Source of the DNA: Marasmius tenuissimus
Lineage: Eukaryota > Basidiomycota > Agaricomycetes > Agaricales > Marasmiaceae
Reading direction: 5' to 3'
Assembly (NCBI GenBank): GCA_029532415.1
Contig: JAQOTA010000047.1
Coordinates: 558,001 to 622,000 of the forward strand
DNA length: 64,000 bases
Shown: in pieces, positions 1 to 64,000 of the stretch
Layout: each line of letters opens with the position of its first letter
Position numbering within the stretch: the first letter of the stretch is position 1
Position numbers and translations under genes: made by a program
The notes under the pieces: generated by a model
Database searches by the model: none
Told to the model about the DNA's origin: nothing
The model's input: only the letters and a program-made list of their open reading frames with translations

Positions 1-2650
1 GGGCCTGTGTTTCGATATAACGGTGTCTTGAGCTGAGGGAAGGACCATGATGGCGGTCGTTGGTCGACGCGTCTGGGATGATGACGATTCGTGGGAGAGG
101 CACGATTGCGGGCGTCTATGCGTCTCTTTCCCTACCCACGGCTAGTGGGATGACACCACCGTCGCAACCAAAGACCAGACACGTCCTTTACTCCACTTAC
201 TCACAATCATACTCGATTGTTTGCCGGTTGATGTTTATCTGTCACTTCCCATCGATGGTTCTTGCTACTCAATAACTGGAGAGAGAGCAGGAGTAGATCC
301 GACAGTGCCAACCGCATCAGATGAGGCGGATACGGAGAAAAACGACGGGTTTGGAGGGGGTAGAGAAGGGAGAAGTCGGATGAACATCTCGTGAGTTTGG
401 CAACGCCAGATATTGCTCAATTCTACGGTTGTCAGTGTTTGTGACGTGGTTTCCGTGTCTCTTTACCCTCTGTACTCGCTGATTCACTATCATCTAGAAA
501 GCTCTACTCTTTTCCGCCGGGAGCTGCGATAGTTATGAGTAGGAGCGTGCTTAGATGGATGATCGCTGGAAAGCGATGTTTAATACTCGGGAATAAGACA
601 ATGAAGTCAAGGACAGAGCGTTGGGTGTTGAAGACGACGACGGAGAGATGACCTCGATAGAAAAGATGTCAGTGACCATAAACATCATCCCACCAAGTCA
701 TTCTAGTTGGTGTCCAGATAGAAGTCGTCCTACAGACGAACACGCCAACACGATGGCCGCATGTTGCAGCATAGACCAACAGTCGACGCGTCTAATACCC
801 ACTGTCGTCATCAATCCTCCTCTCTCCTTCGACTGCATCCCACCTTTCACCGACAATCTTCAACACGTTTAGGCACTCTCTGTAGTAAGCGCTGATTAAA
901 ACCTCTCTGACTTTTCAAAACCAACAAGGAAATGCCAGTCATTGGTAGGAAGTGGCAACTGGGAACCCTTTCGCAAGCAAAGATCGGACACGTCCCTTAC
1001 TCGACTGACTCGTCTCACTCTCGGGCTCAATATTGTACCTATCCGTCATCGTCAAGACATCCAATTGCTACCAGGCATCTGCTATGTGCTCAACATCGAC
1101 GTTGTGTCTATCTGGATGATGGTCGGAAAGAGATTCTCTGAGCTCGGGAAGGGGACAGACTGAAGGCAGCAGCAGGATGTTGTAGTGCTGAAAGCGACGA
1201 CGGAGCGATAGCTTTGGCAGGAAAAATGTGAGTAACCATAACCATCGTCCAATCAACTATCTCTGATCGATCTCACAATAGAGGTCGTCCTACCCATGAG
1301 TACACCGCAGGCAGAAACACAGCGACCGCATGTTGCAACATAGACAGGTGCTCGACGCGTCTAACACCCACCGTCATCTTCCTAAGCCTTTCTCCTTCGC
1401 CCATCTCAACCTCTCATCGGTGAGATACACATGCACCTCTAAACCCTTTTACACATCGTACACGGAACGATTCTGGACCACGCCTCGGAATACGTTGAGC
1501 GGAAGGAACCACAAGCAGAGATAGGGTACCAGGGCGAAGTGGGTTATCAATAAGGAAAGAGATGAGGTGGAGAGATAACGACAAAGATGGTTGGGCTGGA
1601 AACACGGAAATCGGCCCATGGACTGGTGATGAATCATGATAATGTCCAGTGTCAGCACTTCTACTTTGAACGCCTTACATCGTTTCACCAATGGCTTCGT
1701 ACCCTCGTACTACGATGGTCCAAGCGCTCAGGTCTCCCACCCATATTTAGATCTGTAGCTTCCACTAATGTCGAGGATCGTGGTTTCCGACATCCGGCAC
1801 GTTCAGCAGCATACATCAAAGGCTCATGTAACTATCCCGCCACAGTGTTGGAGGAGTATCCTGACTCCTCCAATTTAGAGACGGGAAAAGTGGAAGGTGA
1901 ACGATAATAAATTGAAGTTCACGTTGGATCATTCATCGCTGTTGCTGTATGAGAATATGGGGATGGTGTATGCGTGTCAGGAGTGCTGGTATGTTCTTCC
2001 GGCTTTTCCCCTTTCGTTCATCGTTGACAGTGCTTACAGCAAGATGCAAGTTGGGTCCGTCGACCACAATGCCAGAAATGGCCCGTCAATCCTGGAAGGA
2101 GCGCGCTGAGTGATTTCCATATGCCTTTGAGCACTCAGCGTCAGGTCGACTGTGGGGTTTGCGGAGGTTCGTGATAAGTACGTATGGATGTATCTAAATG
2201 TGGCGAAGCGGTATGTATAGTCGAGGTGTAGTTATAAATACTTCAGCCAAGAATCAACGCGTTCATGTACTTACAGCCCCAAAACTCAGTTCTCACTACA
2301 ACTACGACTGCCTGATATGTATACCTCATCGCTCGAAGATGCGAGAACATGTCCAATCTATCGCGATCTCGATGCTTTTCGCGGCAAAGTTCACTAGCCT
2401 CCGTTATATATGTAGTTCCAGAATGCTTCTGCAGCCTTTTTCGTCACGGTGGTCGCAATTGATCGTCGTCGATCAATCTTTAGTCCCCTCAGTCACTACG
2501 CGATAACATTCGGTTTTCAGAGATGGCCACGGCCCATACGCATTTGTTTGGACCTAAGCAAATGAATGAACGTGGCTTCGTGCGATAGGTATTATTTAGA
2601 TTCTAGAGATTCGTAAATAGTCGCAACACTCATCACGCTCTGACAGTGAG
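1..2650. other. Region without a recognisable gene
   Basis: Several short open frames exist on both strands, the longest about 106 codons at 1587-1907 (+), but none has a recognisable motif, a convincing intron pattern or a paralogue elsewhere in the window. The main structure is a degraded direct duplication, listed separately. I see no RNA gene or transposon end here. Confidence 0.5.
140..1430 (+). repeat. Degenerate direct duplication (about 140-870 and 955-1430)
   Basis: Collinear similar blocks occur in the same order in both halves. Examples are the CGCAA.CAAAGA..GGACACGTCC block near 155 and 970, the GACGACGGAGMGAT block near 635 and 1198, the CGCATGTTGCARCATAGAC block near 757 and 1327, and the GTCGACGCGTCTAAYACCCAC-type block near 783 and 1352. 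Spacing differs between the copies, so the duplication is old or has taken indels. Function is unknown. Confidence 0.55.
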
Positions 2651-2717
2651 AGTGACGTATCAATGAGACCCGCTATCAGTGAACCGGAACAGATGGACTT
2701 TTTGCTGGGCATCACGA

Positions 2718-3374
2718 TCATGATGATGATGGCCAATGCCATTGACCGACGACGGGTTTAAAAAAAAAAAGGGGGCTGCCAATGATATCACCGCCACGTG
2801 TTGGTATACATAAGCTAGCTGCACCGTTGAACGAATATCCCCGGCCCGCACCGAGTGATGGAGCGCCTGTACATCGTAGGCAACAGCTTTCACATCGAGG
2901 CAGACGGCAAACATATTGACCGCCTGGTAAAGACATGAGCAACTGCAAGATTACAAGGATCGAGCATAACATGGGGGGAAACACTTGCCATGAATCGGTT
3001 ATGCGCATCCCCCAACTCCTTCCTCAAACTCGCCAATTCTTCCTTCGTCTTGTTCGCAAACAACAGACGCCCCCAGCGCTTGGTACGAGATTCTCGTTGG
3101 ACTTCAGCCATAGCATCATGGATTCGTACGAGGATGCTACATCCGGCGGATACTTGGTCTAAGCATATTGAGATGATAACTAGGACGTTGCAACTCACCG
3201 CTCAAAGTCCCTCACACTACACTCCATATCCTCCGTCGGCCTGACATCACTCCTCTGCATTTTTCTCGACAAGTCAGCCAGAATACCAGCGGCCAGACGG
3301 TGTAGATCCGCATATTCAGCTCTGTTGCCTCGTATAGTCTAATAATATAAGATCAGGACAGCGCGATTCAGAAG
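2718..3374 (-). pseudogene. Truncated member of the helical-bundle (HeLo-like) family
   Basis: Read on the minus strand, this matches the last three exons of the intact gene at 44600-45913: the exon with AEYADL-type and RPTEDM-type motifs (about 3335-3198), the exon with KRWGRLLFANKTKEEL (about 3130-2985), and the last exon with MFAVCLDVKAVAYDV (about 2925-2760). The 5' exons are absent because homology stops in an intron at about 3374, where the KDZ transposon begins. The T-run that contains the stop codon in the intact gene has 11 T here, so the stop is out of frame and translation would run on. The penultimate intron has GC at its donor, as in the 44.6-kb gene. I call it dead. Confidence 0.75.
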
Positions 3375-3560
3375 TTCGACACCAGCGACGAGGCCTCGTG
3401 AAATCGAAAACAAAAGTGAAAGTGAAAGTGAAAGTGAAAGTCCGGGGTGATAATCGAAAGTAAGTATTTTTTCCCAGACTTTCGATCCGTCTCTTACTTT
3501 CGATCGGACCATCACTTTCTTTTCTTGAGTGGAGCCCGAGTTGTCAACTTTCGATTGTGG
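3375..3560 (+). repeat. Left TIR and subterminal repeats of the KDZ element
   Basis: The TIR occupies about 3375-3425 and runs into five to six GTGAAA units (about 3411-3441). ACTTTCGAT occurs at 3478-3486, 3496-3504 and 3547-3555, and its inverse at 3453-3461. Subterminal motif arrays of this kind usually serve as transposase binding sites; that role is inferred. Confidence 0.65.
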
Positions 3561-3739
3561 TTTTGATATAGTGTAGATCCTACGCAATATAATCCTAATA
3601 TAAATCTCAATTGGCCCTATCCCGAGGTAGCCTTTTTACCTTTAGTTGTGTTCCTGAAGTGCGTCGGCTGCGTTGCACGGCAACCGTAAGTCGCGACGCG
3701 CAAAACGCGCCGTCTCTCAGATACGGGGCTGCTGCTACC

Positions 3740-3747
3740 TATAAAAG
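3740..3747 (+). promoter_or_regulatory. TATA box of the zinc-finger companion gene
   Basis: TATAAAAG lies 50 nt upstream of the proposed ATG at 3797. Confidence 0.55.
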
Positions 3748-3796
3748 GTGTTGGTTTATTGTACTTCTCTTCTGCCAATTTCCCCCGCTAAAGCTC

Positions 3797-6125
3797 ATGT
3801 CTTCTCGATTGAAAGCATACCGATACAGGCAGCATATCCCCCCGCTCCATACGTCTTGTCCTACCTGTGGGAAATCAGTCTCTGTACGGCCGTGCTTCGG
3901 AAAGGTTAACCCAAGCCATCGTGGATACTTCTATGAGGCGGTGAGTCAAACTATTTCAGACTTGATCCAGTCGCCTCCTGATATTGTGGATCAAGTGTGA
4001 TGACCCCGACCCACGGGTAACCCACTTCATAGCCTGGCGGGATGATCTTGAACAGACAGGTTTACCTTCAGAGCTCAAAGTCTATCGTTTCCCGGATCCA
4101 AAGGAGAACAAATCGCTACAAGAGCTTCTAGCGTATGATCCAACTGAGGAGCATTTTCTTCCTTACCCGTCGACTCCTTCAAAACATTCATCCTCATACC
4201 AACCAGTGAAGCAAGCCGAGCCTCGCAATCGACTCGCCGTCGAGGACATGTTCCATCTTGATCATCCAGCTACTCCAACGACCTCCGGTCGTATCTGTGG
4301 TATTCCAATTCCAGATCAATCTTTAACTAATCAGCAGGCAGAGGACTATTCTCATTGGCTTGATGCATACGAGGATCACTTGTTCTCTGGTGATTCTTGC
4401 TCAGGTATTCCTGCTCCAGCGCCACCTTCGTCTTTGCCCGCTCTTGTTGCTGCGCAGATTACCAACGCCCCTCCCCAGCCTATTCTCGACCCGATTCCTC
4501 CACCTAACACCCAGCCCACCGTTCCTTCAAATATCGACTCACTTCATCACTCAGAGTCGGAACTCTCCTCAACCCAAATCCAGGAAGTGGATTCTGGGTC
4601 TGACCAGTTATGGACCATTGGCGCTGTTGAAAAGCGACTGATCAATGGTCAGATCCGGTCGTGCTGCTCTGGGAAGGGGTGTGCTGGCTCAGAAAAGCCT
4701 GGGAGACCGGCCGAAGCGTGCTCGTTCAAGCACTGTATCAACTGTTGCAAAGCCTACCAGCGACATTTTGCGGTTCCGTGCAGATATCTTGGTCACAGAA
4801 TCCTCCCTCCTACCACCGACCCAACGACTCCCACGTCCAAATCATCTAGGAACACTGAGCGTATCCCCAAACCTGTTGTAGGCCGTCCACTTAAACCAAT
4901 TCACTATCAACATCGGCAGGATGCTATTGACGATTACCACCAGTCCGCGCAGACAGTCACTACCCAGAAGCGTTACGAGGAGGAGGAGAGTAAGACTCTC
5001 GATATTACCTTTTTTGATGGCCACGGCGGTACCCAAGAGTTTTCGGTCGTGTCCAAAACCTTTCCCCATCTCAAACTTGCGGATGCACCCGAGTTTGTTC
5101 GCAGTGCAATAGGCGCTAACCCCGAGGTTTATCATCCAGAAACTGGGCGCTGGAAGCAAGCAGATATTGCTGTTCCTTGGAAAATAGTGGCGGGAGAAAC
5201 GTTGCTATATCGAGCACCTCAGAAGTATGGGCAGATGCGCGAGTTTCCCGTGTCAGATGAGATGCAATCCATGATGGAAGTACAGAGTAAACTTCGTTCT
5301 TCTAGCATCAACAAGCCCCAGAATCCTCTGAAGCGAAAGGACCTACCATTTACATCATCACTCCCACAGTCTCCACGCCAACGCCCACGAGTTGATACCC
5401 ACCCCCCATCTCCCATCACCGAGTCTTCCACAGTCGAGTTGATTGTACTAGAGGATTCTCCCTCCCCTTCTCCCGCCCCTTTGGCCAGTTGTCCCGTGAA
5501 ACGCGAATTGACTTCAGGGCCAGCCAAGTTGGCAGTTTCCGCAGTGTCTAATTCTACAGCCACTCTTACTGAAATGCAATGTTGTGAACCAGATTCACGA
5601 CATGCACTTTGGCCACTGAGATACTTCGCTCCAATGAAGGAGGGTATTGATACTGCGGGACAGCAGTCAGGAGGATCGGAACTTGACAAGTATTCACGGG
5701 CATTTGGAGTGGAAATCTTGTGGCCCACCTTCTCTCGTCATATGAAATTTTGGGCAGCCGCATCGGATGATCTAAAGGAGGAATTCATTCAGAACCCAAT
5801 CAGTACTTGGAAAGATTTCCGCACCCGTGTTTCCAAGGAATGGCCGGAAGGGAAGGTTCCAGGCCTGAGGGAGCTGAAGTCGAAGAAGAAGACACCCAGG
5901 CCATCAGTTGAGATTAAGGCAGAACCAGTGGTGGCGGCGGTCAAGGTAGAGTCAGTGGCGGAGGTCAATATGGAATTAGTGGAATCGGTAACAAAGACAC
6001 GGGCCGCAGTGACCCCACGCGGCACTGGACAAACGACTCTGACCCCTTCGAGAACAACCGTGCAGACGACCCAAAAGGGCAATTGCCAATTGATCATTCT
6101 TAGCTCGGGCTCCGAGAGTGATTAA
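3797..6125 (+). CDS. KDZ-transposon companion protein with GRF-like and Cys-rich zinc motifs
   Basis: I propose exon 1 at 3797-3940, an intron at 3941-3995 (GTGAGT...AAG, 55 nt) and exon 2 at 3996-6125, giving about 757 aa. The splice joins YFYEA to CDDPDP and so completes a GRF-type finger near residues 21-70: CPTC, then an NPSHRGYFYEAC block, then THFIAW, with His where the fourth Cys is usual. A second cysteine cluster (SCCSGKGCAGSE...CSFKHCINCCK) lies near residue 265. Between residues about 365 and 460 is a compact conserved-looking region (TFFDGHGGTQEF, WKIVAGETLLYRAP). Much of the rest is Pro/Ser-rich and probably disordered. It converges on the KDZ transposase inside the same TIRs. 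I see no HxD...H signature of a TET/JBP dioxygenase, the companion reported for many agaricomycete KDZ elements. Function is unknown; DNA or RNA binding is plausible. Confidence 0.7.
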
Positions 6126-6327
6126 GGTGACGTCTTATCCGACCTTTGGTCTTGTATTTGCCGTAGGACATCCTCGCCGTTTATAGGATCTGTGCTATTT
6201 TGATTTACCTTCATTTCAAGTTCTTCAATCTATAGCACTCCGAGTTCCTACTTTCTTGATAATAGATACACTATATACAGTGAATAGATTCATCTGCATT
6301 GATGAGTAAAATTGAAATATCAACACA

Positions 6328-7292
6328 CTATCTCGACGAATTGGTTGAAGGGACCTTGTAGGGATGATTGCCGACTCGCTTCAGACGTGCAACCGTCACC
6401 TCATTCCGCCTCTTGATCATCTCATCCAAGAAAAAATTGTAGTTGTGGGGGAGCATATCACGAACCATAGATAAATACCCCCCAATCCAGGCATTTGTCT
6501 GCTCAGCTGCAGAGGAATTAAAGACCAACTTGCCATCTTCCCCCACGAGCTCTGTCCACTGTGCTGGGTTGCAATGTCCATCACAAAACTCTCCTTCCTT
6601 GTGCTTGGATTTGAAGTGGAAGACGTCAACGGGGAGAATGACATTATCAAAATGGGATTCGTCACTTGCCAAAAGGTGTTGCTGTAGCTGGCAGTTGTTA
6701 TCGAAAAAAATAACATCTGGTATGTCATCTTTATCGGGATAGACTGATTTCATGAAGTCCTAGTTATATGATATAAGAGCTGTGACATCCAAGCTGTACA
6801 GAACAAATACCTTGACCCCTGAGATTGCCTCAGCACCGAACATGGTAGCTCTGGCAGCGATAACTCCGCAGCAGCAAACAATTAGCTGTTCATTGTGTGT
6901 ACGCCGGCGGCCAAAGCGAGCCTTCACTTGACGATTTCCAAGGTCAGACTTATGAGAAGACTCTGGCCCCAACTCCAAGACCTCGTCGGACTCCTCATTG
7001 TTGTCGTCTGGTACCCCATTTGCACGGAGAAGCCGCTTTCGGAGCATGAAGAAGGATTTGCCCTTCAATTTGTGGTGTGCTTCGATCGCAACGTGATCGG
7101 GATGACCACAAGTTTGATATCCAGGGCGGACCTTCTCAACGCACTCGGTAACAACACAGTGATTGTGGTGAGTTTCATTGTGAAAGGCACAGTAATGGGT
7201 CCGGTTGGTGATGAGGGGCGCTGGACAATTGTGAATCTTGCAACAAGGACGACCAATAGATACCCCATCGACCACAACTGCTCGCAGAGGGC
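6328..7292 (-). CDS. KDZ transposase, C-terminal part (CxC6 and KDZ domains)
   Basis: This is the downstream half of the transposase whose upstream half is at 16094-17176. The first exon (7292 down to about 6811) begins with VVVDGVSIGRPCC, followed by a Cys/His cluster (CKIHNC, HYCAFH, CVVTEC, TCGHPDH), the pattern of the CxC6 cluster attached to KDZ transposases. An intron at 6810-6760 (GTATTT...CTAG, 51 nt) follows. The last exon carries FFDNNC, DVFHFKSKH, DGHCNP, FNSSAAEQTNAW and FLDEMIKRRNE, which are typical blocks of the KDZ catalytic region toward its C terminus. The stop is at 6328-6330. The gene is split by a Gypsy insertion at 7298, and the join reads in frame across that insertion if the whole element is treated as intron. 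Confidence 0.8.
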
Positions 7293-7297
7293 CTACA
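7293..7297. other. Target-site duplication of the Gypsy element (left copy)
   Basis: CTACA directly precedes the left LTR, and the same 5 bp follow the right LTR at 16089-16093. On the transposase strand it reads TGTAG and supplies the AG of a 3' splice site. Confidence 0.95.
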
Positions 7298-8011
7298 TGT
7301 TAGGATCGTGCGGATATGACAGCTCGGACGGAGGTCCGAGCGGAAGAGAATGGAAGCCGACGTGCCGGAATGGACTAGTCGGAGTTGGAGAGATTCCGAC
7401 AACCGGAAGGCCGAACGGATGGCTGGACAATAGTCGAAGGTTTCGCCAACGACACCGTTGAGTTGAGTTGTCCTTGACCGGAAGGAAAGGAAGATAAAGA
7501 TGAAGAGGAGATAGAGATAAAGAGACGGAATGAGACGAATGAGATAAACGGAAACCAAGTTGATTTTAATTCTGAGGAATACAAGTCGTGAAGTATCTAG
7601 CTTATATATGTATCGATCTCCGAGACCTCCGAAGGGGTTCCGGCGATCATAGTACCGGAGGTGAGTCAAGAGCGGGAGAGAATGTATGTACAGTACGGAA
7701 TCCGAGACGGAGGATGAAGTCCCGGAGTCGGAGATGAATCGGAAATGAAGTGTCAAAATGGAATGTACGGGATGAGTCATAATAGAATGGAAAGCGGAAT
7801 GTCAGAATGGAGAGTAAACGTACTACTCGGAAATGAATGGTGTATATGTATCTCCGATCCGTAAATACCGGGGACACGACGTCGGAATCCGAAGTCATGT
7901 TCCGGATAGGATCGTGAAGGAAGAGAAAACATAAAGTAGATTCCAAGTATCGGAATCTCCGGAAGGTGGATAGAGGCCTTCGGAAACCCCGGAACCGGCA
8001 TGGATGTAACA
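7298..8011 (-). repeat. Gypsy 3' LTR
   Basis: This 714-bp repeat starts TGTTAGGATCGTG and ends CATGGATGTAACA. Open frames inside it (for example 7175-7780 -) also occur in the other LTR and are not genes. Confidence 0.95.
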
Positions 8012-8024
8012 GTATCCCCCTCTT
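8012..8024 (-). other. Polypurine tract of the Gypsy element
   Basis: Read on the minus strand, AAGAGGGGGATAC directly abuts the 3' LTR. This is the expected place for the primer of plus-strand DNA synthesis, and it confirms the orientation. Confidence 0.8.
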
Positions 8025-8198
8025 AAGGTTCTCGCCTCGAGAGCCGCGGAGGAAGTAAGAAGAAAATCGTAAGACGTAAAAGTTCGGAAGCATTCGGAAA
8101 GAAGACATAAAACAATAGAAACGTGATGAGTCAATAGAACGTTCTGGAACATGAAAGAATATTCTGGAAATCCAAACAAGGAACAAATAGAAAAAAGA

Positions 8199-8206
8199 TA
8201 TATAAG
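8199..8206 (+). promoter_or_regulatory. TATA box of the antisense accessory gene
   Basis: TATATAAG lies 45 nt upstream of the ATG at 8251. It lies outside the LTR, so this gene may have its own promoter. Confidence 0.5.
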
Positions 8207-8250
8207 AAGCGTACCAAGCGAATCCCAACTTCATTTCCCCAATTCCTAAA

Positions 8251-9382
8251 ATGTCACCTACACCCTCTCGATCACCAACTCCCTCCGATCTTTTCTTCCT
8301 CATTCCGCGTCCGGATGAAGCGATTCCGGATTACATCACCAAGAAACCAAAACTCGCCGAATACTTGGCTCGATATCCGGAAGAGGAGGATGAACAAGCC
8401 TCGCGCGAATTCAACGAGGACGTGAAGACCTGGAACCGGAATCGGAACGCTTGGATAGAGGAAAGGAAGGAAGAGATAGCGGAGAATATTGCGGATTGGG
8501 AGAAAGCAAAAGCGGATGCGGAAAAGGAGCTGGAGGACTGGCGGAAGGATAGGGATGGTCAGATGGAAACGCGGCGGAAGCAACGGGAGGCTGAGGAGGA
8601 GGAAGTGCGAGCGAAGACGGCAGTTCCAGAAACAGAGGTGAAGTCCGAGCCTCTCGAATACACATTCTCCGACGCCGACAGACAGTCCATGGATATGGAC
8701 TGGGAATCGGTGTGTCCGACTTGTCGGATATTTCCTCCTTCCGAATTTTTTAACTTCTTGTAGTTTTACCCCACGCTGACACCTCATCAACAAATGATTT
8801 TCCAGTCTGGGTTTGTCGCCGGAAAGAAAACGTCGGAATCCACGGGAGCTAAACGGAAGGGGAAGGCGAAAGAGAGCAGCGGAAAGGTTACGGATGTAGA
8901 GGAGGTCGGAACGGGACCGCTTCTTCCGATTGGTAAGTTCAACTTGTCTGGAATCCGATTTCTTCTAACTTTTTATAGCCTGCAAGAAATGTTCCGTTGC
9001 CAATGCGGAATGTCGCCGGAATGTGATGGCTGGAACCAACTTCCGTGGTCTGACCAACGCATGCTTCCGATGCCGCAAGAAGAAAGCAAAGTGTGTGTTC
9101 CCGGACGGAAGCGGAGACGGAACGAGATCGGATGCGGGTTCGATGAAGTCCAAGAACTCGGAAGGAAGACGGAAGCCTGCGGGCAGGAAGGAGGTACACT
9201 TGGCACCAGAGGTCGAGAAGGATTTGCGGCAGATCAACCGCGGAATTCAACTCCTCCTTAGTGTTCATGGTGTTGATTTCCTGGACAGCTCGGATGAGGG
9301 TGAGGACGAAGCGGAAGAGGAAGGGGAAGAGGACCGGGAGGAAGGACCGTCATCGAGGCCTAGCAAGAGGCCAGCGTCTTGA
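8251..9382 (+). CDS. Antisense accessory gene of the Gypsy element, Zn-cluster and coiled-coil protein
   Basis: I read three exons: 8251-8709, 8806-8932 and 8979-9382 (introns GTGTGT...CAG of 96 nt and GTAAGT...TAG of 46 nt), giving about 329 aa. Residues about 25-130 are highly charged and probably coiled-coil, with repeated W and E/K/R. After the second splice comes CKKCSVANAEC, then 16 residues, then CFRCRKKKAKC. This C-x2-C-x6-C...C-x2-C-x6-C layout resembles a Zn(II)2Cys6 cluster with a long linker, and the basic RKKKAK run resembles DNA-binding versions. The C terminus is acidic (DSSDEGEDEAEEEGEEDREE). It is not a standard Ty3/Gypsy protein. It may be a captured host regulator or an element-borne factor that counters silencing. 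The exon structure is inferred from reading frames only. Confidence 0.7.
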
Positions 9383-9620
9383 TCCCCGAAGACACTCCGG
9401 AAGAAAGTGAAGAGCGCGGAAACGATCCCAGAAGAGGAAGAAGATGAAGCGGATGAGGACAGGATGGAAGAATGAAGGACGGAACGTCCAGAACGCGGAC
9501 AATTTCTTGTTTTTTGTACTTGTAGAATATTCTTGAAATGTCGCCCGGCCGGAAGGCCTTTCTCGGAATCATGAGTGATCGTAAGATAATCGGAAGCGGA
9601 ATCGGAACGATGAAATGAAC

Positions 9621-11312
9621 TTAGATAGAATCAATAGGTCCAGGCTTGTGAGGATAACGTTCATGGAATGCTCGGAGAAGGTCCGGAGCGTTGAAGTTGT
9701 CTGCTGTGACCCAAGAAAACTCCTCGTCGGTGCCTTCGTATCCGAGCCATCGGATGCGATATTGTAACTTGCACTTGAAACGACGGTCGATCTTGGAGTC
9801 TAGGATCTCGGAAATCTCGTAATGATCTTCTTCTCCGGTGTCGAGTTCGACGGGACCCGGAGGAGGCTGGACACGATTCGGAATGGTGTTCGGAAGGATG
9901 GATTCGAGTTGGGAAACGTGGAAAGTTGGATGGATGGTACGGAATTCAGTCGGAAGTCGAAGGGTATAAGCAACTGGAGATGGTGTGGCAATGATCTCGA
10001 AAGGACCTAGGAATTTCTCGGAGAATTTAGCGGTAGGTCTGGTCGTTTTGATGTACTTAGCGGAGACCATAACTTTATCGCCAATCTTCCATTCCGGCTG
10101 AGGCTGGAGATGTCGATCCTTCTGTTCCTTCATACGGGTTTGGGCGTGAGTAAGTTCTTCTCGGAGCATGGAATGAAGCTCATCTAGATCAACCACAAAC
10201 TCTCGTGCACGGGCGGAAGCCATGTCTCGTTCCGGGTGGATGGTGATGTTCGGATGATAACCCTTGTTGGCAAAGAATGGTGAGATTCCGGTGGAAGCGT
10301 TCGGAGCATTGTTGTAAGCGAACTCGGCAAGAGGCAGGAGTTCATCCCAGTTGTCCTGCTGGTAAGAACAGTAGACTCGGATATACTGCTCAAGCGTCTG
10401 ATTCGCCCGTTCAGTCTGTCCGTCGGCGGAAGGGTGATAACCGGAAGTGTAATGAAGATTCATGTCAAGGGCTTTCCCAAGGGAACGCATGAAGTGGGAA
10501 ACGAATTCGGAACCACGGTCGGAGGTGACGTGCTGAGGAACTCCATGCTTAGAGAACACATGGATAACGAAGAGTCGAGCGAGTTGTTCGGAAGTGATAT
10601 GGATGTCTGTAGGAATGAAGATTGCTTGTTTCGAAGCGCGGTCGATGATAACTAGGATGGAATTGAAACCGTTAGAGTTCGGAAGTTCCTCGATGAAGTC
10701 CATAGAGATAGAGTCCCATGGTCTTGCAGGAACCGGAAGAGGTCGTAGAAGTCCGTATGGCCGATGTCGTGGAGTCTTGTTCCGTGCACAAGTTACACAG
10801 GAGCGAACGTAGTCTCGCACGAACTCTCGGATGAGAGGCCATGTATATTGACGTCGGATGGTTTCTAGAGTCTGGTTCTGTCCAAAGTGACCAGAGATGA
10901 TATGATCGTGATATTGTTGGAGGATTCTAAGTCGGAGGTTGTTGGCTTCAGGAACGTAGATTCTGTCATCTAAACGGAGGAAACCTGTCTCGTCGACAGT
11001 CCATCTAGTCTTGTCGGAAGTGTTGGAAGCGGATCGGAAGTGTTGGATGAGGGAGGAATCTTCTGTCTGAGCAGTTCGGATGTCTTCATGGAGCTGCTCG
11101 ACGTCCATGATAACGCTTGCGCGAAGAACTGGACCTTCAAGGAATGTAGCGCGGAGGGAAGCGGTGAGTTGTTCCTGAGTGAATACAGGTCGGAAGTTGT
11201 GTGGATTAAGATGGGCGTAAGGCGTATCCCCCTCTTTAGGATAGACGTCCCATCGTCTAGTCAAAGCGTCCGGTTTTGCACCGAGCTTGCCAGGACGGAA
11301 ACAGATTACCAT
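9621..11312 (-). CDS. pol: Gypsy pol, integrase and chromodomain part
   Basis: This continues the pol frame downstream of an in-frame TGA at 11351-11349. It begins at the end of RNase H (RPGKLGAKPDALTRR), followed by the zinc-binding HHCC region (HDHIISGHFGQNQ ... CVTCARNK), the integrase core with MDFIEELP, TSDRGSEF and ADGQTERANQTLEQ supplying the D, D and E, and a GPY-like region (EKFLGPFEII). The C-terminal 60 residues form a chromodomain (HYEISEILDSK ... YRIRWLGYEG ... SWVTADNF), which in chromoviruses directs integration to particular chromatin. The first Met at 11312 is only the first ATG after the stop and probably not a natural start. Confidence 0.9.
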   Translation of the reverse strand: MVICFRPGKLGAKPDALTRRWDVYPKEGDTPYAHLNPHNFRPVFTQEQLTASLRATFLEGPVLRASVIMDVEQLHEDIRTAQTEDSSLIQHFRSASNTSDKTRWTVDETGFLRLDDRIYVPEANNLRLRILQQYHDHIISGHFGQNQTLETIRRQYTWPLIREFVRDYVRSCVTCARNKTPRHRPYGLLRPLPVPARPWDSISMDFIEELPNSNGFNSILVIIDRASKQAIFIPTDIHITSEQLARLFVIHVFSKHGVPQHVTSDRGSEFVSHFMRSLGKALDMNLHYTSGYHPSADGQTERANQTLEQYIRVYCSYQQDNWDELLPLAEFAYNNAPNASTGISPFFANKGYHPNITIHPERDMASARAREFVVDLDELHSMLREELTHAQTRMKEQKDRHLQPQPEWKIGDKVMVSAKYIKTTRPTAKFSEKFLGPFEIIATPSPVAYTLRLPTEFRTIHPTFHVSQLESILPNTIPNRVQPPPGPVELDTGEEDHYEISEILDSKIDRRFKCKLQYRIRWLGYEGTDEEFSWVTADNFNAPDLLRAFHERYPHKPGPIDSI

Positions 11313-11348
11313 ATTAAAGTGAGAGAGGTACTCGGACCAGCGTACTTG

Positions 11349-13283
11349 TCATCGGGTGAGAATCTTCGTAGTGGTGAAATATTCAAGATTTTTGTGATCC
11401 GTTACCACGTCGACCGGATTCTCGGAACCTTCCAAGTAGTGCCGCCAATGTTTGAACGCCTCGAAGATGGCGAGGAGCTCTTTGTCGTGCACATCGTAGT
11501 TGAGTTCCGGAGGAGTGAAAGTCCGGGAGTGGAATGCGATAGGATGGATCTCACCGTCGTTGGTCCGGATAGAGAGGATAGCCGCCAACGCATAGTCGGA
11601 TGCGTCGGTTTCCACAATAATTTCTCGATCAGGAATCCAGTGCGTGAGGATAGGAGCATGAGTGAATGCCTCTTTCAGAGTATCGAAGGCAGCCTGGCAT
11701 TCCGGGCTGAAGTTCCAACAAATGTCTTTCCGAGTGAGGCGGGTTAAAGGAACGGTAATGGCGCTATAGTTGAAGATAAAACACCGATAGAAGTTGCAAA
11801 AGCCGAGGAAAGATTGAATATCCTTAACTTTGCGCGGCGTAGGCCACTTGGTAATGATATCCACTTTGGACATATCCATTCGAAGACCATCTGGCGAAAG
11901 AATGTAGCCGAGGTATTCGATAGTATCGGTATGGAATTCGCACTTGGAGGCTTTGCAGTACAATCCGTTTGCCCGGAGGCGTTTGAGAACCTCCCGGACA
12001 TGCTTCTTGTGAGAGGAAATATCGTCGGAATAGATGAGGATGTCGTCTAGGTAAACTAAAACGTTAACATCAAGCATATCGGAGAAAATGTTGTTGACGA
12101 AGCGTTGGAAGACTGCAGGTGCGTTGGATAGTCCTTCCGGCATAACCCGCCACTCGAATGAGCCGTAACGGGTCCGGAAAGCGGTCTTGTATTCATCACC
12201 GTCGGCGATACGCACAAGGTGATAAGCGTGACGGAGGTCAAGCTTGGTATAAATCCGAGCCTTCCGCGGAGCGTCGAGAAGGTCGGAGATGAGAGGGAGC
12301 GGATAGCGATCCTTTTTGGTAATCTTGTTGAGACCCCGGAAGTCGACGCAGAGTCTAAGATCACCACTCTTCTTCTTGATGAAGAGAACGGGAGCGCCGA
12401 AAGGAGATTTGGATGGAGTGATGAGCCCGGCCTGGAGATGTTCATCGATGAATTCTCGGAGAGCCGTGATCTCCGTTTGAGAAAGGGAATAGATCGGACC
12501 GAGAGGTGGTTCCGTTCCTTCCTCTAACTGAATCTTCATGTCGTCTTCTCCCCGATGCGCCAGAAGCTGTTTCGACATTTCTGGACTGAAGACGTCAGTG
12601 AATTCATGATAATCAGGCGGAATGATTGCCAAATCTTCCTCGGAAAGTTCCGCTGCGCGTCCGGAAGCCGCGTCGGAAGGCGTCATCTGGATGGTGAACG
12701 CCCGGGCACCGGATTCGGACTTCGCTCGGAGGTAAGCGCCAGCAGATATGAGGGAAACCTTCGGAGCTATAGCAGACGGAGCTGAGAGAAGATCAGCGTA
12801 GGAATAGATGGGCTCGAATGGATAAGATGGAGACTTAGCCTTGCGCCGAAGCGTACTAGGCTGAGGAGAGACTTCCGAGAGCTTGGAAGAGCGAGTCGGA
12901 AGGGCCGGCTGAGACGGAATAGGCTTTGTCCGGAATTCGATACTGTTGTTTGACCAGTCAACCAACGGGTTGTAGCGGTGAAGCCAGTTATATCCTAGAA
13001 CTAGGCTGCAAGCCGAATCAAGGTGAGTGACATAAAAGTCAATCGGAAGGATGTCTCCAGAAGAAAAAATGATAGGTAAAGAGGCCATGCGCGAAATAGT
13101 GGAACCATGAGAACCATTGAGAAGGCGAAGAGAAATAGGTGGTATTGGAATGGTAGGTACTTGGTTACGTTCCACGTACTTTGTATCTATAAAGCAGTGG
13201 GACGAACCGGAATCAACGAGAGCAGAAAAAGATAATGGTACAGTAGTAGATGACTGTTCGTGTGTATCGGAAGAAATAGACAT
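11349..13283 (-). CDS. pol: Gypsy pol, protease, reverse transcriptase and RNase H part
   Basis: The aspartic protease motif ALVDSGSSHCFID is near residue 22. RT follows from about residue 270, with LCVDFRGLNKITKKDRYPLP, the KLDLRHAYH block, the FEWRVMPEGLSNAPAVFQ block and the catalytic VLVYLDDILIY. RNase H starts at ETDASDYALAAIL with the HDKELLAI block. The frame stops at a TGA directly after KILTR, inside RNase H, and reopens in the same frame to complete RNase H and integrase. The pol frame is open upstream of this ATG back to 13421, overlapping the end of gag in the -1 frame. Expression by frameshifting is therefore likely and the ATG at 13283 may not be used. Confidence 0.9.
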   Translation of the reverse strand: MSISSDTHEQSSTTVPLSFSALVDSGSSHCFIDTKYVERNQVPTIPIPPISLRLLNGSHGSTISRMASLPIIFSSGDILPIDFYVTHLDSACSLVLGYNWLHRYNPLVDWSNNSIEFRTKPIPSQPALPTRSSKLSEVSPQPSTLRRKAKSPSYPFEPIYSYADLLSAPSAIAPKVSLISAGAYLRAKSESGARAFTIQMTPSDAASGRAAELSEEDLAIIPPDYHEFTDVFSPEMSKQLLAHRGEDDMKIQLEEGTEPPLGPIYSLSQTEITALREFIDEHLQAGLITPSKSPFGAPVLFIKKKSGDLRLCVDFRGLNKITKKDRYPLPLISDLLDAPRKARIYTKLDLRHAYHLVRIADGDEYKTAFRTRYGSFEWRVMPEGLSNAPAVFQRFVNNIFSDMLDVNVLVYLDDILIYSDDISSHKKHVREVLKRLRANGLYCKASKCEFHTDTIEYLGYILSPDGLRMDMSKVDIITKWPTPRKVKDIQSFLGFCNFYRCFIFNYSAITVPLTRLTRKDICWNFSPECQAAFDTLKEAFTHAPILTHWIPDREIIVETDASDYALAAILSIRTNDGEIHPIAFHSRTFTPPELNYDVHDKELLAIFEAFKHWRHYLEGSENPVDVVTDHKNLEYFTTTKILTR

Positions 13284-13408
13284 ATTTGAAGAAAGAGTAA
13301 GAGTAAGAGAATTAGGCGAAGAAAGAGCGGCTGCGTTGAGAGTTACCTCGGTGGAACGATCCGGCTCAACGCAACTCCGAACTCGTTCCGAGGGTTCGGA
13401 GTTGCGGA

Positions 13409-15337
13409 CTATTTTTTCGCCTCATCCGGTTTGGATGTAGAGGCGTCCGAAGTAGCTGCAGCACGACCTTTAGCCTGAGAACCGGCCGCAGGTCGCTTCC
13501 TACAATCATCTGTCTTGTGCTTTCCGCCACAGAACATGCACAAGTTGTTCTTCTTCCGACGTTCCTTCTCCTCCGGCTTCAACTTCCCGTCCTTACCAAG
13601 ATACTGGGCAACCGGATTGGTATTGTTGGAAGTCGGATTCGACCCAGTGTTGTTGTTGGCATTGGACTTGTTGCCGGAAGAGTTACTGGAAGAGTTGCCG
13701 GAATTCTTGTTAGAGCCACCGGAACTACCGGAACCTCCGGAAGAGTTGTTGGAACGATTTCCGGAGTTGTTGTTGGATCGGGAGTTAGAATTGGAATTGT
13801 TGTTGTTGGCTCGTTTCGCCGCTCGGCCCTCTCGGGATTTCTCCCCTTCGCGTACCCAGTGCGTCCGGTCGTATTCCCGGCACACTACACGCAACTGTTT
13901 GAGAGTCGAAGGACGAGCACCAACGTTCGGAAGTAAATCTTTGATACGCTTTGGCATAGCGCGATAATAGGCATGACGGAGAGCGTTCTCGCCGTAACCA
14001 ATCTTGGCTGCGAGAGTGTTGAAACGAACCTCGAACTTTCCGATTTTCTCCCCTTCTCCCATCCGGAGGTTGTCGAACTTGTCTTCGGCTTCCTCTATCG
14101 TATCCACCTGTCCGAAGAACATTTCGAGTTCATCGAGGAATGCTCGGAGGCTGAACATCCAAGCGGGCGGATCGGAATCGGTTTCGTAGGATAGGATTTC
14201 AGGTTGGAAATATTCAAGGCACATGCCACGGAGGTAGGAAATGATGTAGTGGATTTTATCGGCATCGGTAGGAAAATCGGAGGGACGGTGATTAAAGACG
14301 ATCATACATGACACGATGAAGCTCGGAAGTTTGTCGGGTTGAGTTCCGTCGAAGGTATCAGGTTCCTTGACGTTCCCCTTCTTTTCCAGCTTCTTCCCAA
14401 GGAGCTGGGCGATGATTTTGTTGTGCTCAAGCATGGATTGTACGAGTGCCATCATATTGAATTGGTAGAGATCGTTTCCGGGACCTCTAGGGAATCCAGG
14501 TCCCCCACCTCGTCCACCGGAGGGTCCTCCACCAGTAGGTCCACCGCCAGGTGGTCCGGGGGGTCCGGGTGGTCCGGAATCACCGGGTTCGTGATCGGAT
14601 CCGTCGTCACCTTCCGGCTCCGTATCCGTGTCTCCACCCCTGTTGCTACCTGCTCGGGATCCGCCCCTACTGCCACCTCGAGAGCCCTTGGGTTCCTCGA
14701 CCTGTTTATGTGGATCAGATCCCTCGGGTAACGCTGTCTCTGTTGGTAGTTCAGTATCCCGGGGCATAACCGGAGCTGTAACTGGATGAGTGGATGGATG
14801 TTCTTTGTCAACGGCGGCATCGAAAGTAAAGTCATCAATTATTCCCTCATCGGCTTTGTTTTTCCCCTTAGCTGTTTTCGGAGGCGGTTCGTTATGAGCC
14901 TTGTCAAGTGCTAGTGCTAGTTTTGCAGGATCAAGCACCCCCTGAGGATCTTCGATAGTAGCTGGAGAGAAAACTTGACGGGATGCGGGTTTCGGAGGTG
15001 GAGGAGGACGACTAGGAGTTTTGGGTACCTTGTCCCCTACATAGACTGTTCTGCCGTCCTCAAGTGTCCTGTATTTCGAAGCCATTGTAGTAGGACGTCG
15101 GAGCTTGCTAGGCGGAAGTGGTGCAACGGTATTAAGTGTGCCGATACGTGGAGTTGATTGTACGTCGATTTGATATTCGGAAGCACGGACGCTGCTGCCG
15201 AAAACCGCTTGTCGTTCTTTACGTCGACCGTAACGGTTGGTTGAGATGGATTCGGAAGCGGAGATACTTCCTATGAATTGGTTGGGTGGATCTTCGTCGA
15301 AGTGTCCAGGGAATTCAGGATTGACTTGTCTGGACAT
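13409..15337 (-). CDS. gag: Gypsy Gag protein
   Basis: The protein is 642 aa. The N-terminal third is polar and proline-rich, followed by a Gly/Pro run (GPPGPPGPPGGG). The retrotransposon gag capsid region runs from about residue 310 to 480 (PDTFDGTQPDKLPSFI, YLRGMCLEYFQPE, EDKFDNLRMGEGEKIGKFEV, MPKRIKDLLPNV). An Asn/Ser/Gly-rich low-complexity stretch precedes a zinc knuckle, CMFCGGKHKTDDC. Its spacing is C-x2-C-x3-H-x4-C, one residue shorter than the usual CCHC form. The stop TAG directly follows a run of six A, where pol opens in the -1 frame. Confidence 0.9.
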   Translation of the reverse strand: MSRQVNPEFPGHFDEDPPNQFIGSISASESISTNRYGRRKERQAVFGSSVRASEYQIDVQSTPRIGTLNTVAPLPPSKLRRPTTMASKYRTLEDGRTVYVGDKVPKTPSRPPPPPKPASRQVFSPATIEDPQGVLDPAKLALALDKAHNEPPPKTAKGKNKADEGIIDDFTFDAAVDKEHPSTHPVTAPVMPRDTELPTETALPEGSDPHKQVEEPKGSRGGSRGGSRAGSNRGGDTDTEPEGDDGSDHEPGDSGPPGPPGPPGGGPTGGGPSGGRGGGPGFPRGPGNDLYQFNMMALVQSMLEHNKIIAQLLGKKLEKKGNVKEPDTFDGTQPDKLPSFIVSCMIVFNHRPSDFPTDADKIHYIISYLRGMCLEYFQPEILSYETDSDPPAWMFSLRAFLDELEMFFGQVDTIEEAEDKFDNLRMGEGEKIGKFEVRFNTLAAKIGYGENALRHAYYRAMPKRIKDLLPNVGARPSTLKQLRVVCREYDRTHWVREGEKSREGRAAKRANNNNSNSNSRSNNNSGNRSNNSSGGSGSSGGSNKNSGNSSSNSSGNKSNANNNTGSNPTSNNTNPVAQYLGKDGKLKPEEKERRKKNNLCMFCGGKHKTDDCRKRPAAGSQAKGRAAATSDASTSKPDEAKK

Positions 15338-15374
15338 TCAGTAATTTCAACTCAAGGTTCGAGAATTAAAATAC

Positions 15375-16088
15375 TGTTAGGATCGTGCGGATATGACAGC
15401 TCGGACGGAGGTCCGAGCGGAAGAGAATGGAAGCCGACGTGCCGGAATGGACTAGTCGGAGTTGGAGAGATTCCGACAACCGGAAGGCCGAACGGATGGC
15501 TGGACAATAGTCGAAGGTTTCGCCAACGACACCGTTGAGTTGAGTTGTCCTTGACCGGAAGGAAAGGAAGATAAAGATGAAGAGGAGATAGAGATAAAGA
15601 GACGGAATGAGACGAATGAGATAAACGGAAACCAAGTTGATTTTAATTCTGAGGAATACAAGTCGTGAAGTATCTAGCTTATATATGTATCGATCTCCGA
15701 GACCTCCGAAGGGGTTCCGGCGATCATAGTACCGAAGGTGAGTCAAGAGCGGGAGAGAATGTATGTACAGTACGGAATCCGAGACGGAGGATGAAGTCCC
15801 AGAGTCGGAGATGAATCGGAAATGAAGTGTCAAAATGGAATGTACGGGATGAGTCATAATAGAATGGAAAGCGGAATGTCGGAATGGAGAGTAAACGTAC
15901 TACTCGGAAATGAATGGTGTATATGTATCTCCGATCCGTAAATACCGGGGACACGACGTCGGAATCCGAAGTCATGTTCCGGATAGGATCGTGAAGGAAG
16001 AGAAAACATAAAGTAGATTCCAAGTATCGGAATCTCCGGAAGGTGGATAGAGGCCTTCGGAAACCCCGGAACCGGCATGGATGTAACA
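15375..16088 (-). repeat. Gypsy 5' LTR
   Basis: This is the second 714-bp LTR. Compared with the left copy I see differences at three places (equivalent to 7662, 7721 and 7803). On the minus strand a TATATAAG box lies at 15685-15678, about 300 nt before the LTR end, and would start the genomic transcript. I could not recognise a clear tRNA primer-binding site just inside at 15374. Confidence 0.95.
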
Positions 16089-16093
16089 CTACA
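16089..16093. other. Target-site duplication of the Gypsy element (right copy)
   Basis: CTACA directly follows the right LTR, matching 7293-7297. It was originally the last 5 nt of a transposase intron. Confidence 0.95.
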
Positions 16094-17176
16094 ATGAATT
16101 TTGGTTCAAGACAAATTGATCAGTTCACGCATAATTGATAGAAAAATAAAGCTTACGAAGGCCTAGATATGCATCTGGGAGGTCGGTTGGTATCAGTTTC
16201 TCACATATGTTGCACGCATGTAACCGCTCGGGTTGTCCGTGGCGATCCATGAGTATGTTCCGAAGCGACTGAACCTCCTTCAGTCTAAGGTCGTGATCAA
16301 CTCCAGGGGCCTCAGACATGGTCAATACGGAATTGTACTGAGAGGCATGACGAAAGAGTGCATGCAGAACAAACGTTCGCCACACTTGCTCTGACGTGAG
16401 AGTGTACCGGCTTTGACCAATGAGTTCGGGTGGTAATGCTGACATAGCGTGGTTGTAGATGTTCGCAGAGTTGAGAGAAGATACCCATGCAAATAGCATC
16501 CACATTGTGAATAGCTCTGCGAGAGCGGTTGTAATGAACGTGGATTGCTCAAGGTGAATATAGGTTGACGGTGTTGAGCTGTAGTAGAATCGCTTCTCGA
16601 CATCCGTATCGGTGTAGTATTGCGGGTAGTAGCGGATAGGACAAACAGGGCATCGAAGGGAAGTTGAGTAGCCATCATGAGCACCGTGGAGTGAGAAGAG
16701 GGTGATCGGCACTCTAGAGAGTCGAGTGAGACCACGGCCACATTTGAGACATGAGAAATGAGGTGGATAGAACATGAATGCCGCTTCAAAATTGGCCGTC
16801 AGACCCCCATATTGTAACAAATTCCCTGCAACGCACCGAGATGTTTATGCTGTGAACTGTCTAATTTCCCATGCCTTTCAAAGAACACCGCGTCTTGCTT
16901 CTCCAATTCCATCTCTCCCTCATCCCAGATGAAAACTCCCAAAGTCACCCACAGGTCCGTAACGTATGGCTCGGATACATTCAAAATTGAGCTCAAAAAG
17001 GACACAACGTGAGGTGGAAGGGCTACTGGCGGGTTCTGTGAACTGGACACTTTGCTATAGACTGTGATTTCGCGTCGAAGAAACTGGCAAATGCGAAAAT
17101 AGGTGGCGAGCTTTGATAGCGAAAGAGAGCCGGGAAGATCAAGCTGTGTAAGGTCACCGATTGTGATTCGATCCAT
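16094..17176 (-). CDS. KDZ transposase, N-terminal part (CxC5 cluster)
   Basis: The reading starts at ATG 17176, with a TATA box 52 nt upstream. The first frame (17176-16799) ends in a helical segment with YVTDLWVTLGVFIWDEGE and FFERHGKL. A second frame (from about 16820) then carries FMFYPPHFSCLKC, LSRVPITLFSLHGAHDG, LRCPVCPIRYYPQYY, FYYSSTPSTYIHLEQSTF and the MWMLFAWVSSLNSANIYN block, the pattern of the CxC5 cysteine cluster that precedes KDZ transposases. The two frames overlap at 16799-16820 and no normal-sized intron obviously joins them, so a frameshift is possible. The coding part ends at a donor GTAAGC at 16156, and the next exon lies beyond the Gypsy insertion at 7292. The join reads CTAGGCCTTC|GCCCTCTGCG, which keeps the frame. 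Confidence 0.75.
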
Positions 17177-17227
17177 GGCTTGAACAAATATGGGGTGGAA
17201 GGGGATTTCTGCTAATAAGAAGCCAGC

Positions 17228-17235
17228 TATATATA
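17228..17235 (-). promoter_or_regulatory. TATA box of the KDZ transposase
   Basis: TATATATA lies about 52 nt upstream of the ATG at 17176, mirroring the TATA box of the companion gene at the other end. Confidence 0.5.
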
Positions 17236-17264
17236 CGTATGGAAATGAATTAAGCGACAGGCGG

Positions 17265-17450
17265 AATCGGAATCGAAAGTAGATAGCGCGCTTTCTATCT
17301 TGAGGTTGACTTTCGATCCCACGATCTCACCCACACTTTCGATTTTCCCCATACTTTCGATCTCACTTTTACTTTTGATTTCCTTACTCTTTCTCTTTCT
17401 CTTTCGCTTTCTCTTTCGCTTTCGATTCTCACCACGTCGCTCGTGTCGAA
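17265..17450 (-). repeat. Right TIR and subterminal repeats of the KDZ element
   Basis: The TIR is about 17400-17450, with hexamer runs TTTCTC and TTTCGC (about 17385-17425). ACTTTCGAT lies at 17309-17317, 17335-17343 and 17353-17361, and its inverse at 17272-17280. The copy number matches the left end. Confidence 0.65.
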
Positions 17451-17555
17451 GCTCTCCTTCAGCCTGACCTTGTTCCCACAACACAAATCCCATGCTGCGT
17501 TACTTATACGCGCCTCTAACGCGCTTTCATTGAGATGTTGTTGACATTTTCAATC

Positions 17556-17990
17556 TCAGGAACGTGCTTGCGTCCACCTCACCTTATGCCTGCCACCTTT
17601 GCGAGCACGTCGTTGACGAGCGAACAACCGAGAAGATACTGTCATTCTCCTGCAATATTGAAGGTTTCTCCAAATGCAACGACTCCCCTTCATTGTTAGA
17701 ACTAGGTCTACTCAAGAAAGAATGCCAACGTCTTGCAAAACTTCTGTCATCCCTCGATTCGGAGATTGCACGGCTGAAAACAAGTTCTACTTCGTCGATT
17801 TAATTTACAGCCCGGGAAACCGTTCGGAATCTACCAGAAGCCCCTGGCCTTGCTCCCGTGGCTGAAGAAACTTTATCTCGCTGGGCGTGGACGCCGGACA
17901 GAACGGACCCTCGTTGACGTGCTTGCATCTCGCAGGGGTCATTCAGTTCCAGACAATAATGTCCCACTTTCTAGCTCTCAAGAAACTGTG
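17556..17990 (+). pseudogene. Internally deleted F-box protein remnant
   Basis: The first part is nearly identical in protein to the N terminus of the F-box gene at 42318-44015: ASTSPYACHLC, then VVDERTTEKI, CNDSP and LASLDSEIARL-type blocks. After about 85 codons the frame stops at TAA. The next recognisable piece (about 17850-17960) matches that gene's far C terminus (LYLAGRGRRTERTLVDVLASRRG). The F-box and most of the repeat region between them are missing. Homology with the intact gene's promoter extends left to about 17456, where the KDZ element ends. Confidence 0.75.
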
Positions 17991-18372
17991 TTACCTCCAA
18001 ATATTTGAGTTTGAGACAAATTCTGTCAGAATCTGAGGCTTCCTCGCGATATCGGGTTTTCAAGGTGTTTTGGCATCGAGTGGGAGGCTGCAATGCAAAG
18101 TTGCTTTGACTTGAGGTCAATAAGATTTCTGATTTTGTTCACGCCAGAATACCGTACGGCACAATACGCTGTACTTTCGTCATCCCTGGTAGGTGGTGTC
18201 AAGCTGAAGTTTCGGAGAGAAAGTCGAAGGTCTCGAATACAACTGGCGCTGACGCGCTACGATGCTAAGCACTCCAGGATCGCGGACCCACAATAGTCAG
18301 CAATTTACTGGCCCTGGCTCGAGATCATTGAAATCGACACACCAAGTAGGTATTAGTATATATACATAAACA
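17991..18372. other. Short intergenic stretch
   Basis: No gene is seen. A GGATCGCGGACCCACA-type segment near 18277-18293 recurs at 29890-29902/34915-34925, downstream of the second seven-helix gene, and marks the start of the duplicated block. Confidence 0.4.
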
Positions 18373-19842
18373 CTAAAGATACAACTTTGTACAACTGAAC
18401 CCAAGGAAAGTGCGAGCCCCGACGGCCCCCGGGAGAATTATTGAAGAACCTCTCTTGTTCCTTTCATGAGAAAAGGCAGAGTTGCTTCTCTCAGCTCGTT
18501 CCTCCGATCCTTCGGAAAGAGAACCCATAATATACGAGTACGTCTGCGTCTCGCCAAACTCCGTCAGTTGTGATTCTGGAGACAGCCAGGCGGTGGTGGT
18601 CATACACTCTGCGGTGCTCCGAATCTCTATAAGACTTATAGGATCTTCTCCACTATTGTATTCTTGCTCGTCCGACTGGGTTGTTTGACCCTCAACTGTT
18701 ACTTCTGCCCCACTGTGTGAGTCCGAAGTTCTTCGTCGCGAAACTAGCCTCAACAAAGCGGTCACAATGACAAGGCAGTTGCACACCATCAATCCCACAG
18801 CAGCCTGAACGTTCACGGCTTCAGTTAAGATATCCTTGTGAGGATGCAAAACATGCATACCTGGATATTCGCCCCATACACAAGTCCTGTCGCGTTTGCT
18901 ACAGCCGTGGCAGCTACTTCTGCGCACCCCGCTCCTAACGACAGCAACGTACTTGCGAACAAAATCAAGATGATTCGACGCTCTGAGGTCGGGAGAGACG
19001 TCATCTTGCTAAGAGCATATAAAGGTAGAGCAACGAGAAATAGTGAGCATAATATGTCCGCTGCATGAATGACGGGAGAAGAGGGTAAATCTCGGAGCCG
19101 GGACCAGGCTAGTCATCAACTTGTTAACGTACCAGTGACTTGTGGACCCACAACCTTCCACCTCTTTCGTGCTGGCCATTGAGTGTCACTTCTCAGAGAA
19201 TACAACGTTACGGCGTGGTAAGATACGATTGCCGAGCCTACAAAGAAACACCCGATCGAAAATGTTAGAGCAGCCGTCTTGAGGCGACCCGCTGGAAGAA
19301 TGCGATATATAGAGAGTGACAAGGATATTCGGGAGGCCCTTGAAGTTAGTGACGAGGTCAGATTTGCGGACACCCTTCACTCAAGTACGTACCAGATAGT
19401 AGCGAAGTTCAGGGCACCGACGAGGATCTCCGTCAGCCCAAGTTCTGGTTGTTTCAGCATCGATTCCTTTCCCAGTCTGTTGATCACTGGAGTGGCAACA
19501 TGAGCCTTTGACGCAAAGCGAAAGGTCCCGATCCACCCCAAGATTCACCTAACGCACGGCTCACCCAGCCCAAGACAACGAATGCCATGGAAAGAAACGT
19601 AGCTACGACGACCCACCCGTCGTCCCAGGATAACCTCTTAATGCGGATTCGACGTGCTAAGCGAAATATTGTCGAGAGGATGGCAATGATCTGAATAACT
19701 GTGATGAAAATAAAGGCTGAGGCGGCGTTTATATCGATATAACAGCACAGGCATAAAGTGTTGGATACGCACCCTCCTTTTGCTGGTAAGCTCGAGTGCG
19801 AAACTGCTCCGGGGAAAAAGGAGAATCGTCACTCCGAGCCAT
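18373..19842 (-). CDS. Seven-helix membrane protein, fungal rhodopsin-domain type (copy A)
   Basis: Six exons can be read with short GT-AG introns. Exon 1 starts at ATG 19842 (MARSDDSPFSPEQFRT). Exon 2 gives a helix followed by STIFRLARRIRIKRLSWDDGWVVVA; this R-x-x-R...WDD motif is typical of the fungal rhodopsin-like integral membrane domain. Exon 3 has EILVGALNFATIW. Exon 4 has SRISLSLSIYRILPAGRL and a further helix. Exon 5 has ADILCSLFLVALPLYALSKM and TSERRIILILFASTLLSL. Exon 6 has VGLMVCNCLVIVTALLRLVSRR and then a polar cytoplasmic tail of about 130 residues ending at 18373. All junctions I checked keep the frame, so this copy looks intact. Ligand and function are unknown. An alternative upstream start in the same frame exists at 19989. 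Confidence 0.7.
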
Positions 19843-20798
19843 GGGGACTTGGAGTTGAGGAAAGTTGACAAGTATGGTCCTCGGCGCCTCTCGAAGTGTA
19901 GGGGGCCTCGGAAAGGGAAGACGATCCAACATCGAATGGAAACTACTTATAAGGTTGCGGAAACGGTGACCTAATTGAAGGGTATTCAATGTTCAGCGTT
20001 TAAGTTGGCGTTTAATCGGGAGGAAGGGTCGAAATCAATGTCAGCTCGGAGAGAAACGGGGTTGGGCCGACGAATCAATGCTCGTAGAGTCCTCCATGCA
20101 TCGAGCCGATCAACTGGATATTCATTCCGCACTTGCGCACTTTCTGTCATCGCCCTTATGAATTTTGTGGCCCGGTACCGCCTGTCAAACCTCAATCAAA
20201 CCCGAAATCGAGGCTTGCGACTAACTCTAGGTTCCTGATCTCCAGTCTTGTATGATCCCACTCTCAAGCCAAGTAGACGTCCTCCTTGGTCCTGAGAGAG
20301 TGAGCGGAGCCGTGAGTTTAATTTGAAGTTCGAGTGCCGTGGAGTGATCTAAACTTGAAAGCTGGCGGTGATGAAACATGAATGCATGACGGGTGATAGA
20401 CTGAAAGGACTCGAGGACGTAACTGTACATACCTTGGGAGAATAGAACTAGCGAATGGATTTCAATAGTTCCTCGTTAGAATGAATGAATTCACGTACCA
20501 GTGGGCAGACGCGGACATAGCATTGAGGAAGTTCTGCTCGCTTTCAGCCTCATCAAGACGTTTACAGGACTGCGGATATTGATATGACAATGCTTCGCGT
20601 TATTGAGTACCAGATGAGTATTAGCCGAGCCAGCACAATTTTGTGGAGCGTGTGTATCTGATAGAGCACTAGGTGATTGAGCATGATGGAGGTCAAGTGC
20701 AAAGGACAAGCGCGCGGTTTTCTACCAGCTACTCCCATTAACGAAACCTTGACATTGAGAGCTATAGTGATGCCACGGCCCAGCGCCACCAGTCCGAT
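19843..20798. other. Upstream region of seven-helix gene copy A
   Basis: No convincing gene is seen. The block around 20390-20450 (AAAGGACTCGAGGACG) recurs upstream of copy B near 36826-36841, so it belongs to the duplicated unit and may be promoter or an unrecognised exon. Confidence 0.35.
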
Positions 20799-20872
20799 GG
20801 CCGACTAGCTCGGTTGGTTAGAGCGTCGTGCTAATAACGCGAAGGTCTTGGGTTTGATCCCCACGTTGGCTA
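20799..20872 (+). tRNA. tRNA-Ile(AAT)-like gene, partly degenerate
   Basis: This 74-nt cloverleaf has acceptor stem GGCCGAC/GTTGGCT, D arm GCTC/GAGC, anticodon stem TCGTG/CGCGA and loop CTAATAA (anticodon AAT). Two normally invariant positions are altered: the D loop begins G where A14 is expected, and the T loop reads TTTGATC where TTCGANN is expected. The first T-stem pair is mismatched. It may be a decaying copy rather than a working gene. Confidence 0.6.
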
Positions 20873-21375
20873 TAACGAGTCATTTTCTTAGCCTTCCACT
20901 CCCCTCACGCATATAGCAATCGCTACTAGCGACTCCAGTAGAGCGTACAACCCTTATTTGACAACCATACACATAGTAAAGAGCATCTTGCCCACCAGTA
21001 CTAACCATCTAAGCCTACGGGCCTTTTTCGATCCAGCACCCACATGGATCTATATGGCACACCACGAACACAGGGTCTCATTATTTGCTTTTCCGGATAG
21101 AGAAACGAAAGTACCATGGGGCGTTGTTCGAGTCTCTGGTGTCGCCGGAAGTGGCCCCCCGATCATATAAATTTGCTCGAAATTCTGAGCCTTTCTCGTG
21201 AGCTCCGGCTTTCTGCTAGTGCTTTGGCACCAAATGGTAGCCTACGATTCACAGCGTTGCCGCAAGAGCTCCGCAAGACTCTTTCAGATCGCCAGAGTAC
21301 CGTGCGACGCGTATTTCATCATTCTTGCTGGGTTAAGCTAAGTTGAACCCGAGGAAACATTGAACGTCTCAAGTT

Positions 21376-21397
21376 CTACATCAGGAAAACTGTACAT
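21376..21397 (+). repeat. Left arm of a 22-bp perfect inverted repeat (outer TE boundary candidate)
   Basis: The arm begins CTACATCAGGAAAACTG. An exact inverted copy lies at 29824-29845, and the outer flanks show AAGT on both sides (21371-21374 and 29847-29850) with a one-base offset. It could mark the ends of an older DNA transposon that received later insertions. Confidence 0.45.
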
Positions 21398-21859
21398 GGG
21401 AATTATTCGCTAATTAGAGGAAAATTTCCCGAAATTTTGGAAAATTCAGCAAGTTCGGGTCCGAGCAAAATTTCGCAAATTCAACGGCCCCCCTTCTGGG
21501 TTTTGAAAATTGGGGGAATTTTTCCCCGGTTTAGAGTATTTATCTCTCATTTCAAGTAAGATTTTCCTAGGTTTCTTGAATTTCTTGTATATTGCGCCTG
21601 ATTTACTGGGTGCACACAGGAGGATTACAATGAAAGTGAATGTATTAGGCGGTGAGATTAAAACAGAAATACATGAGACGACATTAACAACAATATGGAG
21701 AGGAAATGATAGGGCGACTATTACTAGTGAGCTTAGTATAACTACTCTGGCGCAGAAGAGGCACCCGCGTTGAAGCTTTCAGAATGTACGTCAGTAGGTC
21801 CAAGCAGCATTGATGGGTGTTCCGCCATAGTGCTGTCTTTATCTTCGTCGGATTGGGGC

Positions 21860-23120
21860 GCGAGAAAATGCAGGCCGGGGTGAAGGCCATGGCCTGCACC
21901 CGCCTTCACCTGGCCTGCAGTACACGTCGTCCAACCTGCTGTCGACGACTCCCTCGTATACACGTATTGAGTTATGGTATCCCACGTCGAGTAAGGCTAT
22001 CTATTTTATCAATTAACCATCAGAAACTTTTTATTTGAATGAAATCCCTTATGTCTCTGCTATGTTCCCACGTTCCCACGTTCTAGTCTCGAGGCAAATC
22101 TTCCTCTTTGTGGTCGCTCATGTAAATGTAAGGCCAAAGAAGTTACTAATGTGTGATATTAGGTCTCGCATAGTACTCCCAGACAGAAACAACGAGCCTA
22201 TCGAGCCATATGTCTAACATACTCTCGTATAAAATGTAAGTGACACCCATGTGATGTTAATTTCCATCCGTCCGCCCGCCCGCTCGTTCAAGTTTAAGAT
22301 TGATATGGTGCGAGCCTTTGAGCTCCACGACTGATATTAGCACAAACAGTCCTCAATTTAGCTGCATTTGACCAGATCCCACCGTCTGGTTGCCTTCGAT
22401 TCACTAAATCTGGCCTTCATTTGGCCTGTTCCTGGCCTTCACTCCCGGGTAACGACCTTCACCTGGCCTTCATTCTCCTAATCTAGCCTTCAATCTGGCC
22501 GTCACTTGTGCAAATCTGACCTTCAATTGGCCTTCATCTGGCCTTCACATCTGTGAATCCAACCTGCAGTCGTCCTTCATCTTCACGAATCCAACCTTCA
22601 CCTGGCCTGCAGTGCACAGCCACATGGCCTGCACTTCCGCACTTCTAACCATCACTTGGCCTTCATAAACTAAAGTCTGACCTGCACCCAGACATAGCTT
22701 TCTTTGTCATACAACCTCATCATTTCCAATCATTACTTAAATTACCGTTAGTTGAGGTGTACATACTACAGGTATACCCAGTGAGAGGCAACCGAAACCT
22801 CTTGGAATATCGGCCTTCCAACAGACCGCCCCTTTACTGTAATTTACGTTGTTAAGACTCCCACGGTTAAATGTAAGTCCGGGAGGCCAGCACGGGCGAA
22901 CATCAACAAATTTCTTTTCTTTACAGTGGGAGTCTATTTCTGAAATCTTTCTCGGGTCGAGCTCTACAGAATGGAGACAAAAAATTAAGGACAGTGACCT
23001 TCACTTAGTCTGCAACTGTCCTTTCTCTACCCACCACGTGGCCTGCACTTGACCTGCACCTAGCCTGCATATGGCCTGCACCTGACCTTCACACCAGCCT
23101 TCACCACATGGCCTGCAAAT
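21860..23120. repeat. Interspersed GGCCTTCA / GGCCTGCA motif arrays
   Basis: An 8- to 12-bp motif, GGCCTKCAYNT, recurs many times with variable spacing in three clusters: about 21868-21918 (both orientations), 22409-22690 (the densest) and 22995-23118. Spacing and spacers are too irregular for a simple tandem satellite. Such clusters often represent subterminal transposase-binding sites of DNA transposons. No open frame of note overlaps them. Confidence 0.6.
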
Positions 23121-23178
23121 TGTTGTGGCCCGTCAGATTGTGGCATGGTCTTGAAGACAAGCATAAACCTGTAGGAGA

Positions 23179-23640
23179 TTAGGGAGAGTTAACGCGAGTA
23201 TAAATCAGTACGGTACTCACAGTCGCAGCTGTTAGTGCAACCATGCCCTTCGGTACTTCCAACTCATCAGGCTTCCTGCTGTCCGAGGACGAGAATGTAC
23301 CATATTGTTCAATGAAGTCACTGTAGAGATTTTGCGAGAAGAAAGCCTCGTTTTTAAGGCTGGGACGAAAGGGTGATCCAACTGTCTCTGATCCGGCCAC
23401 CCCTGAAGCGGAAATGAAAGATATAGTCAGCAATTAGTGTGATGGAGGGCACGCATATGCTCACGTGGAGTTGTTGAGAGGATACAAGGTCCCATTTTGA
23501 GCGAGTTCACTAGCTTCTTGGCGTCCTTCTTTAGTGACAATGACGTCGGTCCACAGAGTCCATCTGATGTCGGCTTATGATGGCTATAGATTCTTACTCG
23601 CTGGAAGGGAGGGTGTTGTGGATGAGATATTTTGGGTCAC
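23179..23640 (-). pseudogene. DUF6532-like fragment
   Basis: The frame at 23433-23179 reads FRPSLKNEAFFSQNLYSDF, then a PDELEVPKGMVALTAATV block. This resembles the conserved core of DUF6532, a domain of unknown function abundant in agaricomycete repeat regions. A preceding piece on the same strand (about 23580-23470, RWTLWTDVIVTKEGRQEA) may be an upstream exon. No complete gene can be assembled. Confidence 0.4.
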
Positions 23641-23743
23641 AGACCGAGAAATAAGGAGCGAGTTTTGAATGACCTGAGGAAGCCAAAAAGTATGGTTAGT
23701 ATGTTTCTTGTAGATAGGATATTGAAGTGCACCTCGTATTGTA

Positions 23744-23826
23744 CTGCCTTTTGCATAATTCCGTGAAAATGGGAAAAAAGTTTTTTGCCTTACGTGACCC
23801 GGTCCGGTACTCCCAGCCGCAGCGGC
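23744..23826 (+). repeat. Left terminal inverted repeat of the 5.4-kb element
   Basis: This arm is about 82 bp, paired with 29038-29121 in inverse orientation and flanked by TA on its outer side. Confidence 0.7.
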
Positions 23827-23989
23827 GGAGGCATTTTGAAGCTCCGCAGGACATGATCAGTCCAGTGAGTGGGTAGCTAGCACGTCGACACGCCCGACAC
23901 GCCTTCTCACCAGCGAACCCAGGCCACCCTGGCCAATAGCTGATGAGCCCCGCCAGCCATGACCAGGACCCTTCACCCTGGGGCTCCCT

Positions 23990-26900
23990 GGTCACTGGCT
24001 GATGGGCGGTGGCTTTTCTGCCCAGATAGCGTAAGGATTTCGCGACCTTGTAATAGCTGTAAGTATGCTAGATGATTATAAGTAGCCGTACGAATGAAAT
24101 GAAATGGCCACTTAGCGATCAGACTTTGACAGGCCGAGATGGAATGGCCAGACCCCGTCAGAGTGACAGGGATGATAAAATGCCACCGGGCTGACTGGCA
24201 TGGTCAGAGGCTGTCAGACCGACAGATAATTGGAAGATACAGTTGGGCTGGCATACATCATCGAAGAAGTACATGCTCTCTCTCACCCCACCGCCTCTTC
24301 ACAACGGAAATTAAGAAGCAGAAAATTGATATTGCAACTGTACAGGGAAATACAAACAAGTAGTATATGGCTACTACTACCGTGACAGGCTCAAAGGTGT
24401 ACCACCGTCGGGACGTCTCTTTCTGCAAGCCTTTGTAATGACCTACAAATGAGATATGTATCAGTAGACTGACCCAACAATGACTGAAGGAAAGATATAC
24501 CTCTGAGGCACCATTGACAGGTGTGCAAGGTTGGTCGGGAGTGATAGCATAGGTGGGTCTTCCTGATTGTGTTCGACAATCCTGCAACAGATTCGAGGTG
24601 CATATAGTCAGTTCATACATCTGCCATCGTGAAAACACAATGAACACACCTATTCCCGAGTTCTGAGAGACAATGGCTGGGCACTTGATTGAAAAGAGAG
24701 CGTGAATGTACCTATCTCATGTCACAAATGAGCTCCTAATGATTATATAGAAAATTGGACTAGCATGTTGTAGAAAACGATAGAATGGTGTTCTCACTGT
24801 TGAATCCGTGGACTATAATTAGATCCCAGTATATCCGAAGTCCCGGTTCATACTTCCTGTCATTGTATTATGCGGGACAATGCATTCGCTATTGTTCTAT
24901 TCTTCATTGTTCATTATGCTCATATGTACAATTTCTATTGTCGTCCTTATATGGTAACTCTATTGTATCTACATGTATATAAGCTCGTAGTTCTCTACTT
25001 GAATTGATAGTGTGCTTGAGCTTCTATGTCTCGCCTCTACCTCTCTAAACTCCTCTCTGGTAAGTAGTAGTGTAGCCATGTTGTAGTCCTCTGCGCTAGG
25101 CGTCATGCCGGCTCATCACTCACCGATGGGAACTGATAGTCGACATTGTTGTCGCGAGGGAAGAAGAGTCGCAAGGGTAGAGGTACACAGTTTGAGGTTA
25201 CACCCAGTGGAATTGCAGGGGAAGATGGTGAGAGGGGGAAAGAACGAATGGGCGAGAATTGGATGGGATCGGGTTTATATACCAGGGAGGGTGGTCCGTG
25301 CGTTGGTTGTGAAAGCTGACAGAAAAATGACGGTGGTGACGATCCATACGTCACCCCACGGACACTTTGTGTCAGAGCTGGATATGCTGGAACGTGGATT
25401 TGTCCTAATTTCCCCCACCAGTTCTTGTTGTCGCTGTCGCCGTTCAATGTTGCGTTTCAACTTTCTATCTGCTGAATGCTTAGACTTCAGTTCAACCGAA
25501 TTCAAAATCCCATCAAAGAGAAAGTAAAATCTGTACGAAACAACTGCTGAAGTCAAATGAATTAGTTGAGCACGCACCTGGTCTTCGAGGTCAATGACCT
25601 GTCCCAAATCCTATCCCGACTCCCCAGCTTATCCCTTGTTTGGTTATTTGTGAGTTGTTGTCCAATCAAATCAACCCTAGGATAGAGGACGGGGATGTTA
25701 GTCAACAATTGGTTGGATTGAGATGGTGGTGAGAAGCAAGAGCAGCGCGGGTTGCTGACATGTTGCCTGCTGCGTAAATGAGCTCACTGGCGCTTCTGAT
25801 CCCAACGCAAGCGCTGGGGTCTGCCGACATTTAAATGCTATGCAGTAGGCCTGACCACATTTGGGAGAATTCGTGGTCAGTCTATTGCAATGAAGTGGGA
25901 AGTCTGCGCATGTGGTACAAGGCATTGAACAGGCTGTGGGCAAACAATGCCATTCTGATGCATCATGACAAGACACAGTCCATCTACTACCAATCTCGTG
26001 CGCTCTGACCAGCGGCTGATCGTGGCTTGATAAGATCATCTCACTCTTCTGTTATCTCATCAGCCGCTGATCATCGTCTTATCAAACTCGCCCAGGCTGC
26101 CGACGCTTGGCCAACGCCTTCCCGTTCTGCAAACATACTGACGGTAAGTGATCTTTGCTTGATCATAATCTATCATTCTAATCCTAGATTTACAGTATAT
26201 AATCATTTACGGTAAGTCTAACTCTCACTTGCAACCCCTGTCAGCCACTGATCAGGGTGGCCTCGTTTTGCTGGTGCTCCTTCAATGTCATCAGTACAGG
26301 ATGTTGAGGTATCTGATGAACTTTGAAGCCTCATGGTCACTTGGGGCCTTGAAGGCGACCACTACTACCGTAACCGTCCGGATGAACACAACTTACAAGA
26401 CTCATTCAGCGACTGATTCCTGAAGCATGAATAACACCATTGCTTTATTGCCTCGAGCCCTGCGGTCATGGTCAATTTCTATCACCAGTTAGGGGAAACA
26501 GCCGCAGAGTGTGATGTATCAATAACACCAGCGAACCCATGACGGTCTGCCCAGTCTCTGACCGTGATGGTGAGAGAGAGGTAGACTTACCGGTACTGGT
26601 ATGCCGCTGTAAGGATAGTGTTAGACTGATGAATCATGATCACGATATGTTCATTTACCGTCATTCTGAAGATTGAGTGAGAAGGTATTCGTAGGCTGAG
26701 GATCCCTGATAAGACATTTATCAGTCATGGATAAGATTTAATAAGATCAAGATCATCTTATCGGTCAGCAATCAGACGCTGGTCAGAGCGCTCAAGACTG
26801 GTCGTGTCTGGGCAGAAAGCCTCAGACTGGCAATGTCTGTACAGACACTGCTTAGCGTCCAGTCAGAAAGCTTCAGAATGAGTAGCTATGATAAGAATCA

Positions 26901-28830
26901 TACCATACCATACTCATAGGTGGTCATACTGCTCACTTTTTATAAAATCCTGGTTAGTTGGGTTACAGTGATACATTGTCCATACACACCGAGTCTAGCA
27001 GGCTTCAGGGCTGCATTTGGATCTATTACCACATTATGCCCTGGAATCGGGTGCCCTTGTTGTCAAAGCCTAAGGTTGCCGCCGTTCAAGGTCACTGTCA
27101 GGTGCGCCAGCGGCACTTGCGCAGGAATTGTTAGCGCTGGTGAGCTACTTCTCACGGCAGTCGACGTGTCATCAGCTCATGCTGCTCTTGACCCTCAACC
27201 ACCATCGTTACATTCTAGTTGTGGCCCACCTCGCATCATGGCCATCAACCACCGTCAAATTACAACATTCAAATGAATCAAGAGACACAGTTGATGATTA
27301 GAGTTGCGGTGGATGGAACTTGCGGACTGGGTATGTGCTTTGTACATGCTCATCAACTTTCGAGTTTGTTACATATCTAAATAAAGATACTCATTATTTT
27401 TATTCAGCTCCAGTGGTCCTAATCAGAAGAGTAGAATTCTACAGTTCGGGAGGGCCTTTCATTTATATTCACTGGAAGGTGGACACGGCGTTCGATCCAT
27501 CAACATAGACCAATAGACCCCCATCGCTAGCTAGTTCAACCAAATGCCTTGGGGAGTTGACCTTGCATGGCGACGGTGATGTTTGAATCGTCATCAACGT
27601 CATTGTATGCTCACCGCTTTCACGACCACCGCACGGACCACCCTACCAGGTATATAAGCCCAATGCTACCCAGTTTTCCTCCTTTCCTCCCTCCCACCAC
27701 CATCTCCCCTTGGTTGTCTCTCCCCCACGATTCCCTTTTCTCCCTTTCAAGGCTTACCCACACACCGCGTAACCTTAATATAAATCATCGGTGAGCATTT
27801 TTACTTATCTGCTGTTGCCAAATACCAACTGAAGTATTCCAGAATCCCGGCCTCTACTCTAAGCCTCCTGATAGTGACATGGCTTCATGATTCTGGGACT
27901 GTAGACGGGTGTGTACCAATCTTGCTGCCATTCATAACTTACCATTATACTTACATCCTTTTCTCGTGTCATAGGACCGACTACACTTGAAACATGACAT
28001 CAAGTACATTCGACACTACTCTAGCCAGACGTCTTCAATCAGAGGTACATTGCGCCATTTCTTCCACCATGTACATCCGAGCTCACTATATGCGCATGGT
28101 TTATGCCTTAGGATCGCTTGGGCTGCCCTCCTCCAAGTTCCAACACTCATCTCTTCGCCACTGCCGCAGGTGTTCACGTTGCCTAGGCCCTGAAGGTAAA
28201 TGATTTCCTTTAATTGCAGTAGCATCAGTCAACTGACATCTCGAATTTTGTAGGTTGTTGTGAAGGGGATCTGGACCGAGAGTGGTAGTGAGCGTTGAAG
28301 CATAGATGTACTTTTCAGTCCCTTTTCATAGCCTTTGCATACTTGCAATGTTATTGTTTATTCGATGTTTTTCGGTGCAAATGGGTTTGGCTGTGTATTT
28401 TGTGGTGTTTTTAGAGGGCAGGATACAACCGTAAGTATTAGATTACACGTGCGAGCCTGACAATGCCTTATAACCGCCTGACATGCTGGTGGCATCTGAT
28501 GATGCTGGTCAGTCTGACGGCCTCTGATCATGTCGTGAAGTTTGACGGTGTCTGGTTGTACTGGTCAGCCTGGCAGTATCTGATCATCACGGTCAGTCTT
28601 GTAATCGCAGTCAGTCTGGTACATCTTCTCAGAGCCTTGTCATTCTATTTCATACTGAGTATAGCATTTCAGTGTCTGTAAGACTTACAAGTATTCAAAG
28701 TTACTGCAATTCTTCCTTCATTCAGCCAGAAACATAGATCATCTTCAGGAAATGACCAGGTCAGTCTAGACTGAAGCCCTCTCGATCTGTCTGACGGGGC
28801 TCATCAGCCACTCGGCAGGTCAGCATGGTT
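23990..28830. repeat. Clusters of GTCAGTCTG / CTGATCA-type motifs
   Basis: Short related motifs (GGTCAGNCTG, CAGACNGAC, TCAGCCNCTGATCA, GACTGGTC) are concentrated at about 23990-24250, 26010-26420, 26530-26880 and 28460-28830. They are mostly absent from the rest of the window. Two of the clusters sit just inside the TIRs of the 5.4-kb element. No long open frame overlaps them. Confidence 0.45.
24260..28450. other. Interior of the 5.4-kb element, no recognisable gene
   Basis: Open frames are short (at most about 140 codons, 25105-25527 +) and show no known motif. Several GT...AG-like intervals exist, for example GTAAGTAG near 25060, but I cannot build a coherent spliced gene. A microgene or noncoding transcript cannot be excluded. 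Confidence 0.4.
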
Positions 28831-29037
28831 CCGCTGGTGAAGCTGCAATGTAACTGGGAAGTGAAAATGGGCACCCCCCGACATGATCATCTACTGCAAT
28901 GACCCAAATGTTAACAAGTCTCAAGATTACTGTTGCTAATCCTCCCATTCAGCATAGGACTTCATAGCTCGTGGCCAATACGCCCTGTGTTGCTCACGCC
29001 ACTAAGTACCCTCCACTTCCTCTGGGAAAATCCCACC

Positions 29038-29121
29038 TGCCGCTGCGGCTGGAAGTACCGGACCGGGTCACATAAGGCAAAAACTTTTTTTTCCATTTTC
29101 ACGGAATTATGCAAAAGGCAG
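29038..29121 (-). repeat. Right terminal inverted repeat of the 5.4-kb element
   Basis: This is the inverse of 23744-23826, followed by TA. Differences from the left arm are a changed A/T run and a few single bases. Confidence 0.7.
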
Positions 29122-29823
29122 TAACTGTTTTGCCTTGCAGGCAGACACCTCTTGCATTGGCTGACAAAATGAAATGAGGTTACCAAATTAGACTTAGAAA
29201 GGCGAAATACCGTACCTCATATCTGTCTTCAATATCTGGGCCACTGACGCTGCCGAAGTCAGAGGTGGGCCATGGTTGTCAGTGCTGGAGGTTCGAAAAT
29301 GGGCACGAGAACGACTTGGATGCGCTGGGAACAGTGTCATCATCCATAGCCATAGCCAAACAAAAACAAATACACTCTTGTCCTGACGTGAAGTGCACAG
29401 CTGTGGAATGGTCCGCCAAGTTCTCTGTGCGCCCTGAACCAAACTTGGGCCTCTACCATGTCAAGCTGCTGCTACGTAGGGATGGGTCTTAAGCTCTCTC
29501 TGTCCTCCCTGTGAAGACAATACAGCAGTGTTAACCTCTATCCGAAGTGGAGGCCCAGGGGGAGTTCCGCCGCCTAATTGGTCTCGAGAATTCGGGCTGA
29601 AGACCTGTGCTACATTTTACCTGAGTCCCTTCAAGAACACGCAGATGTCGTTCAATACAGCCTGAGAATGTCGTATCTTTTGAATATTTGAGTGTAAACT
29701 TCTCATAACCGGTGTTGATTTTGCCCATATTGTCGTAATTACCAAGATTTGCCCTTTCATCAACTGTGGCGAAGGGTTTTCCTATCTTACAAGAAAATTA
29801 GTCGGTTCTTTTCAAAATTAGGA

Positions 29824-29845
29824 ATGTACAGTTTTCCTGATGTAG
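29824..29845 (-). repeat. Right arm of the 22-bp inverted repeat
   Basis: This is an exact inverse of 21376-21397 and encloses the 5.4-kb element and the GGCCTTCA arrays. Confidence 0.45.
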
Positions 29846-29902
29846 TAAGTATCTTTACTTGAGTCGCGACACCAAATCCTACGAGATTGGCGATCGCGGA
29901 CC

Positions 29903-30160
29903 TGTTGAATCCGGACTACCGGATATATGGACCGTTGTATCGGGCCGCATATATGCTTCAATCGTTTCACTATGATCTATGCTATTCCTAGTCACTCCTG
30001 TTATAGAAGATACAGCCACCTCTGTATAGTATATAAGTAGCTCTGTATCTACATGCAATACCAGTACTTTTACTACTCTCGTTGCTGCCTCTAAGCCTAT
30101 CTCCAGGTGAGCTAGTATGTCCCATGCTGCCACTGCGTGGGCAGGACCTCTGCCTCAACA
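29903..30160 (+). repeat. Copia 5' LTR
   Basis: This 258-bp LTR starts TGTTGAATCCGG and ends CTGCCTCAACA. The sequence immediately inside, GGTTATGGGCCCCGG, is the expected primer-binding position. I do not assign the tRNA. Confidence 0.95.
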
Positions 30161-30488
30161 GGTTATGGGCCCCGGTGCCCTATCGATGTGCCCTGCGATG
30201 GCAGCTCTCTAGGATGTGCACCTTTACTGTGTGCTGCCTATGATGATGCGCTATTGTGGTTGTTGCACTCGATAACCATCGTGACTGCTTAATCGCTGTC
30301 GTGATGGGCAGACTGTTAACACCAGTTCTGGACCTGTGAAGTCGACATCTTCATTGATGTTTGATGATGGTGGATTGTGTCCTCAACCACGATCGATGGC
30401 TATTGCCGTTGACCATGCAGTGATTTCTTTTATCATTGCCTATGATGATGAACCTATGCTGATCGTTGTTTTATTACTCCAGATTGCT

Positions 30489-32429
30489 ATGGCTCCTGTT
30501 ATGTCTACCCTTATCCCCACTGTTGAAGTCGTCAGCGGTGTCAACTGGCGCAAGTGGTCAAAGGGTCTTGGTACCTATGCCATGATCAATGAGTTCTACG
30601 ACCACTACACCAACGACGATCCTGAACCTGATGAACCCGACAAACCTACCAAACCAACTGAACCAAAAGCAACTACTCGCACTGTCACTGTTGCTGCTAC
30701 AACTACAACTGAAGCGACTACACATACGGAGACGGTCTCTCCTACTGACGCTCAGATGCAGCAGTATGCTAAGGACCTGGAGCAGTATGCTAACTCTTTG
30801 GAGAGGTATGAGAAGGATCTTCTCAGGTATGAAAAGGATAATCGACGTTGGAAGAAGTATGAATTCAAAGCTATGGGTGCACTACGTGCCACCACCACCA
30901 TTGCCGTGCAGAGTATTATCGAGGATGATGATACAGCTTGGAACGCTTGGGAGAAGATCAAAGCTCGTTATGGTCAACAGAATTCTGTGTCTGTTTGGGC
31001 TGACTTCAAGTCGGTCATGGAGTTTCGTTTGTCCGGTGGTAACCCCGTTCCCGAGATTGCTAAACTCGAACTCTTATTTGGCCAGCTCACTGAAGCTCAG
31101 ATCGATCTTCCTACTCTCGTCAGAGCCATGCTCCTCCTCTCTATCATTCCACAGTCATGGGCCAATGCTCGTGAATTCGCTACCAATGGTAACTCGCCAG
31201 CTGAACTTACTTTCGAAGTGGCTCGTGATGCCGTCATTAACCACTACGAATCCCGGAAACCCGCTCCTCTTGCGTTGCGCATCTCTTCTGTCAAGAAGAA
31301 GGACAAGGACCCGAAGTTTAACCAACAGTCTAATCCTCCTTCGTCAACGTCTAACAATAACAACCAATCTAAGAACGACAACGACCAGAAGAAGAAGAAT
31401 AACCGACGTGGCAGGAAGAAGAAGGGTGATTCTCAGGACAACAAGGGTGACTCCTCTCACAAGGGTCATTCTCATATTGCGTCCCTCTCTCATTTGTCCA
31501 TCTCCTCACCCCCCATCGTTCCTGATACTCCATCTGTCGTACATCCCGCAGACCGATCCCGGGATCCACTCCACATGCAGCGTTTCTCCGGTGCTACCTC
31601 TGGTGGTACTGTTTTTGAGAATGCTCAGGCTGCTCGCAGTCTTGCCGATCGTCTTGGTGTTCCCAAGTATGCCCACGTCCTTGAACCTATGGAACAGGGA
31701 TATGCGGGTGCTTCCTCTTCCTCCCTCAAGCATCGTATTGATGGTCCCTTCCCCACTGCTCCACCTGCAAAGCGTGCTAAGAGTGTCGAGAAGGTTTACG
31801 ACCTCTATGATTCTTTCTATGAGGACTCTGACTCTGAGCGTGAAGATCGTATTGCGTTGAACGCTGTAAACGATTCTTTGCGTACGGAGATTGCGAGTGG
31901 AAGTGCCATGGATGTTGACAGCGAGATCGCAGATGCCGCTGGTTTTTCCGACAATGTTGAGTACGATTCAGTCTCCATCAGATCTGAGGAATCTGACAAT
32001 GACAGGCAAGTGCCTTATCTCAGTCTTTCTTCTAACACTGATACAAACCTACAGTGCGCCGCTTTATTAGCCGCTTCTAAACGTAGTAGTTCAGATATCG
32101 TGTCCCGTATGAAATTTGCGCAATATATTGGTGATCACTTTGCCACATGTGCCAATTGTAAGGGAAAGAAGGCGACTGGAAACTCGCAAGAGTGGATCGT
32201 CGATTCAGGTGCTTCATCGCACTTTACTTATGATCTCGAAGATTTTGCCGAGTACGAACCCATGAACAATGGACCGCAGCTAAACACTGCACAGAAGGAC
32301 AACCCTATCCAAATCAAGGGGATAGGGACTGTGTTCATCTCTCATTCTGTTGAAGGATCTGACGGTCGTATGGAGGAACGCATTATGCGACTCTATCCTG
32401 TCTATTATGTTCCGCTTCTGTCAATTTGA
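30489..32429 (+). pseudogene. Copia gag and protease part
   Basis: The likely start is ATG 30489 (MAPVMSTLIPTVEVVSG). The Gag region has NWRKWSKGLGTYAMI near the N terminus and WEKIKARYGQQ in the UBN2-like core, followed by a Lys/Asn-rich stretch. A protease motif, WIVDSGASSHFTYDLEDF, lies near the end. No CCHC zinc knuckle is apparent. The frame ends at TGA 32427-32429 just before the LLSLGEFLQ motif. The frame continues beyond, so this stop is premature. Confidence 0.85.
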
Positions 32430-33317
32430 CTTCTCTCGCTTGGAGAATTCTTGCAAGGTGGTCTGCAAGTATGCAGATCGTCTAGCAAATTGGCTTTTTA
32501 TCAAAAGGGTCGATGCCAGTCATTGGTATCTTACCCGCTCATGCCTGGTCAAACCATTTATTGGGTTAGCTCGCAGAAAGCCTCTGCTCGTAGCTTAATG
32601 GCCAAGTCAGCGATGGATAAAGTTGACTACAAGGTTCTACACAGATGTTTCGGACATTGTTCAGACAAGGCTCTGGATAAAGCTCGGAAGCATACTAAGA
32701 ACTTCCCAGAATTCGACCGAAAACCAAAGAAAACCCGGTTATGCCGAGGATGTGCAGAAGGAAAGATGCACTCCAGATCGTTCCCTGACTCCACTACCCA
32801 TGCCTCGAAACCCTTCGAAAAAATCCACTCCGACCTCAAACAATTCCCCACTGAGTCGTACCACAAATACAAATGGTATATGTCGTTTGTCAACGACTGT
32901 ACTTCACATGGCTGGACAATGCTCATGCGACGCAAATCTGACTCTGTCAAGATGCTCCGTGACTTTATTGCTATGGTGAAGGTACAATTCAGTGTTGATA
33001 TTAAGGAATGGATGTCCGATAGAGGGGGAGAGTACAAATCGGATGCCTTCGATGATGTACTAAAGGAGCACGGTATCAAAATTCTGACCAGCATTCCATA
33101 TATGCCGGAACAGAATGGTCGTGCAGAAAGGTTCAATCGGACCATTGTCGAGAAAGCTCAAGCTCTTCGCTTTGATGCTTGTCTTCCACCTTCTTGGTGG
33201 GAATTCTGTGTGTTGCACGCTGTTGCACTTCATAATCGGACGCTGTCCCAGCATTTACGTTGGTTGACCCCGCATGAGAAGTTGCATGACAGTGCACCGG
33301 ATGTTTCGGATCTTTGA
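32430..33317 (+). pseudogene. Copia integrase part
   Basis: This is the same frame after the first TGA. It contains the GAG-pre-integrase zinc region (HRCFGHCSDKALD ... CRGCAEGK) and the integrase core with FEKIHSDLKQFP, the SDRGGEYKSDAF block and MPEQNGRAERFNRTI, supplying D, D and E. It ends at TGA 33315-33317, directly before the conserved VFGCAAYV block, which follows in the same frame. Confidence 0.85.
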
Positions 33318-34646
33318 GTATTCGGATGTGCAGCGTATGTGTTTATTCCGGAAAAGCGTTGAGTTAACAAGTTATCTCCACGTTCAGAACTGATGTCCTT
33401 CATCGGTTTTCAGGAAGGCATGAAAGGATATGTCTTCATGAAGATGTCCAACAATAGTATCTTCAAAAGCGCTACTGCTCTGTTTGATGAAAATTTGTTC
33501 CCGAAGTGTTCTGATAAGAAACCACGAGGCTTTACCCCGGTGGGTGAAATCCCTGAAATACCGCCGGTATTGGGTGAAAATCCCAACTTCTCTTCAGATA
33601 GTGATGATGATTCGTCTGATGACGATCTTTATCCTCCCAAGAACCTTCCAAAGCAATCGGAATCTCCTCATGACGATGATGGAGATGGTCCTATACCTCA
33701 GGGTGAACGTCAACATCCTGATCCTGATCCTCCGTTCCAGCCTCCTAGGCCACCTACACCAGTGGGTGGACAAGAGCAGACTCCGCCGCCAAGGCGTTCA
33801 GGCAGGAAACGGACGGGTACTAAGCAACCTGATAATGTATTCGGTGAACAACGAGACCCAAATAATCCCTCGCGCATTGTGCGTGACATGGAGAAAAATT
33901 CTACATGGAGAGATGCCACAGGTGATAGAGAACCTATGGATCCACCTACTACTCGTAGGAGAGGCAGACCTAGAAAGGTTCCTGGGACTAATCGTGCCAG
34001 TCTGTCTACCATGTGTAACTCCAGGGGGAGTCAGCCTGATAGCTTAGTGCAACAATTATCCCAGGAAGGGGGAGTAGGTTTCGTGATTTATCTGTTAAAT
34101 CAGGCAGTTCCCGTTCACGATGACCTCACTGATATGTCTAACGTTCGAGAGTGGACTCTCCGTGACATACTGAAGCTGCCTGCTGAGCAGCAGAGAGAAT
34201 GGAAGGCCGCTTGCCGCGATGAACTAGAGGCTCTTTGCAAGCGCAAGGTCTCCGAATTGGTTGACCTACCTAAAGGTCGCAAGGCTGTCAAAAACAGATG
34301 GGTGTTTGACGTTAAGTCAGACGGTCGAAAGAAAGCTCGACTTGTTGCCAAGGGTTTCTCTCAGGTCGAAGGTGTTGACTTTGATGAGATCTTCTCACCA
34401 GTTGTGCGGTTTGAAACTGTACGGATGATGCTCGCATTAGCAGCTCTCAAAAACTGGCACATTCAGGCATTGAATGTGTTTCAGACCACAAGGTCGATCT
34501 TTTCTTTATTGACGGTGCCTACAATCCTGCGGACATGTTTACCAAGAATTTGGGTCATGTCAAGTTCTCCGCTTTTAGAGAATATCTTGGACTTGAATTT
34601 TATTCGTCCGAATAGACGCTTCGTGCTCTACTTGTGCCGCACTTAG
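33318..34646 (+). pseudogene. Copia integrase C terminus and truncated reverse transcriptase
   Basis: The frame continues through VFGCAAYVFIPEKR, meets a third TGA at 33360-33362, then [12 protein letters not shown] and a Pro/Asp-rich linker. The RT begins normally ([65 protein letters not shown]) and breaks off at about 34474. The sequence then continues, in another frame, with the far C terminus of Copia RNase H ([15 protein letters not shown]). The catalytic YVDD region and nearly all of RNase H are deleted. Confidence 0.85.
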
Positions 34647-34656
34647 CGAGGGGGAG

Positions 34657-34914
34657 TGTTGAATCCGGACTACCGGATATATGGACCGTTGTATCGGGCC
34701 ACATATATGCTTCAATCGTTTCACTATGATCTATGCTATTCCTAGTCACTCCTGTTATAGAAGATACAGCCACCTCTGTATAGTATATAAGTAGCTCTGT
34801 ATCTACATGCAATACCAGTACTTTTACTACTCTCGTTGCTGCCTCTAAGCCTATCTCCAGGTGAGCTAGTCTGTCCCATGCTGCCACTGCGTGGGCAGGA
34901 CCTCTGCCTCAACA
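34657..34914 (+). repeat. Copia 3' LTR
   Basis: This is preceded by the polypurine tract GCGAGGGGGAG (34646-34656). I find two differences from the 5' LTR. Confidence 0.95.
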
Positions 34915-35085
34915 GGACCCACATTGACAATGGTCACGAATCAACCTGGGGCTCAGTTCACGGAATCTTAAGATTAGCACTAAGATCTGCGTATCGGATG
35001 GGTATTTATACATAGCGTGAACACTTAAAATACAATTTGGAGCAGCTGAACCCAAACGAAGTGCGAGCCCCGGCGGGAAAATCAC

Positions 35086-36491
35086 TTAATCACCTCTCTT
35101 GCTCCTTACATGAGAAAAGACAGAGTTACTTCCTGCAGCCCGTTCTTCAGATCCTTCGTGAAGAGACCCCAAATGAAATGAATATGTTTGCGTTTCGCCA
35201 AACTCCGTTAGCTGTAATCCAGGAGACAGCCTGGCTATAGTCGTCCTACGTCCTGCGGCGCTCCGAGTCCCTACAAGACTTATAGGATCCTCTCCACTGT
35301 TGTAGTCTTGTTCGCCCGACTGGGTTGCTTGTCCTTCAACTGTTACTTCTGCCCCACTGTGCGAATCCGAAGTTCTTCGACGTGACACTAGCCTCAACAA
35401 AGCGGTTACGATGACAAGGCAGTTGCACACTATCAATCCCACAGCAGCCTGACAGCTCACGGCTTCAGTCGAAATATCTTCGTGAGAATGCAAAATACGC
35501 GTACCTGGATGTTGGCCCCATACACGAGTCCTATCACGTTTGCTACGGTCGTGGCAGCTACTTCTCCGCACCCTGCTCCTAACGACAGCAACGTACTTGC
35601 AAACAGAATCAAGATGATTCGACGCTCTGAGGTCGGCAGGGACGCCATCTTGCTGAGGGCATATAGAGGTAAAGCAACGAGGAACAATGAGCATAGTATG
35701 TCCGCTGCATGAATGACGGGAGAAGAAGGTAAATGTCGGAGCCGGGACCAGACTCATAATCAAGTTGTTGACATACCAATGACTTGCGGACCCACAACCT
35801 TCCACCTCTTTCGTGCTGGCCATAGAGTTTCACTTCTCAGAGAATACAACGTCACGGCGTGGTAAGATACGATTGCCGAGCCTACAAAGAAACACCCGAT
35901 CGAAAATGTAAGAGCAGCCGTCCTGAGGCGACCCGTTGGAAGGATGCGAAATATAGAGAGTGACAAAGATATTCGTGAAGCCCTTAGAGTTGGATGGTCA
36001 TGAATTCGGATGCATGAACACCTATCAGCTGGGTACGCACCAGATAGCAGCGAAATTCAGGGCAGCGACGAGGACCTCCGACGTTCCATGTTCTGGCTGT
36101 TTCAGCATCGATTCCTCTCCTAGTCTTTTGATAGCTGGAGTGGCAACGTGAGCCTTTAACGCAAAGTGAAAGGTCCCGGTCCACCCCAAGATTCACCTAA
36201 CGCACGGTTCACCCAGTCCAAGACAACGAATGTCATGAAAAGAAACGTAGCCACGACGACCCACCCATCGTCCCAGGATAGTTTCTTGATACGGATTCGA
36301 CGTGCTAAACGAAATATTGTCGAGAGGATGGCGAAGATGTGGAGAACGGTTATAAAGATGAAGACTAAGGATGAGGCCTCGGGAGCGTTACTGATACCGC
36401 ACAACATGCACAGAGTTAGATACGTACCCTCCCTCTGCTATTCAGCCAGAGTGCGAAATTGTTCTGGGGTAAAAGAGGAACCGCCACTCAT
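35086..36491 (-). pseudogene. Seven-helix membrane protein copy B, premature stop in exon 1
   Basis: This is collinear with copy A at 18373-19842, with matching exons: FIFITVLHIFAIL, STIFRLARRIRIKKLSWDD, SRISLSLSIFRILPTGRL, ERRIILILFASTLLSL, VGLIVCNCLVIVTALLRLVSRR and the polar tail. Exon 1 (MSGGSSFTPEQFRTLAE) meets TAG where copy A continues with Tyr-Gln. The later exons I checked remain open. It is therefore probably a recent pseudogene unless another start or exon is used. Confidence 0.65.
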
Positions 36492-37225
36492 GAGGGAATT
36501 GGAGCTGAGGAAGATCGAGAAGTATGAGTCGCAGTATAGTATACGAATCTCTGGAAAGCGAAGACGTTTAGCATCGAAAAGACACCTATTTAAGATGATA
36601 GGAATCGTGGGAATGGTGCACCTCCTTGATAGGCCTTCGATATTCAATATTCAATGTCCACAGGTCTGACACTCAACATTCCTCGAGGACGATGACTTAG
36701 GTGCGCCAGGTGTTCGGGCGTGAATACACCAGTTAATCGGTTCGATGCATGCCAGAGGATCGTAGCAGGGTCGACTCATTTTCCACCCCTGTTCATTTGA
36801 TGCTTTCCGCCGGTTAGAACTTGAAAGGACTCGAGGACGATAGGAATAGCTACAGGCCAGGCTCGTACCTTGGCACAATAGAACTATGTAGCGGCGAAGG
36901 AGTAAATACGGAGATTTGATCAAGTCTGAGCGCACGCACCAGTGAACAGACTTGTCAATGCAAAGTTTACATCTGAACGGGTGCCGCGTTCACCTTTGTG
37001 AAACTAGATACGTAAGTAAGGCCTCTTCGTTCAGCCTCAACAGCATTCTGCTATGTAGAATTTCAGAACCCAAATGGGTCATAGCGGAGCTAGCAGATTT
37101 CTGTGAAGTGTCAGAATGCTACTCGGTGACTGGGCATGATGGAGGTCAAAGGCAAAGGTCTTCAAAACAAACTCGTGGCTCTTTCTTTGCTCCACGATTG
37201 CCCTGGCGATGCCCGAAGAGTAATT
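36492..37225. other. Upstream region of seven-helix copy B
   Basis: No convincing gene is seen. It shares blocks with 20390-20700 (for example CATGATGGAGGTCAA near 37135 and 20680), confirming block duplication. Confidence 0.35.
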
Positions 37226-37299
37226 GGCTAACTAGCCCAGTTGGTTGGAGTGTCGCGCTAATAACGCGAAGGTGTTGAGTTCGATCCACACGTTGGCCG
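37226..37299 (+). tRNA. tRNA-Ile(AAT)-like sequence, degenerate
   Basis: Acceptor GGCTAAC/GTTGGCC and anticodon stem TCGCG/CGCGA with loop CTAATAA (anticodon AAT) are well formed, and the T loop TTCGATC is normal. The D stem (GCCC/GAGT) and T stem (TTGAG/CACAC) contain mismatches. It occupies the same relative position as 20799-20872 beside the other seven-helix copy. Confidence 0.5.
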
Positions 37300-37617
37300 A
37301 ACCCAATATTTTGGGCCCCCCATTTTCCTCAAAGGCCTGCAGCAAGCACCGCCGGTGACCCCAGAAGTGCCTGAGCTATTATGAATTGGAGGCGGGCGCA
37401 TAGCTGAGAACATCTTGCTCACCGGTACTGGCCAAAGCTGCGCCCACACGGATCCACATGGCGCACTAGAGTACGAACGGGGCTTTGTTATCACCTTTCT
37501 CAAGTAAAAAAAAGTAAAAGCGTTATCTACATAGCATTGACATTGGTTGGTCCTCGTTAGTCATTCGTCAGGGTGAGCTGTGAAATAGATACCTTACACT
37601 ATGTACCGATACAACGC

Positions 37618-39369
37618 CTACACCTCGATCAGCCCCACTGGGTCCCTGATAACAAGTCCTCCCGTAACCAGATTCCTCACCGCATCCAGCACACTCTCAT
37701 TTGCTAGTCTGAACCTTCCTTCCTCCCCGAACCGGACCTCTTCCAAACGAACAGTATCTGAAGACGAAGGTTGTTTCTGTCGTGACGAGAGCATCTTCAC
37801 GATGGCTGCATTGGTATCCTCGTCTACTGAAACGTCAGTAAGTCGAAGTAGCTGGAGGTGTGGCATTATTGTCCCTTCCGAGCCATCGTCCTCCACTTCC
37901 AAAACTTTCATGATACGCTGGGAAGTGAGTCTTGACTCTGAAAAGCCACCGATACCGAGCTGACAAATACGCTGTAGTTCGGGTATCTTCAGAATCTCGA
38001 CTATAATGTTGTAGTCAGCGGCCACAATCTTAAAGTCTTCGACGGTACACTGCGAACGACAGAGAAGACGATGGATGCTTGTGCACAGGGAATCAGTGCT
38101 GTCTGCAACGATGTGGAGAGCCCGCAGGGAGGGTAACGTCACGGAATCCAACAGGCGATAAATGGATTCCAGTGACTGCGGGCAAGTCAATTTGAGGGTG
38201 TGGAGACGCTCGAGAGTTTGTGGTGAGGATAACTCCGTATCATGCGTGAACCCAAACGAGCGAAGGTGACATTCCTCGACGTTGACCATGAGAGGTAGGA
38301 CCGTCTCAAAATTTTCCCAGATGTCCGAGTCCATCAGATCGGAGGAATCGGAATCGTCGTCGTCGGTGGCGTCGCCCAGAGACGCAAAATGGGTGATCTG
38401 ACTCCAAGGGAATAGGGAAGCGAGGTGTGAAACGACATCACAATCACCGGAAAGAGTGAGGTTCACCAGAGCAGGGCAATCGCGGAATACGGACAAAATC
38501 GTGCTGGTTTCGTCTTCGGTGAACCAACCATCGCTCTCGAAGTTGACGCGTAGCGTCGACAGGGCGGGGAAGAGTCCACTGTATGGTGCTAGCCAAGAGA
38601 GCCCCTCTATGTCAGCTCGTATCGTGGCTTGGCTCCACCGAAACGTGCTTGAGCATAAGAGGGACACGGCTTTCTCCGTGCAAGAGTGTTCGAACCATGA
38701 TACGAGGAGTGGCTGATCTCGTGAGCGCTGCAGCATCAACGACAGACGCCTCTCCACTAGCGCATCTGGTAGCTTGCCTTCTCCTTCCGTCCAATTCATA
38801 TCGATGGCTGTCCAGAGGGCGGGGAGAGAAACAACCAAGTTCCTCCATCCCCGGCACACTTGACTGAGAACCCAGGGACACTTGTCGATATCGAGAGTCG
38901 ATGAACTGTCTGGAAACTGAGACGTATACTCCAGCCTTGCGTTGATATTCGCATCTTCTTCGACGCAGAGTTCGAATATGATCCTGAGGATCTCAATTGG
39001 AAGACGGCGATAGGGGCTGAGGGCAGAGCGGTACGCTGATAATCGTGCGTCGGTGTCATTCTTCTTCTTCTCGAAAGCTTCTAAGCTGGCTCTCAGTCGC
39101 GCTATCTCGTTGTCGAGAGCGGCAGAGATACGTCGGAGGTCGTCATATTCCCTCTGAAGAGCGCTCTGCTCTGATAGTGTTGGAGGATTGTTCGACAGAG
39201 AGAGAGAATCCACGAAACCGGATGGTTCAACAAGGGCATCATCCGAGTGGGTTCCTACAACATGGCCGCAGCGGTTGCACGTATAGAGTGTACAAGGCTC
39301 ATTAGCCTGTTCATAGATAAGTCTGATGCAGAAAAGTGAAGAAATTGACACACAAACCATGGAATTCAT
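37618..39369 (-). CDS. F-box domain protein (copy 1)
   Basis: The frame is 583 codons. The N-terminal segment has a CNRCGHVVG zinc-like pair, then a coiled coil (residues about 68-110, LQREYDDLRRISAALDNEIA). The F-box follows at about 118-190: RLPIEILRIIFELCVEED, then WVLSQVCRGWRNLVVSLPAL. The rest is a long region of leucine-rich strand/helix character typical of agaricomycete F-box proteins, which usually recruit substrates to SCF ubiquitin ligases. The proposed start at 39369 lies in a weak context, and an intron in the first 25 codons is possible because homology with the other F-box gene begins at the Cys pair. Its paralogue is at 42318-44015. Confidence 0.75.
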   Translation of the reverse strand: MNSMVCVSISSLFCIRLIYEQANEPCTLYTCNRCGHVVGTHSDDALVEPSGFVDSLSLSNNPPTLSEQSALQREYDDLRRISAALDNEIARLRASLEAFEKKKNDTDARLSAYRSALSPYRRLPIEILRIIFELCVEEDANINARLEYTSQFPDSSSTLDIDKCPWVLSQVCRGWRNLVVSLPALWTAIDMNWTEGEGKLPDALVERRLSLMLQRSRDQPLLVSWFEHSCTEKAVSLLCSSTFRWSQATIRADIEGLSWLAPYSGLFPALSTLRVNFESDGWFTEDETSTILSVFRDCPALVNLTLSGDCDVVSHLASLFPWSQITHFASLGDATDDDDSDSSDLMDSDIWENFETVLPLMVNVEECHLRSFGFTHDTELSSPQTLERLHTLKLTCPQSLESIYRLLDSVTLPSLRALHIVADSTDSLCTSIHRLLCRSQCTVEDFKIVAADYNIIVEILKIPELQRICQLGIGGFSESRLTSQRIMKVLEVEDDGSEGTIMPHLQLLRLTDVSVDEDTNAAIVKMLSSRQKQPSSSDTVRLEEVRFGEEGRFRLANESVLDAVRNLVTGGLVIRDPVGLIEV

Positions 39370-39764
39370 TTATCAAGGTAAAAACAAGGCAGATTTTGGT
39401 GCTGATGGTTATTGGGTCGAACTGGCTGGTGGAAGCACGTTACAAAGAGAGGCATGGAGGAAGGGAGGCAATAATTGTATGGACCTGTGTGGACAAACGC
39501 CGCGTGAGGCTGTCAGATTTCGGACCTTTCAAGTTTCTTCGGAGTTATTCGGCACCACGAGGGAATTGTGGGCCCAAGTAGGGCTAAGTGCAAATCGACG
39601 GGTCCACTTTGCTTCGATATGGCGTACTCAGTAGATGCTGGTCAAGAAAACCCAAACTGGGTTCAAAATTTAAAAGAAATGACTCAAAGAAACTATCCAT
39701 GTCATACAGTATCCAAAGCATACAGTCAACCCAACTATCCCCCAAGGCTCGCCTAACGCAGTAC
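39370..39764. other. Intergenic, F-box copy 1 to pectate lyase A
   Basis: Nothing recognisable is seen. Short open frames lack motifs. Confidence 0.4.
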
Positions 39765-41189
39765 TCAGAAAGTCAAAGTTTGACCAGCATTCGCCGTAAC
39801 CGACGACTTCACGCTTCCCGTAGACAGCAAGCTGTACTGGTAGGGTGCAGTGTTAAAATCTCCAGCGGGAGCCGTGTTAGTTCCTCCACCAAAGTCGTTG
39901 CCACGGGCGACCGCGAACCCACCGCTGGTCGAGTAGAGGGGTTTCTTGGGGGCTGCGGGGGAGAGAAAGGGCGGATTTGAGCACAGCGAACTTGAATGGG
40001 GTAAAATTTAACGTACCAGTCCAAACGTTGTTCTCAACGAGCAATTGAGCCCCGACACGGGTGTTTATTCCGTCACTGCAGTTTTCATAATAGTTATTGT
40101 AGATATGACCATGACCTGAACAGTGAAGGCACTTCAGCCGCGAAGAAAGAGAATTTTTGGATCGGACAACTCACCGAATCGGAAGGAAGGGGTCCTGGAT
40201 CCGATGTTCGTAAAGTAGTTGCCAACATAGGTGACGGTCATGGCGACGTCCTCAGTATTGGTGTCTGCAGCACCAACGAGGGATCCCTGAGCAAGCATTC
40301 AAACCTTCGTTAAATATACGACCATAATAAGATCGGCACAGGTCGACACACCTTAGCGTGGTTTGAGAGCTTGCTGTTCGAGACGGTAATGCCGGTGACG
40401 GCGTGGGTGATGTCCAGAAGACCATCGTAGCTTTCATAACGCATTAGTAACTGTATCCGCACGGATGAGCGCGACGTCTTACTAGTCCTGAATGCGGAAA
40501 ACCAATTTCAGTATCTCGTTCACGGATTGAACGAACCGATACCGCATACCTTGTCATGATCCCTATCACTCGACAAATCGACATGATCGATCCAAACCTG
40601 GCTGGATGACTGAACGCCAATGGCGTCCCCAGCGCTTGCGAGCACCTTGGACACCTTCACGTTTCGGATGATGACATTCTTGACGCCAGCTACCCCAAAG
40701 CCAACACCATTCAGTTGAGAGCCCTTGGCACCGAGAACGGAGGTGTTGGATCCAACCCGGACGGCAGTGTTACCTGTGATAGTACCTATGGTTTAGGAAG
40801 AGGAAGGACGTAAGCATAAGACACAAACGAGCAAGGACGGTGAGACGACATACCGGAGATGATAACGATCTTCTTTGCATCTCCTGCAACTGCGCTTTGG
40901 AGAGCAGCCAAGGTGGTGACGGTGGTCACTGTTCCTCCTGATCCACCGGTAGTGCTGACAGTAGATATGTTAGGCTGAAATATAAAAGCGGTAAATCTGT
41001 GTCGAAGTCACATACCCCCCGTTCATACCCGCATAGCCAACAGTGGCAACATCATTCACACCAGCACGTTTTTCGAGCGGGGAAGCCTACAGGGAAACTC
41101 GTCAACAAAACACGAGGTCGGTAGAAAGTACCTCTATGACAGACCGAAACGACAGCAATGAGACCGACGATGGACGCGAACCACTTCAT
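39765..41189 (-). CDS. Secreted PL1-family pectate lyase (copy A)
   Basis: This is a multi-exon gene from ATG 41189 to TGA 39767-39765. The first exon encodes a signal peptide (MKWFASIVGLIAVVS), continuing after an intron with ASPLEKR, a Kex2-type processing site. Family motifs follow: ALQSAVAGDAKKIVIISG-type and VLGAKGSQLNG strands, VWIDHVDLSSD with calcium-binding Asp, SLVGAADTNTED, then the catalytic-Arg region near FRFG|GHIYNNYYE and RVGAQLLVENN. PL1 enzymes cleave polygalacturonate by beta-elimination and act outside the cell on plant pectin. A micro-exon of 5 nt (40483-40487) encodes part of Asp-Tyr. The donor of the first intron (GTCTGT) is unusual. TATAAAAG lies 55 nt upstream. All junctions I followed keep the frame. 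Confidence 0.8.
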
Positions 41190-41243
41190 TGGGAGAGAAA
41201 GACTACAGTCGAGTCTGCCGTCTCCCTGTCAACGTAAACTACG

Positions 41244-41251
41244 CTTTTATA
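41244..41251 (-). promoter_or_regulatory. TATA box of pectate lyase A
   Basis: TATAAAAG on the minus strand, 55 nt upstream of ATG 41189. Confidence 0.55.
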
Positions 41252-42317
41252 CCTCTCAGAGTAGACGGTCGTCGCGATTAGTCCAGGGTTGATCCTTTCA
41301 TTATCCCTTGCGACTCTCTTTTCCTCAACACCGGCCCGTCGGCGCGGCTTCACCCCCTTCCCAACCTCAAGAGTATTGAAAGATCGGATAGATGAGTGAA
41401 TGCGATGATAGAAGATGGCTTGGGGAGCTGGTGGAGTTGAGACAACACAACCCATATGGATGGGCCGTGTGCGAGTCCTTGTGACTGGCTGAAAGGTGTT
41501 GAACGTCCATAGATGCCAGGTCATACGGAGTGGTGCACGTACTAGAGTCCAATGTTCCATGAAACTATTCTCCGAGCATCTTTCCATCTTTGTCCCGGGT
41601 ACAAGGATCATAGGCTTGGCGCGTTGCCGTGAGGTAGACTGAGTAAGGTCAAAAGGAAAGGTCATTATTCTCAATGGGTGCTGTCTCTTCTCCGAATTGC
41701 GTCCGAGCTGTGCTACCCATCAAATCCAAGTCGCAGCGACCCGAGTGAATAGAAATTTGCATTGGTTGAGTCCCAAGCACGTATGGCGTGAAGTCTAAGC
41801 ACCCCGATGCTCGAGTCAGTCATGGCCGAATTGAGAGAACACGCAACTTACACACACACAGGATCCTGTATACCCCAACAGCACACCAATATGACCACGC
41901 ACCCGTGTCACCGGGGTGGTCCTCATCTCCTGCAACGAAACCAGCGAGTCAGGCCCCACGTATCGATACACACGTCATCCGAAATCTTACCGAGTTTTTT
42001 GAATCAAAGCTGTGCATCGCAACCTTCGATTCAAGAGGGAGGCTCGAAACTTGGCCCAAATGATGCCCGGAGGTGGAACAACCGCTCGAAAGCTAGAAAT
42101 TGGGTCGTTTCCACCTTATTTGACTTGAGACGGGAAGGCCGCAATTCTCGTACTCGTGCTCGAGAGGGCCCGAATGACCGTCTAGAAGAAAGCCTACTTG
42201 GGGCTTCCATTCATTCAAAAGACCCTAGATATACAGCCGTGACGTGAAGTGATAAGACTAGGGTAGTAGCACCTGTGAATGCGTCAGAAGAGTCCAAGTT
42301 CAAACAGAGACAACGCA
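41252..42317. other. Pectate lyase A promoter and intergenic DNA
   Basis: 41260-41700 is similar to 48215-48760 upstream of pectate lyase B (shared GTTGATCCTTTCATT and other blocks), so the promoter was duplicated with the gene. The rest, 41700-42317, shows nothing recognisable. Confidence 0.4.
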
Positions 42318-44015
42318 CTACAAGATCGCCTTTCCCTTCGCGTCCCGGACAACAAGACCCCCCGCAATCAACTCCTTTATCGCATTTACCGCGTTGTCAT
42401 CTTCAAAAACAGAGTCCTCGACATCCATCAGAGTTACCTTACGAAGACATGCATCCGGATTCGGATGAGCCCTACGAGAGGCAAGCATGTCAACCAGGGT
42501 CCGTTCTGTCCAACGTCGAAGTCCAGCAAGATAGATTCTCCTCAGTTGGGGGAACAAGACCTCGGGAGCCCCATTGGTTTGAGGTGAATCCGCCCGACGA
42601 AGTAGGGTCACGATATCATCAGAGACACTGCGGTGGTCTCCTGTTTCTGGACACCTAGGTCCGCTGATGAGCAGGTCCTGAACTCCCTGTATCTCGCGAA
42701 GACTGAGAAGCTCGATGAGAGTATCATCGTTGATACCCATGAGACCAAGGATAGCGAGAGTACAGGCGGACCGTTTGAGAAAACGCGTAACGATCGATTG
42801 GATGTCATCTGCTTCGAGAGGAAAGACTTGGAACGATGTCAATGCGGGTAATGTTACTGAGTCCAGGAAAGCGGCGATCGAGTCGGGGGACGAAGCGGCG
42901 AAGAGTTTGAGGGATTGGAGGTGGGCAAGGGTGAAGGGAATCGATAGTGCAGGGATATGGCTGAGATCATGATCAAAGCTGAACGACTGAATGAAGCATT
43001 TATGAATGTTGTCCATAAGTGGTAGTATCTCGTGTAAATCCGGCCATACGATCATCTCCCGTTCGTAGGAATTGTTGCTTGCTAGTGTAAGATCACGTAT
43101 CTGTTCCCAAGGAACGAGCGTCGCGAGATGAGGGTGAATGTCGGAACTACTCGAGAGATAGACCTTGGTTAGAGCAGGTGCATCTTCCCAGAGAGAGAAC
43201 ATTGAAGCACCCTCTTCTTCATCAAGCCAGTCGGGGTCTTCTTCAAAATAGAGGCGAAGTCTTGACAAGGCGGTGAATGACGTGGTGGTAAATGCCAACA
43301 AGTCGAATCCGACTGTACTGGCGCGTATTGTCGCACATTTCCAACGGGCGGAGCACGAGCCTAGAAGGCGAAGGACGGACGGGTCCACAGAGGAGTCCTC
43401 AAACCACGAGATGTAGAGCGGTTGGTCGCGAGAACGTTCTAGAGTCAACGCCAACCGCCATCTCATCAGATCAATCTCCGGCTTCTCCTTTCTTACAACA
43501 CAGTTGATATTGATCGCCGTCCAAAGCTTAGGCAAAGAAAGGGCCAAGTTCCTCCATCTCTGACAAACTTGACTCAGAGCCCACAGACTATGGTCAAGGT
43601 CCAGTGTCGAAGGGCCGCCATTTTGCCAGTCCGTTTTGCCCGATCCCTCCACAAGATTCACGTCTCCTTCCACGCAGAAATTGAATATTCCGGTCAAGAT
43701 CTCGTTTGGAAGTTGGCGTATGGGATGCCGCACTGATTTGCAAATCCACATGCGTGTCCCGACCTGTCGTCTCTTCTCCTCGATGAGCTCTAGACTTGTT
43801 CTCAGCCGTGCGATCTCCGAGTCGAGGGATGCCTGAAGTTTGGCGAGATGTTTCCCTTCTTTCTCGAGTAGACCGAGTTCCGACAACAAAGGGGAATCGT
43901 TGCATTTGGAGAATGTTTCAATATTGGAAGAGGATGACGGTATTTTCTCGGTTGTTCGCTCGTCAACGACGTGCCCGCAAAGGTGGCAGGCATAAGGCGA
44001 AGTGGATGCAAGTTC
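42318..44015 (-). CDS. F-box domain protein (copy 2)
   Basis: The open frame runs upstream to a probable 3' splice site at about 44015, so the start lies in an unresolved small upstream exon near 44050. The N-terminal Cys motif CHLCGHVVDE is followed by a coiled coil (LEKEGKHLAKLQASLDSEIA), then the F-box (QLPNEILTGIFNFCVEGD, WALSQVCQRWRNLALSLPKLW) and a long leucine-rich region. The C terminus has ERTLVDMLASRR, shared with the remnant at 17.9 kb. It is divergently paired with the helical-bundle gene at 44600, with about 580 bp between them. This arrangement is also seen in the broken pair flanking the KDZ element. Confidence 0.75.
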   Translation of the reverse strand, partial: ELASTSPYACHLCGHVVDERTTEKIPSSSSNIETFSKCNDSPLLSELGLLEKEGKHLAKLQASLDSEIARLRTSLELIEEKRRQVGTRMWICKSVRHPIRQLPNEILTGIFNFCVEGDVNLVEGSGKTDWQNGGPSTLDLDHSLWALSQVCQRWRNLALSLPKLWTAININCVVRKEKPEIDLMRWRLALTLERSRDQPLYISWFEDSSVDPSVLRLLGSCSARWKCATIRASTVGFDLLAFTTTSFTALSRLRLYFEEDPDWLDEEEGASMFSLWEDAPALTKVYLSSSSDIHPHLATLVPWEQIRDLTLASNNSYEREMIVWPDLHEILPLMDNIHKCFIQSFSFDHDLSHIPALSIPFTLAHLQSLKLFAASSPDSIAAFLDSVTLPALTSFQVFPLEADDIQSIVTRFLKRSACTLAILGLMGINDDTLIELLSLREIQGVQDLLISGPRCPETGDHRSVSDDIVTLLRRADSPQTNGAPEVLFPQLRRIYLAGLRRWTERTLVDMLASRRAHPNPDACLRKVTLMDVEDSVFEDDNAVNAIKELIAGGLVVRDAKGKAIL

Positions 44016-44192
44016 CTAGGGTTGCAAGAACATCAACAACATCTCAATGAGGCGCATCAGAGGCGCGTGTAGGCGAGCGCACCATAGGACTTGGGTTGCG
44101 GAAACAAGGTCAGGCTGAAGTCAACTAAAAGTGAAAACAAAAGCCGTTCAATGGACCAAGCGTGTCACGTTTCGCATCACAAGGTCGCGTGA

Positions 44193-44599
44193 CCGTGACC
44201 AAAGTTGACGTAGTCTCCGACTCCCATGTTCCGCAACACCCAGCTCAACCTCAGCTCAATATACAACAATCAAGGCTTCAAACGATGCTTTGACGGGTCT
44301 TTGGCGAGGGCGGATGGCTCTCTGAACCCCGAGCGCCTATGGAATAGCGCTTGCTCGGTCCCCACGTTCATAAACCGAGCTTTGGCAGCGCCTTGTACTC
44401 AACACCTCTCGAATGCTCAAAGCGCCTAAAGGTCCAGCAATGCCCAATCGCCATCGATAGGCCTCGAGGTCCTCAACAGCTTTCCTGCCTCTGTTTTCAA
44501 CTGATCCCTACTCCTCCTGCCCACCACACCCACACATTCCCAACGCTCGACCCTTTGGAAGTCTTGGAAACAACTGCTTTTACTCGATATACACAAAGA
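44193..44599 (+). promoter_or_regulatory. Conserved upstream region of helical-bundle gene 1
   Basis: It contains CGTGACCGTGACC (44195 on), a block repeated ahead of the other family members (49063, about 54100, 61822) and also at 56953. It is followed by CAACAGCTT near 44473, likewise repeated. This suggests shared control elements or simply duplicated flanks. Confidence 0.4.
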
Positions 44600-45913
44600 A
44601 TGGCCACAAAGACTGCTACAGAACCTCAACAGCTTGAGGTTTATCTACGTGCTCTAGTGCTTGCCCTGGTGCGTTTGATGTTCACTGATGACGCGGACCT
44701 ACTCAAGTATGTTTGTCTGTTGTAGCACGCCAATGTTGACGACCACCCACTTCTCGAGCTCGGAGACGCGGTCTCCACCTACATATTAGTCCTGATTAAG
44801 GAGGATCCTGCACATAAGATTGACGAGAAGCGATATCGAGGGTTTTACAGGTAATGTTTATCTTCTACTTTTTTTGCTTTTGACTAGTGTCTCCCCGAAA
44901 ATCGAAAACGATATTGACTTCTTCCGCGTTCTTAGTACCGTTCAGGACATCGTGAAGCACTTTGAAGATATCTGGGCAAAAGGAAACCCGAACGTTGCAC
45001 ACGGTCGCCTTCCATCCCATGTCGACAAGTGCCGCCTTGCTCGTTTGAAGAAAAGGCTCAATGCAAAGTACAACGTCGCTTCTAAAGTGAGTAATCTTGG
45101 CAAACGAGCGGGATTTGCCACTCGACCTCAACGCATTTGCTCAGATGCCCAAGCCCGCTGTGTGCAAATGGGAAGATGGTCTTATACTCGCTGGCAGTGT
45201 CACTTCGACTATCAGTGCTGGACCGGGACTAGATCTGTTGAAGCCTGTAGGAACCGTCCTGAGTCAAATCGGGGAGCTGGTCAAGGTGTGTTTCTTCTGA
45301 TTGAATCGTCCTGATGTCCCGATCTTATATCGTTCTACCAGACGATACGCGGCAACAAAGCTGAATATACGGATCTATACCGTCTGGCCGCTGGCATCTT
45401 GGCTGACTTGACGAGCAAGGTGCAGAGGAACGATGTCAAGCCAACGGAGGATATGGAGCGTAGTGTTGAGGACTTTGAACGGTGAGTACTCGCATGGTTG
45501 TCCTGATGGCTTGTTTCAATGCTCAATTCATTGGCCATCGGATGTAGCGCCCTCACCCGAATTCGTGATTCCATTGCCGAACTTGGACGCGAGTCTCGTA
45601 CAAAGCGCTGGAGCCGCCTCGTGTTCGCAAACAAGACGAAGGAAGAATTAGCGGGCTTGAGAAAGGAGTTGGGGGATGCGCATAATCGATTCATGGCAAG
45701 TGTTTTCCCCCATGTTATGCGCGATACCTGCAACCTTGCGCCTGCTCACGATGTATATTTCAGGCGGGCAACATGTTTGCCGTTTGCCTCGATGTGAAAG
45801 CTGTTGCCCATAATGTGGAGGCGCTTCATCACTCGGTACAGGCTGTTCGCGTTGAAGTGGCCAATAGACCATTACGTGGTGTTGATGTCATCGGCGAATT
45901 CTTTTTTTTTTAA
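44600..45913 (+). CDS. Helical-bundle (HeLo/MLKL-NTD-like) protein, gene 1
   Basis: Seven exons: 44600-44668, 44726-44850, 44936-45086, 45145-45285, 45342-45481, 45548-45695 and 45764-45913, total 307 aa, all phases consistent. The N-terminal third has DDHPLLELGD, KEDPAHKIDEKRYRGFY and VQDIVKHFEDIW. From residue about 116 (KWEDGLILAGSVTSTISAG) to about 258 it is helical, with LLKPVGTVLSQIGELV, RGNKAEYTDLYRLAAGIL, VKPTEDMERSVEDFERAL, RIRDSIAELGRES and the FANKTKEELAGLRKEL block. This order resembles the four-helix N-terminal bundle (MLKL_NTD/HeLo class) of fungal NLRs and cell-death executioners. No enzymatic or sensor domain follows. The tail is MFAVCLDVKAVAHNVEAL and ends in four Phe at a T-run. 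Intron 6 has a GC donor; if retained, the frame stays open and gives a different tail. Function is inferred only. Confidence 0.75.
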
Positions 45914-46743
45914 GCACCGCAACGATCGAGGTCTGACTTTGATCGAGCTTTGATTAACAATAGTTTAAATCTGAGTATGGTATAGCCTGGTATAGCGGCG
46001 GCGTCGGTTAATATATCTTCCATTGAGCAGCAGAAACGCCGATCAGATATGCGGTTTCCAGATTCATTGCGCCCTCCATACATCTCTATACATACCAACT
46101 CTACACCGACAAAAAAGGAATCCTGGAGTCTCACTCGGGAGACTATACGCGGTTGTCAGTCTGGATAATGCAAGGAGTATTCGGGAAATTCATCAGAATC
46201 ATACCAGAATCTACCTCCATACTATTTAGCTTTGGCTTCAGGTCTAGTGGTCAGCTGCCTTTCGACGGTAGCATGTGCCGGCTCACCACTTTGCAGCTTC
46301 TCAAAACGGTCAAATCGAAATAGTTGCTCATATGCTAGGCCTGTTACCGGCCCGCTCAATGACGAGCAAGCTGTGTGTATACTCAGCTTGCTCGTCATAC
46401 ACAGACCGGTGACAGGTCTACTCATATGCACAAGAAGACAGATATGTCTTGAGGGAATTCTTCAGAGCATTCTTTTGTTCGACCCTTGTTACTGAGGCCC
46501 TGGGCCCGTCCTGAGTCCTCAGGTGTCGAGAGAGTAGCAGGCCAGGATCACGAGCGTCCTTCGAGTTGGGCCTGTAACTGACCCCTGGTCACAAGTTGAA
46601 TTGTACGCTTGGTCTTCAACATTGACGGACCTGTCACAGGTGTACCCTCGAGCCAATATCTCTCGTAGTCTGTAGCTCGATCAAGGTTCATTTCTATCAT
46701 ACACTATGTACTGACAGTCTTCATTTAACCCTCACTCCAGCAC
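45914..46743. other. Intergenic, bundle gene 1 to pectate lyase B
   Basis: No gene is seen. The only structure is the long hairpin at 46329-46428. Confidence 0.45.
46329..46428. repeat. Long hairpin: 45-bp inverted arms with 10-nt loop
   Basis: Arms 46329-46373 and 46384-46428 are imperfect inverses, with GACGAGCAAGCTG perfect at the tip and CATATG at the base. The loop is TGTGTATACT. Because of the symmetry, open frames on both strands contain PVTGL. It could be a small MITE remnant or a structured RNA. Confidence 0.6.
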
Positions 46744-48146
46744 CTAAAAAGTCAAAGTCTGACCAGCATTCGCCGTAACCGACGACTTCACGCTTCCTGT
46801 AGCCAACAAGCTATACTGGTATGGTGCCGTGTTAAAGTTCCCAGCGGGAGCAGTGTTGGATCCTCCACCAAAGTCGTTGCCACGGGCGACGGCGTATCCG
46901 CCGTCGGTGGAGTAGAGCGGTCTCTTGGGTGCTGAAGAGTTAAGGGGTTCAGTGATGGCCGAACGAAATGCAAGTGAGAGGAGAACGTACAAGTCCAAAC
47001 GTTATTTTCAACGAGCAACTGGGCACCGACACGAGTGTTAATTCCGTCTTCGCAGCTCTCGTAGTAGTTGTTATAGATGTGACCGCGGCCTGGAAGTACC
47101 AGTTCAGCCGGATAGAAGGAGCGTTTTCGACTCGAGTGACTCACCGAATCGGAAGGAAGGAGTCCTGGAACCGATGTTCTTGAAGTAGTTCCCGACGTAG
47201 GTAACAGTCATCGCGACGTCCTCAGTGTTTGTGTCGGCGGCGCCGATGAGGGATCCCTGACAGGTGATTGTTGTTAGATACACGAGCATAGGTAGGACGC
47301 ACGTCGACATACCTTGTAGTGGTTGGAGAGCTTGCTGTTTGAGACAGTGATGCCAGTGACGGCGTGGGTGATGTCCAAAAGACCGTCGTAGCTTTCATTG
47401 TGCGTCAGTAATAGAACTTACACAGATGAGCGCGACGTCTTACTAGTCCTGAGCACCAAGATACAAGATCAGTATACTTCCGTGGATCGAATTGACCAGA
47501 ACCACATACCTTGTCATGATCCTTGTCGCTCGACAAATCCACATGATCGATCCAAACCTGGCTGGATGATTGAACCCCAATGGCGTCTCCAGCACTTGCA
47601 AGGACCTTGGACACCTTCACGTTTCGGATGATGACATTCCTGACATCGAGAGCACGAAGACCAACACCGTTGAGTTGAGAACCCTTGGCACCGAGAACGG
47701 AGGTGTTGGATCCGACCCGGACTGCGGTGTTACCGGTAATGGTGCCTATGGTTAAGGAGAGGAATGGCGTCGGTATGGTGCGCAGACTAATTCAGATGTT
47801 GAGAAGACGTACCGGAAATTATGACGATCTTCTTGGCATCGCCTGCAATTGCGCTTTGAAGAGCAGCCAAAGTCGTAACGGTCGTCACTGTTCCTCCAGA
47901 CCCACCGGTGGTTCTAACAGTAATGGGCGTATAGGTCAGGCTAGGATACAGGAAGGCTCTGTGTCGAAGTCGCGTACCCCCGTTCATGGCCGCATAGCCG
48001 ACAGTGGCAACATCATTCACACCAGCACGTTTTTCGAGCGGCGAGGCCTAAATTGATTGTGTCAGTTGGCCACGAAATCGACACAAACTTCGTCGACGTA
48101 CCGAAACAACAGCGATTAGAGCAACGATAGATGATAACCACTTCAT
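46744..48146 (-). CDS. Secreted PL1-family pectate lyase (copy B), possible frameshift
   Basis: This paralogue of 39765-41189 has the same exon layout. The signal peptide MKWLSSIVALIAVVS and ASPLEKR are split by the first intron (48101-48048). Motifs include VLGAKGSQLNGVGLRAL, VWIDHVDLSSDKDHDK, DITHAVTGITVSNSKL, SLIGAADTNTEDVA, RTPSFRFG|RGHIYNNYYE, RVGAQLLVENNVW and the C-terminal VTANAGQTLTF. The 5-nt micro-exon GACTA lies at 47444-47448. At the end of exon 2 the G-run has five G where copy A has six. With the visible GT donor and TAG acceptor this shifts the frame into exon 3. Either the gene is newly inactivated or another splice site is used. Expected product: extracellular pectin lyase activity by beta-elimination. 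Confidence 0.75.
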
Positions 48147-50053
48147 GGGGAAATCAAAGCTACGACCGAGGCTATCGTCTCTTTCTCAGCATAAGGCATC
48201 CTTTTATACCTCCTAAGGCTAGCCAGCTAACATCTCGATTAATCCAAAGTTGATCCTTTCATTGAGTTTCCTGACAGCGCCGTCCCCCCTCCCACGAATT
48301 TGCCAAGCTGGTGAACGGGTCGAGTGAGATGAATGGTGAATTGAGGTTTTATACCGGCGTATCGAGGGAGTGGTAGGTAAGGATGACACAATCCATGTGG
48401 ATGAATTCGAATTTCCCTCCTTGTGACTAGCCGGAAGATGATGGCCCTCTATAGTAGCTAGGTCATACGGAAAGCTGTTGAATTTCATGTTGAATGTGGG
48501 TATTTTCCGAGCGTTTTTCCATTTGTACCGGACCGGTGCGAGGAATCGATGGATCATGCGCTTGTTCCGTAGAGTAGATTGAGCAGAATTGAGGAGAAAG
48601 TGACTCTCGACGGGTACAATCCGCCCTTCTCCGAACTGGGACCGAGCTGTGTTGCCCGACAGAACCCAAGTCCCGAGACTGAAGCCGCAGCGAGCTCCAA
48701 GTGCGAAATTATAGCAGTAAAACATAGCGGCAGGCCAGAGAAGCTTATCCGTCGCTCATGAATGGTTTCGGATTGTCGGTATGGTGTCCTCGAGGGTCTG
48801 ACCCAGTCGATTCTTTGAATATTACTGGCCATGGTTTAGTGATCAAATTTTGATTAGCGGTAGTGGGCCAAAGAAAACGCAGGAAGTATACCTGAAGCTA
48901 TGCTACGAGTAAGATCTTTTTAGAAGATTGATGAGCATAGAGCCCTGAAGCTGCAGACTTGACTTCGCGGATGGACACGGGCCATGGAAGTCAAGCATAG
49001 GATCAAGGGGATGCGTGACGAGTGACGTATCGCGTCTGGTTTCCTGTTTCCTCGTGACCGTGACCCAATCCCAGCTTACTTTCCGACATCAATGTTCCCC
49101 AACATCCACATTCAACATGGCTCGAATCTAAAGATCAAAATGCTTAAGGGCACACAAGCGCGCCATTCCCCGACTCTCTAATCTGGATGAAGATGTATAG
49201 GTGTATCTAGGTAATTATGAAAGCATGCGTAACTCTCTAGCCCAGTACAAATTGGAATATATAATAACAATCAAGCAGCCACAATAACAATGCAATTCCG
49301 GGATTTTGTGCACGGACTGAACAGTGAACTTGCCGAACATCTCTGCAAGTTTGACTGCAAGAATACGCAGATCTTTGGCGGCCCTTTACTTCGTCAAGGC
49401 GGAGGTTGATTCCAAGTTAATATCTCCCGAGGGAGAGCGCCTGCTGGCTTCTTGAATTTCGACTGTTGTTCCGATACCGCTCATGAGGGCACGTAGAGGT
49501 TGAGTTTCGAAGGTTCAGCTGCGTCGCGGGCTCTGGACTGTACATGGATTCTGGTTGAATCCTGGTCCTCTGGAACCTCCTGAAATTTGAATTCATTGCG
49601 GTAAGGTCACATGCTATGCAGCTCACGTGAGAGCAGACTCACGTGCTTGGCTTGATCGGGCGTTCACAAAGCCCTCCTCTCTAAAGAGAGTCGGGGATCC
49701 GTGCATCTCTACGAATAGCGAGGACTTATGCAAAGTGCCTGCCTTCGTTGGATCGCTCGCTCAATCTCCACCGGTGACCGTCTGACCACCCGCATCATCT
49801 TCAGCGCCTCGCAATACAACAGCTTCAGACATACTGGAAGCGCTGAGCGCCCAAATGTTCTGGCCATGATCAACCCCAATCGACAGTCCTCGAGCTTCTC
49901 AACAGCCTTACAGCCTCCATCGGGAACTGAACCTTCGTAGGCAGGGGCCTGGGACACCTACGCTTTCCTACGCTTTCTCAACACACCAACACTCGGTCTT
50001 CGGTCTTCCAACAGCCCTGCGTCTTCTCTGCTCTTGCTTGACTTCCAGAAACA
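48147..50053. other. Pectate lyase B promoter and upstream region of bundle gene 2
   Basis: 48201-48208 is a TATAAAAG box (minus strand) for pectate lyase B. 48215-48760 resembles the copy A promoter. 49060-49080 has CGTGACCGTGACCC, and 49735-50050 is similar to the DNA ahead of bundle gene 1. No other gene is seen. Confidence 0.45.
48201..48208 (-). promoter_or_regulatory. TATA box of pectate lyase B
   Basis: TATAAAAG on the minus strand, 55 nt upstream of ATG 48146, at the same distance as in copy A. Confidence 0.55.
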
Positions 50054-51296
50054 ATGGCCACTCTGACTACTACAGATCCTAAACAGTTGCACGTTTATCT
50101 GCTCACCATAGTACTGACTCTGGTGCGTTTGCTTCTTACTGACGACGCGGACCTATGATTTCTAAACTATCTTTCTCGTCTCACAGCACGCCAATGACAA
50201 CGACCACCCGCTCCTTGAACTCGGGGATACGGCGTGCACCTACATGATAGCTTTGATCAAGAGGGATCCAGCCCACAAGGCTGATGAGAGAGGATATCGA
50301 GGGTTCTACAGGTACCCATCGAGCTGTTTCCGTCGGAAATTGAAACCAACATTGATGTCTTTTGTTTCTGAGTATCGTTCGCGATATCGTGAGGCATTTC
50401 GAGAATCTGCAAGCCGAAGGAAATCCAAAGCCAACACACGCTCGTCTTTGCCACCTCGACAAGTATCGCCTCCGGCGTTTGAAAGGGAAACTCGACTCGG
50501 CGTACAAGGCCGCTTCTACGGTGAGCTCTCTTTTGTTCGAGGGCTGACATTCGATATCAACCTCTTTGCCTAGACTCAAAAACCCCTCGTATGCAGATGG
50601 GAAGACGTGCTGATTCTCACTGGGGGGGTTGTCTCGACTATTAGTGCTGCACCGGGATTGGATGTATTGAAACCTGTTGGAAGTGTATTGAGTCAGCTCG
50701 GAGAACTGGTCAAAGTATGTTCTCTCTTGTTGTGGGGCTATGGTCATCTTATTTTACTCTACAAGACTGCACACAGTAACAAAGCCGAATATGCCGATCT
50801 ACTGCGTCTGGCCACTGCCATTTTGGCCGAGTTGACGACTAAGTTTCAAGCGGGTCATGTCAAGCCGACAGAGGATATGCAACGTAATGTAAGGGATTTC
50901 GAGCGGTGAGTTCTTCTGTGAGATTACATGGCTCAGACGTTGAGCTGATATTATCAATAACTTGACGCAGTACTCTCATCCGGATCCGTGACTCGATAAC
51001 CGAACTCGAACGTGAGCCTCGTGTGAAGCGCCTGGGGCGTCTGCTATTCGCAAACAAGACCAAGGAAGAACTGGGGGGTTTGCAGAAAGAGCTGGAAAGG
51101 GCGCAGATGGTGTTCATGGTAAGTTTTTTTTCTTGTCACTCTCGACGCCTGTGGCTCATGTGTGCTACTATTCTAGACGAGTAACATGTTTGCCATGCGC
51201 CTCGAGGTACAAGCTGTTCACCTTGAAGTGAAGGCTGTGCGGGCGCTCGGCCCGAAGTCGATGCATATGTCTCGATTATCGATATCATTTTTTTAG
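50054..51296 (+). CDS. Helical-bundle (HeLo/MLKL-NTD-like) protein, gene 2
   Basis: Seven exons parallel gene 1: about 50054-50122, 50187-50311, 50373-50520, 50574-50714, 50766-50905, 50972-51118 and 51177-51296. It starts MATLTTTDPKQLHVYL. Landmarks are DNDHPLLELGDTACTYM, KRDPAHKADERGYRGFY, CRWEDVLILTGGVVSTISAA, VLKPVGSVLSQLGELV, KAEYADLLRLATAILAEL, VKPTEDMQRNVRDFERTL and RVKRLGRLLFANKTKEEL. The last exon (MFAMRLEVQAVHLEVKAV) is much diverged from gene 1 and ends at TAG after a short T-run. Intron 6 has a normal GT donor. It looks intact. The same HeLo-like inference applies; no partner domain is present. Confidence 0.75.
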
Positions 51297-52087
51297 ATCC
51301 TGATTCCCCGTTGATCCTTCATCTTGGGGAGTAGTTTGCTTGCCGAAAAAGATTGTCTGGACCCTCAAGCCACCGTTCTGTGAAAGGAGGATAGTCGCAG
51401 CAAAGGATTCAGCTTTGGAGTTCGAAGGCTGCGATGGTGTACCATACTAGCAGCAACAGACTAGAGAATCAGGAGTATGGGAAGACCCTATGGCAGGCGT
51501 GATATATACTAGGTCGAACCTATGGTCCCCTTTCTTCCATCAACAATATCCGAACTATCCTTGAGGAGCGTCAGAGCGATATATAGAAAAGCTTCCATAG
51601 CTCGAGATCGAGCTGAGAGATCTAGATGAAACATTCGACTTGAAGCCTCGGAATTTGAATGGATCCGATTCCTGGTAACTTTGATTTTCGAATAATCATC
51701 GTCCTTCAGTATTCAGAGGTTATGTGCAGCTGATTAGTGAGTTGGTCTGAGGATATAATGCGGGAACGTGAGCTAGCAGCTGTAAGTGTACACGAGGAGC
51801 GAGTTCCAGGAGGTAGAGAGGTGAGTCGCGCTCGTGGGAAACCCAACTCTTGCCTCTTAACCTGACTCCATCACACAGGTCGGAGCATTCCAGATCTCAA
51901 TCCACCTACGCCGGCGTCCCTGCAGTTACCACACGAAATGACGAACCGTTCAAAAGCCACAGGCATCGTATAAGATGGACAGATTCCACAAATGCCATGC
52001 CACATTCCCCTCTGCCCCTCTAAAATGTCGTCCGCGTCCTCATTCCGCTCACAACGCTCTACCCTCACTTTCTAAACCACCCATACG
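51297..52087. other. Intergenic, bundle gene 2 to ALDH remnant
   Basis: 51450-52080 resembles 59100-59690 in front of the second ALDH remnant (shared GTACGCCGGCGT-type, CACACGAAATGACGAA-type and GCATCGTATAA blocks). The two units are therefore segmental duplicates. No independent gene is evident. Confidence 0.45.
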
Positions 52088-53566
52088 TTGACAAACCGGA
52101 CGGTCAAAAGCTTCCCAGACCCTCTACCCACGATAGGGGACATCTACACGTACGACATAATCCCCACGATCCACGCCGACCTCATCCATTCCTTTACCCA
52201 GCACTCCTGCTTCACCAACCACGGAAAACTGACATGTATTCGATCTCGAAAGCGTCAACTCCTTGCACTACTGAAATGGTCAAAGGTTGGAAAAATGGGC
52301 TTGTAGGAGGGAGAAGTGACGAAAGGGTATTGTGTTGATCGTCCTTCATTCCACTTACTCGCTCTACACGAGTTTCGTTCCATTGGCATCGGCCATTGCA
52401 GCGGGAGACTGTGCTTTTCCCCAAGTTTTGAACGGTGATGAGTGGATGATGGAGTTGGTTGGGAAGTACGTGGACCCCGACGTCGCTCGTGCCGCTGAGA
52501 CGCTCTTGGAAACTCTCCTCCCCCTTACTTGGGCACACATTCACTTCACTGGCACTTGACATCTAGGAAAGACGATTGCATATGCAGCTGCACGGCATCT
52601 AACACCTACGACGCTCCACCTCGCAGGGAAATCACCTATATTCCTCGACTCAACAAACGTGTCAACCCGATCACTCGTACGCGCTGCAAGGAAGATCTTA
52701 TGAGTGAAGTCAGCGAATGCAGGACAGACGATTGGGGTACCGGATTGGTGTTTGTGCTGGGTGGGGAGGAAGAGAGAGTCGTGCATGCCTTTACAAAACG
52801 CATAGGATCTTTTCCCTCTCTCATGAATGCACATGTTGAACTGACACGGGTCTCATTAGGCCCGCTAAACTTCGTTCGAAGGGATGCCCACCACCAGCTG
52901 CGTTCACGTACCTCGTCGATACAGAAGCCTTCGATCACGTCGCATCCCTTCTCAGCCGGACAAAAGGATAAATCGTCATCGGCGGCGAGACGGTCAGGGA
53001 GAAGCGATACGTTGCATCGACCGTTGTACCTGGAGCGCCCTTGTCGGATGTACTTTTGCAAAACAAAGAAGCCATGATGGTGCTGATCATACCAAACGTA
53101 ACTGTGGAGAGGTAGAAGGACGCAGTGGAGTTTCTTGAGGGGGAGGAGGTGAGAACGGTGTGTGCATCTCAAAAGGATAGAGCATTTAGACAGTATAGTG
53201 CGTCCTCTCTTCGACTTCTCGGCACTTTCTGTGTATTGACGATGAACATGTAAAGCACGAATGTAGCGATACATCAGGCATTTGTACACTCCAGTGTCGG
53301 TCGGGCTGGGTTTGATGCGTCCTCGCATTATAGAGGCGTAGTGGGTAGTCATAGCCATAGTCGTGGTCAAAGTTCTGGGTTGCGCGTCTTTTCTTTTCTC
53401 CGCTCTTCCCTTCACATATGCTGATGAACGAACCTGTAGCTTTCACCGGATCCTTCCCACACCTCTCCGGTACCCGTATCCACCATATTCCGATGCCAAA
53501 CTCGGACTCGTCAAGATCGCAATGTTTGGTTCCCTCGGTGGGCCGAGGTTCCCTGCGCATGTTTGA
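52088..53566 (+). pseudogene. ALDH3-type aldehyde dehydrogenase pseudogene, copy 1
   Basis: Fragments in family order are spread over several frames: an N-terminal part (IPTIHADLIHSF, FTNHGKLTCIRSRKRQLLAL), the Rossmann part (YTSFVPLASAIAAGDCAF), HIHFTGT with a TGA after it, AAARHLTPTTLHLAGKSP, NAGQTIGVPDW in the active-site region, a segment related to the VDRVA/IVIGGETVREKRYVAS region of copy 2, and the C-terminal LRYPYPPYSDAKLGLVKIAMFGSL. The catalytic Cys of the QTC motif is replaced by Ile. Several frameshifts and stops make it non-functional. In life ALDH3 enzymes oxidise fatty or aromatic aldehydes with NAD(P). Confidence 0.7.
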
Positions 53567-55211
53567 AGACGAGGAGGGATTTCGTAGATGGGAATAGCGC
53601 GTGAACGCTCCGGATGACCGGGACGCCTTCCCCGTCGATTTTCCTTCTTACTACTATTGATCGTAACGACGATCGATTCGACTTGAACTTCAAGCGTCAC
53701 TGTATGATTATAATTCTCTTGTATTTTACGCTACTCAAATACTTAGATGTATCCATATCACAAACCTCTATTGAGGACTAACTGACCAACGTGGGATCAG
53801 ACTCACGACTTTCGCGTCAACAGATCGGGGCTTTGGCCCATCCACATAGCACGGCGCTTTGACCAACTGGGCTAGTCAGCCGTGACGGCGTACAGGCTAG
53901 TAAGTATATACGCTCAGCCCCATTTGGTAGGTTTAATCTTCTCAAAATTCCTCACGCGTCTCTGAGGGATCTCAAATCTTTACCGCAATTCGGAGTTCCA
54001 GGCGGACCGGCTCCAAAGCTGGTGCATTGAAATTTGGAAGCACGGAACTGAGGAGTGGCGTGACTTCTTTGGTGTGACTTGTCGCGTCGAAGCCTGATGA
54101 CCGTGACTCGTGACTCTTGTTCCCGACTTCCATCTTGACGACCCTCAAAGCCCAGAAACCAGACTGTCGATCCACCCACCAGTAGAGTCAAGAGGACTTT
54201 GTCTATCTGTGCGGAAGAACTAGAGCGCTTTTGGGCTTCATCAATGTCGATAGGTCAAGAACTCGGAATCAAGCCAGTGCCTGTCGACTCGGATTATCGG
54301 ATACCGTCGATAGACGCTGAGTTCCTCAATATTTTTCCAGTTTCTGTTCGGAACTCCTCATGACCTCGGGCAAACCCTCGTGCACAACCTCCTGCACAAC
54401 CTCCTGGAATCTTTGTTCAAGTTTACGGCTACTGTTCTTCTGGTCGGCTCAGCAATGTCAGATGGGCCCTGGTATCTAGGAAGTCGAGCGGTGAGCAACT
54501 CAGGACTGTACTTGATCACGGTACTTGCTTGATGTGAATGTCCAGTGTGTCGAAAGCAGTGCGGTTATGATTCAATGCTATCTTTGTCTTCCAAGTTTTC
54601 GAACAGACCCAAAAAAGAGCTCGAGTCGTGGGACTCGTGCGATGTGACATAAACCACCCTCAGTTGATATGGCGACATGCACTAGCTCTGTCAACGGGAG
54701 AAGCCCCAACAGCATCGGTAGAATGACCGTCAACGTCAATTTTGTATGCACCGCTCCGGCTAAGGTTCCATCCTTCCGCTGCACGCTTCCTCAACAGCTT
54801 GAGACGTTATTGAACCATAGATATTGCTCTCAAACCCCTACTGAGGCCGTCGGGTCTACCATGCCATCCAATACATGTTCCTGGTGTCCGGAACACCCTC
54901 ATGGCTCAAAGTAATCGGATGCGAATGATCAACCCCTAATAAGGACTTCCAAGGCTCCGAGTCTTGGCTATACCCATTGATAGCCCTCGATTGCTTTAAG
55001 CGGCAAGTTTATTTTCAGAATCGCTAGTATGACTGAGACTCAAGGCGTTCCGTTATACTTAGATGCTCTCTAACAGCTTTCGGATGCTCCTTTTACACTA
55101 TCGGTAGTTATCAACAGCTTCCTTGTGACCTTAAAAGCCTCCCCCCTCCCCTACTTTTCGTAGTCCAACTCATCAAACCTCTCGAGATTCAGATCCTTCC
55201 CTTCGGTAGCG
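53567..55211. other. Intergenic, ALDH remnant 1 to bundle gene 3
   Basis: It contains a tRNA-like relic (53783-53881 -), a GTGACTCGTGAC-type block near 54105 and CAACAGCTT repeats near 54793, 55071 and 55097. No protein gene is recognised. Confidence 0.4.
53783..53881 (-). tRNA. tRNA-Ile-like relic with an insertion in the anticodon loop
   Basis: The minus strand reads GGCTGACTAGCCCAGTTGG at the 5' end and TGATCCCACGTTGGTC at the 3' end, matching the acceptor and arms of the two Ile-like sequences at 20.8 and 37.2 kb. About 25 nt interrupt the anticodon loop, which could be a tRNA intron, but the stem no longer pairs well and the anticodon cannot be read confidently. It is probably a pseudogene. 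Confidence 0.35.
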
Positions 55212-56525
55212 ATGGCGACGCCAGCCGCTATAGAGCCCAAAGGATTCGAAGCCAATCTCCGCGACTTAGCGTTCGCTTTGGTCAGCTCAAATCGTGGTGA
55301 CTCTTGACCATCGTACCAGTACTGACTGTTCTGTCGATCAGTGTACCAAAGAAGATGATCACCCTCTTCTTGAGGTTGCAGACGATGCGTGCTCTCGGAT
55401 AGTGGCTTTGATGGAGAAGGACCCGGGCCATACAGTCGGAGAGGACGATTATCGAGAGTTTTATAGGCAAGTCTTTTTGGTCCCGACCCTGTCCTAATTC
55501 TCCGTATCTGACGCCCCGAAAGAGTCGTCCAGGACATCATCGATCTCCTCGAGGACCTCAAAGAAACCGATCTACCCACCAATCCGAGTCGATTCTCCAC
55601 ACTTGACTTGATCAGGTTGAAGAGGAAACGCAGGCGCAAGAAGAGGAAGCTCAAACGGGAGCTCAAAAAAGAGTTTGAAAGGGCGTTTCAGGTTAGTTGT
55701 TGTGCTTTCCTCAATACACTGACTCAAACCTTTGTCCAGGCTGCTAGATACAAGTGGGAGGACGCTATAATCCTTAGTGGCCGTGTCGTCTCCACGATCA
55801 GTACCCTTCCCAGCTTGGCGATGTTGAAGCCTGTGGGAAGCGTGTTGGAGCAACTAGGGGAGCTTATCAAGGTATGTTCTTGTAATCTCGGTGAGACAAA
55901 TCACTCTCCCTGAATCCGCCCCCTTCCAGACAATGCATGGCAACAAGGACGAATGTGCAGAGTTGCTTCACCTCGCTACTCGTATCGTCGCCGATTTATC
56001 GGGAACAATCCAAGGTCAATCGCAGATGCTGCCCGACGCTGCTATTGTCACCAGCCATTTCGAGCCGCGGGAAGAACTGAAGCGGGATCTTAGAACCTTC
56101 GAACGGTGAGTGTTGTGAGCTTTGCTGGTCTGGCCGTGGCTGATGTTTTGTGTTTCAATGTTGTAGGACCCTCCTTCGTATTCGTGACTATGTTACCAAC
56201 CTCGAACGCGAGTCCCGTGTTAAGCGCTTGAGGAGATTCGTTCTGGCGACTGCGATCAAGGAAGATCTGGCTTCATTCAGAAAAGAGTTGGGGGATGCAC
56301 AGTTGGTGTTTGTGGTGAGTCCCAACTTGTGTTTCACTCCGTTTCAAGAGCTTGCGCATCCTCGATCTGACATGTCATCCTACTTCTCAGACAAGGAATG
56401 TCTGTGCGATCCGTATACAAGTGCATCAAGTGCATGATGCCGTTCGTTTACTCAACAAACCGATGGCGCACGATGGCGAGCTAGCCAAAGTCGCCGCCTC
56501 TTTCAATCTTGTCGTTTTTTTATAA
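55212..56525 (+). CDS. Helical-bundle (HeLo/MLKL-NTD-like) protein, gene 3
   Basis: I start at ATG 55212 (MATPAAIEPKGFEANLRDL). An earlier ATG at about 55029 runs into TAA after 14 codons. Exon 1 is 55212-55280 (69 nt, like genes 1 and 2) and exon 2 begins at 55342 (CTKEDDHPLLEVADDACSRI). Intron 2 has a GC donor (AG|GCAAGT near 55466). Exon 3 contains an unusually basic stretch (LKRKRRRKKRKLKRELKK, about 55612-55665). It is followed by KWEDAIILSGRVVSTIS, LKPVGSVLEQLGELI, NKDECAELLHLATRIVADL, an insertion relative to genes 1 and 2 before REELKRDLRTFERTL, and RVKRLRRFVLATAIKEDL. The conserved FANKTKE block has become LATAIKE. The tail differs and ends VVFL at a T-run before TAA (56523-56525). 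Confidence 0.7.
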
Positions 56526-59500
56526 AGGGGGTGACCTGTACATGTAGTACAAGGTTCAAGGTATCTTGTACAAGGCATGGTGTGCCACCCCTTATGCTAC
56601 ATTGCGGCCTCACCCCTTTCTCATGGACCTTTTTCTTTCTTCTACTCACTGTATCCCAATATTCTTATTCCATAAATTACTTATTCTTATTGAAAAATCA
56701 TTGCATATGTTCCATTGCATTGGGCTTTTTTGAGCTCACAGACTCACTCAGTAAGGGTGACCCGACTTCCAATGGATTCATAACGTGAGATAGGGGTGAG
56801 GCTTTGGCCTGACTAGGAGTCGGCCGCCATCGAGTGGGATATAGATGAGGGGTATGAGAGGTCATTCTTCGGAGCCATGGGCGAGCAGGCCCGTTGAAAT
56901 GGTTGTCAGCAGTCGATGTCGACCGGTGACGTTGGTTAGCGTTGATTTCTCGTGACTGTGGCTTGGACTTGGCTTGCTCTCCGACTTTGATCGTCCCAGA
57001 AGCATCCAACTCGAATACCGGTCAGAAGTCAATCATTCTGATATTGAATGGTGGATCTTTGTGCGCTTATAACTTGCTTAGAACATTCAACATTGATTAA
57101 TCAGGGATTGTCGACACGCCGCGAGCCAATATAGGTATAGTCTGCCGACCGGAAACTAGTGTCTATCCGTGCGTGCAGTATTTCAGCGCTTCGAGTTCAA
57201 GACTTCCTATGTAACATCTTTAGAGATGTATCAGAAACGTGCAGAGCGTAGGCCCCATCGAGTTTCCGCCCACCCCATACCCATGTTCAGTCATGAAACA
57301 ATGATTGTTCCAGCAATCGTGGTCCATTCGTAGAATGAACCACGGCGTTTGAGATTTGAAGCTTTACTCGAAGTCTCGAACGGCCGCGATCTCAAGTTTA
57401 TCACTCATCTTCAACGCTTCGCTTCAATTGCTTTAGTCGCTATCAACAGCTTCAGCTGCTTGTCCAATAACCCCGGGTTCAATATCGATCTAAGGAAGAT
57501 TTGGTGATTTGATGAGGGAGTTCGATGGTGCGCGAATGGTGTAGTGAGTTTTCTGTGGGCTCATTGGTTGAAGGTATCTGATGCTTTTGCGCGTTAGACG
57601 GGTAATAGTATATATGCGATATTCAGTTGATATGCATGCTATGGCCGTTCAGACCAGGTACGAGCTACCGCAGGCACAAGGTGGCAATACTAGGGCATGG
57701 TAACGCAACCATTCACAACCCATCGTTCCATGTCTGGCTAGTACTTACTTACCTACCACACTTAAATGTACCCTCGTGTACTTCGCGAACGGGATAGTTC
57801 AACTCCATTCATCCCCCCTCGATGTCCAAGCGCACGATCCAGATCTCACGCTCCACACCCCGAGGTTCTGAGATTGAGGCCTAACTCGTTGAGATCCAGA
57901 ACTATTCGTATCTAGACCGTGTTACTCACCATTCGCACTCCTTAATACGGGAACCACGTTCAGTCGCGTCGATGGCGTTATGATACAGAAAATCCAAGTG
58001 TTTCTCGAGATGCTCGTATGATTTGTTACCGAGGGCCCTTGGTCTACAACCTGGGTATGAAATACGATCTGTATCTGTTATCTGGACATTGATAAGGAAC
58101 AAGTTGATTGGACGAAGGCCGGTGCTGCTCACATTCTTCCCGTCGAGGCGTCTCAATCAGCCTGAGGCAGCTCCTTCGCCGCCTCTATCACTATCGAGTT
58201 CATTCTCTGCGATCAACTCATTTTCTTCCCGAGCGTCCAACAATCATGCACCAGCCACACCCCCGATGTTGAACTCATGGCAGATATTGGGGAATCGCAG
58301 TTCTTGATGGCGAATAGTAAATCGTAGGAGGTAAACCTAGATGCTGGTGAAGCAGCGAGAATAGAGGATAGCAGGACACGGAGAAAACGCGTCACGAACC
58401 TTGGGAGCCATAGGTCTGAGCGGATCTCGAGCGCGCTGTGATGGCCTTCACGATGAGTCGTTTTTCCGTCCAGGTTGTCGTTCTGCTAGGTGTGCTCGTC
58501 AGTTTTATCAACATCGTCATTCGAATGCCTCAGGTTCTCGATGCAGAATCTCCCTTCTCTCTCTTTAAATTGTCGCTCTACTTCTCGTCTCCAAGAGCAA
58601 CCCTCGATTAGTGTCGCTTAGACTGCCAAATCCGCACGTTCTCCTCCCTTGGTCGCTCCCGTCTACTCTCGAGCAGCAAGCGGAGTCGGTGAGAGGTGGG
58701 CGTTCCGTATCGGAACTCGAGTAACGAGTTGGGTGAAGATGAGAGTAGCTTGAATAATACATGTGTCCGGCCCTTGGCCAGGAGTTGCTGCTGCGGGATC
58801 TTTTAAGCGTTCGAAAATCCAGAACAATGCCGATTGGTACTTACCATACGAAGAGGTCATTGACCTTCGTTGAATTCCCTCGTCGTCGCTCATGAGCCTC
58901 CAGATTCCTTGCACCGGTCAATCCCCGTCCGTATTCTTCCCATTACTCTCGACCTCTTTCATCCAGTTCCAAGTTAGATCGAGGGCGTTACCTCGAGTCG
59001 TCAGGTATTTGAGGACCCGAGAAAGATCGATGTACGGGAAGCTGCCTATAGAAGTGCCGTTCTTGCTCTGTACGAGTTTACTAGTGAATAGGATTGCATG
59101 GTGAGGGATGCATAGTCGAATGGGGTTGGAAGGCTCACCTGGTAGGTCAAAGATATGGCCTCCCTTCCTCCCTCAACACTATCCAAGCTATTCTTGAGCC
59201 CTTAGAGCGTCATAACAATAGAGAGGTTTCCGTCAGGTTGAGAACGAGCTGAGAGATGGAACATCCGGCTTGAATTTTCCCGGATCCGGTTACTAGTATC
59301 TTGTATTTCCAATCGGTCGTTGTCGTGCTTCAAGCTTCACATCCTGAGAGGCTTGCAGCTAGTGGTCTCTAGGACCTTAAGCTTGACGGCTAGATGTGTG
59401 ACCGTCAATCAGCGCTTCAGCAGTGGATGACGCGAGAGTTCCAGGAAGTAGAGAGGTGAGTCGCGTTCGTGGGAAACCCATCTCTTGCCTCTTAACCTGA

Positions 59501-59690
59501 CTCCACCACGGAGCATTTCTCAATCCACCTACGCCGGCGTTCCAGCAATCACCATACGAAATGACGAAACGTTCAAAGGCTACAGGCATCGTATAAAATG
59601 GACAAAGCCACGAAAGTCATGCCACATTCCCTTCCGCCCTTCTAAAGTGTCATCCGCATCCTCAATCCGCTCACATCGCTCTACCCTCAC
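56526..59690. other. Gene-poor stretch between bundle gene 3 and ALDH remnant 2
   Basis: A CGTGACTGTGG block (56953) and CAACAGCTT (57437) resemble the leader of bundle genes, but no bundle exons follow, so a gene may have been lost here. On the minus strand about 58914-57926 has short open frames (for example QATLIFTQLVTRVP, SYEHLEKHLDFLYHNAID) that may be exons of an unrecognised gene. I could not assign a family. 59100-59690 duplicates the ALDH 1 upstream region. Confidence 0.35.
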
Positions 59691-59699
59691 TTTTCAAAC

Positions 59700-61325
59700 T
59701 GCCCACACACTCACTCACCAGACGGTCAAAAGCCTGCCAGACCCTCCACCCACAATAGGCGACATCTACACGTACGACATAATCCCCACGATCCACGCCG
59801 ACCTCATCCATTCCTTTACCCGGCACTCCTGCTTCACCAACCACGGAAAACTGACGTGTATTCGATCTCGCAAGCGTCAAATCCTCGCGCTAGCTAAAAC
59901 AATACAAGAAATGGAGGATCCGTCCTGCTACTTGAACTGGGACAATCACATTTCGAGACGCAGGTATACGAAATCGCTACCACCTTGAAAGAATTATCAG
60001 ACCTTTAAAGTGTTGGATAATTGGGCTCGTGGGGGGCGGAAGAAGCGAGGAAAGGGTGTTGTGTTGATTATTCCACATTCCAGTTACCCGCTCTACACGA
60101 GTTTCGTTCCATTGACATCGGCCATTGCAGCGGGGAATTGTGCTGGTCTCCAAATTCATAGTGGCCTTGGGTGGGTGGCCGGGTTGTTTGGGAAATACAC
60201 GGACACCGACGTCGTACGTGCCGTTGAGACACACCCGGAAAATCTTCTCCCCCTCACTTTGGCATATATCCACTTCAGTGGCACTCGACACCTAGGAAAC
60301 ATGATTGCATGTATAGCTGCAAGGCCTCTGACGCCTACAACGCTCCATCTCGCAGGCAAATCATCGATTCTCCTCGATTCACCAAGCATGTCAACTCGAT
60401 CGCTCGTACGCGCTGCAAGGAAGATCTTATGGGCAAAGTCAGTGGATGCAGGACAGGCGATTGGGGTACCAGATTGGAGGAAGAAAGAGTCGTGCAGGCT
60501 TTCCAGAACGCGTACGTCCTTATTCCTCTCTCATGAATGCATATGTTGAGCTGACACGGGTCTCCTCATTGGGCACGCCAAACTGTTCCCGAATGGATCT
60601 CCACCACCTGCTGCATTCACGCGCCTCATCGATACAGAAGCCGTCGATCGCGTCGCATTCCTTGTCAGCCGGACAAAAGGACAAATTGTCATTGGCGGTG
60701 AGACGGTCAGGGAGAAGCGATACGTTGCATCGACCGTTGTACGTGGAGTGCCCTCGTCGGACGTACTTTCGCAAAACGGGGAAAACTTGATGGCGCCGAT
60801 CAGACCAATCGTACCTGTAGAGAGGTGGGACGACAGAGTGGAGCTTCTTGAGACGCTGGAGACTTTGGGGACGACATATGTGTTTTCGAGGGATCAAGGG
60901 TTTAGGGGACACGGTGCGTTCGACCTCCCTCTGCTCTGCTTAGTATTGATACTGACGACTACAGAACAGTTCTTCAAACAACAAAAAGTGCGAAGACGAT
61001 CATCAATCAGACGACCATACATGGTTCGGACTCTCAGGCAACTGGTGGCCAAGATGGGTTTGACGCGTTCTCCCAACATCGAGCCGTACTAGGCGGCCGA
61101 CCTGGTCGTAGCAGCTGGGATTCGGGGATGTGAGTGACTCTTTTCTCCTCATTGACGTCGAGTGTTGCTAATCATCAACACTGACAGCCTCTGTCGCGTC
61201 ATTTCCACACCCCTTCGGTACCCATACCCAACCTATTCCGATGCGAATGGGGCTCGTGAAAATGGCGATGGTTGGTTCACCTGAGGGGCCCAGGTTTCCC
61301 GTCCATGTTCGAGGGCAGAGGTAGG
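59700..61325 (+). pseudogene. ALDH3-type aldehyde dehydrogenase pseudogene, copy 2
   Basis: This has the same order as copy 1 but more remains: IPTIHADLIHSFTRHSCF, RSRKRQILALAKTIQEMED, FETQVYEIATTLKELSDL in a shifted frame, YTSFVPLTSAIAAGNCA, IAARPLTPTTLHLAGKSS, AAGRKILWAKSVDAGQ-like and GVPDW, TEAVDRVAFLVSRTKGQIV, GGETVREKRYVASTVVRGV and IRPIVPVERWDDRVELLETL. The C terminus (near 61200-61310) resembles copy 1. As in copy 1 the active-site Cys is Ile (QAIGVPDW), so loss of the nucleophile predates the duplication. Multiple frameshifts are present. Confidence 0.7.
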
Positions 61326-62928
61326 CGAATGGCGGATAAGAACGATGACTCTCGATGGGTCCGCTTCTGCGACTTCCCCTACATCTACGCGATTCCATAC
61401 ATGACTAAATCTATTCGACGCTTCGATCTATCGATGTAGAAAGGACTTTGGCACGTTACAACTGTATTTGTACACAGCACTCAATTGTACAGTCACCCGC
61501 CGTACTACATGTATCCGTATTCGTATGTATCACGAACTCGAGACCTGTAATGCCTACCAACCTTCCGAAGGGCTGTTTTGTCACTAGTTTATTCCCAGAA
61601 CTTAACTCGATGTGCAGCATGGTTTCGGAAACATCTCAGAAGATCATGAAGTTTGAACCCAAGATCTCTGTGCGAAGGATACCGTCGACCGAAGGCTCGT
61701 CTTACAAGCCGCCATCAGATTGAGGAATCGAGAAATGCTCCTCGCTGGAAGGACGGGAGCTGGGCCCGGGACCCGGGAGAGGGGTGACTCCATGGCTGTG
61801 ACTTTTCGCGTTGATTTCTCGTGACTGTGACCCAATTGTACCTTGCACCCAACTCCCATCTCCCATGATGAATCGACGAAGCTCAAGCTCCTAATTCGTA
61901 CGGAATTCGAGTGCTTTGCAGGTGCTATCTGTCTATGCGATCTCCGAGTCTCTTATCAATCAAAGGGTCTGCTCCCGTCTGGAAGACAAGCGAATAAAGG
62001 CTTCAAGCTGACGGGAACCTGGACAGTATGGTATACGTTTCGTGCCAGTGAACGCTGGACCTCTCAGAAATCTTTGTCTTTGACACGGCTCGTATCTCAA
62101 GAAGGCCATCTGAGCTGCTATGGAACAGGCCCTGAGCCCTCCCCCAACATGACATACGTCTGACAATATCCGACCAGATCCAGTCGGACCAACGGAATCC
62201 ACGCAGATACAAACAAATCCAGCCAGATGTTGCCGGAAGACCCGCACAAACATCATTCTTGTCCAATGGTACGCTGTGAAAATCACGGGTGATGGCCTAT
62301 CATAACTTATCAAGTCTTCCAACTGCTATTGACCTCACGGAGGGGCCATCTACTTCTCTTCGTGCAGAATGACATACAGAACCAGCCGGCTTCATCGAGA
62401 TTCAACTGTTTGGGGCGAAATTCTCAGGACTTTTCATCAAAGAACGCAACAGCAAGTTCGGGAACTGCTGTCTCTTTGTTGGCCAATAGAATTGTCAGCA
62501 GCCATGCTGGGCCCTCGTGAACAGCTTTCCATCTGCGGCGAGATTTATTGTACTGGCCTTATCCCTCCGCACTCGACATACTCGAACTTGAAGGCTTGTC
62601 ATATCGCCTCGATCGATGGTAGGCATCTCTACGCACACGCGGACACTCGAGCTCACTAAGGGAGTCCTCTTTAGTGTACCACCACCTCGTGGAGCTCAGC
62701 CTTTCTCGACGAGGAACTCAACAGCTTCGGGAGACCGGCGCCTCTATAATGATCATGCTCAATGCCGCCAGAAGACATCATGAGCGCTAAGCGCTCGTCA
62801 ACAGCTTTCCATCTGCCTGGGGGGTTCATTCTGACCTTATACCCACACTCAATCCCTTGAAGACTCCCCATATCGCCCGTATCTCAGAGGGACGCAATCA
62901 AACGAATCGTTCGCATCTTGTGAAGAGG
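61326..62928. other. Intergenic, ALDH remnant 2 to bundle gene 4
   Basis: It has CGTGACTGTGACCC near 61823 and two CAACAGCTT or GAACAGCTTTCCATCTG-type blocks (62517 and 62799), shared with the other bundle-gene leaders. No gene is recognised. Confidence 0.4.
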
Positions 62929-64000
62929 ATGACAACCGAAGGCTTAGACCCCAAACAACTCCAAGATCGTCTCAGTGCCCCAGCAATAGCAACGGCAGCG
63001 GTGAGTGTCCTTGATCTCCTTTACATAAAGACTGAGTGATGTTTCTCTTCCTGCTCTGCCGCCCGATAGAATGGTATCGCGAAAGATCGCCCGCTCCTCG
63101 AGCTTGCGGACGACGCATGTTCTCGGATGGTGCTCTTGATGGACAACGATCCAGACCATACAATCAATGAGAAAAGATATCGAGAGTTCTATCTGTAAGG
63201 CGTTCGTTCTTTGCTCAGCATCCTCGTATGTGTCTCATGCGGCTTGAACAGCACCGTGCAGGATATTATCAAACAGTTTGAGAAGATGACAAGTACCGAT
63301 ACCCAGGGAAATCCGGCGTCTAAGCCTATTCGATTCCGCAAACTTGTCCTTTTCAAGCTGAAGAGAAAACTCGAGAGGGAGTTCAAGAAGGCAGTCACAG
63401 TGGGTCGGATTCTCTTCCTCGCTTTCCAGAGTTACTTTGCCACATTGTTAACGCTCATGATTGTCATGTTCCAGTCGCAAAAACCCTCCGTTTGTAGATG
63501 GGAAGATGTTCTTGTTCTTACCGGCGTTGTGGTGTCCTCGATCAGCGCCGCTCCTGTGTTAGCCCCTTTGAAGCCTGTTGGGAGTGTCTTGGAGCAACTC
63601 GGAGAGTTAGTCAAGGTATGCTGAACGGCGATCTGTGTTGATGTCACTCCGAGTCCTGACGACCACCACCGTTTCACCTCTAGACTGTTCGCACTAATAA
63701 CGAGGAGTGCGCGGAGCTTCTCCATCGAGCGACTAGTATTCTGGTAGAACTGTCGAGGGCGATGCAGATGGGTCCTGAACTTGAACCAACTGAAGACATG
63801 AAGCGTGCTATCAAGGCTTTCGAACGGTGAGTATTGGGTCTTGGGGCGTTGGTACCCTACCGATTGACTAATGATGATGACCGCCACAGGACCGTCATTC
63901 ATATCCGGGACTACGTAGCTCGACTTCAACAAGAGTCGAATGTTAAAACTTTTGGTCGCGTCGTCTTCGCAAATAAGACAAAGGAAGATTTGGCGGATTT
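62929..64000 (+). CDS. Helical-bundle (HeLo/MLKL-NTD-like) protein, gene 4 (runs off the window)
   Basis: It starts at ATG 62929 (MTTEGLDPKQLQDRL). Exon order matches genes 1-3: DRPLLELADDACSRMVLLM and DNDPDHTINEKRYREFY in exon 2, VQDIIKQFEKMTSTDT and a basic KLKRKLEREFKKA in exon 3, VCRWEDVLVLTGVVVSSISA and LKPVGSVLEQLGELV in exon 4, NNEECAELLHRATSILVEL and LEPTEDMKRAIKAFERT in exon 5, then FANKTKEDLADF at the window edge. Introns have GT-AG ends where seen. The last exon is outside the window. It is closest to genes 2 and 3 in different parts. It looks intact as far as it goes. Confidence 0.7.

What the first reader, a model, noticed from the sequence alone, without database searches (positions are those of the whole stretch)
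44600..64000. Tandem array of stand-alone helical-bundle genes resembling HeLo/MLKL N-terminal domains
Four same-strand, seven-exon paralogues (44.6, 50.1, 55.2, 62.9 kb) plus a truncated fifth at 2.7-3.4 kb share a two-part helical protein of about 300 aa. Seen: strict exon co-linearity and conserved blocks (KPVGSVLxQLGELV, NKxEYADLLRLA, PTEDMxRxVxDFERxL, RVKRLGRLLFANKTKEEL). Known: fungal HeLo/MLKL_NTD four-helix bundles have a similar helix order and act as cell-death executioners or NLR N-termini. Inferred: these may be free-standing bundle proteins with a family-specific N-terminal domain and no sensor or enzyme attached, in a rapidly evolving cluster. That could be an immune or allorecognition system, or decoys of one.
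Basis: partly seen in the sequence, partly recalled or inferred. Interest (0 to 1): 0.75.

Follow-up and report, generated by a model that had tools for sequence, protein, structure and literature searches.

The report
Clustered free-standing MLKL-like fungal genes
A mushroom-forming fungus carries a large, old cluster of small genes whose proteins look like free-standing relatives of a known cell-death helix bundle, a kind already reported in mushrooms, here with an extra front part seen so far only in Marasmius.

Summary
Four same-strand, seven-exon paralogues lie at 44.6, 50.1, 55.2 and 62.9 kb (the last ends 233 bases outside the window), with an opposite-strand fragment at 2.74-3.34 kb and another at 57.5 kb. 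The genome matches Marasmius tenuissimus. All 30 named homologues found are Marasmius.

The second half of the protein matches Pfam MLKL_N in one register in several members, always below the curated cut-off; reversed controls do not. Fold searches were inconclusive because the models are weak. No bundle exon was found at a NACHT receptor. Most usable pairs show strong purifying selection on the bundle, against 'rapidly evolving' or 'decaying'; exchange between paralogues is supported.

Free-standing MLKL-like (BaMLKL) proteins of basidiomycetes were described in 2022, so the kind is known. Added here: an N-terminal four-helix part of about 115 residues, a dense old cluster, and a glycine-rich tail seen only in long forms. 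Most likely role: latent membrane-attacking executioners; no function is shown.

The parts
44600..45913 (+). gene 1, 307 aa; exons 44600-44668, 44726-44850, 44936-45086, 45145-45285, 45342-45481, 45548-45695, 45764-45913
   Evidence: exact spliced model; first model
50054..51296 (+). gene 2, 296 aa; exons 50054-50122, 50187-50311, 50373-50520, 50574-50714, 50766-50905, 50971-51118, 51177-51296
   Evidence: exact spliced model
55212..56525 (+). gene 3, 317 aa (public record PM082_014036 = P0022); exons 55212-55280, 55342-55466, 55523-55691, 55740-55871, 55930-56105, 56167-56314, 56391-56525
   Evidence: exact spliced model; record name
62929..64000 (+). gene 4, 304 aa (P0017); exons 62929-63000, 63070-63194, 63252-63399, 63475-63615, 63684-63826, 63890-64037, 64096-64233; the end of exon 6 and all of exon 7 lie outside the window
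   Evidence: exact spliced model
44600..45086 (+). gene 1 exons 1-3: N-terminal part of about 115 aa; four helices predicted in two paralogues
   Evidence: models of P0002 and P0017; relatives only in Marasmius in full-length searches
45145..45695 (+). gene 1 exons 4-6: bundle region with the MLKL_N-like stretch (aa 155-255)
   Evidence: PF22215 E = 0.008, 16.1 bits against a cut-off of 27
63475..64000 (+). gene 4 bundle region; best MLKL_N match of the window genes
   Evidence: E = 0.00022 (whole protein), 5.3e-5 (core alone), both below the cut-off
2741..3338 (-). truncated copy, from exon 5 on, closest to the gene 1 type
   Evidence: P0008 residues 163-209 and 211-291 at 77% and 75%; inverted repeats 2936-3145/45539-45748 and 3193-3340/45340-45487
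57500..57688 (+). short fragment similar to the C-terminal region of gene 4
   Evidence: 42% identity over P0017 residues 244-289

Best explanation
The genes encode free-standing members of the MLKL/HeLo/Goodbye superfamily of four-helix bundles, of the basidiomycete type called BaMLKL in the literature, with an additional N-terminal four-helix part of about 115 residues. Most likely mechanism (inferred, not shown): the protein rests as a soluble, self-masked helical bundle; the N-terminal part and/or the C-terminal helix keeps the hydrophobic helix at residues about 124-138 covered; a trigger, probably from one of the NACHT receptors encoded elsewhere in the genome or from a mismatched partner in a hyphal fusion, makes the bundles assemble, expose that helix and permeabilise the membrane of the infected or fused cell. 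Many old paralogues under purifying selection, with exchanged pieces, would give alternative trigger specificities. Superfamily membership about 0.75; cell-death executioner role about 0.4.
For: (1) PF22215 MLKL_N is the Pfam family matched by most members, 8 of 29 at E <= 0.1, best E 7.2e-5. Five matches seen in detail share one register (first residue minus first model position = 146 for gene 1, P0017, P0018, P0019 and P0006). Cores alone: 4 of 12, best 5.3e-5. Reversed cores (10 of the 12): no MLKL_N, best match of any kind 0.0078. (2) Predicted helix order in the second half: one short helix (124-138), then 142-163, 168-191, 199-226, 230-280 (weak model); an extra helix in front of the MLKL-like core is what PMC9815663 reports for BaMLKL. 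(3) The most hydrophobic 19-residue stretch lies within residues 116-150 in 10 of 11 proteins measured, peak 1.15-2.31, above 1.6 in 3 of 11. (4) In the 11 of 45 pairs with dS under 1.3 in both parts (limit set after seeing the table), dN/dS of the bundle is 0.11-0.33 and lower than in the N-terminal part in 11 of 11 (the pairs share sequences). (5) Stand-alone architecture with no NTPase family over its cut-off, as in the 241 BaMLKL homologues of up to 400 aa of PMC9815663.
Against: All MLKL_N matches lie below the curated cut-off, and 21 of 29 members show none at E <= 0.1. A presumably unrelated family, MotA_N, matches 5 of 29 (best 0.0037) over an overlapping stretch, and weak APH (phosphotransferase) matches occur in gene 3 residues 23-123 (0.00087) and in P0006 residues 169-252 (0.019). 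AlphaFold models are weak (mean pLDDT 68.6 and 65.2, pTM 0.40 and 0.33), and fold searches gave no MLKL or HeLo row. A profile of the core does not align sensibly with the one clear MLKL_N protein of the same genome. Among the saturated pairs the bundle was not less changed than the N-terminal part in four (P0004-P0024, P0020-P0029, P0020-P0024, and g1-P0024 equal). No receptor partner, shared amyloid motif, expression or phenotype data.
Confidence: 0.5

Rival explanations
1. The bundle is a superfamily relative but not lethal: it serves as an adaptor, regulator or decoy that binds and restrains other MLKL-like or receptor N-terminal bundles through helix contacts.
For: The window's members lack the glycine-rich tail of the long forms P0024, P0026 and P0029. 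Peak hydrophobicity is at most 1.6 in 8 of 11 proteins. Several copies are fragments.
Against: Constraint on the bundle fits decoys no better than executioners; no bundle of this type attached to a receptor was found.
Confidence: 0.25
2. A Marasmius-specific helical protein family with an unrelated (for example structural or scaffolding) function; the MLKL_N likeness is convergence of helical sequence.
For: Sub-threshold matches only; matches to other families in overlapping regions; fold searches unspecific.
Against: Same register in five matches; ten reversed cores do not reproduce it.
Confidence: 0.22
3. A dying gene family without current function.
For: Fragments at 2.74-3.34 and 57.5 kb; T runs at several 3' ends.
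Against: Open spliced frames; dN/dS well below 1 outside the tail although most pairs have dS near or above 1; three well-supported groups, each holding members of two Marasmius species.
Confidence: 0.03

Closest known systems
BaMLKL, basidiomycete MLKL_NTD-like domains, free-standing form (PMC9815663)
   Same: Bundle-only protein under 400 aa in an agaric, no NTPase domain, weak match to MLKL profiles, an extra predicted helix before the MLKL-like core
   Different: An additional four-helix N-terminal part of about 115 aa; a dense cluster of 16 loci; no relative found outside Marasmius in the searches made here
Goodbye-like domains of fungal NLRs (PF17109, PF17100)
   Same: Core related to the MLKL bundle preceded by a longer helical extension, as described in PMC9815663; one family member (P0029) bears an automatic UniRef label shown as 'Fungal STAND N-terminal Goodb'
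   Different: No PF17109 or PF17100 match listed for the proteins scanned and no receptor attached
HET-S / HeLo and HELL executioners of ascomycetes
   Same: Free-standing bundle proposed here to attack membranes
   Different: HeLo relies on an extreme N-terminal helix (PMC12881547, passages), whereas here the bundle is internal; no C-terminal motif shared with a receptor was found
Animal and plant MLKL
   Same: Weak likeness to the N-terminal bundle
   Different: No kinase or pseudokinase domain over its cut-off

Membership tests
MLKL_N (Pfam PF22215) | profile score over the curated cut-off (27 bits) | tested here: not met
   8 of 29 members match at E <= 0.1, the best of them P0019 at 22.8 bits; trimmed core of gene 4 23.2 bits
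BaMLKL (free-standing) | bundle protein up to 400 aa with no P-loop NTPase domain | tested here: met
   window proteins 296-317 aa; no NTPase family over its cut-off in genes 1-3 (gene 3 in full) or P0017; the family member P0029, 452 aa, is longer than that study's limit
BaMLKL (free-standing) | four-helix core with an extra preceding helix (hG) and MLKL-like fold | tested here: inconclusive
   helix order fits but models are weak and the fold searches unspecific
BaMLKL / HeLo | membrane permeabilisation and cell death | not testable with these tools
   needs expression or liposome assays
HeLo with amyloid signalling motif | C-terminal motif shared with receptor N-termini | tested here: inconclusive
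   long-form tail found at 3 places in the genome, all in this family; motif-like N-terminal segments of 3 sampled NLRs have no clear match in the cluster (best E 0.31)
Goodbye (PF17109) | profile match | tested here: inconclusive
   no match in P0029 and nine others at E <= 1; the genome search rang nowhere, controls included
NLR (NACHT) with this bundle | bundle exons next to a NACHT domain | tested here: not met
   no place found by P0002, P0024 or P0017 coincides with any of the 76 NACHT places; only 78 of 207 NACHT candidates were scored, and distant bundles would be missed
MLKL sensu stricto | C-terminal kinase or pseudokinase domain | tested here: not met
   no kinase family over its cut-off in the proteins scanned; weak APH matches in gene 3 (residues 23-123, 19.6 bits, cut-off 23.2) and P0006 (169-252, 15.2 bits), neither behind the bundle

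The most novel reading that the evidence does not exclude
The cluster is a nonself-recognition (somatic incompatibility) locus of a mushroom in which free-standing bundle executioners themselves carry the specificity: the genus-specific N-terminal part works as sensor or lock, and recombination between paralogues makes new strain types without any NLR gene at the locus.
Probability: 0.08. Interest if true: 0.85.

Novelty: new member of a known kind. Interest (0 to 1): 0.4.

Why it matters
What executes cell death and somatic incompatibility in mushroom-forming fungi is poorly known (PMC8229728, abstract in a search listing, says so for incompatibility). A defined cluster with a mosaic allele between strains, and paralogues with and without a conserved tail, gives concrete proteins for testing whether basidiomycete stand-alone bundles kill cells and what restrains them.

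Tried and rejected

PDB by sequence: A4, A7, P0017 and P0024 at E <= 10 gave no MLKL or HET-s chain.

Relatives outside Marasmius: three searches (27, 24 and 12 hits, 32 distinct proteins) gave 30 named Marasmius and 2 unnamed. The tool needs shared 5-residue words and limits length, and searches scored only the 7997 candidates sharing most words, so distant relatives and full-length receptors could be missed.

PF17109, PF17111 and PF17100 in the genome: no match, uninformative for PF17109 and PF17100 because no control rang.

Papers: PMC9815663 read in passages, outline and sections 12 and 28; PMC12881547 in passages; other papers seen in search listings only.
Full report
What was checked. 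The window is C23:558001-622000 of a 71.06 Mb genome in 70 contigs. Its contig length, 3,800,625, equals that of the public records PM082_0140xx of Marasmius tenuissimus, and gene 3 is letter for letter PM082_014036. The species name is an inference from these records. M. tenuissimus is named as a cause of cacao thread blight (PMC8581569, abstract in a search listing).

Anatomy. All four genes have exact spliced models of seven exons. Of 12 proteins tried in that call, 8 fit seven exons, three fit other numbers (P0030 5, P0029 10, P0024 9) and one, P0026 of the other strain, had no exact match. Exon 2 is 125 bases in 11 of the 11 fitted models and exon 6 is 148 bases in 9 (P0024 139; P0030 has no sixth exon), so the co-linearity is real. 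Gene 1 and gene 2 are 64% identical, gene 1 and the partial models of genes 3 and 4 47%. The truncated copy at 2741-3338 matches from exon 5 on and is on the minus strand; a further scrap lies at 57500-57688.

Extent. Three genome searches and a local tblastn show 16 loci on C23 between 477,726 and 639,206, one on C28 and two on C7, fragments counted. Those between 496 and 561 kb are on the minus strand (8 of 8), those between 602 and 639 kb on the plus strand (7 of 7); the copy at 478 kb is on plus. The tree of 27 proteins, rooted only at its midpoint, has three groups: genes 1 and 2 with 15 others (100/99), gene 4 with three (100/100), gene 3 with the long forms and AFHP31_014771 (100/98). 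Each group holds members of M. tenuissimus and of Marasmius sp. AFHP31, so the paralogue groups probably predate that split.

Relatives. 32 distinct proteins came from three searches; 30 are named Marasmius and 2 (P0017, P0023) carry no name. The names are 'hypothetical protein', with UniRef labels shown cut as 'Fungal N-terminal domain-cont' (P0001, P0026) and 'Fungal STAND N-terminal Goodb' (P0029) or 'Uncharacterized protein'.

What the second half is. Pfam MLKL_N matches 8 of 29 members at E <= 0.1, more than any other family, best 7.2e-5. The matches seen in detail are P0017 154-249 to model 8-99, P0018 152-270 to 6-120, P0019 152-254 to 6-104, P0006 156-255 to 10-106, gene 1 155-255 to 9-106, P0024 196-257 to 44-105 and P0026 115-171 to 49-105. 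All are below the cut-off of 27 bits. Trimming to the core raises gene 4 to 23.2 bits, and 4 of 12 cores match. Ten of these cores reversed give no MLKL_N and nothing better than 0.0078. Against this, MotA_N matches 5 of 29 (best 0.0037) and APH 2 of 29 (best 0.0013), and a core profile does not align sensibly with the genome's one clear MLKL_N protein. The likeness is thus probable at superfamily level, not proven.

Structure. The two models agree on four helices in residues 8-115; behind them the first has six helices from 123 to 283 and the second five from 124 to 280 and a last one at 290-303. Fold searches found nothing specific.

Selection. Nei-Gojobori counts were made for 45 pairs of 10 genes. 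In the 11 pairs with dS below 1.3 in both the N-terminal part and the bundle (a limit set after seeing the table), dN/dS is 0.18-0.49 for the N-terminal part and 0.11-0.33 for the bundle, the bundle being lower in 11 of 11; the tail (exon 7 on) ranges from 0.30 to 1.20. Among the other pairs, many saturated or not computable, the bundle was higher in three and equal in one. The pairs are not independent.

Recombination. AAF712_004870 (P0001, another M. tenuissimus assembly) has 0 mismatches to P0003 and 12 to gene 2 in residues 1-43, but 27 and 4 respectively in residues 44-270 (Fisher p = 1.2e-7; the break point was chosen from the alignment). Within the window's own genome, gene 2 is nearer P0002 in the N-terminal part (dS 0.19 against 0.41 for P0003) but nearer P0003 in the bundle (0.27 against 0.48). 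This fits gene conversion or unequal exchange; the strain difference rests on public predicted proteins and could include an assembly error. The other strain pairs compared differ little where both models cover the same exons.

Tail. P0024 and P0029 end in a hydrophobic stretch and GFLYGGLGGG; P0026 has a near match. In genes 1, 2 and 4, P0002, P0003 and P0020 the frame ends at or just after a run of T coding for phenylalanines; P0004 runs on after such a run; gene 3 stops just before the glycines. A 27-residue query of the tail found 3 places, all in this family. Whether the tail is an amyloid-type signal is untested.

Receptors. 76 NACHT matches were found in the genome (78 of 207 candidates scored); none lies in C23:465-650 kb, the nearest on the contig being at 976 kb; on C7 one NACHT match is about 24 kb from a family member. 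Three NLR N-termini looked at are short and, by eye, rich in N, G, Q and S before the NACHT region, with no bundle.

Comparison with the literature. PMC9815663 describes 600 basidiomycete MLKL-like (BaMLKL) sequences among receptor N-termini, an extra helix before the MLKL-like core in BaMLKL and Goodbye-like models, longer extensions in Goodbye-likes, and hundreds of BaMLKL homologues separate from receptors, few with amyloid-like motifs. A search of the held library for the word BaMLKL found only that paper. The present family is best filed as a new member of that known kind, seen so far only in Marasmius.

Noticed in passing
window 51801-53500 and 59436-60852; C23:502976-504682 and 518249-520069; partial at C23:627001-627303: A repeated unit of up to about 1.7 kb, 80-88% identical in the long pieces (77% in the partial one), lies near several bundle genes of the cluster. 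It is not identified; it could be a mobile element or part of a duplicated block.
   Followed up: partly
window 7298-7597 and 15375-15674: Two 300-base direct repeats, 100% identical and 8,077 bases apart, flank long minus-strand open frames: probably a recently inserted LTR retrotransposon (by eye).
   Followed up: no
window 29903-30162 and 34657-34916: Direct repeats, 99% identical, flanking open frames at about 30.3-34.6 kb; probably a second LTR element (by eye).
   Followed up: no
C23:469559-474976 and 536792-542194: Two long similar frames beside and inside the cluster; the first matches RVT_2 at 1.2e-68 and other copia-type domains; the second was not scanned.
   Followed up: partly
window 39759-40798 and 46738-47758: Duplicated stretches, 80-86% alike at DNA level, whose minus-strand frames read like pectate lyases (by eye, motif recalled).
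   Followed up: no
window 37621-39369 and 42318-44015, minus strand: Two related frames of 583 and 565 aa resembling F-box proteins; a similar frame at C23:490444 matches F-box-like at 1.7e-5, while the window frame at 37621 gave no match at E <= 0.001.
   Followed up: partly
L038:946-3363 (match at C59:52122-52484): A protein of at least 806 aa in the same genome matches MLKL_N over the cut-off (28.5 bits) with no NACHT or kinase match at E <= 0.01; it is the only MLKL_N place found in the genome at E <= 0.1.
   Followed up: partly
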